This document shows positions 1 through 64,000 of a DNA stretch of 64,000 nucleotides, one piece after another (position 1 is the stretch's first letter; each line of letters opens with the position of its first letter). The DNA comes from Echinococcus granulosus. Taxonomy: Eukaryota > Platyhelminthes > Cestoda > Cyclophyllidea > Taeniidae. A program made the translations under genes and the position numbers. The DNA lies in contig NW_020170464.1 of the NCBI RefSeq assembly GCF_000524195.1, positions 120,431 through 184,430 of the forward strand, read 5' to 3'. The notes below the pieces were generated by a model that was given only the letters and a program-made list of their open reading frames with translations, was not told the DNA's origin and ran no database searches.

Positions 1-1355
1 CAGTTCGATCTCCATCTCTGTGCGTCCCATGCTTCTGCTAAGCGACCGAGAAATGAATAGCAGACCTGTCCGCCCTTCTTTGCACCTCTGGATTTTTTGG
101 TAGAGTAGGTGGTGGGTATTGCTTGTTAGCTACGATTTCAATTTTTTAGTGAGAGTCAGCACCATTTCTCTCTCGCTTTGCTTACCCTATGCTTGCTACT
201 CTTTTGGAGAATTGCTGCTCGCCTTCATGACACAGCGCTCCATTATCGCCCTATTTTGGGCAAAAAGGATGCCGTTTATTAGCCGACCTCAAAAAAGGGT
301 CCACATTTTCACTTTTAATCGGTTGGTAATTGAGTAACAGCAGCAATTAGTGTCAGAGGCAATCAAGATGGAAATCAATTAGTGAGAGACAGGAGAGGTG
401 AGCAAAACCCTTAAAGCGGGATGATTAAGGAGACAGGTTTACGTGTTTGTGTGTGCGTGACTCTTTGTGTCTCCAGTCAAATTAGGCTTGATTAATTGAA
501 GTGCTCGTCACAAAGCTACGCGAGGGAATTAGATTAGGCATCAACTAGAGCTGGATCCACCCGTCCTCCCTTCTGTCTCCTCAGTCGAAAAAAATGTGAG
601 GGATCTGCAAGTTCTCATGAAAAGTTGCGCAACTGGTGGCGGCAAGAGTGGCCACTACATTTGGTCCTTCTTTTGGGCAAATTTGATAGACGTCTATGGG
701 AACGAATGGTAGCAAATCAGTTTGATGGGAAATAGCACGAATAAGGTGGACTTAGCAAAGACAAGCAAAAGTGTTTAGTAAGGACTGGAACAGGCTAGCT
801 CGACCCCTATTGGGCGATCCTGCAATGGCGGAGTTAGCTTCAATTCAGCATTGCCTAAAAAGTGGAACGGAGCTTTCGTTGAATATTTCCTATAAGTCTG
901 CAGAGAATAGAAATCGGTGCGGAGTGTTTACCATTTGGCTGGAACAGCACCTGTTGCAGCAAAGGCAGAAGCATGGTCCCGTAAGTCTAAATTTTAGAAA
1001 GCCGGGAAGATAGACCAAAATAAAAATAAGTAGTATGTCGTCAGATGTCAAAAGATGATTGGGCGATGTCATAACCACAGATCTTCTGGTTGATGACACT
1101 CCTTTATCTCTGTGACAATATTAAACGCACATCCGATTGAAGGCCAAGCATTTTACACTTAGTGCAAATAAGTAGTCTCACTTGTGGCAGGTGAACCGAC
1201 GAGGGATTTGGGTAGCCCCGGGAGAAAGGAACCTTTTAGCCACGTAGACTTCTCCGGATGACGATCTTTTGATAAAATAAAAGAATGACATTCATAGTTT
1301 GACGATTCGACTGGTCAACAGTACATCAAGTGTAAATGACAAGACCGCAACCTAC
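1..1355. other. No assignable gene (left edge)
   Basis: I see no recognisable protein here. A plus-strand open stretch around 590-736 follows a good 3' splice-site-like sequence at 580-592. A second open stretch runs to a GTAAGT at about 981. Neither resembles a known family, and both are short enough to arise by chance in DNA of this composition. Confidence 0.4.
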
Positions 1356-1415
1356 GAAGAACTGCTCGAACTGCTCGAAGAGCTGGAGGACCGACTCCTC
1401 TTCTTCGATTTCTTA
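1356..1415 (-). CDS. Candidate 60-nt exon: basic plus poly-serine segment (partial gene)
   Basis: On the minus strand an AG acceptor (preceded by CGACCCC) is followed by 60 bases open in one phase, then a GTAGGT donor. The reading is KKSKKRSR followed by eleven serines. The serine codons mix AGC/AGT with TCC/TCT/TCG, which is easier to explain by selection on the protein than by simple DNA repetition. The exon enters and leaves in phase 2, so it could be skipped without a frameshift. It would suit a nuclear SR-like or linker region. The opposite strand reads as a Glu/Leu-rich stretch in the same bases, so the strand choice rests on the splice sites and on other minus-strand exons nearby. Gene identity unknown. 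Confidence 0.33.
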
Positions 1416-1911
1416 CTGGGGTCGATTACTTAAAAATAAGCAAAAAACTATTGAACGAATGGATTCTTCTTTGGATGACAAGTGGAGCTGATCAGTACTG
1501 TGAGCTTTGAAGCTGTCAACAAATGCCAAGAATGATAAGTTTGAAAGAAATAAGCTGTATTTCAAATTACTAGGAGTACCGGTTTCCCCTGACCAGATAA
1601 GCGTTAAAAATAATTCTTCGTGAAATAAGTGCATCTGCAGAAGAGCTGTCACTAATAGCTCCATGTTTTAACTGCAAAGCTAAATATTCCCAAGAGGTCC
1701 CCGTGGTAATACCAAAATTCCTCGTTCACTATGCCACAGCTCTCACTAGCAAAATATACTACCTTAAATTCAAAGACATTTCGCACAAAAGTGAAGTCTG
1801 CCATACCGGCCAAAAATCTGAATAAATTCTGAGATTAAAGGTCATCTACTTCGTTTGAATAGACAATTATTGAAGGAAAATTCCGAAAGTTGAAAAAGAG
1901 TTTCAGCTTAC

Positions 1912-2135
1912 GGACATAGAAGTCGTCTCCATCGCTCAGGTCTTCTGGTCCGAGAACTTTCAGATACTTGTGATCACTTGTCTCAATGATTAGGTCGCCT
2001 GAGTGAAAAAAAAATGACAAAGGGGCATTGAAAATTACTGAACATTTCTAAAAAAAGGTAATCAGGTACAAATGCACTCGCCATACCGTCTTGGATCTCG
2101 CTCCTGGACTTGATTGGAGAGACGCGATAGGTGCA
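1912..2135 (-). CDS. Two joined exon candidates of an unidentified minus-strand gene
   Basis: Exon 2135-2087 (49 nt) follows an acceptor with the context TTATTACAG. It reads CTYRVSPIKSRSEIQD and ends in phase 1 at GTATGG. Exon 1998-1912 (87 nt) follows a T-rich acceptor (TTTTTCACTCAG), enters in phase 1 and reads GDLIIETSDHKYLKVL then GPEDLSDGDDFYV. It ends in phase 1 at GTAAGC. The phases agree across the 88-base intron and the composition is protein-like, but I recognise no domain. The end of the second exon weakly recalls the DGDDFYV turn of cyclic-nucleotide-binding folds; I give that little weight because no flanking strand motifs are visible. Neighbouring candidate exons on the same strand suggest one long gene. 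Confidence 0.42.
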
Positions 2136-4160
2136 CTGTAATAATTTAAAGTTTACTTCCCAATTTTTTAAATTCAAAATTATTTGGAATCCTGAGTCGT
2201 AACAGCTTATTTCTCATTAATGCTAACGAAAGCGGAAATTCGACAAGGCCAATTAACTTCAACCTTTAAGGATATAGATACACGAAGTACAGAAGTGATT
2301 CGTTCCCTCCTATTTGAAACTCAAGAGTATCCTCTTATTTTCACATCATTATACCATGACGTGACAAACCATGTGCATGAAATTCGTAGGATAAACAAGG
2401 TAATATGATTATCAAACCAGTTTTTCTTCTTTGCATAAGGACATTACGGAATTAGGACTTACGCTAGACTTGATTGGTGACTTTAGCCTGCGGCGATGAC
2501 TAGCCGATGGCTAAAATTTTTAAGTGATTAAGCGTTCAACCCATTTACTCAAGGTCACCGAATAACAAATAAGTAGCGGGGCGCATCCTACCGATCGTCT
2601 TTTGGATGGCGAGGCAGTTCTTAGCGGAGAGACCTTAAAAAAAGAGATGCAAGGTTAAGTAGTTTAATTTAGCATGGGGAATTTCATCGAGATGCTCTAA
2701 TTATGCGACAAAATTTTCACAAAAAAATAAATATTTGCAAACATTTTACTTGATATTGCATCACATTTGGGTTGCGTAAAGAGAGACGCTATTTGGTTTG
2801 TATAAGATAAATGGTACTTAATCTCCTAGAATGAGATTAATTTAGTACTATCTATACACTAAATTTATTTTGCGTTCGTGATCTCATTGATAATGGATAT
2901 TTTTCCTAAAAATTTTCAACTCATTAAAGTATACAATGCAATATTTTGTAACTCTAAAATTAATTAATTCAGCGGATAGTTTACAATGGGGTTAAACCGC
3001 ACAAACTCACTGAAAAGAAAACAATAAAATCAGACAAATTACGACAACAAGTAACTGCGTTAAGTGCTGGACAAAATGTTTGAAATAAAAGGACTAGACG
3101 CCACTAATAACCTTAACAAAAAAAGGCCGGGAAGTATTCTAAAATGTTAATGTGGGTTAACCGCACGAAGATATTGACACACCAATGCGACTTACAACCG
3201 TGATTGCTGGGAAGCAGCGCTTTAATAAACAAAACGAACGGATAAATCTGCACTTGAATACCGCTTTAGTTCTGGATTTTTTGTATCAAGATGGTGTAAA
3301 TGTAGAATGGTGGCCAGATTTTCGATGCTCGCTTAGTGATTTTGCATTGTTTGCGGTTATTTCTTTGTATGGTTACAAACGGAGATTGGCCTTGTTATGC
3401 CACGCTCGTAGGTGTCTTTAGGTTTAAATGGCGAAAATCCCTTGTCGACTATTCATTTTCTTGTTACTTGTTGTGATTGTTCAAATTGTTAGCAATTAGC
3501 ACCAAGATTATTCAAATCAAAATTAGCGAAAACAAAAGAGCTAAGGCGGTGTTTTGTTTGAATGAGTATTGGCTTGAAATTCTTTAATAAATAAGTGGTG
3601 GAGCAGAGCCAGTTTGTAAGTGGATTTTCCTTATCAGGTTGCAGTAATCACGATAGTATAACTTACAAATTGCGAAGCTGGGTGACAACACTTCAAAGGA
3701 ATAATCAAAACATCATTAGATGGCAATTAATGCATAGCAGTAGTCAGCACTAGAGATCCAGACCTATGCGCGATGACGTTATCTGATCAACTACTAGTGC
3801 CAAATTGTTTTAAACACATAGAGGGAACTTTACGCAACTCCTTATGCCATTTGTCGAGCAAATTGCCCTGATTTTGACAGCGAAGTCATGCGTACACACA
3901 AATACTAATTAAGAAGTAATTTCCCGACAAAGTGACATTGGGGAATTATTACTAAAATCCGTGTATGTGGCGCAATAAGTGAATTAGTGATATCTCTTTC
4001 TCTGCCGGTTTTTTTTTCTTCATCTCTATATGAGTACCTCTGTGTGTGCGTATATGCCGAACATATCAAATTTAATTAATAAAGTTAGGAAATCATTTCC
4101 GTAACAAGAGGCTAAAATTTCGAAACTCAAGGCTACAAAGTTACAAACCGGGTGACTTAC
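2136..4160. other. Probable intron or noncoding DNA
   Basis: About 2 kb of AT-rich sequence between minus-strand exon candidates. A possible 25-nt micro-exon (2482-2458, minus, donor GTAAGT) is too weak to list as coding. I see no RNA gene or repeat. Confidence 0.4.
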
Positions 4161-4319
4161 GAAGCAGATTGGTGAGGGAACCTTAATCAAACGAGTGGGT
4201 GAAGCCTAAAAGGTTATATCAGATTGGATAGTCAAAAAGAACCAACTATCTGTCCTCGTGTCAATTCAAGGTCTTAAACATACCTGTCTTGTTGTGGGAG
4301 AGTGCCGATGTGGAGATGT
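4161..4319 (-). CDS. Candidate symmetric micro-exon pair (36 and 45 nt)
   Basis: Exon 4319-4284 (36 nt) lies after a long pyrimidine tract ending in CCCCTAAAG and before GTATGT. Exon 4205-4161 (45 nt) lies after ACCTTTTAG and before GTAAGT. Both are open in phase 0, reading TSPHRHSPTTRQ and ASPTRLIKVPSPICF, and both are multiples of three. They look like alternatively used Ser/Pro linker exons. The exon candidate upstream (4849-4763) ends in phase 2, so another exon must lie between, or these are not part of the same transcript. Confidence 0.28.
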
Positions 4320-4762
4320 CTTTAGGGGTGAAAAGGAAAAAAAGACGATTTTTATTTAAGCATTTCCCGAAACACATAACATTCCCGTTCTAACATGAAA
4401 TCTGACTTTGCTTTGCTCGAATTAGTCGTGGGGAAAAAATCATTCAAACTTTCTCTACCACGGGAAGTGGAGAAATAGAATCTGAAGAAGGCATTTGGTT
4501 ACAAAATTTAAGTTCTTCAGAGGTGAGTCGATTGGTCAAAAAACAACGAAAAATGACTTCCACACGGGCCCTCTTCCTTCAACCCATCAGGAAATACATT
4601 TAAGCAAAAGTACGCACTTGAGGGGAATGAGAACAGCAATGGTGAGCTCCATGACCATACTTTCTTTGCAGTATCTTCATGAAGGCCCTAAAATCAAAAG
4701 CAGGTGATAAGATGACACGCCTTCGAGCAGAGTCGATGAAAATTGACATAGTATCGTCTCAC

Positions 4763-4849
4763 CCGTTTGCCCAGATCTCGCCTTCACCCAAGTAGGCATA
4801 GGGTTTGCCCTCAGACTCATCTGAGTAGCCCTCGGAAACGTATTGATGC
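4763..4849 (-). CDS. Candidate 87-nt exon of an unidentified minus-strand gene
   Basis: The minus-strand sequence between an AG acceptor (context AAAAAGCCAG) and a GTGAGA donor is open in phase 2/2. It reads HQYVSEGYSDESEGKPYA and then YLGEGEIWANG, an acidic, tyrosine-containing stretch typical of real coding sequence. The exon is GC-richer than its surroundings. A second phase is also open but gives a less protein-like product. I do not recognise the family. A 27-nt phase-compatible micro-exon may follow at about 4.65 kb after an acceptor reading GATTTTAG. Confidence 0.42.
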
Positions 4850-6856
4850 CTGGCTTTTTGAACTTTCGTGGTTTTTTGGGATTTGCGCGATACGTGTTGC
4901 CTTGGGCATTAAAATTGGAAAAAAAGGAAATATATGCAAAAACCTGGCTTAATAAACCGTGTAATTACTTTAGTGCTCTGTAGGCAAATACTTCCATGTT
5001 TGTGCTTTTAATAGAGAAAAAAACTTTTGCAGTTAAGATGACACGTGGTTCTTGACAAAAAACAATTTTAGATAAATAGCTAAATACACTAATAGCTACT
5101 TGATAAGATCCCTCAAGTCGAATTAGCCCAAGGCCTGGAAGCCTCGGTACAGAGGGTTGAAGTGGCGATAACACACAAGGATTTTGAAAAACTTTTAGAA
5201 AATATTTTTGCATGAAATATGGAAAAATAACAGCATGACTGACAAAGTAAAACCATATTTCAGGCATTCAGTTGTTCGTGTAAATGTACAGACAGTGGTA
5301 ACTGTAAAATCTAGGAGCGTGGGTCACGTTTACATTGTCTTCGGATTGCTAAGAATATACCAAAAAAAATTGCAAAACTAGTAGAATGGGCTAGCAAATA
5401 GGTATGAAAGATGATAACGCTGTTGTACACAAGTATTGACATCGTCGCTATTTATTTTTTCCTAAAAACGAGTTTACGTAGTATGATTTTGTATTTGTGA
5501 GAAAAATTCTGAAAGTAGTTTGCCAAATACTTTTGTATTATGCACACAATACATATTTTGCTATTTTTCACATTTTCTAAAAAAGATGTGGAAAATTATC
5601 TCGCTTGACTTTGCCATGCATATTACACAGTGAAAGTGGATAAAAAGCTGTGGAATTAAAATTCAAAAGCACTTTCAAACACCCGAATTTGCAAGGGAAG
5701 CGTTGTTTTTCAGGGCCGTCTTTGAACGTTTTTATCCACCAATTGCGTAGAAATATATCTCTTTTGCTGTTAATGATACAAAAACATGACAAAATCAGAC
5801 AATGTGGTTAGGTGAAAGATCAACGGATGAATAAAGGTGGATTGAAAGGTCAGCATGAAGAGGTTGGAGCACCCGGACCTACCGATACTCAGGCTCCGTA
5901 CCGATGCAGCATGGGCACCTGCGTTGGCTGAACATGCTCTAGAGGTAGACTGAGTGATTTCCAAAATTGGGGTGCCACCCTGATAAATCACGGGCGTTGA
6001 TATACTTAATTTCGGGAGCCAACCAATCAAATTTCGTGGCTTGGAGCACCTAATGCCTAATTACACTCATGCAGGCACACACGCATGGGTGTGGAGCAAC
6101 CACCCTTGCAGGCACACGCACACGCCAGTGGAGAGGGGATCTGGGATGAATGTCAAGTGGTATGTTCTCTCTTAAACACATGGGCATGAACTATAATGTG
6201 AGTGAGATCACCTAACTGTGAGAATTATGGGAGGTTTGTCAACTCTCTGTGTTAGTAAACCTGACATACCAAGGACGAGGAAAAATAATGGTGTTCGTAG
6301 TGTGCATCTTCCAGACAAAATCTGTAACTCCTGGGTTGGTTTGGTTCAACAGGAGTATCATCGTTATGATAGTGATCAATGGCACCTACATTTTTCCTTC
6401 ATCTATCTCTCAAAATAGTCCAGTCGATGCGGAATATGATCTATTTACCATATCAGTACCTTAAATTCAGCCAAGTTTATCTCTTTATTTAACGTGACTC
6501 ACATTTTCAAGCAGCCTTGTTGATTAAAAATGGGTTGCATTCGGCGAGGGTGTCTTTTTGATACGTAGTTCTGGATTTTTAAATAAATTAATGGTAATTT
6601 GAATATCCGGCTCCAATCGAATTTATGGGAAAAAATTGTCCTAAATATGAAGAGACTTAAACAGTAATTTTGCCTTCATTTACAAACCTACTGGGGATCG
6701 CAATTTTTTGATTTACAAGCATAAATTGTGCGGTTGCCAAAAAGCTGCTGCTTTTGATGAGAGTCGGGTACAATCAAAAAGCTTCCTTGAAAGCGTTTTC
6801 TTCCTGTGAAAACCTCTTTGAAAGACTTTGTTACCGGAGATGTGAACCGGTGAACT
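4850..6856. other. No gene recognised; imperfect CA-rich repeat inside
   Basis: Mostly AT-rich, with no exon I can defend. At about 6,070-6,130 there are two imperfect copies of a unit beginning GCAGGCACAC, rich in CA dinucleotides. The open frame around 5,770-6,030 on the minus strand has no family resemblance. Confidence 0.4.
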
Positions 6857-7112
6857 TTATCACCTTCTATTTCCTTCCAACGAGATTTATAGTTGGCAAA
6901 TTCAACTTATGTAAGACATTTCATCTCCATGCGTAAATGAAATGTTCTAGCAACCCCTTTTTTATATTTCACTGACCAACTCTTTGGCCCTTTTCACAAA
7001 CGATGATGCGACCAACGAATACCAGGAAAGGGTGATGTCCATCACTTGGGGAACTATTGTGATGGGACTATGGGGTGTGAGAACGAGAACGAAGATGAAG
7101 GTCTACCAAATC
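6857..7112 (+). repeat. Dispersed repeat family B, copy 1
   Basis: Aligns by eye with 16,449-16,660. Shared blocks in order are TATCACCTT, AATTCAACTTAT, GACATTT, CCATGCGTAA/CCAGGCGTAA, TTTCACT...GACCAACTCT, GGGAACTATTG, GATGGG and TATGG.GTGTGA. The two copies are clearly diverged, so the insertion is old. I see no terminal repeat or open frame; the element class is unknown. Confidence 0.6.
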
Positions 7113-8180
7113 GTTGTTTCCATATTTCTTTAAAATATTAGAAGATTTTGCTTTAATATTATTTTATCAGTTGTCGATAATCCTGCGTCACAACCGACAC
7201 AATGAAGTACAATTCCTCAGTCAAAACATCTAGTGTTCCTGACTGCGCATATCATGTCAGTTTTTCTTGGCAAAAAATCCCCCCAGAGTCTTATTTTTTG
7301 TGTCTCACTGCTAGCATACCAAAATGGCTACCGTGAAACAGGCCTTTTCCCAGGCTGAATTTTGAGGGATTTCACGCGAAACCGAGCTCCGTGAGACTGC
7401 TGAATGGTAATTGACTACGTCGGCGCTGAGGCTTTTTTTTCGTTTTCTACTTCGCTGCAAAACTAGCAATTAAACTACTACTCAACAAGGAGAAAATACT
7501 TCATTCTGCAGTGGCATTGCGTTCATCTTACGATAACTTATTTACAGGTAAATACCAATTCCCATCTATCCCTAAGGGCAGGTAGCCGGAGAAATGCGAG
7601 TTTAATGGGATCACTTCTAATGGGCCCTTGAGGAAATCATTTTCAGTCTTTATGATAATGTTGTCACCCAAGCAATTGTGATATAAATGTGAAAATATGA
7701 ATACTTGTTAAAAATAAATATTTGTGATTCAAATCCTGCCTCCCAGTCTGTACGAAAGCTATTTACTTAAAATATGAATGGGGTAAACGAAGGACGTGCG
7801 TTTTCTGTTTATCTCGTGAATAAGCAATTTCTAGGGCTTTCTTGGAAGCAGAATCTGGAAACAATTTGAATAAAATTAGGAAAAACAAATTATAGTAAAT
7901 AAGTAGTCCTCGCTAAGCCCTATAGAAGGACAGATTTTTGCGTACTACTCTAGTCACTACTTGTTATGCCTTCCTAAAGAATGACCATTTCAGGTTAAAA
8001 TTTGGAGATTACACCGAAAATCGTATCTGATCATGTGAGGCAAGCAGTCATAACCGCGGAAATCTGCTTATGCTTTTAAGAGGCAATCTAATGCCAAGTA
8101 ACATTCAAGGGCACTTTGAAGAATGGCAAATGCCCTGGAAAAATAATGCCGACCAAACAGAGCATTTGAAATTCACTTAC
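7113..8180. other. No feature seen
   Basis: AT-rich noncoding-looking DNA without splice-bounded open segments, repeats or RNA genes that I can recognise. Confidence 0.4.
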
Positions 8181-8237
8181 CATTTCTGACGCATTGTGCC
8201 GCATTAGGCGGCCTACACCACTGAAGCACCCACGCGC
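8181..8237 (-). CDS. Weak candidate 57-nt exon
   Basis: Minus strand, after an acceptor reading TACATCAG and before a consensus GTAAGT donor. Phase 0 reads ARGCFSGVGRLMRHNASEM; phase 1 is also open, with two cysteines. It is a multiple of three like other exon candidates on this strand. The donor is good but the acceptor lacks a clear pyrimidine tract, so this is only a suggestion. Confidence 0.22.
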
Positions 8238-10670
8238 CTGATGTACTTGAGCGCGGAAAAATAGTGAGAAAATGTACAACAATTCGCCAATTAATGATCT
8301 TGCAAACCGATTTAAGTTACTGCTCAAGGAATGTGGAATTTTCAGAAGGCACGCACCATAATCTAATCCCGTCATCATTTCTTAACAGGGAAGGCGCTCA
8401 GGTACGTACGTGAAATTCATAAGTGTAAATTACCCTTTTTTTAAAGTACGTTTGAACTAAGCAACCAATGAGCGACCAGAATAACTTGCATAAATAACAG
8501 TTAGATTTGGCGCGGAGGGGCTCAGTAGCAAATCTTGAGTATCAAAACCAAGGCAAATGCATAAAGTTATAAAAAAGCACCCATGTAAAATTTGAGAAAA
8601 ATAATTAATCGGCGATTGAAGTAAGATAGATTTCAAGGGGTTTATGGCTGCGATACAACCTCTACGTTTTTATAGATGTTCAGGGGAATTGTATAACTTA
8701 TCGGAGTACTAATGGAGTTACCCATTATATTTAACGATAAAAATATGCTGATAAATCATTAGGATGGCTGGTCATAATAAACATATATTCAGAATTTTCT
8801 ATACGCAGGCAGATTGGTGGGCTTTGCCAACCGTCATCACATTCACATTATTTTGCCGTACAAGTAAATGTGGGGAATAAAAATTGAATGATTTCTCTTT
8901 GCACTTGACATTTTGACACCATAATATGAAACATCGGTACACACAACCGGCCTGTATGTAGAGTCAACACAGTAAGCTTCCCAAATATCCCATTTTTAAT
9001 GCCGGTTGTTTTGACCTCAGGTACGTGGCCAAAGAGTCGTGTCTACTGCCCATAAAATTGGTGGGCGTTAACAGTAACTTACATCCATGCTTGTACGCTG
9101 TTATCACATTCGAAAAGCCCTAGTTTAAGTAGACCAAAATTTTGCATTTTAAATATTGAAAAGAATTTTTTAGTTACCTGGTCCACTTTATTCTATTCAT
9201 AGTTTCACCGTAAATGGAACAGTTTTTCGTTGAGTTAATTAGGCAAACTTTTTGAGGGCCCCAAGCCTTTGTTAAGTATAACTAAAGCCAGTTTTGGGAC
9301 TTTGAGGCCTGAATCATTAAGCTTTCTTTTAAGGCTTTTAATATAATTTTGAATTTTGTTTAGATTGATTGACGCCCGTTCTGATGGTTTAGTTGGTAAT
9401 CGCGGTGCTTCTGTACCTCGTGGTTGTTAAGGTGATTTCTTGTTAACTGAGTGCGTCACTTCCCAGTGGTTGTTAGCATAGTATTTGGTCCGTATTTTCT
9501 GGATTTTTAGTCTTTTTATTGCCACAGCATACCCTCCTTGTGTTTAAAATCAAATAGGTATTCGGGTTTAGATGCTTTAGTCTGGATTAGTTTGCATTCC
9601 TTTATTTACTGTCAAATTCTTTTTGCACTTGTGTGCGGGAAATGACGGATTTTTTGCGTTTCGAACTTTGGTGAGTCCGATTATTCATTGCCTTATGATT
9701 GTTTTGGTCAAGTTTATAGATTTCAGTACTTTAGTATCAATTAATGCCTTTTAGTTAATTTTGCCCACATAAGCTACATCTGATTTTATCATTTAGTATA
9801 CTGTTGTTTCACAAATTACTGTCTCTTTTAACTGCTGATGTCCCATTGTTACGGCCCTGTACTCTAAGTTCGATCGGGCGCTGTTTTAGACTGTTTTGTT
9901 ATTGCCTGGTATACTAGCTGGTCTGCGTAAGCTCTGAAACTTGTTTGCTTGTACTTTATGGTACCTCTGTCTTCATCAGTGACAGTTAGAAACTCTATTT
10001 ATTACATTAGCTACCTCTTTTTAAAGTTTTTTGCTTTTATTTAGACTTTGTTTTCGAGTCTTTTTGTCACTTTTTAGCAGCCATTGGTGCCTTTAAATGG
10101 GTGGTTTTGGGATTATAGCATTGCCTTTGGTAACTTCTTGGATTTGCGCTGATGCGCATATTGCCTCCTTTTTTGTCGTATTCAGAAGAATCAAATGTTT
10201 GATAAAAATGTTTATTAATCCGTTGGTTTCGGTAATTGACAGAGGCGTATACTTCGTCATTACACTTTATTTGTTTTCATTGTATCACCCTTTGCGGTCA
10301 CAATCGTGCTTAATTGCTTTTTTCCCTTGTTTTCTTTGAATACTTAAGCTAGCTTGATTGGTGGACCAAATATTTGCCAATTTCCCTTGATATTATTTCG
10401 AACATTTTTATGAGCCGTTGGGTATGCATCAAGTAGATTTTATCATTTAATTGATTTCTCGCCTTGCATTTGTAATGTATTTGCCTAATTACACTTAATG
10501 CATTCAACAGTTACGCCAAGATTGTAAGTTTGCCATCATCGGTATCTTATCTACAATGCGAGCCTCATACAGCGTTAGATTTCCTTCCCAAAAGAGCAAA
10601 TCACGGCAAGTCTCCCATTTCAATTCACTTGCATCAATGTGCAACCAGACTTATACTTCCTCTTCTCGAC
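8238..10670. other. Intergenic; strongly T-rich segment in the right half
   Basis: From about 9,340 to 10,530 the plus strand is markedly T-rich and A-poor (about 40% T in the stretch I tallied), unlike the flanks. Open frames in it (for example 10,097-10,339) are T-driven hydrophobic strings without homology. No tRNA, rRNA or mobile-element domain was recognised. Confidence 0.5.
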
Positions 10671-10680
10671 CTGCAGATCA
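10655..10680 (+). promoter_or_regulatory. Probable 3' acceptor (trans-splice or 5'-UTR intron) before transporter ATG
   Basis: A pyrimidine-rich run (CTTCCTCTTCTCGACCTGCAG) ends at 10,676, only four bases before the initiator ATG at 10,681. Flatworm mRNAs often receive a spliced leader, and an acceptor this close to the ATG fits that. An ordinary upstream 5'-UTR exon is the alternative. Confidence 0.5.
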
Positions 10681-13600
10681 ATGCCATCTTTGGCTTTACA
10701 TCCACGAAACCTTAAGGTCATTGGCCTGGTCATTTTGACTCTCCAAACCACCGCGCTAGTTCTTCTCATGAGGTACACGCGTCTTCCCTCAGCCACCAAC
10801 CCCGCCAGTAGCCTCTACCTCACTTCCACCGCAGTATTCTGTGCTGAAGTGTGCAAAGTTGTGGCCTGTTTCTGGGCTGTCTTCGTGCAGAACGGTAATT
10901 CCCTCAGAGCGACATCTACCGAATTGCAACGTGAGCTCTTCTCTGCGCCGCTGGAACTTGTCAAATTGGGCGTTCCTGCGGGGCTATACACCTTGCAGAA
11001 TAATCTGCTCTACGTGGCCCTATCCAACCTTGATGCGGCCACGTATCAAATCACCTATCAGTTGAAAATCCTCACTACGGCTGTGTTTATGGTGGTGATG
11101 TTGCGCAAGAGGATTACGATCTCGCAGTGGATCGCTCTATTAATTCTCGTTATAGGAGTTGCTTTTGTCCAGGTGTGCTGCTCTGTTGCCTAATGCTAAC
11201 TAGTACCCACCCTAAATTAAAACATCTCATCATTTTTTCAACCATGGGTTTATTTTTTGTCCAGATATATTTTTAAACAAATTATGGAAGGAGCTTAAAT
11301 GTTTCGTCCATAGGTCACGATGCTCATCTCTAAACACTTTCAGATGTGCTCTTTAAATAGTGGATATAAGTAACATACGCTGCAGTAGTCATTTTCATTG
11401 TGAGCATAGCACTTGTACGGGTTCGCCTGTTGCGAATGGTGCTGAATTCCGATGTGGCATAATTTCATCTTCACCTTTTTTCTGGTCCGAAATATACCTT
11501 TGAAGCTCTCTATTCAGTGGGCTTAGAATCCTGTTCCCTTACTTTCTCCCAATACTGCAAACAAAGGGCAACATTTAAAAGATACCTGTATTGTAGGAGA
11601 TAAGTGGGCGCATTTAATGGCGCTCTACTAGCAGTTAAGTGAACTAGAACACTATGATTTCACCTTCAATATTGAAAAAACGCCCCCATTATTTGGTTCT
11701 TTTAATCCCTCATTTGACGTAGGACTGTTATTGGGGGTGGACAGACCTACATCATCCTTTTTCGCTGTGTTCTAGTAGTGCTGGTTTCTTCCCCTTTCTT
11801 GAAAATTGCGGACTCGAAAAACCAGATAATAGTTTCATTCTTATATGACTTATTCTGTTATGCAATATGTGGTGTTAATAATTAGGACGCCAAATCTGAC
11901 TCACGCAGCCACTTTACCAAGAAAATGAAGGAAGGGGAGCAAGTTTTAATGTGACTAAATAAAAAGCCGATGAAATCATAGGTGGAATGGCCTACTTACC
12001 GAGGCACTAATGTCCCAGTTGGTCACTGTCATAGCGTATAAATAACTTCACTGGTACATACCGATGATTAAGGTGGCTGTGAGTGATTACAGGTGCTAAA
12101 GTATGAGTGTCAAAAGAATGGTAGCCTTTTGAAGTCAATATAGTTGTATGTTTTGCTTAATAGTGCGGCTGAAAGATTTCCTATTCTACAAAAATTGATT
12201 AAGGAGTACACATCCTACACTTATTCTCGTAATCTAGACCTTGACTGGCATTAGGCTTTTCTGCTTTGTTTCTTACACACGCCCCGTACATATATTTGCC
12301 TTTTTCTATTAATTGGGTCATGCAGGGGCTTTTTCAGTTAAACAGTCGTCATCGCAAGCAGGAGAAAAAGCATAGGCACAATGCAATCTTGCAATTTTGC
12401 CTCGAGTCAGTCGTCCTGGAAGAGGTTTAACTCATGCCTCCATTACTGTAGCTCCCACTTATAGCCTGATTAGGGGATGTCTTTGTTCAATTGACAAGGT
12501 GCTTCTTCGTAGGCGAAATACTTTTCTCGATTGACTCTTTCTCTCTTAGCTAGCGCCATCTGCCAACGCAACAGCCAAAACTCCCAAACCACTGCCAGCA
12601 CACCAGAATACCCTAATTGGTCTCACCGCCGTAATTCTGGCCAGTCTTTCTAGCGGATTTGCAGGAGTCTACTTTGAGAAACTCATGAAGTTCACCGCAC
12701 CCTCCATTTGGATTCGTAATATTCAACTCGGTGAGTTATTAGGCTTGTGGCACCCACAAAAATAGGCTTCTTTTCCCGTTTTTTCGTGCTCTGTGTCGTA
12801 TTTTTTTGACAAATCTTGCTATTGCAATACTTGTACCGTTTTATCACTTCTAGTTCTACGGTGACTACCTCTGTCATTCCACGGAGGCATTAAATGATGT
12901 GCTTCAACAACTTTTTTGCCTTAAAGTAAGCCTAAATAAATTTGTACTTTAACGGCTTTCATAAGGTCTTTATCTGTGTTGTTGAGGTAAAACAGAAAAC
13001 AGTTCCTCAACAACAATGCCCTATCAGTACTTTGAAGACAACCCCGTAGATGTCCAATCATCCATCCTCTTAATCGTGCAGGCCGCGTGAAAAGACAGAG
13101 TTTAATGGAAAGTCTCCCGATTTCAAAATTGGCAGGTCTGTGTTTCTTCCCAATAGCCGTATGCAGACTGTCGTAGTGTTTCTGAGACCTAAGAGCAAAT
13201 CACTTTCATTCAGTGCACTTTCGTGCATTTGTTATGCGATTGTTCTCAGGTTATCCTCTTTGTCTAGCCTCTACACAAAACTCGACACGAGATGGTACTG
13301 TTGTCACATTATTTTGCCCTGAGTGCATTTACTGTGACACACCTTAGGCGACTTTAAATTGTATCAAATATTTCTGGTCTTCTTAGGTTTCGTATAGTTT
13401 GCTATCGTCGTGGTACTCTTGAAGGTGCTGTACAAAGCATTATTACAAAAGCGCATTTATCAACTGTGCACAAGTTGAATGGGCAGCAGGAATGGGCGGA
13501 GCTGCGCACCACTGACTCCCAGTGGTTGGATAAGTGGAAGCTTTATTCTGGTGCTTAGTCGCCGTTCTAGTATGGATGCTGCTTTAGACGTTGGTAGTGG

Positions 13601-16600
13601 TCCACCTCGAGACATGAGCCCTCCTACGACGGTTTTTTGGTAAAGCATGAAAACCTCTAGATTCGCTTACTCCTTGTACATCTTGCTGATTGTTAGCCAA
13701 ATGTATGAAAGGGATGATGTTTCGCTGCGAGTCCACTTTGCACCTTCTTCGCTTTGGGTGATAGCATTGGCCTGAACTCAAATGTCATTTCAAGATAACT
13801 ACCAGTACAATTTCTTATCTATTTTTCTCTCCCAACCATATACAAGATTAGCTAATTTTCCTACCCCTAGCCACCTCCTTTTCTATCTCACGTTTGTTTC
13901 ATGCCTGCCTGTCCTATTTCGTACGTGAAGATGTGAGTGACGAATGACAAGGTGAAAATGAGGACGAGGATTAGGATAGTATAGTATTACCCTTTTTGTC
14001 ATTCTAAAGGACAAATTTTGCTATAGGAGGCATGCAAAATGAAGCTGTTGCATGATCTCATTTCCCATGCCACCGATTCATTAAGTGCTGCCAACTTTCT
14101 CTCAAAAAGGAGCCAATTTTTCGTACACTCAAATTGTATCAGGCGAAATCCAGTGGTACTGGTCTTTTTTACTCCATTTTATGGTTATTTATTGAATAGG
14201 TCACGCAATGATATGGCTGAGATGCAATCCAAGCGGTAAATTGCCAAGTTCAACTCCCACCCATTGGTTTGAGCATTGCTGTTGATGTGAGTGGTAGAGT
14301 TGTTTACCGCACCAAAAACGATCCGCTAAACTTCAACTAACCAGTCCTAATAACTTATTTTATGTAGCTACAATGATTGGGTGTCAGATAGATCTGTTAT
14401 TGTGTTTGTTGAGTGCTCTTTGAATCACCTAACACTATCTCGATTTGATGTCGCACCCTGTACAATCGCTAGACACTTCGGCGCACTTCTGCTTTTGTAT
14501 CAGTAGTGGTTTGTCATTTTTGTGGCGTAGCATGATAACGGTTGGTTCAGAATTGATCAATTTCTGTTTTTGTGGTGCTCTGTTCATGTGGTATAACTTA
14601 AACAGTCGACCACTCAGCTTCAGCTCCTTTAAAATTCATTACCATTGCTGATAAACTGTGTAGTTTCTATGTGATAACGTATATTTTTCGCTCTCATAGC
14701 AGAAATTTTAATCGTGCCAACCACTTGGTATAACGAGACATTTTTCGTTTGCAGGAATCCTACCAAATTACAGGACTTTTGACTTCATTTTTTCCATACA
14801 AGGTTTTCTGTTGTTACATTTACTCATACATTTTAGCTATTGGCTAGCAACTCAAAAGATTTACCATTTAGATCTGATTCGCCCTTGGAAGCCTGCTTTT
14901 CTTCGTCATTGATGCTGAAATGCTGATATCCGAGGCATTTCTTTAGGGATTCAAGCGGGTGAAAATAACTCGAAGTAAGGTGCGAGCTTTGAGAAGGACG
15001 TAGCAATGCCCACTCAGTGAGTTGCTCTAGTGTTTGCGTAGTGCGACAAACAAATCTAAGATTGGCGCTTGCTCGGAGGAATATTAGCCCTTTACGATCA
15101 AATTCGGTCGTTTCTTCCGTAGAGACTTATGCACACCACGTAGAAAACAACGGCAATGCTGACTATTGATGTTTAAATTACAAACTTGGAAATCCACCCG
15201 AATAACACCACGCGCCTTGGAGTACACCTTTCATCGCCTTATTTTCACATACACCATTGCTCGAAGTTCCTTGGCGGTGGTGAATTTGTATTCTTCCACC
15301 ACATCGATGCTCGTATGTCCAAATTTCTTCACATTTACTAATACAAATCGGAAAATTCTAGCCTTTATCAAAGCTTTGTTTATTTCAGCAACCAACCAGT
15401 CTGCGTTTATCAGAAGCGGAAATTTGCCTTTGTAGTCACCGTACACTAACTTGTTGGAACTTCCAACCTTGAATGGTTGTTTTTATCATTTATGCATCGA
15501 TTCTTGAAGACTGGGCGTTTTACGCGCTAAATATTCATAAAGAATTACTACTGTTTATTCGAAATCACTGCGACTGGAGTCTTTGCCGACACAGGTACGA
15601 TAGACCGCCTTATCGTACTCTACTTGACTTTTTGTGTAGGTATCTGCGTGTTTGGGTTCCAGACCTTCTTTAGTATGAAGCCTTGTTTGTCAACGTCCGG
15701 TTCTCTACGCATGCACTACCACTACCATCGTACACAGAAATATTTAGACTGACCTAAGTCATACGCCCCGGCCATTATTCCACGATGGGGACGGCCGTGT
15801 GTAGTACCGCTACAGTAGCACACCCTTTTAGAGACGCAATATTCAGGGCTCCTGTAAACGATCCCTTTTGGGTCACGTCATGTCCAAGAACAGAATAGAA
15901 GTATTTGATGGCTCATACTCTTTGTACTGTAGAACTTTCACAGAGCATCTCACAGTCAACAACAGGACGGATTAGTATTGTTAAAAATCAGCCACAGCTG
16001 AAAAAGGAAGCATGATCTAATCTAGAGATTATGGCAGTTGCTTACCTTTTCAAGCTTTTCGGTGGTCCGTTAGCCTTGTATGCCTTTGCCTAGCCGTGAC
16101 CGGGAGGAGTGTTGATTTAGTTTTATGCACAAATGATAGAACTAGTTGGATTTTTTAAGTTTCTCCTCTCCTATTTCTTCACGGATGTATTTCTTAATCT
16201 TCACAAGGATTTGTGTTTCTTCGTTGTTTTTTAAATTTTATGATGAAAAAACAAGTAGAAGGTTAGCAATGGTTACTGGGTCATCTTGTTTGGCATGGAG
16301 AAGCAATGAAGTTGCAGGTTTTCAGTGACCTTCAGAAAAGACAAAACGCGTGATTTTGGCTTCAAGGTAACTAAATTAGGTCGTAGAGTCTTTTTAAATA
16401 CAAGAAATAGATACATAACATTTATCGAGCTAGCAGTTGGTACAAGTTATCACCTTTTTTTTCATTCCCAGCGGGATGCGGAGTTGGGGAATTCAACTTA
16501 TTTGAGACATTTTGCCTCCAGGCGTAAGAACAAAGTCCCAGACACCTCATTTTCTATTTCACTTGCATTGACCAACTCTCTGTCCATGACTTTGGGAACT

Positions 16601-18811
16601 ATTGCGATGGGGTTATGGAGTGTGAAAACCAGAACGAGGATGAAGGTGGGGATGGGATTGATGAAGCAGCGTCTCCCTTCCTTGCATCCTGAAGCGCGAA
16701 ATTTCTCGTGTTGAAGTTCTGCATGATCATACGAGGGGTGATGTATGAAGAATGAGGTGTTGCATGGTCTCGTAAAACTGGGACTGACTTCTGATTCGCT
16801 GAATCGTGCTGGGTGTTATTGAAAAGGACGTTAATGTTGCAAATCGCTTGGTGTGGGGTGAATTTTAAAAGGTAAATGTTTGGTCTACAGCAAGTAACCA
16901 GTTCCGTCTCCTGTCCGTCCTGCACAAAGCAAGAGTGGTCGTCTGCGAATGAAGTGGAACCCTAGAAGTGTGGCGTGTCTACCAGTGGATTCATGGGGGA
17001 TGACCAATGACGTCTCTAAAATTCTAAAGTTGTTTCTCATTATAAATCAGTTTATCAGCCACTCATCAAGCAGTGTGTAATGTATGTGCTTTTTCTGATG
17101 TGAAGTGGGTAACAAATTGATATTCTTTGAAGCCGACCACCATTTTTTTATGCCAGGCATGTGGCACGCATTTGCTTAGTATCTTCCAAGTCCTTTCCTC
17201 AATTGATGCAGGTGTAAGCGAATTGTTTTATCGTCCGCTTTAAGCATTATTTAAAGTTATTATTAAAGTTCTAGTCTCGGATCGCCTTAGTCAATAATGA
17301 CGCTTCGTGCTCCATGATTAGGAATAACGGTCCCTTGCTAACTTTGTGGTTCTTCATCTGGTAAATCATCAATGGAATTAAATTATTTGAACTATTTCTG
17401 GGTATGGATTTAACTACTGCTCCTTTTCCAAATGCCACATGTCAAATTTAGCGCAAATCCCCTAAGCTCTGAGGTTGGGTTAAACTCCCTTTTAAAGCAG
17501 GCAAACTAGGACATTTGTCAAGTTCAGTTGACACCAGGAAACAAGGGGTGAAAAGTAGGCAAAAATTAGTGCAGCGTGTCTGCTTTGAATGTATGTCTGG
17601 GTATAGTCGCATCCATTTTACAATCTTTTGCAAATTTCGAGTCATGACAGTCTTCTATACCGGAAGCTGCAAGACTTTTGGAGTGCAGATTTATTCCTTT
17701 GGGGTCTGACGTGTTAACTTAAACCAGAAACACCAGCTGCCATCTTCATGTTGAACCTTTTTGACAGGTTTTTGGGGCTCCATTTTGGCCTTCATTGGTG
17801 TCTTTTTGACTGACGGTCATGTCGTTATGCGGGATGGATTCTTCCGTGGCTACAACTTGTTTGTGGTCATTGTCGTTGCTCTACAGTCGCTAGGTGGACT
17901 CTGCGTTGCAGTGGTAATCAAGTACGCTGACAACATTCTCAAGGTCTTCGCCACGTCCATTTCCATCATCTTCTCTTGTCTCGCCTCCTACTACCTCCTC
18001 AATGACTTTCAACCTAACTGGTATAACTTTCTTTGTGGAATCGATGCCCTTTTTTTAAATGAGACGTTTCGTGGCTTAACGACTTTACAGTTCTGATGAT
18101 AAAAGTTCTATCGAAGCGGCTTTTTCCATTCCATCCTTCCAGACCAATCACTCAATTTGGCCATTTATTCTCTTATTCATGATACAAACACGTCAAATTT
18201 GGTGCCATATCATTAAAAGCGGTGCCGAATGCACTTCTCTTCTTCACTTGGGCCTTCTGCTCATTTAAAAGTGTTAACCTTGACGTTGTAGAATGTCAAT
18301 CGAGGTGCTATTTCGAAATCGGCTTTGTGGAATTTCACTGTGGTTACTGTTAGTTAATCTTCAAGCTGGTCTGTTTTTGACAACTTCTCCGTAGGCAAGT
18401 AGTGGCAAGCCTTCCCCCAGTAGTATACATGTGATGTTCCAGCTATAACCTAAGTCTTCTAGTGTTATTAATTTGATTATCGCAACTTTCTTGCATTGCC
18501 AAATTAGGCCTTTGCTTTTCTAAGCATTTAAGATCCTGTAGTCATGTGATCTTATAATGCTTCTGCGAAGAAATCCCAACACAAAGTAGGCGCAAACAAT
18601 ACCCGTTTAAACAGTTTTTATGCTACTTTAAACTGAAGTGGTTAGCAGTCTTAGGTGCCAACGACAATTTGTAATTCTTATTTTTTACACTGGTTACAGG
18701 TATTTTGCGATCGGAACGATAGCTGTCTTGAGCGCGACCGCTTTGTACAATTTGGGCGGACGAGAGAAACCACCTCCATCCGAATTACCCCTCACTACCA
18801 GCAAAGATTGA
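10681..18811 (+). CDS. SLC35A3: UDP-sugar transporter, SLC35A2/A3 type (Golgi nucleotide-sugar antiporter)
   Basis: Exons are 10681-11172, 12550-12730, 17768-18020 and 18700-18811. They join in frame to 345 residues with a TGA stop. The product is a multi-pass Golgi membrane protein expected to import UDP-N-acetylglucosamine or UDP-galactose in exchange for UMP. Family signatures are visible: [20 protein letters not shown] and YQLKILTTA in exon 1, [13 protein letters not shown] and IWIRNIQLG across exons 2-3, and [11 protein letters not shown] and FATSISII in exon 3. The length is close to SLC35A3 in vertebrates (about 325). Donors are GTGTGC, GTGAGT and GTATAA. Exon 4 encodes the last hydrophobic helix and a short polar tail without an obvious dilysine signal. 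The start at 10,681 is chosen because it follows an acceptor and gives the expected N-terminal NLK...LQTT segment; an upstream in-frame start at 10,639 would add residues foreign to the family. A2 and A3 substrates cannot be separated by eye. Confidence 0.92.
11173..12549 (+). other. Intron 1 of transporter gene
   Basis: 1,377 bases between phase-0 sites (CAG/GTGTGC and TCTCTTAG/CTAGCG). I see no nested gene or repeat. Confidence 0.8.
13880..14110 (+). repeat. Dispersed repeat family B, partial copy
   Basis: Resembles the later copy in two blocks: GTGAAAATGAGGACGAGGAT against GTGAAAACCAGAACGAGGAT at 16,621, and GTTGCATGATCTC against GTTGCATGGTCTC at 16,761 with similar following bases. It is more decayed than the 6.9 and 16.5 kb copies, and its ends are uncertain. 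Confidence 0.4.
16449..16810 (+). repeat. Dispersed repeat family B, copy 2
   Basis: The left 200 bases match 6,857-7,112 and the right part (about 16,730-16,810) matches 14,030-14,100. This is the copy that links the other two, so the full unit is probably at least 350 bases. The open frame 16,325-16,714 over it has no recognisable domain. Confidence 0.55.
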
Positions 18812-19714
18812 GATTCTTCCCCTTTTATGCCTTCTCGCCGCCGCTACCACCTGATGAGGCCCACTTGTCTTTCCACCTAGTCTTTTATGGGATACGATTT
18901 CAATGTGGAGTATTTATGCACTGCAAGTAGATGTCACTTCTTTCGATCGGGAAAGTGGGGAATAGGGAGTGATGCTTTGATGTTTTTTAAGAGAAACTTC
19001 AGTCATTTGGGGGAACAATGCCAGTGGTTAGCCGCAGGCTGATGAGACGTTTTGGTTCTATGGGCGGGTTTGCATGCAAATCTGAATTGGTTTCTCTCCA
19101 GCAGTGCGGGTGAGCTGCGCTTCCTTTCATTTGTGAGCGTCCGGATACCGCCCAATTTGGTTGAGAAATCATGCTAACTTTTGTACGGCGTAGGCCTCTG
19201 GAGGTCCACATGATTCGCATGGACGTAAACGGTGCGTCAGCCTCTCAAGATAGTTATCAAGGTACTAAGGGGAACGGAAGTTTATGTCGTAGTCACCGGA
19301 TGGGGAGGGCGGTGCGTTATTCCAAGATGCGTTGCTATGGCGTCCATCAATGAGGCGGTATGGGAGCGCAAAGCACGCTTTCGAAATTGCCGCTCCTATG
19401 ACCAAAAGAGATTAATTCGAATAACCGCAAAATATTGCACTTTAAAGTTTGTTTCTTTGTTAATTTGAAGATGTATTGACATCCTCTTCAGAGCTGACCG
19501 CCTTGCGTAATGCATGTTTGTTTGTATGAACCTTAAAGATAGAAATGGAACTAACCGCAATAAATTCGTGATTGAGCCCTCAGTATCGGTCACCAAGGCA
19601 AAAAAAAAACTATAATTTGCCAAAAATTGTAGTTATCTGCAAAATTGTCACATTTCACTCGTCTCAGATCAAAGATATAAAGCTGATGGTGGAAGGGCAA
19701 AATAGTGGGAGAAT
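18812..19714. other. Transporter 3' flank; no further gene seen
   Basis: No canonical AATAAA lies close behind the stop. Overlapping short open frames near 19.0-19.5 kb on both strands are unsupported. Confidence 0.4.
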
Positions 19715-19886
19715 TGCAGCGCCCCGAGCCTTTCCTAAAGACGAAAGAAGACAATACTCGGGCGGAATAGGGAAGGTGCTAGGACTACTGACATGTCCAG
19801 CAAGCCGGTTTTACTTGGTGAGGCACAATGGCCAAATCAAAAGTGGCCTCTTCCAAAACCGCGAGTGAAATATACAACGTATCGCA
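19715..19886 (+). repeat. LTR-like repeat family A, copy 1
   Basis: 172 bases beginning TGCAGCGCCCCGAG and ending CGTATCGCA. It aligns along its length with the copies at 20,072 and 62,594, with shared blocks AAGACGAAAGAAGACAATACT, GGCGGAATA, CAATTCAAAAGTGGC-like and ACCG.GAG. The TG...CA ends suggest a long terminal repeat of a short retrotransposon. No protein is encoded. Confidence 0.6.
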
Positions 19887-19957
19887 CGAGTGTCTCCTAA
19901 AAAAGATTCACATGCATGCCACTTTGTGGAAAGTTGACTGCTTAACTCTCAAGTGTT

Positions 19958-19992
19958 ATGTCTTCTTTCGTCTTCGGGGAAGACTCAGGGGG
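19958..19992 (-). repeat. Inverted fragment of repeat family A
   Basis: The reverse complement of this short segment contains CTTCCCCGAAGACGAAAGAA and continues GACA. It matches the 5' part of copies 1 and 2 (the AAGACGAAAGAAGAC block). It sits in opposite orientation between two direct copies, which indicates rearrangement or nested insertion. Confidence 0.5.
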
Positions 19993-20071
19993 GTTCACTA
20001 GCTTGGACTCAAAAAATACAGCAACTCTGGATTTTCGGTTGCAGACAGTACGTTTACCGACTTGATGGTAT

Positions 20072-20258
20072 TGTAGCGTCCCGAGACTTCCCTGAAGATG
20101 AAAGAACACAATACTCTGGCGGAACATATATATTCAGCGCAGAGTTGGTTTCTGGGCTACTGGCATGGCCCGAAGGCCAGCCCACCCGACGTAATGCCAA
20201 GGCCAATTCAAAAGTGGCTCCTCGCCAATACCGAGGGATAAACAACCATCGTATTACA
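20072..20258 (+). repeat. LTR-like repeat family A, copy 2
   Basis: 187 bases from TGTAGCGTCCCGAGAC to ACCATCGTATTACA, with 4-base inverted ends TGTA/TACA. It contains ATATATATTCAGCGCAGAG and a small hairpin-like core around CTGGCATGGCCCGAAGGCCAG. It lies about 360 bases from copy 1 in the same orientation, so the two could be the terminal repeats of one miniature element. No matching target duplication is evident. Confidence 0.65.
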
Positions 20259-20825
20259 GCGTGGTAACTCTCTTATGCCAATCACTTGATTTCTGGTTAA
20301 ACGATTCGGACGTTTGCTATATTAATTACGGCTTGTTTAAAAGAGACACAAAAGGAAAAGAAATAGCGTCTCATTTATTTCAGTGCAACATGCTCCAAGT
20401 ATTCTAACTAAATTTTTTAAATAATTACAGTCTGATTGGATTGCACAAATAAGCTTCAGTGAAATATTCTCATCATATATGGCAGCCAAAGTTAAGATAT
20501 TAGTTAGAGTGTCAGATTTAGTTAATATGCATCTTTATTTATATGGACTCGCGATTATGCGTTTATTTTGACTAGGAGTTCAAGTGTCCCTGTTGTGTTT
20601 TTTGAATCCTGCAATGTGGTAGAATTTATCAGTTGAATTGCTCAGAATTACATCCACATTTACTCCTTTATTCAGTGAAACTTTATATTCCTGCCTTTGA
20701 TCGTCGGTATAGGTCTGTGTACCTAGGTCCTACCATTCGTTGTACTATTATTTTATATTGTTGTGCATTTCGTGAATAACTGCTACTTTAATTTGCAATT
20801 TACGACCACATTGAGGGTTTAATAA

Positions 20826-20843
20826 TTTAACAGTCTTAGTGTT
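20826..20843 (+). promoter_or_regulatory. Possible 3' acceptor(s) before TAF6 ATG
   Basis: TTTAACAG and TTAG end at 20,833 and 20,839, 10 and 4 bases before the ATG at 20,844. This is the same arrangement as before the transporter, enolase and MEK starts. Confidence 0.35.
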
Positions 20844-23800
20844 ATGTATTCGGAAGAGCGAAAGAAGCTAAATCGGCTCTCTCGTAAGGCTTCCAACACC
20901 TGTGGAACCAAAAAACGCCTTCTGAACAGCCGTCTGGCTGGAAAATCCTCCCTTAAGGGCCAAAAACATCCTAACAGTAACGGCGTTCATTTGTCTCGTT
21001 CCACAACTTCGAGACATCTCGACTTTCCTCTCGAATTTTTCAAGTCCTGTGCTGAAATTAACGCAGTCAGTCCCTTCTCCGGAGAGGGCATTAGCGTGCT
21101 ACAGAAACACCTCTATCAAATCACCACCGCTCTTGTGCAGAATGCCGTTCGTAACATGGAACAGAATCGGCGCGGTACTCCCCACATCTCCGATATTGAT
21201 TCTGCGGCTCTGGCAATGGGTATGGACATTCCCTATGGTGCAGCTACCGGTGAACTTATTCCGGTGAGAACTAGCGGACGCAACGCTGCTCCTGGAGTGG
21301 GTGGAAAGATGATTCTAATTCGAAAGGACAAGGAGGTGGATATTAAGACCCTTCTGCGACGTCAACCCACTCCTGTGGTCTACGACATCAGTCTAGTGGG
21401 TGGGTTTGTTGTTATTACTATAGTTTGTCAATTTTTAATTTGAATTTTTTCGTTTTCGGAGCTAGTACTATTCTTTCTCTTCGGTAGTGCATTGGTTGGC
21501 GATAGATGGGGTCCAGCCGGCCTCACCGCAGAACCCACCACCAGAGTTTCTGCGTCGAATGACAATGCTTTCGGGTACCCAGACACCGAAGGCGATTTGT
21601 ACAGCCCTAAACCCCACTTTAAAAATTGACGACACGCAGCAGCCGTCTGTTGACGCAAAGACTGATAAGAACAAAGCGGGGGATGATCGGGCTTCTCACC
21701 CGCGGGTTATGCAAGCCCTTCATGTCGAAGTGAGGAATTGGTTTAGTTATCTAATGGATTCTGTTTCATCTGTCTATAATTCTATACATCGTTTGTTAGT
21801 AGATTTTTATCTCTTTAGCCAAAAACTAGCTAAAAAGTCTATCGCTAAGTCAGGATTATTGCCATCTTAAATTTGGCGTTGCAATTTTGCATTCGGGTGT
21901 TTCTTTTTGTGATATGGGTCTATACTTAGGTTATTAACTGCTTTATATATCAGCATTATAATTCAGCCTTTGTAGTCTCAGTGAGAACGAGACATTAATT
22001 GGACCAGTAGGTGTGTTTTCTGTTAGGTGTTAGGGCGCATTCTTTATGCTCCATTATCCGCTCCCGTACCTTCGGTTAACGTTAGCAATTCACCCATTCT
22101 GTCTAAGCATGAACTACCATACTAATCCGAATGGTTATCTTCTAGATATTGATCTGATTTACAAAATCAACGTGTATGATATTATCAGGCAATTGAGAAT
22201 ATTACCCTGATATCATACTTCTGGACGGTACCTTTAGCAAAAGCCGCGTTGCGTGCTCTACAAAACACACCTAACTGAAAATTAACCAAGCAACTGTCTT
22301 TATTGATCTGTACTAGCACTTGTCATTAACCATTAAATAATCCATGAATGGTTTAGCTCTCTTTTACGTATGGGTCAAATTCTCGTTTGCAACACATATT
22401 TCCCTTCATCAAAGCTTAGAGCAGCCTTTCAAAGGAAGTACTTGATTGATTTTGAAAATGCACTGAATTTTGTTTGAATAAGTATGGCTCGTCTTTTATT
22501 CAATCCGCTTGCTTTTCACATCCCAAGACTAGGAGGAGTAGTGTGACAACTCCTAACTACAGTGAGTGGAATTTTTTATTCTTAAAGTCGTACTTAATTC
22601 ATCACTTTGTACCTTCCCCTCTTCAGCGACGTCCACAAGAAGTAAGTCAAGAATTGATGCTCTATTTTCGGGAGCTCACTGAGGCCTGCGTCGGGGCCAA
22701 CGAGATCCGTCGGCGAGACGCTCTGGAGAACGCCACTCTAGATACCGGTCTGCAGCCCCTCGTGCCCTACCTAGTCACCTTCATTGCTGAGGGTGTAGGT
22801 GTCACTCCTCCTCTTCCCATCCTGCTGTCTTCGTCTTTTCTACTCTCGTTCTCCGTCTAGATCCGACTGAATGCAATAAACAGCAACCTGGCTATCCTTA
22901 TCTACCTGGTTCGTCTAACTAAGGCGTTGGTTGACAACCCCAACGTCTCCCTGAAGGCCTACTTGCAGAGCCTCGTGCCGGGCATAATCACTTGTAGCCT
23001 CTGTCGCCAGGTCTGCGCTAAACCCATCACCGACAATCACTGGGCGCTGCGCGACTTCGCGGCTAAGCAGCTTGTCGCCATCTGTAACAAGTAGTGGCCT
23101 CCACTCCATTTTTCTAAGCGTGTTTATGATGTAAGAAGTAGCGTTACTTATCGTCTGGAGCTATTCATTAGCTGTTGTATTCACGTTTACATTGAAGTAA
23201 TTCTGCCTCACTTCTCCTCTTATTAGATGTTTAGCTCTCTGAGGTAATAAATCTTGTGATGAATGTTTTGCTCATGTTGCATTGCAGCATTTGGTTTTCT
23301 CGATAATTTTTTAACTTTGACTTTTGATCATCTTTTAAACTGGTTTTTTTTGTCAACGATGATACAGATTGTGATGCATTGAGTGCCAGTTTATTTTGCC
23401 TTTTGGTAAACCTATTAATAGTTGGAGTAAAATTTTCTACTCAGTCGCTCGGCATTATTCAAGTAGCCTCAACCCATATATCTTATTGAGCGTCAAGCTC
23501 TAAACACTATTTTACTAAGCTTTCGATTCTCTTAGGTAATATCGCTTTCGTTGACGTTTTGTCTTATTGTTTCACCTAGTCCTTTAACAGTGCATGAATG
23601 TCACCACTTCGAAACCACTCCTTTTTTGTGTGGTTATTACTCCTCGATTCGATTTTCATATTTGGAGAGCTTTTGAATGTGACTAAAGTTAAAGTTCCAA
23701 ACTTATTTCGTAAATTTCCTAAAGGTACTTGCGTCTTGCTCCCTCCTCCCTTCCCACCTTCCCCATTCCGACGGCTGTTTTCCAGTCTCTGAAGTTATTT

Positions 23801-25781
23801 TTTGTGGAATTCTTTTTGTCACGGGGAATCCTGTCAATAGTTCAGCTTGGAAAAGGAGGGTCCTCTTTTCTTCCATAGTTTGCTCTAGTGTACCTCTACA
23901 TGCGTCCATGTTGTCTTCCCCTTGACTTTTCGCCGTCCAAAAGGCGCTCTGATCGTGGTCTCACGAAGCGTCCATTGCGTGTTTTGCTTTCTTTGATTAT
24001 TTTCAAAGTGTAGACGCTGTTATCAACTTTTTGTGAGTATTTGAAGCAACCTCTAATCGAATCCGTTTTGTCTCCCTGCGGTATATTTGTTAACTTGGAA
24101 GTCCTCTTTGAAACCATTTTTGCTGTGTTGCTTGCTGATCGATTTAAAGGGGATGTTTTTCTCGTCTGCTAAATAATTTCACCTTGTAGGCTGAAACCAG
24201 CCTCTTCTGTTGGAGCGACTACATACCTAACGCCGTTTTTCTTTCCTTCGAAATAATCGTGTCAGGAATACCACATAGCAAAAGTTCCTTTTCTTTCGTC
24301 AAACTATCCAAGAATTAAGTGTCTGATTTTCGCTGGATAATTGCTAGCCTACATAGATGGTTGTTTTCGATCTTTTAAATTTGTTTTTGTAAGAAGGTTT
24401 TACTGGTTCACGTCCTGCGTTTTCAGCTCTCATGTTCGGCTCTAAATTGCTCCTTTCTCCCAGCATAATGGATTCCACTTTCTATTTTTAATAGACATTG
24501 TTTTATCAACATCTGGTCTTCCTTAAGCGCAGATAAGAGTGGCCTATTTTTTCAATTCTACACGTCATAATTTGCAATTTCTGCCGAGCTATTTGCTTCA
24601 CATTTTGCAACAATGCAATTTGACAACCTCCTCGTCCTCGGATTGACAGGATCCGTTTTGTGTATGTTCGTCGACATCTAATGATGCGGACGTTTTTGTT
24701 CTTGTCGCTCTTCCATCATACTTTGATTTAACCGTGGACAATTACTCTGTAGTAAGGAACTCGATGGCTTCACCGACTTTAACCGCCACATTTTGAGGGA
24801 TATCTTACCTTCTCTTACTGTAAATCTCATATTTCCGTTCGTAAAATTTAGTTCAGTTCCACCGCACTTTTTTCCGTAAACTGACATTTTGACCAGATGC
24901 CTTCTTGTAAACGTTAGCTCAAAATAAATACTAGGGCCTCTTGCCTATTTATTTGCTCTTCTTACCTCCAGATACAATACATCATGCAACGGTCTCTACA
25001 GTCGCATAACACGCGAGCTCTACCGCGTGCTGTCCACTTGGATTGAGGGCAAATCGGCGGCTACTTCGGACCACTTTTCTACTTCCACCTCCTCTGCTGC
25101 CACTACCTCTGCCGCCACCGACAACACTGACCACTCTTCTTCCACCACCCCCACCGACCCTACACGCAAGGAGATCACAGGGGTGCCTCGAGTTTCCTTG
25201 GGCATGGCAGTAGACTCTCTCAATACTCTCTACGGCACCCTCACCTGTATTACCGAGTTTGGTGGTAATTGCCTTCGCATGCTTGTCTTTCCTCGCCTAC
25301 CGGCGCTGTGCAGACGCCTCACTCGTATGACCACTGCTTCTGCTTCCAATACTCCACAATCCACCGCATCTGTGTCGAACCCAGCGGAGATGGTGGTGGT
25401 GATGGACCAGGAGGGCTTTCAGCAAACGTTCAACGCCTCTTCCGCCACCACTCTACTTTCCAACGCTGAGATGAGATCGCTGGACTCGCTTAAGAAACTC
25501 ATGAATGTGAGTGGCCAGTTAGTCCACCTCAATCTGTTGTAGCCATTTTTGATTGGCCCACCGATTATGTCATGCAGACGCGATTCGTGGGCCTATTGGC
25601 GGAGTGGCGTGTAAGGCAGAATCTGCCAGTGACGCCGGAGGCCTATAAGGCGGACTACGGAGTTATGGCGTCGTGTCTTTTCGCGTCGGCGGCACAGGCA
25701 GACCCACCGCGACCTCATGCCACTCCCGCGGGAGCACTCATTGTGACTAAACCACAGCCCCCCCTCAATGTCTCTCGCTAG
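20844..25781 (+). CDS. TAF6: TFIID subunit 6 (TAF6): histone fold plus HEAT domain
   Basis: Exons 20844-21399, 21488-21729, 22627-22794, 22861-23090, 24972-25506 and 25578-25781 join in frame to 644 residues and a TAG stop. TAF6 is a core TFIID subunit that pairs with TAF9 through a histone fold and helps load TBP at RNA polymerase II promoters. The histone fold spans about residues 60-128 (FPLEFFKSCAE, then SDIDSAALAMGM). The family hallmark HWLAIDGVQPA...NPPP crosses the exon 1-2 junction. The HEAT region begins near residue 270 (FRELTEACVG), contains NHWALRDFAAK in exon 4 and SRITREL in exon 5, and runs into exon 6. Compared with animal TAF6 there is a basic extension of about 55 residues before the histone fold and a Ser/Thr-rich insert in exon 5. 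The long Ser/Pro C-terminal tail of vertebrate TAF6 is absent. The intron 1 donor is GTGGGT; the shortest intron is 66 bases. Confidence 0.93.
21730..22626 (+). other. TAF6 intron 2
   Basis: 897 bases from GTGAGG to CTCTTCAG, phase 0. Nothing else seen inside. Confidence 0.8.
23091..24971 (+). other. TAF6 intron 4
   Basis: 1,881 bases from GTAGTG to ACCTCCAG, phase 2. Open frames on the minus strand here (for example near 23.9 and 24.7 kb) have no recognisable domain. Confidence 0.75.
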
Positions 25782-26780
25782 TTGCATAATTCCTTCTCTC
25801 GGCTGATCCAAGACGACCTGTACAAAGTTACCTTTATGTATTTCACAATCATGCCTGTTACCCGTTTTGCCCTGCTTTAAAGTAGTGGCAAGCTTTTGCA
25901 ATGCAGGGTCGCAACTGAGTATTGTTTGTGTTTGTTCTGCTGGGGTTCCATGGGTTTCTGCACGAAGTGTTGTATCCATGCCTAATTGTCAGTTAGAGGG
26001 GGAGGGGGGAGATCCGAGTTCCTCTGACTCCCTGTTTTTACTTTGCCGGTGGGATTCGGGTTTTGTTCGGTTGAGCTGATTACCCTAGCCATCCGAAAGG
26101 CGTCTTGGTCTGGCACGCGGGGGCTGGAGCGCTTCTAAGGCGGACGGAAGGTCTCATTGAAAGTCGAAAGAGCAATTTTTGGGGTTGTGGGGTCTGAAAG
26201 CTCATCAACTCAACTGTTAGGGCAGTCCATTTAAGGCGTCATACCTGCGACTTAATAAAGATCCACAAATCGACAGCATTTTTCGGTATATTCTATTACT
26301 TTGGGCTTTTTGGCGGCAGACAGGGATGTAAAATTACTGCTCAATTGACATAGTTTCCAAAAACTGTAACAGACTTAAATTACTGGTTGCAACTTTTATT
26401 TTTCCCTTGAGTGCATTACAACTTATGCGTTTAATTTGCAGTGTCCGAAAATTATTTTTGCAATTGTTAGAATTAGGAAGGCTTTTTAAACGAAACACAT
26501 ATATCAAAATTCCGTGTTTGTTTAAATTGCTATACTTCGTCATGAGCTGTCCCACCATCGGCACTCGGTCAAATCGCTGCCGCTGGGTAGGGCCGTCTGA
26601 GTTGTGGTGGGTGCTTTGATCGTTTTGGTACTAATGGACTTTATCAAATTCGGCTTTACGCTTTTGCCTTTATCGCGCAGAAGCCGTGTACCTAACTCGG
26701 TGCAATTCAGTTTCACTGAGAAATTGATTGTATTTAGCTTTCCAGACAATTCTGTGGGTTTTTTCCACTCTACCTGTCCC

Positions 26781-26792
<12 letters not shown>
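25782..26792 (+). other. TAF6-enolase intergenic region
   Basis: About 1 kb with no supported gene. A canonical AATAAA lies at 26,254-26,259, and a trans-splice-like acceptor for enolase at the right end. In Schistosoma the enolase gene is known as the downstream member of a polycistron with a ubiquinol-binding-protein gene; no such small gene is visible here. Confidence 0.6.
26254..26259 (+). terminator. Possible TAF6 polyadenylation signal
   Basis: AATAAA, 473 bases after the TAF6 stop. It is the only canonical hexamer I noticed in the gap before enolase. The position is plausible but unproven. Confidence 0.3.
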
Positions 26793-28269
<1,477 letters not shown>

Positions 28270-31200
28270 TCGTCATCGACGGTATCTTTCTTGCTGTCGT
28301 CTGGCTCGATCGTCGTAGATTTAAATACGTTGCCCCCGCGTTTATTATTACTCCCCTTTTTCGACAGCAGTAATGATTTGTCGAATTTTTTAAATTAAAA
28401 TTCCTCGAAGTTCTACATAGCGTTTTTCTCCATTCTCGTTGTAATTGGTGGTTGGTGAGGTTTATAAACCGGGGTTACTTTTGGAGCTACGCTTGGTTAG
28501 CGAACCACTGGCCTGTCCCATAAAGTGAAGCATTTCTGTTGTCGTGTGGCAGTTCTCTTATGGGAAGCCTCGATTCTCACGTCGCATCTGAGAGGCGCTC
28601 GGTTACTTCTAATACGTTGAGGAGGCTTTGGGTTTGGGGAGACTGGCGATCTCTCTGTCCCTTGCTTAGCCCAGTGAGGTATTCATTGCGAATTCGGCCG
28701 TCTACTCCCGGATTCTGTGATGTATAAGACGAAGCAGAGCAGTGTGTCCTCTGAGACGCCGATGTGACTTAGACGTATCGTTTGTCCGACGGTGTGTGAA
28801 TTGAACCACTACATCTGCATCGCCTGTCAGTAACATGATCGCTGCTTATCACTCCATGCCCGGCCAAATTAGATGCTTTAGCTTGTCCTGCGTCCCCTTT
28901 GTAAGTTGAAGGTGGATGAAATATGCATTTGTAAGGTGCAAAAATGGATTCTACTGTTTCTTTTTTGCCAGAGGCTGCATTCATAGAGGAGGTCAGAAGT
29001 TGCAACCTTTAAAAATGCAAAATTCGGACGATATTTAGGATGGATGCATTCATAAAACCATTTTGCCTGAAGAACAAACTCGTGTGAATGGTTTACTTTT
29101 TGAGACAGACGGTTGAGTTTTGTGTATCAACGTGTAAAGTCAATGACCGATTATTCTTGTGTCCCCACTGCCAGCACAAAATTGTTCTGCTAGGAATGAT
29201 CCAGGTGCTCCACTGACCGCACAGAGTACGCGCTTCTACAGTGAGCTTTTAATTACCATCCAACTGGTTGGCGTGGCAAATACCAGCCCTTTGACTGACT
29301 GAAAGCTAACGGGTAAAAGGTTGTTTTCATTGCCTTGTAATAGAGGCTGTGATCAATGTCCTACCCTGAAGCTTAGCAGACTTCGGCCCCAAAGTAGAGA
29401 ATGAAGATGAACAACTTATCAGTCAAACCCATGTGAAATATCACCCTTGCAATATTCTCTGCTGTTTTGAGGATATACGTCGGCGTTGTGTTCGATGCGA
29501 ATCGCAACACACCCCAGGCTGTTTCAAAATCGAAAATCCGTCACCGCTCAATTGCAAGCTTTTATTTCAACAGACACTGATCCATAAGGATTGTTTTACT
29601 GATTTCCCATGAATCAATGCTAAGTCCCCAGGACTACTTCGTTTCAGCGTGTCCCGCTCCCCAACCACTCGTATCGGTCGGACAGTCCCAAAGACCATAT
29701 ATCCAGTAGATTTCAAATAAGTATTCTAATAGTTGGCATAGTGCATTGAAGTGACGTGTAACCTGGTGAATATCGATTTTTTTCATCAACGACTTCAGAG
29801 TGTAACCACGATCGACTAAGATCGATAAGTGGCTGTGATATCGATTTTTCGGGTACTATAAATAGATGCTCAAAATGCCCACTTGTTCCAGTTACATTTT
29901 AAAGAGAGTATATAACTTGTAAAGTATTCTAGTTATTCAACTGTTGAACGGGTTCCCAAACGGGCAACATAGATGCTACTTGGGCTTAAATGCCTGCAAT
30001 ACAAAGAAATAATGTCGTAATGATTAATATGCATGACACTGGCAACGGTGCAGGCACCAACTTAGCCAAATTTGCATACTCTCATCGAACGTGATGTCGG
30101 CAAGTCACGCCATACGGTGTGGCATGGAGTGTCAAAAATACAGCCAATCGTATTCCAAAAGACCCCAGCCGAGTGACCTTGAACAGTCACGTACAGCAAA
30201 TTGGACCAATAGGCTCACGCCATCGAGTTGCAATCACGTAGCAAAAAAGATTTTCCATCATCTCGCATTGCAAATGGGAGCAAGGAATTTTTCACAGTGC
30301 TCACACAAAATATTTGATGCGACGTATCAAATAGTTAAAATTTGTTTTGCAATCTTTTGGTATGCTTGCTCTGCTTAACTTCGCACTAATCCACCCATGG
30401 CAGCGAAATATTACGGCCCTCCCCATTTAAAGTAAATGTTTATGCGAAAAGGGCTGACCTAGCAATTTAAGTGCATGAGAATATGATCGAAGCTGCATGG
30501 AGTTGTAGCACCATGCCTGTCAGAACCTTGCTTCAAACTGAAAAACATTTTAATCGTTAATGGTTTGAATGGCGTACGCAGTAGATTGGATCAATGGATC
30601 CAAACAGACGTGATTTTAGTGACCTGCAAATTCATCCACAAATGTGGCAAAGTTGTGGTCTCCAATACTTATTGGCTCTGCGGCTTTTTCGCATTTTCGT
30701 GCCTAGTTTTTATGGAAGGTAAGCTCTATTTGCCTAGATTCTAAATGGGTTGCCCCACCCGAAACCAGATAAATGGTCGCTACATCAACCATCACTTTTG
30801 GTTAGGCAAGCATCGGTCACTTTTCGCTGAAGCGTTAAAATGGGGTGGCTTTAACCTTGCACAATGGAGGCAAACATTCCACCCTATAAGATATTCGCGG
30901 GTAATTTCGTGCAATATCCGTGATCCGGGTAGGAATGACATTCGTCGGAAAATACGAATTATACATGAACTTGGTTTTCTCTTTGTTTTTCCCATTTGCG
31001 CACATGCCCTGACTGTAGGTTGAGTGTAATGGTTGCATAAATTTGAGGGTTAGGTAAACCCCAATTCCAGGTCATGACCGCGAGGTTGCCGTAGCAACGT
31101 CGGCACGCAGGCATTAGCATTCAAGGGTTAGAACATATACGCTGATTAGACGTACCATTACGAATATATAAAACATTTAAAAATAACTTGTATGCAAACA

Positions 31201-34200
31201 AGAAGTTATTAGAAGGACTGAATTGTTTAAAGGTGTCATCAAAAGTTTTTTGCAGAGCAGTTAAACGAATCAAAAATGTGCTTAATCGATCAAGGGATAA
31301 AACGATTGGCTGGTGCAAGATGAGGTGGACGCATCCCATACCTACAGCTGACCACCAAGCGGCGAATAAAATTTGAAGCGGTCAATGAAAAGCCACAGTA
31401 TCACAAGTTTGTTTGAATGCACCTTTTAGGCGGGAGGCGATCAGTGAACACAAATCTCGCTACGGAACAGTAGTCACCCCTTCGGGAGGGGAACGTGCGT
31501 AACACTCATCACTGCACCCCTTTCACAATATTACCAATACACAATACCTCTTTTCCTAATCAGTCCATGCGTTCCAAGGGAACGAAGGCCAAAGTGGGAG
31601 AATTAAACACCAGTCCTATCACATCCAATACCCTAAAGAGTCAATGAAATCTGGAATTTCTGTACTCTCAAGAGCTTTTTTATCCTTAGATCGACATTCT
31701 ACTTTACTTAGGTGAATTAAAATAAGCCTTCCATGTAGCCACGCCTGAATATTAGAACCAAACCTATTTGACCACATATTATTCTAACATTTCCCTGTTG
31801 AAGGAAAACGGTTGTGTGACCTTTAGAACGGCTTGCTTTAGATGAAACAGAATCTGACCTGACATTTTTTTGTAGTTGAAGTGAATAACCAAACGCATTT
31901 TAGGGAATGGTTTGGAAAAAAATTGATAAAAGTCTGGAGCAGTCAAACTATGCGAGACACCGCCAGCATGAGGCTTTAACGTGACCACGTCGAGGGCATT
32001 TACCTTTGACCAATTACGGCGAGAGTTCAGAGCTAAACCTGTCCCTAAAAGCACTCCTAGGCCCTCCGATAGGTGAAACGAGACAGTTGTGAACAGCGGC
32101 CATTGCATCCCGTGTGCATATGTGCGGGTGCGTTCGTGCCATACAGATATGGGTGGGTGAAGGGAGGACCAGCCACTGGATTACTCATTCAACACACCTC
32201 CTGGATGTGACAGCGTCAACCACCAATCACATTCCCATAAATGTTAGTCCAAAAGAGCGTTCAAAAAGTACTGTACACAACCTATTTATCAGCATTTGAG
32301 ATCAGAGCAGTCATGCTGGAGTTGCGGGGTCAGTGAGTGTGTAATTCCCGATCGTATAGAAACAACATAAACGGCGTTTGTTAGGGTTATGGTTAACGCC
32401 AGGAATTTTGACGCAAAACAGGCATTTTGGATGTTGCTATTGAAGAAGTTCGACATCTGGTCGCGATTTTTAGTGGGAATAAGATGTTAAAACTAGCTGC
32501 CCCGGCGATAAATGAAAGTGCTGCGAGAATTCTACCACGTTTCTATATTTTCTCTGTCACTTGTTTCTCAACACCTAAAATGCAGCTGCAGTAGTTTGTC
32601 TACTTAATACAAACAGTAGGTCATTTTCCAATGGCTAGGCTTAGGAGATGCACGTGAGGTAACGCTAAAAATGCGATAGATGCGCTTTCTATAATCATAT
32701 TTTGTGACAAAGGGGATATTTTTAGAATGAAAATAACTCCATTATGGTTACGATTATAGTGGTTATCAGAATTACGCGTTTGTTTCAACACATAAATCCT
32801 GGGTGTTCGAGTATTTTTGCTAATTTAATACCCCAGTTACGACAATAACCTTTAATTGTGCTCAATAGCAAGAAAATCCTCAGTAATCTCCGATTAGTTG
32901 CCAGGGTTTGAATTTCACTATGAGTGCAAAGACACCTGAATAAACCATGCCAGAAAAATTAATGGCTAGACCCGACATCAAAAATGGACCCGACAGTGTG
33001 TGTGCCAAAGGTCGATTCTGAAAAAAAGTTCTTGCAAGGATTCACAAAGCCTGAACAAATGCGACCGTTTCACCTGAGCATGTAACCAAAATTAGTGCTG
33101 TAAAAGATTCCCACTCAATGGTCTTATTGTTGAGAAACAAGTGGCTCCTTGAATCTACCACAGGCGAAATTGCTAACAAGAGGGTGAGCCCTGGAATGAT
33201 TTACAGTGATAGTATTACTTCAACAGGATAATTTTGGTAGCCAAAATTCACCTGTTGCTACCTCTTCCCCGACTCTATAAAAACATTTAATTTGCCTATT
33301 TTCTTAATAATGGGAGCCTCCAGCTCTCTCAATAGAGGTCTACTCGTGCTCCCTTAATAATTGAGTCACTAAATCCCTCTACCTGCTAATCATCGAGCTG
33401 GTTTAAAAATCGCCTTGTTTAGAACCAAAGTCTAGCTATAGCTTATGCATAAATGCGTAAAGCATTGATAGGTGATTAACCAAGGGAACGATATGTCCGA
33501 AACTTGGGGCGTTACAATATCCCCATAGATGAAAGCGCAGTTCAAATGGTCGGTGTACTATGACCGATGCATGGCATTCCCTGGAGTCATGCATTCAAGA
33601 TTTAAAATCTCTCGGGTTTGTATTGATGACAAATGTTTTACAGTTGATCTCGCATACCGGCTTCATTGAGACACTACAAGGAATAACGCTGTTGGATACG
33701 TTCGGCAGGCGAGAGTGTACTTGCAGCTGCTAGAAGCGAAAGCAATTCACAGTTCTCCAGATTTTATTATGCGCGTATATTGCCGAGCTTGAGACACACT
33801 AACATGATTTTAGGAATTGCATTTAGAGGAGAAAATCGCCCAAGTAAAACAATCGACGTGTTTTTCCATAAATCAAATGGAGTGAGAGGAAACCTCCGAA
33901 CTGGGGTTGGGGGAGGAAGGGACATTGTCACAGGACCTGTAATAGTAAGGCCAGTCGTGAAAAACTCTCCCAACATTATTTGCAGACCCACTCCATGCAT
34001 AAGTCACAAAATTTTATTCAAAAGTTCAAGAAGACCTCCCTCTACCGTCATTTATTAGCATCAAATGAAGATTTTTCTACTTGTGCAATATCGGCGCAAT
34101 CATACACAGGCTATCATCGCATCAAATGATGCAATCCCCACGGTGACTTACTGCACTGAAATGGCGAAGATCGCCATCTGTGTTACGAAATCCGATTTTA

Positions 34201-34509
34201 TGAGCAGAATATACGATTAGAAGAAACACTTTCTCATTGTATTATACGTAAAGACTTATTGGTAACTTTAACGCATGCCAGCATTACCCAGATGCATTTT
34301 ATAAAAAGAGAGCAATAGCACCATCCCACTATTTGCAAAGCTTTATTTTATAGAGTAAAAAGTTTTAGCCGAAGATTTCGTTCACAAGAAATTGCATTTG
34401 GTTGAATTTGGACCCTACTGAGAAAAAACGACTGGTCCCAAATTTTAAAACGTCATAACTTTAAAGTTTCGTTTCGGTTCACTCTGACTAAGGCTGATTT
34501 GCTGTTATC
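28270..34509. other. Large intergenic region, first part; no gene supported
   Basis: About 6 kb without a splice-consistent or homologous coding segment. A TATAAATA motif lies at about 29,859 near several ATCGAT motifs (29,775-29,845) and may be promoter-like, but no downstream gene is visible. An open stretch at about 30,488-30,743 (+) encodes a hydrophobic, cysteine-containing string without an ATG; I judge it noise-level. Confidence 0.45.
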
Positions 34510-34562
34510 GCTTCTCCACCACCGTCACCACTGTCGCCGCCGCCAACACCATCACCACTACT
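34510..34562 (+). repeat. Imperfect trinucleotide repeat (CAC/CCG/CTA-like)
   Basis: A run of about 17 triplets of the form CNN, mainly CAC and GCC, within TTCTCCACCACCGTCACCAC and the following bases. It is a low-complexity satellite without an open gene around it. Confidence 0.6.
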
Positions 34563-37500
34563 ATTCATTTTATTTAAAAACGTATCAAAATACTCCACTT
34601 ATGCACATGCCTTCCAATGGCACATAAAATGGGCAATTGATCCTATTCAGTACTCAGAATGGACGAGCAAATACTTTTAAGTGCAGTGTTTAACCGAAAT
34701 TAACATTATCAAATTAACCATTTAAAATGGAATCACACTACTGAGTCTGCCGTTACGAAGTGATAGAGGGCAACAACAATTCAACAAAGTAGTGGCAAAT
34801 ATGAAATGAACCCGCCTTAGACTACTGACCTGCCATGAGTATTGCAATGAATTTAGCAAAATTGCGCAGTCTTCGTTTCTTTCTCACAAACAGCTTTAGG
34901 ACACCCGTCAATCACGTGATTACCTAACCAGCAAAATAGACACAAGGCCATCTGAACACGACGTTCAGAAGACGGGGAAGGGGAGGCTGTGTAAAAGCAG
35001 GATGACAAATATTCAACGCCCTTTTTTGCCTCCGCCGAACGGTAACCACGCCCGTGCTATAGCGCCCTGTTTACACTTTAAAGTCCCCATTCTTCCCCAA
35101 TGCCATAGTAAGTAGTGCCAGCATGAAGAATTTACTTTAGCGAGCAGAAGGGATGGAGGACTATAGGCGAGGCCGGAAGGCCAAGGTGACGGGCGCAAAT
35201 CCATATCGTAGCAACTGAAGAACTTGTGCGGTTAAATATGTGGTTAAGAAAAACCTCAAAACATTACAATACCACCTACATTCCTCAACTTCTCCCTACG
35301 TTGATGGTAAAACTGCTTCACGGCTGGTAGGCTTTACGATGTCCTTATATATGAAACACACTACGGGGCCAAAAATGAACAATTTGAGCCTAACAAGTTA
35401 GAACACCTCCTTTTAAATAGTATATTTTAAGAATTTCTTGTATTTGAATCAGTCTTAAAGTCTGGAGTTCCCACCTTGTCATCTTCTCCCTGCCCCCAAT
35501 CCTACATCTTTTTGATAAAGCTAACTGAACAAATAAGATTTTTGTTAACAGTGGAAATACCAAACTATTTTCCCCCTGTGACACACGCAAATTTAAGCAC
35601 TTTACTTCACATAAAACATGAATGAGCCTCACAAGCTCCTTTTTTCTTTCTATAAACCCATCCATTCCCTTCGAGATCGTTAGAAAGTAGGGTAAGACTG
35701 TATTATGAAGTATCCAGAAAGGCTGAGTGGATAAGTCTACACTGATGACTTTTAATGGTGTGAGACCTCAACCACCTATATTCAAAAAATGCTTTACTCT
35801 ACCTAGGGATTGGTTAATTGCCAAAGCGGTATACTTGATCCTGACCTTGAAAAAAGAACATGATCAATTCACAGCGTACTTTCCTATCATTCATTCTGTG
35901 GATGTTTCCCGGCGTCATCAAAGCAGCCTCGACCTACTAAAACGTTCTCTCCGTCACACCTCAGCGCGTCGTAAAAAGCACACTTTGCAGCCCTGTATGT
36001 TTGCTGAACTTGATGCTTCACTCTTCTTTCTTTTGAAGAAACTACGTAACCAGGTTAGTTACCCTGGGGTTGTTTAGGCGTTTCAGCTATCTGGAACTTA
36101 GAGCTAAGGTGGCACTGCTAATATCAATAGGAAAGTAAATGACACCCAGCAGCAATCATTGCGCCGATGTTGTGACTTCCAAGCATCTGCATTTCTGTTG
36201 TCAAAGAGATGGCGTTGTAGTCCTGACGATTTAACATATTCAACTTGCTAACAAAAAGTATTTTTTTTTGCCGAATAAACAATGCCAATTTCACTCCACA
36301 TGATTAATTAACTGCCAGTACATTTTGACTTGGCCAGGCTTTGTGAAGTAAGATGTATTAATGAGTGTAAGAAATAGACCTCGATATCCTTTGAATGAGA
36401 TACCGCACCATGGTTCAGATGGAGTGTAACGATTTGTAAAACTTTTCGAGGGCTCTTCCAGCAAAACTACACATAAGTAAAAATTAATTTATGCCATAAT
36501 GAAATGGAATAGGCAAATGTTAAAACGGACCAATTAGTGCATTTCTCAAAAGCAAAAAATCAACCCATAGTAGGTGTTTGAGGGGCTGAAGTCACATACC
36601 GGTGACAAATTATAAAGCCATAACTCAACGTTCCATAAGACCAGTGGTAGATGGGGCCCTTAAATGGCAGCCAAGTCGTGATTATAATGCAAATGCTTAC
36701 CAATAACTTGACACCTGTCGGGTCACCCAACAAGTTGGGGTACAAGCCTAAATCCCCCGATGAAGCGGGTGAGGCACATAACTTTTGTCGGAATTAGTTC
36801 GTCTTGCACCACAGTAAGGTGGGCACCATTAATCACAGGTTTTATAGCGTTCGCCACTTCTCTTTAGCAATAATTAGATTTTATAGTCCTCGCTAAGGAG
36901 TCCGTCCGTTTGGACTCAGCAATGTGCTGTTTGATTTGAGTACGCGCGCCCTCCGTCCTCTGCTGGATAACAGGATCCTCTGTCCTTGCGTACACCAAGG
37001 ATAAACCTCACATTTCGGTGTTGTTGTACTACAGCTTCAGTGAAGATTTGAGCACTTGGATGTAAACGTACAAACAGCTAATAAATATGGTCATTTGCCT
37101 CCCAAAAGACAGAGTGTAGACCATATCATGCTAAGCTACCGAGAAAACAACCTCCGATCTATCCTTTTCGCAGGGCGTATGAGTCTGGAACTAACTTCAT
37201 TGTAAACCCACAGAGGGGTTGGGAGTGTGGCAAATAGGTAGTACGAGAAAAGCCCACAGTATCAGTTTGGCGAGCGAACGGTAAGATGCCGAACGGAACC
37301 GATGCAGTTTGATACACAAAAACAGCGCCGCTGTGATCATCTCGGTGTCAGGTGGTAATGCCTCTGGTGAACATGGAAGCGTGCATAATGCGTAGCCTCC
37401 GCGTTCATCTCCAGCTCGTTGTTTGCAATAGCTGAGGTCCATCTACTCAGTACATCGCGACTCGAAAGCGTTTGAGAAAGACTACTCCTCCGCAAACAGC

Positions 37501-38287
37501 CAGGAGAAGGCCTAACTCTCACAAGGTAACACAAGACTCCATACCTCATACTGCGAGACCAAGAAAACCCCATACTGCTCCGTACGATGGGAGAATAACG
37601 CTGCTTCACCCTAAGTATCCCCTGCTAGTCCCCTGGATGATTACCGCCTCTTCTTAGCATTGGGCTATCAAGTGCGTAAAAGAATAGACCATTGGGAAAT
37701 AGAAGTACAGTAGAAATCGAGATGATTAGAGTTGGGTGTTTGCGGAATTCACCACTAGCTTGTAGCTTGTTAGTAAAGGATGATAATTGTGAATGTTTTA
37801 ACGAGTAGAAATACCTCGAGAAACCTTATGCAGTTACTTGACTTTTATTACAAAAAAATCGCATGGACGCATCTGGGTGAACAAGAAAATGGAGCCTCAC
37901 AATTTCTTTTGAAGGAAGATTGACATCTGTTATTCAAACAGTGTATCCCAAAGCTTAGAAACGCTCAAAAAAGTGAAGCGACTTCACAGAACTGCTTCGC
38001 TGGATGATGAATACAGCTACAACCTCAGGTGCTTGCACTACAAAATCGACGTACAAATACATTTTCCTCATTAATAGTCACCACAGATAACAGTACCATC
38101 ACCGTCTTAGACGCTCCAAACGCATGAGATAGCATACACACTGCAAAATAGGAAATAGAAGTAGTCACAGGCGAACTACAGTAGCAATACAACATCAGAG
38201 GTGGAGAGAGAGTAGTGTTAGAGAATAAAAGGGGAGGTTTTAATCACTATCGTCACCAGCATTAGTGGATGGTGGACCCCAAGGAGT
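34563..38287. other. Large intergenic region, second part
   Basis: No gene recognised. The longest open frames, 35,727-36,077 (+) and 37,337-37,609 (-), show no domain and no good splice context. A TTTATT on the plus strand at 37,846-37,851 reads AATAAA on the minus strand and could serve MEK, about 440 bases past its stop. Confidence 0.4.
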
Positions 38288-41200
38288 CTAGCCGATGCCA
38301 TCATGAGGTGGTAAGATGTGAGAGAGGTAGAAGGCGATATCGTCCATATTCAAATCGACATTAGTGTCTTGAGAGCCGCAAGGTGCATTACGAGCAGTAG
38401 CAGCGGTGGAGAAATCGCGGAATCGAATGCTGCTGCGTCGATTCGCTCCGGCGGGTACCAGACCTGCCACCGTGGCGACAAAGGCGTGGTGTTGAAGCAC
38501 CTCCAGCGACGGTCGCTCTACGCTCTCTGTGCGTAGGCAAGAAGCTACGAGGTCTATGAAATCGTCACTGAAGCATGTTCGTGGCAGGCGGGGCAGCGGC
38601 TGCTCCACAATAAGCACCAACAGCTCGAAAATAGACAATGGTGCCTGTTCCGGTGTCGTTACGGCTTGAAGAGGAAGAAATATCCGCTTTACAAATGCGT
38701 GTCTAATATAGACAATTTTGACCAGACAAAATTCTGCTCTGAACGTTGAAAACCCTTCCAAAGTAAATGGCCGTAACAAATTAGGACTCATGAGTTCAGA
38801 TTTACTAGGACAATGAATAAACACACTATAAATCACCCTCAACCAGTAAAGTAGTCAATAAACAGAACAACATGATGGAAAGAAGAAAAACTGGAGGGTT
38901 AAGTGAGCATGTAACCAGTACTTATATGGGACACTTTTAATGGACTGTTTGCACAGAATACAACGAAAAACCTCAATAACCATGGAGCTTATCTATTGAC
39001 AAAATGTAACCTCATTACAAATGACCACAAAAGTGAGCACAAATAGCTCCCAAACAACTTTGGAGTAGTCAGAAGTAAAGGTTGTTAGATGGAGAAAAAA
39101 TCTGCATTACACCCTATGATAGAAGAAAACGCCTTAGCTTACTGGTCAGCACTAAGTTAAACGTGGCAGATCACTATTGTTATGGCAAGACGAGGCTCGA
39201 GATTAGAAATTGGCGCAGTACATCTCGGTTTTCTCTTCAACAGAGGTTAGACTTACAAATACTGAAAAAGGGGATCAATGCGGTCAGCTTAGCCCCTGCC
39301 AGTCAATCAAGAGCTACTCGGTAGAACCCAAGGTAATTGGAATTAGGTTGACAAAACGACTTCCTGCTTTTAAAAAAAGCTTAGGGATGCAAGAAACCGT
39401 ACAATCAAAGAAAAAAACCCAAACACCCATCTGTTTTGTTCTGGAAAGATCAGAGCACTGACAGGGTGCTTAACTGCTTCCTTATTCTAAAACACCACAT
39501 CACAAGTCGATCAATGAAAATGCATTTTGATGGTCATGACAAGTAATCTGCGGAGCGAAATCCAGATGTAAGAGGGTGGTTGAAAGAGCAGAAACACAAC
39601 AATAACACTGCAGAAGACTAATCCATTGGATAAAAAACCTCACATAGAGGCGGAGACATTTCAGAAACATTGCCGTCGTTAAGGTAGTTTCAATATCAGA
39701 AGCTCATTCTCTTGGAAGTAGAAACACCACTAAATCGACTACTGCATAAAAGGGTTAAGAGGACTAGATAACATCTTTAAGCAAATTACACAACTGTGAG
39801 TTTGGACTTTTCTGACCCCAAAAAAAACAAGATGAATGAAGGCGTTATCCGGCGAGAATAGACCGTCTCTCCCTCGACATTGGGAGAAATTACGTCTGAG
39901 CAAAGGTTTTAGGAAGTTCTACATTATCCCAATGCGAAAGAAATTCGACTTAGACAAGAGAATGGCTACTAAATGAATTGGGATCTTCTCAGGCTGCTTT
40001 ATAGTACAAGTGTATCGCTAAGTAAAAAGCATCCTTGACGGTAACTGACCCACCGATAAACTAAGCCTTCTAACACACAGGGTCATGGAATGCGGCTAAA
40101 CTTTCTCCTTTAAGATCCACGATAGGAAGAAAGAAAGACGAATAAGGATTGTTGAATCGTTATTAAGGTGTGTAGGTGCATGTTCGAAAAGCTAGAAAAG
40201 TGGGAAGTACCAAGCCGTCAGGGTTACACTCGAACTGACCTACGCATAATGCATTTGTCGATACAGAACAAACGTCAATTCTATGACCAACAGAACTGTA
40301 CGAAAACCATCTATCACATCGTGCGTAGAAGGTACGACGATAGATTTTAGCTACTAAGTTGCGTTGAAGAAGAAAGATTGCCACCTAGTGTAGGAAATGA
40401 ATGTTAGAGAGTAAATTCTAAGCTTCAGATGAAAACTACAAAATCTGCACAATGCCCTGTTAAAGACGAAAGTATACCCCTAACCTGCATCCAAATTGCA
40501 CAAGATCTACTGGTCCAATGATGTGTAAAGTTCATCAAATCTAGTTTTGCAATGTGACAAAATGTAAGAGAATGCGAACGATTAGAGAGTTCATGAGAAA
40601 GGCCATGGAACGTGCACGCTAATTTCGTATGATTATAGGGGGATATTATACATAATGATATAAGTCAATCTAGTGAATGAATAAAAATGCTCAGACTCAG
40701 GGCAGCGACACCCTTAAACATGGATTTACAATTCCTTAACACACAGGCAAAAGAAAATCCTGATCTAGTGCTCCAATATGAAATTCCCTTAACTTAGTTA
40801 CTACTTCAGCCAAGATAAATATCCAGCGAAGCATGTCTTGAACAACCTAAGACACACTTAAAGTGACAGTTGGTTGTGACTGGGATCGTAAACTCACGCG
40901 GCAGTTTTCGTCCCTCCCGAGCAGCAGCAATGTGTTCCTTCAGGTTGGTCTGCCGATCATTAGAAAATCCGGTATAGTATTGGGTTTCGTTCTCAATAGC
41001 GGGGATAGGATAGCGACCAGTGGCTAGTTCTATGAGAGTCAATCCAAGGCTCCACACATCCGAGGATGTGTTGTAGGACTGACCAGAAATGCGCTCTGGC
41101 GCCATATAGGACCGTGAGCCTACAAAGGAGTGCGCCACCGAGTCGATCAACTTGCCGCTCGCTCCGAAATCGCACAGCTTGATCTCACCATTTCGACGCA

Positions 41201-43596
41201 TCAGAATGTTCGACGGCTTCACATCTCTAAATCGCACGGGAGAGCGTAAACGGAAGCTAGCGAACAATCTTGCTCTAATTATGGCTCGGCCCACACCGCC
41301 TATGCTAAGAGCCATCCAGCCTTCCAGTAAATATATACTGAAGCTACTTTAGCCAATCATCTATAGGAATGACTGACACGCTGAAATTTGAACGGAGCGT
41401 GACCCACCTGTGAATCATGCTGAGCTGTTTGCGTAGATATTCAAGGCCACAAAGAACGGCATATAGAATGCGGGACACAATTGGCTCGGGCATTCGACCG
41501 GCGTGCTTCAGCACCATGTCCAAACTCCCTCCATCCATATACTCCATGCATATGTTGATGTTCCCATCAGCCAGGAACGCACCATAGAAACCGATAATGT
41601 AAGGCGATGCGCAGTCGTGTAGAATCTGGGGGTGGACAAGGGAGAGACGCGAAAGTAGTTTATAGAGGTAGATTGAAAATGACCGAGATCAATCATAAGT
41701 GGGGATAGAACTGATTGGTTTGCGAACTATCAATGGTGAGAAGTACTTTACCAATCCAATTCGGAGTTGGGCTTTGGTTATGAAAACCAAAGGCACAGTC
41801 AGTAAAGCCAAAGAGAATTGCGGTAGCGCTTTGAGATGATATGATCAGCAAACTATTTCAGAGATGTAGCAATGTTCATTGATTTTAGCCTCGAGAAGTC
41901 CCCAATTTTGCGATAAAACAAGGAGGCATATGCGTTAAAACCGCCTTCGTAGTTATGCGTCTGATTAGTTCCTTTGCTTCCAGAGGTGAAGTAAACAATA
42001 AACAGAATGACGTTGAAAAGCGCGGTTAAACTTCTGAATGTTGCCCTCGAAAATGACTAGAATGGTGTTGGTAGCAGCATTTTGGGATGTCACGCATCTT
42101 TTATTTCCAGCAAGGGATAAGAAAAATTTACCAGTGCATGGGTCTAAATAACTGAAACCACGGAGGCAGGCAAAAGAGCATCAAGCAAACCTAAATCAGC
42201 TTTTTTAAGAAGTGGCTCGTGACCTCAAATTTTGTAGCATGGTCGACAGCTTGACTAACATACGACATTTCGACCATGACACCGGTAATTTAGGTGTGTA
42301 CACCTTAGCGCATAGCCGCGCTGCTCCCAAGTTAAGGTTGGATAAGTAATATTTGTACCAAATAATGTCAACTTTAGATGACAGTTTGACTATCCCTGCA
42401 TCAACCTTGCATAATACGTACGGGCTTCACTCATCTTAATTTCAATATCCAACGTATACACCCAAACCCCAAATCATGCCTAGTCGTTACGATAAGATGC
42501 TTGTAACACATTCGCGTCTTTGACTTAATTGGTTGTCGAAGAGCAACCTACAACAACTGAAGAGACAGGATCGAGGGTACCGAAGATCATGCCAACATCA
42601 AGTGAGGAAATGAGAAAAACAATTATCCAAATCGGGCTCATTCTATCGTGTTACGATTACTGTGCAGATTATACGAGGCTTCCATTACGTTTTCGCTGTT
42701 TGAGGCCTCCCAGCCCGGCCTGAACAATTATGAGAACATAACGATACATATAGTGAGCTGAATTGTCGCCCATGAGAGAAAATTTGTAACCTCAGAGAGA
42801 AGTGATGACCCACCTCAAGTTCTCGGAGTATTTGCGTACCTACTTCATGCTTAATGTCCAACCGAATGGTCTTCTTGGCCATTATGATGTTAGTCCGGTT
42901 GTAGCGCACACGACTAACCACACCCCAATTGCCTGAGCCCAGCTCGGAGATCTTAGTAAAGTCTTCTGGGTGCAACTCATGGATGTCCTTCTTGCAACGC
43001 AGAAATTCCTCAATGCGCTCTCGCTGGCTGTCATCCAATTGCTGATCATCGAGTTGGCGTTGACTAAAAATGGTAGAAGGTATAAAAAGCGATATGCCAA
43101 TGTTGTGGGACAATCAAGCAACCATGAAAGCATCCAATAGCCCATCCATTTACTGTTTGCGAGAAAATCCCGAGCAAAAACCCTTAGTTAAAATTAGGGA
43201 AATTTACGCAGCAGCGAGATCAACAGGTCCGGTGCTCATGCGATCATTAGGTTTGTTGGCCCCGCCGCGATCATGTCGAAGGACGGAGAAGTTGCCGGTG
43301 GAGGCTTCAGCAGCGCCGATGCTGGTGAGCGGTGGGAGGCGGACGCGAGTAGGCTTCGACGAGGGGTTAGTGTTGGCGTTGGAAGAGGCGGAGGTATGAT
43401 GGGAAGGGGGATCGTCCAGTCGTAGGGGGGTGAGGTCAAGGTTCTGGATAGTCACCTGCCGTTTGCCTGCGAATCGTAATCCTGAGGCCTGGGACTGCGG
43501 CCCCGTAGGCGGTCTCGATGGATCCACACCGGTCTCCAGGTGATCCCCGCTACTGCCGCCTCCTCCTACCGGCGTGCTGTCCGTCAGACCCGACAT
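38288..43596 (-). CDS. MAP2K1: MAP kinase kinase, MEK1/2 type (dual-specificity kinase)
   Basis: Exons on the minus strand are 43596-43208, 43063-42814, 41625-41408, 41226-40898 and 38664-38288, joining to 520 residues. MEK phosphorylates the Thr-x-Tyr loop of ERK in the Ras-Raf-MEK-ERK cascade. Motifs include the glycine loop GSGNWGVV (172-179), ATP-binding Lys194 (MAKK), [13 protein letters not shown] 285-287 with the Arg codon split by intron 3, [11 protein letters not shown] 305-307, activation-loop serines 315 and 319 in the SxxxS pattern of MEK, APE at YMAPER, and the C-lobe SIFELL...VEQPLPRLP typical of MEK1/2. Odd points: an N-terminal extension of about 130 residues (human MEK1 has about 65 before its kinase domain), rich in Gly, Ser and Pro; a shortened proline-rich insert before SIFELL; and a C-terminal tail of about 65 residues. 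Donors of introns 2 and 3 are GTGGGT. It is an orthologue candidate for Echinococcus MEK1/2-type kinases. Confidence 0.94.
38665..40897 (-). other. MEK intron 4
   Basis: 2,233 bases, phase 1, donor GTGAGT and acceptor CCTCTTCAAG. No other feature seen. Confidence 0.8.
41626..42813 (-). other. MEK intron 2
   Basis: 1,188 bases, phase 0, from GTGGGT to a C-rich acceptor (CCACCCCCAG). No other feature seen. Confidence 0.8.
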
Positions 43597-43625
43597 TTCA
43601 GTCTACCAGCGAGGGCAAAGGCATG
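43597..43625 (-). promoter_or_regulatory. Probable trans-splice acceptor of MEK
   Basis: On the minus strand a pyrimidine-rich run ends GCTGGTAG at 43,603, six bases before the ATG. This is the fourth complete gene here with an acceptor-like site just before its start. Confidence 0.4.
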
Positions 43626-46093
43626 AAATGGCAAAATTTCCTAGGAAAGTACTTTGAAACTAGATATCCTTTAATGTTTTATAGTTTTATTGTTATAAAT
43701 GCCACTTAAAACCAACAGCTGAAACATGTTCCCTCTGAACCATCTTCTCCAATCAGGTATATAGGACCAAGCTAAAAACTCTTGTCAACATGGAGGAACT
43801 ACACCGTTTAGTTTATTGTGCGGAAATGCGGGCATCCCAAAACATCAACAGTAAGCGTTTAACCAGCATGGATGCTACTAGAAAATAATCCATAATAAAA
43901 TAAAATGGCGATTACGGCAAGAATTTTTGTTCCTACGACTAAACAGAGACAGTGAAGAGACTTGAATCTAGATCAAGAAAGGAAACAATGAGGACCAGAA
44001 AGCAGATATCGTTGAATGAATTACACCCATATTCTCAACTACACGTGGCTAAACACAAAAGTATTTAATTGCTAAACACCCTAAAATCACTTAATTTGAA
44101 GCCAATTAGTTAGACAAGTTTTGCGGCATGAATTAAGCATGCTAGAAAGGTGGTCAAGCATGAGAAACAAAGCTACTTCATCACAGCAAGTGAAGATAGC
44201 ATGTGATCAATGATGTCGGTAGAAAAAGGATGCAGATTTAAAATCGTACCCATTACTTCGGCAACGAGATTAGGAATAAATGTAATGTCTGATGGAGCAC
44301 GATAATGCTACTTCAGTTAGACATCTTTAACCTACAGTTGAAACAAACAACAGTCCGGAAAAATAGATCGTTTGGCACTGCAGAATGCACAATCTCCTAC
44401 GGAAGAAAAACAAAGTTACAGATAACAGAGCTATAGAAAACAAATTGGGCAAAAGCCAATCTCTAAAAAAAACGTCAATTTGATTAAGCTAGAACTTGGA
44501 CAGAAAAATTCTTAAATCCAGTCATCTTTCTATTTCGATCATATCACCATTTTCCAGAGGTAAATAATCACAAGCAGTCGAAAGAGGTACTACGATGAAT
44601 TTATTAAACTACCTAAGTGTGGGACAACGGCTACTACAATTGCGCCAGATGTCGAAAACAATGCCTTACCTAGTAAACGTCTACGATTTTTCTCCTTGAG
44701 CAACAAATGGCAGATATACCCCACAGGTATATCTATGAGAAAGACAGAGCAATTAGTGCTAAAGATGGGAAAGACGACAACGACAGCAACACTTGCAAAG
44801 ACACTGAAAAAGGCTAAACAAGACCGGAGGGTAAAAACCTTATGAGGGCGTCAATTGAATTAGACAAGTGAAATGATCTAAGTATAAAAGGAAAACTCGG
44901 TCTCTAGGTAATTGAAAGGCTGATTTCGGTTCATTGGAAAGCAAATATGAAGACTGTGAACTCATTCGGCTACGTGGCAGAGTCTTCAAAGGGTGATGAT
45001 GCAAGGGCTCTGGGGCTTTGATAAGCATCAGGTGGAAATTAACCACAAACAGTTGAGAAGCCGATCGGTAGCAGATAATAGAAGATGCAATGATAGAAGG
45101 GGCTTAACTGTATTCCCATAGTAAGTATCACCATAATCACCGCCCCACCCTCCTCCACAAAGTTGGTCAGTCAAATAAATGCTCGTGCGCTTTTAATAGG
45201 TGCGGAAGCAAAACAAGAACCAAATCCATAAATCCACCACTATGCCTGCCTGTCTGCAAGCCTACACATACACAAGTGCGAAAGAAAGTTGGGGGGCTCA
45301 CAATGCCAGGGAGCACGGAAATAACGCGAAAGCACTACCAAGGTAAATGTAAAAAAGTGGTAATCGAGGTTCTAAACGTTAGACTCAAACCAAAAACCAT
45401 ACGTCCAGCATCATTGACGATCAACAACGGCACTATAACTTCAAAAACCTTTATTCCCTTCTGAATATATTAAACAGGACGAACTCTAATCAAGGCAGAG
45501 GATGGTTGCAATTGGAAACTAAAGTGGTAAACTTCATCTGTTACGCTGTGTGCACTTTAATAATACCGCATGAGTGTGGAAGATTTCCAAGTATGGTGTT
45601 TAGATCATTTTAAGTGCTCTTGAAGAAACTAATTTGCACTTAAGACTACTAAATGAAGCATCTGACTTCCTATTGTGGATACACAAGCTTCTCGTAGCAC
45701 TTTTGAAGGCATCGCTCAGATGTTTTTGGAACCCATAAATATCACCTACCAATGAGACATAAAGTAAAATTAAAGTCAACATGTGCCCAACAATGAGTAA
45801 TGATTGTGCAGGTCTCATATAACACAATCCAAACAAGATGAAGCTAAACCGAAAAAGGGTACGAGCCTTCAACCTAGATTAACTGTGAGAAAGACCGAAT
45901 CTTTTCGGGGTTTTGGACATGCTTACCCTGAAAATAATAGCAGGTTCATTGGAATCCCTGACAGAGGAACTGGTGTGCACTGAACTTTCGATCAGCAGAC
46001 TTATCTGCTTGTTTAAAAGGACTTAAGGAATTCATGTTCAAAGTGGTGATAAGAATGGTGGGAACCTTCCCAAGCATTCAATACCTCACTCAC
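43626..46093. other. No gene recognised
   Basis: AT-rich. A possible plus-strand first exon (ATG at 45,242, open to a GTAAAT at 45,341, ending in phase 2) would fit the phase of the EGF-module exon at 49,585. It has no signal peptide or motif, so I do not attach it. Confidence 0.35.
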
Positions 46094-46153
46094 CTTCAGC
46101 TGGTAGTCGCGGCACCAATCTTTGCACACCAATCCCAGAGTGGCGCTTGAAAA
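46094..46153 (-). CDS. Weak candidate 60-nt exon
   Basis: Minus strand, between a GCTTCCAG acceptor and a consensus GTGAGT donor. The phase-0 reading is FSSATLGLVCKDWCRDYQLK. The multiple-of-three length and good splice sites are suggestive, but one other phase is also open and no neighbouring exon was found. Confidence 0.22.
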
Positions 46154-48094
46154 CTGGAAGCATTCGCATCATCATGTAGACTGGTTAGAACAAATTATGC
46201 ATGAACTGCAGAAAAGTTGCTCAGAAATGTTTTTCTTACTTTTGGCTTTTTTTACCAAACCCGCGATTAGTGTTAAAATGAACGTAATATTTTTTAGCAA
46301 AGTGGTACAGAGGCCTTATATAGCACTAAAAGTTGAGAGAAATGTACAATCTTCTAGATATAAAGTAAAAAACCAACTTCAGCCTCTTAAGCGTTTTAAT
46401 ATCTGATAAATTATTTAAAAGCGCCTAAGTGCCCAGAAAATTCTTACTAATTAGGTTCGTCATATATTTCTTGATACCAAAAATTCAGTTTATGGATCGA
46501 TTTATTCAAAATAGAGGAAAAAGCAAATCTAAGTGCACTTTGCTGTCTCCAATTTTGGCACTGTTATCTCTACAGGAGACTTATTCTCTGCCACACAAAC
46601 TTCATTTCATGCCAATGGGTTTCCAGCTAATTTGTAAGTTCGTAGAACATGTTCCTTCACAGTTCTTTGCATCGTTGCGAATGCAGGATAAACAAATAGT
46701 GCCAGCAAATAAAGTTTAAGAAATAAGGTAATTTACTTGAGTTCTATGACTTACTACTAAATCACACAGTTAATAAAAAGGACAAATCCCGTAAATTGCT
46801 TAGTCTGTGTTGACTTTAAAAAAAGGGAAAAAAGAGACGCATTTACTTTTGACATTTGCCTTTAGTTTGCATTCCACAATTTTTTTTATAATACTGACGC
46901 GACATTAGACCTAGAACATTTAGAAAAGTTTATCCAGTAGCTGTCTTCAGCTGTGATGAAGTGCTCAAAATTCTTTTGCATGGTAGTATTATACGTTTCT
47001 GCATGCGACTTTTCTTTTGTTGCCATAGCACTCTGTAGCTTCTCTGAAGTCATTTGCAGTAATGCCAGAATGGCAGAATACATATTACCTACATACAGAA
47101 GTGCGGAAAGGCAAACGATGTGGTCCTAAGGTCATGCCGCTGAGCTGAAGGATGATATGCAGCCGCGTTATCAAGTGCATCAAAAAGCACCATAAGATGA
47201 TTTTGCTTATTTATATTCTAACGCCTCAAGTAGTTTCTGAAGACAATAAAGCATTGAATTTCTTCACGAAATGCCCTGCTGACGTACGAGGGCTGGGAGG
47301 GCTTTTGGCATGACACGGAGGTGTTCTTACTGAGCAAAAATACAATGGCGGATATTTAAATGCTCACCGAAGGATCAAAGCATTATGTGCATCCCTCAAA
47401 GTGTTTGAGCTTCTTTTGTTCAACCTCCCGCGATGGCCATTGGGACAAGCTAACCGCGTTAGTCAACAAATTTGCGTGCAGCAGAAACAATTTTTGACCG
47501 CTGCGTCACTGAACTTTCTTGGCAAATCCAACCGATTTTAGCACCACCTTTTTTAATAACTGCATTGGAGAAAGGGGAATGTGCTTGTCATCAAACAAGT
47601 CTATCGCTAGTAATAAAAATACTGGAAGTAGGTTTTTGCGTCTAAAACCTCTTCTCCATCTTGTTTAAACTTTAGTGCTAACTAGTCAGGCTTGCCTGTA
47701 ATCCACTCAGCTAGAAAAAGTAATGGCGGCATCGCGGATTTAATCCATTGATACTTACATACGGATACCTAAAATGGTTCCAAAAACGAACTTTTCGAGG
47801 CGATTTGCTAGTGCTACTGCTTTAATTGTAAATAGCACTACTGTAGAATACAAAACAGGGCTATTTGCTAAAGGCAAACGCCCTTTTAATCTTTCTTGAA
47901 GGGTTCTTCACAGATTCTTTTATGGGCGACATATTTTCTGCTTCAGTCCCATTAAGGTCCAGCAATTAACAACAGATATAAGGGTTTATTCTTTGGGACC
48001 AGAATGGTTTTTCGCTGCTACAAATGCGGCACTCGGGTTGTTATCCTAATTTTGTGAGAACATAATTCTAACAGAAAGCGTACTATCAATGAGG
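46154..48094. other. No gene recognised
   Basis: AT-rich. A minus-strand open frame (46,886-47,083) reads as a polar helix but shows no homology or clear splice sites. Confidence 0.35.
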
Positions 48095-48145
48095 CTGAAG
48101 GGCCACTGGCATGGCCCAGAGACCAAGCCGACCAGTGAAGAACAA
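48095..48145 (+). repeat. Decayed fragment of repeat family A
   Basis: GGGCCACTGGCATGGCCC followed by AGAGACCAAGCCGACC matches the core of the copies at 20,150-20,185 and 62,665-62,710. Only the central hairpin-like block survives. Confidence 0.45.
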
Positions 48146-49584
48146 TGGTGGAGTATTAAATGCCTGCATAACCAAAACGCAACTCCAAACAAACAGCCAA
48201 AGTGCCGCTGTTACGCTCTAGTAGTTGCTTAACTCTAGGTTTTGGCAACGAGAAAATAAGGAACTTTTCCTTATACATTCTCTGGATGATACGCTCCGTA
48301 GGTTTTGCCGGTAGCTCCAGTTTTATATTATACTTCAGTATTATGTCCTCTTTCACATTAAAAAAAGTCTCAAGGCACTAAATTTGCCGATATACTTAAA
48401 ACGGGAGGGCGGACTGCAATATCATTCAAGCGTTGACTTTCAGCCTCACATCTGGGCTCTATTAAAGGTGTTTGTGCTGCGAACACTTCTCGTACCATGG
48501 GCATGAAAAAGCACCATCTTACCAAAAATTCTTCACTTTTCGTGTGTCAAAAATTCTGTCAAATATGACCAAAACTATTTAAAAAGTAGAAATTTTACAT
48601 CGTGAACTTATAGCATATGTGAACATAAGCCAGTAATTTGGCATTAAGGCGGATTTTTTTGCCAAAGTAAGGACAAAATATGCAGATTTTAAAAGTTTGA
48701 TTATATTGCAGTAGATTATTTTGCAAACCACGTCTACAATTTTAGTATTCAAGAAATTTGTTTATGTTCTCTACAATCGTAGGTCACATAGAACAATATA
48801 ATTGGCGTATGCATGAGAGAAGTCTTATTTTTGCCTGATGGGTTTGTCGTCTTCGAAAGACGAGTATGTTCAGATATCTTTGGATGTTTTAAGCTTGAAA
48901 CCTTTTGTTTTATTGCCATTCAGTATTGCTTTCTGGGCTCCTTGAGGCACCTTGTACACTGTTGTCACCCAAAGAGAATTTGAGGAGCTTTGCCTAGCTT
49001 ACAATACTCCCACATCTCCGCATATCATTTTTTTTTGCGTATACCTTTACTTCGATAGATTATCGCTTTGTACATGCACTACACTTTGCGATTTTTTGGA
49101 AACTAACTTTTTCTATGCGTATTCATTGTGTGATGATTTAGCTCAAGTGATATTGTTGTCGCTCATTTGTTTAATTTTGTATGACACACATTTATACACC
49201 AAAATTTGTTTCACGTCTCAGTTGAAGTAGTTTGCATTATTGTCTTGAAGTGTTCTACGTCTGGTGGCCTTTCTGTTTCGGAAAGTAAACAGAATTTTTT
49301 GTGGCTTTTGAACATGCATATGCAAATAAACGGATTGGTTTACCTATATGTCATTTTGTCCAGCATGAGGCCACTGTGATGACTCCTAAAATATAAATAA
49401 TGTACACAGTGTATTAAGTAAATTTTTGTATTTTCAAATAAATTTGAGATATTATTGGATAGTTTGTGTAGGATTCACACAGCCCTTGTCATTTGCTAAA
49501 CCCTCTATAACAGGTTCGAACTATTAAAATTTTTTTTAAAAGTTCCTTTTTACAAATTTCTGGAATTGTCCATCTTTGTATCAG
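48146..49584. other. No exon supported upstream of the EGF-module exon
   Basis: The signal peptide and prodomain of the downstream EGF-module gene must lie here or further left. I could not identify them. A possible exon at about 49,224-49,285 has good sites but the wrong phase. Confidence 0.3.
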
Positions 49585-52500
49585 GGTTATTCGTGGCGAA
49601 ATCGGCTGCGACAGCATAGGCACCATGCAATGCAGTGAAACCAGTTCCCTTATGTGCTTTGAGGGTATCTGCGCGCTCTTTATAGCCGAGACAGAAAAAC
49701 GGTGTGTGGAACGGTGCAAGTAAGTCTTAAAATGCACAACCACTACTAATAAACGATGAATGAGACTTGTAGTGACAAAAACCATTAATGATTATTCCCT
49801 ATTTATTTGCTGTTAGGCTATATAAGTTTTACCTTTTAGATGCTATCCGGGATATTTTGGCGAATATTGCCAGTTTCGTGATAGTAAGTGACTTACAGTA
49901 CTGTAAAGATTTCAGTCATAAATTTGTGCACTAAATTGGTGAAATTTTTTATTTTATCTTCCCGAAAATTTTGAAGCTAAAGCAGCTCTTATTTGATAGG
50001 TTCAATATTTGCCACGGCTGGAATAGTAGGAGGCATAATTGGGATATTTTTACTCATTTTCCTTGGATCCCTTATCTGGTGTTGCTGGTAAGTTAAGTCA
50101 CCTTTCTCATTTTTGAAGTCACTCCTATGGCTTCTCATAGAAATGTTTAATTTTGGTTTTTTTTCCGCCAAAAAAGGTACTTGACATGGTAGGTAATAGC
50201 CATTTTTCGGATGAAGTGAATTTGGATTCCCTTGTCAGTGCTAGCGCTAACATGGCCTACATACTAACTGGTGGTTAAGATCTCTCACTACTCCCCTTCA
50301 ATGGGTATGCAGATTCGTTTACACCTAAATCGCGGTTGAATACTAATTTGTTGTAACTAGGGAGAATTTTCTTACTGATTAAGCATGGCAGTGCCTTCGC
50401 AACAGCCATTTGTAGGGTTCCTTTTTGTCACCACTTTGCTTCACGGAATTTCATTTTGTGTATTTTTAACCGTGTGTTAGACTGCGGCTAAAGCTTGAGT
50501 CTTCACAGGTTACACTTCCGCTCGGCGGCTAGGCATTGGGAACCACGCTAGTAGCCTCCCAGCTATTTTTTACATTAGGAACTTGGATGTTCTACCACAC
50601 GACTACAGCTTGCTACGACTTCAGGGAAGACTCAAAGGATACTCTAGAATGTCGCTTCCAAACTGAAGCATTTGATTCCCTTTCCATCATATCAACACAA
50701 TTCTTGAATTGTATAGCCAAAATAACCGACGAAAAGGTAGAGCATAATGGATCAACTGAAGAGGCTGATTGAACGATAGCTTCAAGAATGGCTTATTTGT
50801 AATGCGTAACCTCAAAATAACCCAGAAGCCATGTTTAAGGAAGTGCTTTGCATCATCCCAGCACTCTACCACAACTTTACACACATAGATTTTTTCTCCA
50901 GAAGAAGAAATGTTTAATCATAGTGAAATAAACTGACGGAAAATGACTTTCCCCGTCTAAAATGCCGGGATGATTAGAACAAAACTTTTCATTTTAAATT
51001 CACGGGCTAAACTGCTACTACTCTCGTTGAAATCGGCAACTTTTTAGCGTAGATGTATATACAGCGCTTTTGTGAATGGGCGACTTAAACTACCGGTGGC
51101 GTAAACTTAACTTTTGCCTTTGATCTCACTTCTTGCTGCTCCTGTATGTTAAAGAAAGAAATTATTTGGATGAACTAGGTTCAAAGTGTATTATTTCTTA
51201 ACAAGGAAGAAGATATGCAGCGTGATATCACAAGATACCCGAAATTTTGTCCACCAAGGGTCATTTTTGATTGTTTTGTCCCCACCATTATTCTCCCTGG
51301 TTCGGCTCACTGCATCATATGCCAAATTGTATCTGCGTGTGAACAAAACCTGCCTTTTTTGACTCCTTCAAAACTCATGTAACATTAGCCCGCCAGTCAC
51401 GCGTAACAATGTGGAGGCGAATTTTTTGCGTATCCTTTTTATTCACTTAATCCAATGCTGTGATTGGTTAAAGTTGAGTAAAGCTTATCTCATATCAGAG
51501 TTCAACTCGCTTTGTCACGCACCTGTTGCATCAAGCGTCTGGAGGTCACGCGGGATGCACACACTTTCTTGCCACCTCATTTGATGGCAACAAAATTAAG
51601 TTTTGAAGCCGCTTTCTTACTTCCTTTCTTCTTTCTCCTTTTACTTCGTTAAATTTGATTGGTGAAAGTTTACTTGTTGCAAATAGCATCGACAAGTAAT
51701 TTCTCTGGTTGTAGCGATTTGACACCGACATGAGAAAAAAAAACAGTTCACCGGGAGGATTCGCTTAGTTAGTGGCATAGTGCATGCACTTTTGATCGGT
51801 ACATCGGCCTTAAGTCAATTCTGACCCTCAGAATGACATTCAAATGGAGGAAAAAAAGCATTTCACTCCACACACGAAATCGGAAAATAGTTAACACAGC
51901 AACCGTTTTACAGTTTGCTTTTAGCCAGATAATGATTGGTCTACTAGCATTATCTCCGAGGTATAATCTTGCTAGACTAACAATTTTCTCTGAGAGCTAC
52001 TTCATTATCCAAGTGCCAATTTCTTCTTCTTTCAGTCATTCGCGCCGAAAGAGGTAAGCCTGTTGCGCCATGTTTGATGGAACGATTTGCACGCGTTTGC
52101 CCTGTCTGACCCGCCTTGACTACCACTGCACACTAGTCCCCAGCCCATCTCATGCGGGCGGGCAGGCAGGGTTGGGCAAATCACCACCACTACGTGCATG
52201 TGCATTGTGAGAAAAAACGCCATCTGTTAGCCTCCTCTTTAGCCCAAAAAAGCTGCTAAAAATAGGTTACATCTGATTTTGTCGCCATGGGGTGGTTTTA
52301 AAAGGTGGTACAGTGTACCACCTCCGTGCATCACGGAAGATATGCTTTTCTAACCATGCACCTTAGCACCCTATAATGCTCTTCAGAAGCTCATCGTCTT
52401 TACACGACTATCTTTGTAAACCATGATTGCTTGTAAAACCAGGTAAAAATCCACTATGCGTTGCTAAAAAGGTGAGGCCTTGAATTTCCACTTGATTAAA

Positions 52501-53500
52501 CGCATTATTTGCCTTTTACTTGTCAACGAAATACGAGTACTCATCATGAGCTCAAATCCTAACTTGAAATTGCTTTTTTCATCTCGCTGTGAAGGCATAG
52601 GTTAAATCAGGAGTGGGAAAGAGAACAAAACAATCCCACAGACATTGAAAGCAACCCCCACTTGAGTAACGCGCCAAATCAGAGAAGCCAATCAGAGGTG
52701 AGTGAGTAGGACTCATGATTAACTGAATTAATTAGGGGAAAAAACCTAATTTTGAAGTAAAACTACACCATTTTTGTAGTTTTGCAGAATTCCCTTACTC
52801 GTACGAGAGAATAAGTGCATGCATTTACATGAATCAGTGCACCTAATTGCATTTTCTTCGAGTCTTCTGGTAAACTGGTGCCATGAATATAATTTAGGGG
52901 TCCCGCCTTGGCTCATTTAAAACGCAATGGGCCTATCATTTTATGAATCATAAAACCCTGTGCTGCTGTTTGCGCGTGTGTGTATTTTGGCAAGAATTCA
53001 AAGACTGCACCTACCGTCCAAGGGGCTTTTTTAAATAAACTACTTTAAACAAAGGAGAAAAGGAGTTGGCATTTGTGAGATTTCCCATGGCAGTAGGTCA
53101 CCCCCTTAGCAGTGGCACGATTATGTGGATGTGTGCAGCCTGTGTCCATGAGAAAACCGAAAATTCAAACCCTTTATTGAACAATTTTGAATTTTTCAAT
53201 GATGTATTCTCTAAAATCATGAATGACTCGACTAATTTATGCTGAAATCCATGCCTTTAGCATCTAGCAGACCGTCCACGAAGTGGATACTACGAGCACG
53301 AGTTGTGTGGTGACATGGACAATGGTAACAACGGCAACGACAGCGCAGTGAACATCGATCGGATGGAGACTGCAGAGAACCCTGACAGCACCAGGGAGAC
53401 ATCTCATCTCTTAGCCTACGACGAGACGGATCATCAAGCCATGGAGATTTCAATAAAGCCACCCTCATCCCACCAGGAGACCAGTGCCTCTCCTGGATAG
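49585..53500 (+). CDS. Membrane-anchored EGF-module protein, candidate ErbB ligand (5' end missing)
   Basis: Six exons with agreeing phases: 49585-49719, 49840-49883 (44 nt), 50000-50087, 52036-52053 (18 nt), 52387-52415 (29 nt) and 53268-53500, encoding the last 181 residues. Residue numbers count from the first full codon, at 49,586. The extracellular part has eight cysteines. The last module has C16-x7-C24-x4-C29-x14-C44-x1-C46-x8-C55, with the end CKCYPGYFGEYCQFRD closely recalling GYIGERCQYRD of human EGF. Only about seven residues separate it from one hydrophobic helix (about 62-86, ATAGIVGGIIGIFLLIFLG). A basic stop-transfer follows (CHSRRKR), then a polar tail rich in Ser, Asp, Glu and Asn. 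The intron between C44 and C46, phase 2, is the position characteristic of EGF, TGF-alpha and neuregulin genes. Deviations: Tyr instead of Arg before C55, an extra Cys pair (C8, C40), and no Leu after the module. The role as a growth-factor precursor for a flatworm EGF receptor is inferred. Another EGF-TM protein is possible. Confidence 0.72.
50088..52035 (+). other. Intron within EGF-module gene
   Basis: 1,948 bases from GTAAGT to TTCTTCTTTCAG, phase 2. No nested gene seen. Confidence 0.6.
52416..53267 (+). other. Last intron of EGF-module gene
   Basis: 852 bases from GTAAAC to TTTAGCATCTAG. Two nearby alternative acceptors exist (after TTTAG and after TAGCAG). The one used here keeps the long tail open with a phase-1 junction. 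Confidence 0.5.
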
Positions 53501-56500
53501 GGCTTAGATCCAAACTCTGCCCCCTTGTATACATCAATCATTTAACGCAATCGGACTTGTTCCTCTTCCAAATCCATCAAACAAGGTTGTAATTTATTCT
53601 CCCCAAATCCTTAATGTTGCATTTGTGGCACTTTTGATTAATCAGTACTCTGCACTTTGAGCCACATCGGCGACCTTCTCCTTTTTCTTCTTCCGTGTCG
53701 GTATAAGTCAACTTCATAAGGACAATGAGTTCCTCGACGATAATCATTTTATATACGCAACCAATTTGATGCTTTGTATTCCTGCAACGCTCGTTAGCTA
53801 AAAACAGGTATTAAAACAGAGATTGAATCTAGCAATTATCAAATGGCTGCCAATGGGAAAGCGTGTTTAGTAGGTTAAAGGGAATCTTTGTTAAAAGAAG
53901 GGAATGGGTAAAATGCCTTTTTTTCAAAAAACAAAACCATCATAAAGATTTTTTGCCTGTTTTTCTCCTTTTTTTTGTAAGATTTGACTAATTTTCTGGT
54001 CTCACAGAGTTGAATTTCACTTTTTGCACTTAAGGTAAAAAAACCAAAAAACAGAAATTATTTGAAGATCAAAATGCGCTTTCAACAAGTTCAAAAAGTT
54101 AAGGAAAGAATTGAAGTTAGGATCTCCAGAAGCACACTCTTGTCACCGAGGCTGGACCGAGGATGGGTGTAAATTTTGGCGGTTAATCGGGTGGTGTGAG
54201 GTTGTGAGCTGCCATCCGCCATGATTGGTTCAACTTCCTTTTAGAATGAGAAAGGGGTAATTAAAGAACTAAATATAGTGTAATAGCTCCGTTACTTTAC
54301 CCTTCCTCTAGAAGTGAAGAATGTTTAGGGGAAGACTAATTTGCTGTACAATTTGGTGCTATCCCAAACACTCGGTTCTATGAGAGGGAGAGGATTGTAG
54401 TTAGTCGCCACCTTGGGGGGCCGATGAACATGGTCTCGGTAAAGAGGATGGTTCAATCTTAGGGCCTGAGTTAATTTGAAAAGAGGTTTACAAACAAACT
54501 ACATGTAATGCAACAGGTCAGATGTCAAACTGTCTTTTTTTAACCTGCAGTTTTTACTTTTGGAGCCTATTTGAGATGTTATTTACCTCTAAAACGTTGC
54601 CTCAAAAAGTAGACTTTTTCCAAATTTGGGGAAATAGTGGGAATTAATGAGTGATTACTATAATACCATTATTCTCGAACCTGCTTTAACTAGCTCAGTT
54701 GTGTCAAATTAGTGCTGTAAATTTGCTTTATCCTTTGAGACGACGAGTAGATATGCATGTGGTCCAGAGATCCCGGGTAGCATCTTTTACTTCTTCCACC
54801 TGGTTCACGAGTTATCTAGCCTGCTTAAAAGTCAATTTACCCCGTGATCGGAGTGATCAAGGGTGACTGTTTAATAGCTTGTTTTAGGCAGATCGCAATT
54901 TTTCCAGTAGGAACAACCTTTTAAGGCTAGATCAGACCTAATCGCTACAAAAGTGGTCTAAAAAGGTCTTTTCAACTGCCAAAGGCTAATAAAATAGATG
55001 ATCAGCTTCAGTAAGGTTTACATGAATACTGAAGCATTAACATTCTACCGACGCACCAAAAGCGACTTAGATCGGTCGATTTTTAAAGCACCTCATACCG
55101 ATACGTAGGGCTTCTATAGAAGAAAACGCCTTTAAGTGCTCCATTTAATGAGCCGATTACCACTGCTAATTACAATCCATTCCAGTAGACACATGTTAAA
55201 ACCGCCATCTCTACTTACAAAAACCCTATTCTGTCCAAAGCCATCTCCATTTCCAGCTGTCCATTTTGCATGTTCGTTTGGCATGTCTAATGTCAAGAAA
55301 AGGTGATAACCATCATTTAGGGAAATACGGGGGAGGAGGAGAAAGAAGAGGAGGCTGTGTCTCTCGCTTACTTCTTCACTCTCAAGGCTGGTAAAACGGT
55401 CTCCTCAAGTGCGAGATTTTCGATATCGGCTCTTACATTGTCCAATGATAGTGTAGGGTTTGCTCACCACAGTTTAAATCGTATGAAGTTTTCTTGCACA
55501 CCTTCGAGTTGCATCTAGGTTTCAGTCATAAATGCTTGGTCTTCATCAAGTAAACAAATGTAGTAAACATTTTTGTCGGCAATGCATCGAGAACAAAGCA
55601 ATGTAGTCTACTGGGGGTGAAAGAGTGCTTGCCATCAAACTGTGCAGTTGTGGGTAAATGGTGGGCTGCGTGGTGGGTGGATCGTTTAGGGATAAGGTGT
55701 GAGGTACTCTTTTGCTTGACAAGCCATTTTTCATCTGAAGTCCATCAGTCAGTCAGCAAACAATTTAGATTGCTTAACTGACTTTTAAGACGTAGAGTGA
55801 AGGCCGAAATAAAAGTCCTCTAATTTTTCAGCCATCATTTAAATTGATGAGGATGTAAATGAATTGTATCATCAATTATAAGGTTAAATACCACAGAACA
55901 GTATTGACACGGTAACCACGACGTAATGTGGCAATGTCGATACATGATCACGGATTGTTAATAAAGTGGATTATCCTTAAATTATTTGTTACCCCAATTA
56001 AATGTTTTTAAACCATTGCTAAACTACCATTTTGCCAATATAACTTTCCCAATTGCTGTACAGACTTAACGAGAAGCTTCTGCGACTTTTGCACTGACGT
56101 TCAGTTTGTAAATCAGACAAGTTCAAAACTCATCCATCGGGCTCAAAATAACAGTAGAAGAAGAGGAAGCGCAGTAAAGTTTGCGATACCGATAGACTGA
56201 AAGATATCTCTGCTGCTTTTTGTAATGCCTACAAGCAGTCACATCCACTTTACATATCTAAACAAATTAACACATCGAACTAAACCTAAAAATCAAAAGA
56301 AATTTTTGACGCATGACACCTACGGAGATGATTCAAATGAGAAACTTAAAAATAAGGCAGCATCAGTTGGCCTCTTCTCTTCAGTCCCGCAAAGCCTGAA
56401 TGGTTTTATTTGCGATGATTAAAAGTAAGTGGTACATGTTTGTTAGGGCATAGCCCATAGGCACCAGCCGCATGAATAAGTGGACGCCATCAATCCCTAA

Positions 56501-57120
56501 GGATGAGACGAAGTCTGGTGCACGAACTTTAGCAATCTGTAAACCTCTCCATGCTATACAAGTATAAGACGTCTTCCTCTCGTCAATCTTCTCGACCCGT
56601 GGATCAGAACTAGGAGGTAGAGGAGAGAAAAGTCAAAATATTAGAAAAGTAGGCGAGCATATAGTTGCAAAATTTGTGCTAAATCTTTAATTATGTATCT
56701 GAAAAGCAAACCGGTTAGTTAACATAATTTTAAAACTAAAATTAGAAAAAATATTTTTTGTAGTCTTGATCCTTTTTAATGGGTATGGAGCACGATATCA
56801 GGAGTGTGTTCCTTTAAATAAGCAACGGCATTGTTGGTGTTTTTGAAGCATTTTTCATAGGCAAAATAGGCGATTCAAATAGGCTGTATTTTTGACTTTT
56901 CCAATTTAAAAGAAGTTAATTTACCTCTGCACAACCATCCAGGCAGTAAGGATTTTACTTTAAGTGGGGCAGCAAGTAAGTTGGCTCTAATTTTTTTAGT
57001 CATGTATCGAAATTCAACAGTAACCGCGTTATTGTCACTTCGCACCTCAGTATCTCCTTGTTGTCCTCCACTGTCAAGCCATTAGAAATGGAATTTTTGC
57101 TTTGCTTAAAACTTTAACAG
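53501..57120. other. No firm gene; one locally open segment
   Basis: At about 55,316-55,518 both strands are open. The minus strand reads ADIENLALEETVLPALRVKK before a GTAAGC. The plus strand reads a Ser-rich string ending in TAG. I cannot choose between them and list neither as coding. The rest is AT-rich without recognisable features. Confidence 0.35.
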
Positions 57121-57252
57121 TGGGTTGCAGTGATTCGACATTTTGTTTAGATGCGTGTATAGCTGAGCGGGCTCTTGAGTTTCTGCGGCTTGCACATCCA
57201 CCCTGCGACGCGTCCCTCGGAACATGCCAGCAGCCTCCCAGCCATTGTCTGT
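57121..57252 (+). other. GC-rich island, candidate exon of uncertain strand
   Basis: A GC-rich island in AT-rich DNA, bounded on the plus strand by CTTTAACAG and GTTAGT. The plus strand reads a cysteine-rich string (GCSDSTFCLDAC, then PPCDASLGTCQQPPSHCL). The minus strand is also open (NGWEAAGMFRGTRRRVDVQ onward to TAA at 57,106) after an ACACAG acceptor. Local composition suggests an exon on one strand. No family recognised. Confidence 0.25.
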
Positions 57253-59880
57253 GTTAGTGAACAAAGTGCTCTCTCTTACGCTCCTTTGGCTTATTAAAAT
57301 CTCGGGGAGGCCTCTTGACTTCACAGAGCACACATATTTGTTCACTCTTACCTACATTTATAGCTTGTAATTCATTCTAAGTTGTGAATTTTATTACCAC
57401 TTTTAACCTCTTATTCGACGCAGTAGCGCTGACAATTTTTTTGGCTAACTGACAAGTCCTGGTTATCACACATAATTGCATGCAATTTTCGGATTGCTAA
57501 GGTAAAGCGCTTTTGGCACCAATGGACATGCAGCAGCTTACCATGACTACGCAATAGCCGAGTTTAAATGCCACACGACGCAGACGATAAAATTGGCAAA
57601 AGATTCGGTAATATCTCATGGCGTTTTGAAAGGACAGATGCAAAGTTGACACAACGTGCGATTGTCAGTTGAAAATCTGTCGTCCTGTCAATGATAATAC
57701 CAAAAATACATAAGCCCAAAAAGACCAGGAGAGCAAAAGTAAGACTTCCTGACTTTGACTTTTGTTTGATTTAAAGTGTTTTATTACCCTTGTTTCAAAT
57801 ATGTCTTTTGGTCAGGAATTGCCCCCAAATGGTCATATTTTCCAAAACCCATTATTCTTAAAATATGATAAGCAGTGTGGTGCTGTGATCGAAAAAAAAA
57901 TTTGCAAGGGAAATTTAAAATTAAAAAGGAACCGCCCATTTTTTGCTGTTACTTTTTCTAACTCCAACTTCAGACCCTTGGATCAGGAAGATGAACTGGA
58001 GGAAAACACGCCATGTTTTACTTTGAGTAGAATGAAGATTTACATATTGACACGTTTTTTTGGTGTTAGTTCCCTCCTTGCCCATGGAGATCAACGAGAT
58101 TTGCACGGCCAAACGGTTGGCCTAAACCGACCACTTGTCGCATGAAAGGGCGGCAAGAGCGCCACCAAGGACACCTGAGCCCAGACTCGTTTGAATGGAA
58201 ATTATGTTGTGAAAGATAAAGCAGACCAAAGTGGTACACTAACGAGCCTTCACATTACCGCTCACCTATATTTATGGATGAATGTCGGAATGCTAGGTGC
58301 AAATAAGGAAGGTTGTTTTGGCCCTTTGCAGCAACTGGGGCAGCCCAAGAAGAGAATTTCCTGCCAAACGATGGTATTTTCGCCAAACACTGATTGATTA
58401 CACGATGCCTAAGATAAATTAGATTTGATTAACAGAATAACCGCTATCGCCTATCATTCGTGAAACTTTGATTTGAAGGTATGGATAGTCTTCCACAATT
58501 CGTTTGGAATTTGGAATCGGGCCCCCATCAATCTTATCTTGGCAATCGCATCGCATTTTAGTCATCACCGACGAAAAATGTGGAGTGGACACCGCGTTTT
58601 TTCTACCCAGATGGAAGAAATCCACGTTTTTGCGCGTATTAGTGTGTGTGCATGTGCCACCAACCCAGTCGCGTCACCAATGCCTTTTCAACTGAACTTC
58701 ACCACTACTTCTTTCTAATTATTCAATCATTTTATCTTCGAAATGCAAATTGTTCGGTGCTTTAAAATTAAAATTCCTCCCAATTGCTAACGCAGTATTT
58801 AACTTCGGATTTCCGGCCAGCAAATTTTATTTACACACAGAGAATCCAACATCTCAAATTTAATGGGTTATTTTGTACTAAAGTGACTAAAGCAAACTTC
58901 ATTGCAAAGGTGGAAAATAAGGGGATTGTGTATGATAATGTATAAAACTCTTTTGGCTTGGACAAAGTCATACCAATTACTTAAACAATTGCGCAAAGTA
59001 GATATAAAGTTGGGAATATGCGAAAGCACTTAATTTCTATACCTACCTGAGTAATGTCTGCGATTCTACTAAAATTCCAAACTCTTAATTGAGTATTGCA
59101 GTCAGTAGTCTTTAATATACATCGGATTTTCCGTACAAATTAAGCAAGTAAAACATTTATATAACATTGGAGATGGAAGGTAATTACATACATGAGGCTT
59201 GTTACTTGACTGTTTTACACTAAGTTTATTCGCATTAATTAAGTCGGATCCTCCAATGGGAAATGGGGGGAAGGCAGCCACTCGCACCATTACAAACCAA
59301 CGTTTTCATATGAATTTGAATTAAAACATACAAAGTGTTGATTAATATGCAGGAGTTTCGTACTCATTGGCTGGTTTTACAAACACCGGCATTGCTAGGA
59401 AGGCTCACTCAGAGTTCGCATTTTGACTTGCAGGTCAAATCAACGCCCACGTAATGACTAATTAAACGCCCACGTCAACTTAGGAGCTGTATTTACAGAG
59501 ACAAATAGTTTAGCCCTGTCCACGTCATTCGTTGCTTGCAGTAGCAATGGATTCTACAATCTCGGTAATGCGTTTGATAAAACAACTGCGCAATTAGGGA
59601 CAAGAAAAGGGTGGGACGGAGTCATTGTAGTAGCTGACTAAAGTATCCGAATATAATATGCGAAATGAAGCAGCGAAACGACAAAAAGAGTGCTTTGATG
59701 CAGAGAGGTGGATACATTTGTCAACTGGCAGTGGAACTTTTAATAAGCTTTGAGGCATGAATACATAACAGTGGAAACCTAGACAACAGCACTTAGAGGA
59801 TATTTCCTTGGGGTCTACCTTGACGACAACTGGTGAGTGCACTTTAATTAAACCAAACTGTAAAATTGCCGCGAAAAATA
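57253..59880. other. No firm gene
   Basis: A 128-codon open frame at 57,762-58,145 (+) contains a plausible acceptor (CTCCAACTTCAG) before PLDQEDELEENTPCF. No domain is recognisable, and the first half is AT-driven. Nothing else supported. Confidence 0.35.
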
Positions 59881-60040
59881 CATTGTCGATATTGGCAGCA
59901 GGGAAGGAGGTGACCAGTTGATTACATTTTTTTGCTTATTATCCATAAAAGAGATTATTGCATTGTCGATATTGGCAGCAGGGAAGGAGGTGACCAGTTG
60001 ATTGCATTTTTTTGCTTATTATCCATAAAAGAGATTATTG
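59881..60040 (+). repeat. Recent 80-bp tandem duplication
   Basis: 59,881-59,960 and 59,961-60,040 are identical except for one base (A at 59,924, G at 60,004). Each unit runs from CATTGTCGATATTGGCAGCA to AAAAGAGATTATTG. The near-identity indicates a recent event or an assembly artefact. Confidence 0.95.
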
Positions 60041-62593
60041 CAGTGTACCGGATCTCCTCTGGAGGATTCGTCAAAGGCGAACAGAGAGGTTGGGAAAGGA
60101 GCCATTAAGCGGAAGTACAAACCGCTGGAACCGAAGTGTTCGTGCAATTAAATACCCAATTGTAAAAACATTGCAAAAGTACAAAGCCTTTTGTGGTGAT
60201 TTTAATGGTCGCTATTTACCTTCGGACGCAACGAGTCGTCGCGTGAACTGCAGTAAAAAAAAGGAGGTTCGAAGATAGCTTTAGCTCACGCTTTGGAAAG
60301 CATGCTACATTAGTAGTGGCAGTATATATTGTAGGCCTGGTTAGGATTTCTAAATGTCACGTCCTATGAAGGACAGAATATATTAGGGAAGAATACATTT
60401 GAGAGATATCGTTAAAGGTAAGAAAATGTTACACAAAGAGCGTAGCCTGTGTGTCAGTTACAGGCGAAGACACACGTCAATTCTTTCGAGTGAAGATCTG
60501 GTAAGGCTTTTATTTGTATATATTTACAGTTATTTGAAATTGACACATTCCAGTTTTGAGGCCCAAAGCTTCAGCTTGGACAAGAATAGGCCCTGTGTTA
60601 ATTTTTTTGGAGTGAGTCCTTCTAAGATACAGCCAGCGGCAATAGATTTTCATCCCCATAAAGCTTGGATTAGGCAACCGGGCAGCCATCAGAATCAAGA
60701 AAATCTCTACTGCCAACGCACTGGCCCGCGTCTTCCCTGAAGGTGTAATGAGGAATTTCATTATAGAAGAATTGCTTATTGTTGGGGCAAAACTGGCTGA
60801 GAAGCTATGGACATGGCTGAAGATCCATGATGTTAAGTGGAAGTAAATCCGCCAGAGAGCGAAGTGCTTCAGCATTTAAACATCTAAAAGTACATTCGAT
60901 TAAAATGGTTTTCCTCCGAAAAAGGAGAGAACTGCATTATTTAATAACATGTAAAAGTGACCATTGTGGACGACTACGTCAGTGCATATTGTGCCAAATT
61001 TAGCCCTCCTTAGATTAGAGTCCTACTTTTTTCACATGCACTTTTTTCGCACTAAATAAACACGCAATTGACGAAAATGAGAGTAGTTATTGTTTAACGT
61101 GGGCTGGTTTATTTACAAAACTTATTATCGTTCCGCGCTTTTAAATGTCACCTGCTAAGAAGGGAAGCCGTAGGCACAATAGTAAAACTGTCTGATTACA
61201 CTTTTTTAAAATCTAATGAGAAAACATGACATTTACCACTTCTTAACTTAGCCTTTGAAAGCTTAGCCCAGACTCCAAAAAGGCCCAATTGACTTGCCAA
61301 TAAAAAAAGTGGAAATGCACTACAAGTAATTGCGCAGCTTTCCTTCATTTATGTGCAAGATATTTTTGTGTTAATATCAAAAACCTAGTGTCTATTTGCC
61401 ATCCACTTTATTTAAAAGATCTGGCTTCATTCATGAAGATCATCTTCACCAGGCACGTTATAAGGATTGACGAATGGCCTGTACTTCAACTGAACGGGCC
61501 TTTCAATTTCCGTAAATGTGCCTCCCGCTGATGGGATGTCGCGCCCCAGATACAGTTTCCGTCGCTTTCATGGGTTAGAAAATAGTTGTCTTTCATACTA
61601 GTATGGTTCCTTGCGGCTTCAAAGGAGACTGAGGGTGCTACAGTCACGTTAATAAGCATGTTCCGTTACGAAATGAAGGGCAAAAGTGGCAAATTATTTT
61701 AACGATTTTTTTTCCATTTGAATCGTTTCATTCTTGAAATACAGTTATGGCTATAGTAAAGGCAGAAACAAAGGCATTCAAACCCGCTTACCCCACTCCA
61801 GTTTCTTGAAGCCTAAAATTGGTGCCACGGTGGAGAAGAGGGCTTGGAGGCTAGAGGGTATGGTGAGGGCAGGATCACGCCGACCAGCAGAAGTGCAACT
61901 TGTGACGATTTAGTGCCCCGCGTATTTAAGCGAACGGTAAAAACGAAATGTCAGATCACCGCACGATTCCCTAAAATGGGAAACTTTGCCAAAGCTATAC
62001 CAAATATAGTCAGCGAAATTTCTCAGCTGGCTTGCACACAATACTACTGTTAAGTAAAAGTAGCTTAGGCAATGCAGCGAGTTTCTAATTCAAACGCGAG
62101 GTACCTATAAAAGACCTTGGTAATCGAGCAGTTAGCATTAATAAGCTAAACCCCTCTACATATTAATCGCATTATTTTACTCTATAAGCAGTATTATTTC
62201 GTAGTAAACATTAATGAATAAAAAAATGGTGTTCAGCGCAGGAAATCAAACCGCACTTGAGGCCAGTAGGCTCACCCACTCGATATTCCCACTGATACAT
62301 ACTTAAGGACCAAATTACATATAGTACATAATTTATAATACGAAGTGTTAAATATTTTTAAGGAAAAAGCGCGCAAGGAATCATATAATAATGACTGATT
62401 ACATCAGAAGTTATGCAGAGATGGGTTTCAAGAATTAAAGGTATTTTAAACCTTCAAAAAGCATTTTCACAGATAAGTTTAACAAAAAATTTTCAAGCTA
62501 TCTGACAATGATTTGGCTAATACAATCACTGGTTCTAAACTACAAGGTTTTTTAGGATGATTTAAAGGAGAATAAAGAAAATAAGTAATAGTG
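60041..62593. other. No gene recognised
   Basis: AT-rich; the open frames 60,399-60,740 (+) and 60,510-60,875 (-) overlap on opposite strands and have no domain. Confidence 0.4.
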
Positions 62594-62791
62594 TGTAGCG
62601 TCCCAAGACTCTCTGAAGACAAAAGAAGACAAAATAATCGGGTAGAATATATATTTAGCGCAGAGAAGGTATCTGGGCTATTGGCATGGCCCAAAAAAGG
62701 CCAGCCCACCCAATGAGGTACAAAGGGGATAATTCAAAGTACAAAAGTGACGCCTCGCTAATACCGAGGGATAAACCACTATCGTATTACA
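62594..62791 (+). repeat. LTR-like repeat family A, copy 3
   Basis: 198 bases from TGTAGCGTCCCAAGAC to ACTATCGTATTACA, with the same inverted ends TGTA/TACA as the copy at 20,072. Shared blocks include GAAGACAAAAGAAGAC, ATATATTTAGCGCAGAG, GGCATGGCCC, GGCCAGCCCACCC and TACCGAGGGATAAAC. It is isolated here, so it may be a solo LTR. Confidence 0.7.
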
Positions 62792-63091
62792 AGGGAAGTA
62801 ATGCAGTCGCTGACCTCTCCGTCATAAGTGCCGTTCGAGGGCCAGTTTCATAACTATGTGTAAAGGTATTTTAAAACATTTATTTCTGCTTCCGAACGAA
62901 AAGAAGGATGTAGAAGTGGAGGAAGAGATTGGCACTACCACCGCTATCCATTCACCAGCTGTAAAGCATCTCGGAAGTCATTTCGACGGTGCCGACACTG
63001 CTCAAGAGGTGGGTGCCGAGTTGGCATTAGGTCCTGACGACCCATTGCGTGTCTTCGGCTTGTATAGGCGACTGCTCCACCCGTGGAACGA

Positions 63092-63230
63092 ATGAAGAAC
63101 GACCTTGCGGCGGAACTGGTGCTTTCTCCGGATTCTGGCGACGACGAGGAGGATGATGACGACGAGGGAGTGAGGGGTAATTTGTCAACTGAGGAAATGG
63201 GAGATTTCTATCCTCTCCGCAATGCCTCGG
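63092..63230 (+). CDS. Candidate first exon, acidic N-terminus
   Basis: ATG at 63,092 follows a possible acceptor (TTGTATAG ending at 63,067). It reads MKNDLAAELVLSPDSG, then an Asp/Glu run, then STEEMGDFYPLRNASG, ending in phase 1 at GTAGGT. GC is raised and codons look coding. No homologue recognised. A second open frame overlaps to its left (62,856-63,095), so a frameshifted older gene is also possible. Confidence 0.3.
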
Positions 63231-63523
63231 GTAGGTGTTGGTCTGACCAAAGTGTTCTTCTTCCAATAGCATATTGTGACTCATTTCGGTTTGTAAAACA
63301 CACGTGATCGTGTGAATGCAAATGTGTGAGTTATAAAGTGTGAAAACGCGTCGGTTTACCGGTGCGGCACTCCTCACTCGGGTTTCCACTGCCCTCCACC
63401 ACTGTGAACCCCACATCATGAAGTGTCGGTTGTAGCCGATAGATGATGTTTGAGGTGGTCCGCTTCGTGTTGGAGAAGAACGACGTGTTGACGTTGGCGC
63501 ATTAATCGGACGGGGGGGGGGCA

Positions 63524-64000
63524 ATGTGTCGCAGCTTGTGCATACCAGTGTTAGACCAGCGTGCACATTACTGGGCCACCTACAAACAATCCACTCACTA
63601 CTACATGCTCCACACCTCTAGGACACGCATCGCTTCGTTCTTCGCGTACGGTGCTGCGTTGTATGTGGTGCACTGGAGACGCGATTGCTCACGCAAGATT
63701 GCACCTGGAATAGATTATATCTGCTGGAACCGTGCAGCTCGAGGATACTCTGGAAAAGTTGTTGAGGTGCATCTGGAACTGGGCAACAAGTTGGAAGGAA
63801 GCTACCCTCTCACTAGACAAGTGACAACTTCATGCCACAGAACTGATCCGCGGGAAGAACCCATGCTGCACTTGGGGATGGAAGGATGGGGGGAGGGCAG
63901 GGAGTGTGACACCCTTCACTTTAATTCTCAGCATTCCCTTGATGATGTTTTACCACGTGGTTATTATCACCTTCTCTGGTATCAATCGGATAACTACGTG
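63524..64000 (+). CDS. Open frame running off the right edge
   Basis: ATG at 63,524, just after a run of ten Gs, opens 159 codons with no stop to the window end. It includes RAHYWATYKQSTHYYMLHT and a hydrophobic ASFFAYGAALYVV segment. Length and sustained GC content argue for coding DNA. I do not recognise the family, and the G-run makes the start unreliable. It may be an exon continuing from the 63,092 exon or a degraded element. Confidence 0.28.
   Translation, partial: MCRSLCIPVLDQRAHYWATYKQSTHYYMLHTSRTRIASFFAYGAALYVVHWRRDCSRKIAPGIDYICWNRAARGYSGKVVEVHLELGNKLEGSYPLTRQVTTSCHRTDPREEPMLHLGMEGWGEGRECDTLHFNSQHSLDDVLPRGYYHLLWYQSDNYV

Follow-up and report, generated by a model that had tools for sequence, protein, structure and literature searches.

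A small single-pass EGF protein of cestodes, spread over eight exons in Echinococcus granulosus, as a candidate ErbB ligand

Does Echinococcus granulosus make its own ligand for its EGF receptors, in a gene whose exons escape lists of open reading frames? The question was raised by an original prediction made on a 64,000-nucleotide stretch of genomic DNA (the window; contig NW_020170464.1, positions 120,431 to 184,430), in which three exons of 135, 44 and 88 bases were proposed to encode a lone EGF module lying next to a transmembrane helix, resembling EGF-family growth factors. EGF signalling controls the larval stem cells of Echinococcus and is a drug target (PMC12963305). Three EGF receptors are described there for E. 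multilocularis; two home-made candidate ligands are named, and the receptor EmER3 is left without a partner. The gene analysed below may be a further home-made candidate for the parasite receptors, possibly one more ligand.

An eight-exon gene and its 221-residue product

The three exons proved real and correctly placed, with GT-AG borders and a single common open frame, but the chain extends on both sides of them, giving eight exons in all at 48838-53500 (+), of which they are exons 2 to 4. The exons are:

48838..48863, + strand: exon 1, 26 nt, encoding MGLSSSKD plus 2 bases; weak donor
49585..49719, + strand: exon 2, 135 nt, with an extra cysteine, C1 to C3, a further extra cysteine and C4
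49840..49883, + strand: exon 3, 44 nt, carrying the C5-C6 part of the EGF module, KCYPGYFGEYCQFRDS
50000..50087, + strand: exon 4, 88 nt, transmembrane helix
50177..50188, + strand: exon 5, 12-nt symmetric micro-exon YLTC, with a weak acceptor; present in P0121
52036..52053, + strand: exon 6, 18-nt symmetric micro-exon HSRRKR, a basic stop-transfer segment; present in P0121
52595..52697, + strand: exon 7, 103 nt, tail; from the best-scoring splice chain, borne out by P0121
53261..53500, + strand: exon 8, stop included, tail with RPRSG-Y-EHE and the acidic dileucine-like ETSHLL

They are separated by introns of, in order, 721, 120, 116, 89, 1847, 541 and 563 bases. Downstream exons were sought with generic splice matrices and a simple coding model built from long open reading frames. 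The 18-nt, 103-nt and last exons were predicted by this splice scan before the E. granulosus protein A0A068WIB1 (P0121) was known, exon 8 having the top coding score in the region scanned. The 26-nt exon was a low-ranked candidate and the 12-nt exon was missed, and the borders of both were set from A0A068WIB1. Exon 1 carries the start codon, in agreement with the start of this protein, and seven sense codons separate the ATG from an in-frame stop ahead of it; exon 5 has a counterpart of equal length, YTAC, in Taenia crassiceps (P0123). The translation of the window is identical to A0A068WIB1 at 221 of 221 residues, and a 181-residue model given in the original prediction could not be reproduced. 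Across its six frames the window has the C5-C6 motif a single time, while 60 first-order Markov random sequences averaged 0.033 occurrences, and given the conservation seen in further cestode genera a chance origin is untenable.

The 12-nt exon, the 18-nt exon and exons 3 and 4 taken together (132 nt) are all multiples of three, so that skipping them would preserve the frame. Two predicted relatives, P0124 (E. granulosus) and P0126 (T. solium), do skip exons 3-4 in frame and thus have neither C5-C6 nor the transmembrane helix. Such forms are database gene models and not proven transcripts, and correspond either to gene-model error or to a real isoform.

The product has a single EGF module, followed by one transmembrane helix and a tail predicted to be cytosolic. 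Ahead of the module just MGLSSSKDE is found, with no EGF array, Ig domain or signal peptide, and the N terminus of P0121 is not hydrophobic; no fitting signal-peptide exon was found upstream of 49585 in scans of 43.6-49.5 kb and 28.3-49.5 kb. On the contig of the window, no Ig domain was among the matches listed for two Ig models (150 of 228 candidates scored for one, 150 of 219 for the other). After the hydrophobic helix, at about residues 76-94, come a basic segment and a tail some 125 residues long. The layout is therefore an N-terminal EGF module without cleavable signal peptide, a helix, a basic stop-transfer and a conserved, presumably cytosolic tail, and the predicted single module beside a helix is borne out by the full protein.

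An 88-residue query returned no homologue, probably owing to the length filter of the search. A 206-residue model, with the exon 7 acceptor placed six bases downstream of the one backed by P0121, then returned ten relatives of 166-244 aa, ranging from Echinococcus to Spirometra, with A0A068WIB1 on top. All ten share nine invariant positions in the tail motif RPRSG-Y-EHE, which is the sole long conserved stretch of the tail; the acidic dileucine-like pattern is present in seven. A MGxxxS start, which is a pattern for N-myristoylation, is found in seven of the ten relatives and in four genera, and is absent from P0128, P0129 and P0130; being a pattern match, it makes myristoylation putative. At the depth searched, the gene is single in Echinococcus.

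The surroundings of the gene comprise:

10579..18093, + strand: nucleotide-sugar transporter
22456..25539, + strand: TAF6
26809..28269, + strand: enolase, with 96% identity to the Taenia crassiceps and 92% to the Mesocestoides corti enzyme
38291..43602, - strand: protein kinase (Pfam Pkinase), resembling a MEK-type MAPKK by eye

The position of an apparent MEK-type kinase, a step of EGFR-ERK signalling, beside the candidate ligand gene is probably a coincidence.

Resemblance of the EGF module to ErbB ligands

The C1-C2 and C2-C3 spacings of 7 and 4 and the phase-2 intron between C4 and C5, on which the ErbB-ligand interpretation had in part been built, were both seen. A phase-2 intron at this place marks ErbB ligands. 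The six cysteines of the pattern C-x7-C-x4-C-x14-C-x-C-x8-C are spaced in a ligand-like way, with a C3-C4 gap of 14 residues that is one above the usual ErbB-ligand range. The module is EGF-like as had been proposed, but its cysteines are eight and not six, the additional ones sitting before C1 and between C3 and C4. All eight are invariant in the seven full-length relatives (P0121-P0123, P0125 and P0127-P0129); the comparison omitted P0124 and P0126, modelled without the exons for C5-C6 and the helix, and P0130, modelled without an EGF module.

Searches against the PDB were then compared with controls. The single sequence gave 31 matches, nine of them with E < 0.01. These nine were eight EGF-family growth-factor entries and the ant toxin 7r6p, a mimic of vertebrate ErbB ligands; the remaining ones included heregulin, betacellulin and others mixed with haemagglutinins, selectins and Notch. 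When a profile built from seven cestode modules served as query, ErbB-type growth factors or 7r6p took the first 27 of 36 places, and the other nine went to selectins and neuraminidases with E of 0.78 or worse. All matches of the Spirometra relative (22 of 22) were ErbB-type ligands or 7r6p. Two control EGF modules from this genome behaved differently: for the EGF module of a gene on contig C271, nine Notch chains preceded the first ErbB-type chain (11 of 34 matches being ErbB-type), and for a Notch-like module, Notch came first and the first ErbB-type chain was at rank 37 among the best 60 of 88. Judged by sequence, the module is of ErbB-ligand type, with ErbB ligands nearer to it than EGF modules of other kinds.

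No Pfam EGF model reached its cut-off, either with P0121 or with an 88-residue piece. Other signatures do see the module, since UniProt calls four relatives 'EGF-like domain-containing protein'. Surveys resting on Pfam-type models could overlook the gene, because EGF models stay below cut-off.

Elsewhere in the genome, the module was matched best by the C271 gene (L019, L040 and L041, at about 1874593; E 0.12), which was rejected, being EGF plus thrombospondin-like with Notch first. It reads as a lone EGF module with a thrombospondin-like segment and a hydrophobic helix. A search of the genome with a TGF-alpha fragment returned one Notch-like place only. A scan for the C5-C6 motif in 20 stretches chosen by their Ig matches did not find a neuregulin counterpart; the motif was matched in four of them, of which L020 was rejected as perlecan/laminin-like, while L028, L030 and L032 did not look like EGF modules. 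Exon-by-exon searches of this kind miss split modules, and counterparts of the published ligands EmNRG and EmEGF could escape them.

Receptor contacts, orientation and rival readings

Arg41 and Leu47 are the two most important side chains of human EGF. The human EGF mutant R41A retains 0.05% of affinity and L47A about 2 to 2.5%, and five human EGFR ligands have both residues in common (PMC4282322). At the position equivalent to Arg41, the seven cestode modules carry Y, H, H, N, Y, H and N, and at that equivalent to Leu47 six carry S and one V, meaning that Arg41 and Leu47 are found in none of the seven full-length relatives. As far as could be tested, not every ErbB ligand requires them, so that their loss weakens the proposal that the protein activates EGFR like EGF more than it weakens family membership. 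The partner may be another receptor, the interface may be altered, or the protein may not activate.

On the receptor side, receptor-type L-domain or GF_recep_IV matches were observed on contigs C202, C233, C256, C261 and C264, with a weak one on C270. For E. multilocularis, three EGF receptors and two insulin receptors have been described, which by number could match the five contigs. The receptor-like gene on C202 reads FEGDAFHH when its exon junction is joined by eye, at a position where human EGFR has FRGDSFTH, and so appears to retain the Asp with which Arg41 pairs.

The helix of P0121 is flanked by a charge of -1 before and +4 after, which favours an N-out, C-in orientation. In P0122 and P0127, whose models have no micro-exons, the charge after the helix is 0. 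AlphaFold2, run with seven sequences, gave a mean pLDDT of 47.9; the helix was the only confident part, and the EGF part (about 36) was left unmodelled.

With gene structure, family resemblance and conservation established, our preferred reading, with a probability of about 0.52, is that of a small single-pass membrane protein of EGF/ErbB-ligand type, neuregulin-4-like, shown or shed, and engaging a parasite EGF receptor. By the parallel with neuregulin-4, the helix would be a reverse signal anchor placing the EGF module outside the cell; we favour such an anchor because neuregulin-4 shows that an ErbB ligand can do without a signal peptide (PMC8064692). The module would be displayed to neighbouring parasite cells in contact signalling, or shed, and would engage one of the parasite's EGF receptors. 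EmER3 would be the most open candidate: it did not bind EmNRG, and human EGF gave at most very weak growth (PMC12963305). The ligand reading is supported by the EGF receptors of the genus described in that source and by the receptor-domain matches in the genome. Counting against it are the absent Arg41 and Leu47 equivalents, the apparent Asp on C202, the lack of a signal peptide, the zero flank charge in two relatives and the EGF part left unmodelled by AlphaFold2.

Alternatively, the protein may descend from an ErbB ligand and not activate a receptor; it would then be an antagonist or decoy, or else a membrane protein built on an EGF scaffold that acts in cis or in adhesion. This is the most serious competitor, although we hold it to be clearly less probable. 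The two extra cysteines and the loss of both contact residues in 7 of 7 relatives, despite their large effect in human EGF, speak for it; yet the module is still closest to ErbB ligands, and the importance of the hot spots is judged from human receptors only. A different doubt concerns the side of the membrane. The myristoylation-type start goes against an N-out ligand: if the N terminus stayed myristoylated on the cytosolic side, as this start would permit, the cysteine-rich part would be no extracellular ligand, a reading further suggested by the missing signal peptide and by the helix-less models P0124 and P0126. We consider it unlikely, given the positive charge after the helix in P0121 and P0123, the three relatives without the start pattern, both Spirometra-type proteins included, and the eight conserved cysteines and EGF resemblance, which suit an oxidising compartment.

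It is less likely still that the gene is merely the E. granulosus counterpart of EmEGF or EmNRG and nothing new. No such counterpart was found elsewhere in the genome in the searches above, and the published ligands could be compared by description only; those descriptions, however, give EmNRG a signal peptide and an Ig domain, and EmEGF a signal peptide with no transmembrane helix mentioned in the excerpt (PMC12963305), and the gene numbering discussed below would also place both far away. An ordinary adhesion protein with more EGF repeats is scarcely credible: three exons by themselves left room for further repeats, but the complete protein has 221 residues and one EGF module, its relatives have 166-244, and the upstream EGF repeats or lectin or protease domains that would betray such a protein were looked for in the complete sequence and none was present. 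Within the preferred reading of a receptor ligand, a more daring and improbable version would be a protein tethered at both ends, by an N-terminal myristate and by the helix, signalling by contact only and serving EmER3 without the Arg41/Leu47 interface. The literature search, in open-access text, found no myristoylated EGF ligand.

The original observation is confirmed, and its interpretation as an ErbB ligand is partly supported. The gene was hidden insofar as it is absent from lists of open reading frames, but annotators had already named its protein 'Epidermal growth factor', and as home-made cestode ligands have also been published (PMC12963305), the claim of an undiscovered one does not hold. 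It is a named yet apparently unstudied member of the EGF-ligand kind: no study of it was found in open-access text by accession, locus tags, enolase-adjacent numbers or topic. The question it poses is whether a conserved cestode EGF protein without Arg41 acts on EmER3, or blocks signalling.

Comparison with published ligands and neuregulin-4

EmuJ gene numbers are taken to follow genome position, a condition on which the next argument depends. The enolase gene of the window lies about 20 kb from the ligand gene, and enolase is EmuJ_000514200 in E. multilocularis (PMC10266102), numerically far from EmuJ_000753300 (EmEGF) and EmuJ_000090400 (EmNRG). Like the protein studied here, EmNRG and EmEGF each have just one EGF domain and are candidates for home-made ligands (PMC12963305). 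A survey of ligands by domain make-up is given in PMC4914847. EmNRG comprises a signal peptide, Ig, EGF and a transmembrane segment, and binds EmER1 and EmER2 but not EmER3; EmEGF comprises a signal peptide and EGF, and its receptor tests failed through background growth. The 221-residue protein has neither the signal peptide common to both nor the Ig domain of EmNRG. By these descriptions, it fits neither and is set apart from them. From A0A068WIB1 there is no difference, as this is the same E. granulosus gene, named by its database entry.

TGF-alpha, EGF and epigen were the best solved-structure matches of the cestode module. In the alignments obtained, these have Arg ahead of C6, where the cestode modules have Y, H or N, and the two extra cysteines further separate the cestode module from them. 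In architecture, the closest system is vertebrate neuregulin-4, which according to PMC8064692 has an EGF module beside the membrane, no signal peptide and no Ig domain. Compared by this description, the tapeworm protein differs from neuregulin-4 by its eight cysteines, its MGxxxS start and its tail of about 125 residues.
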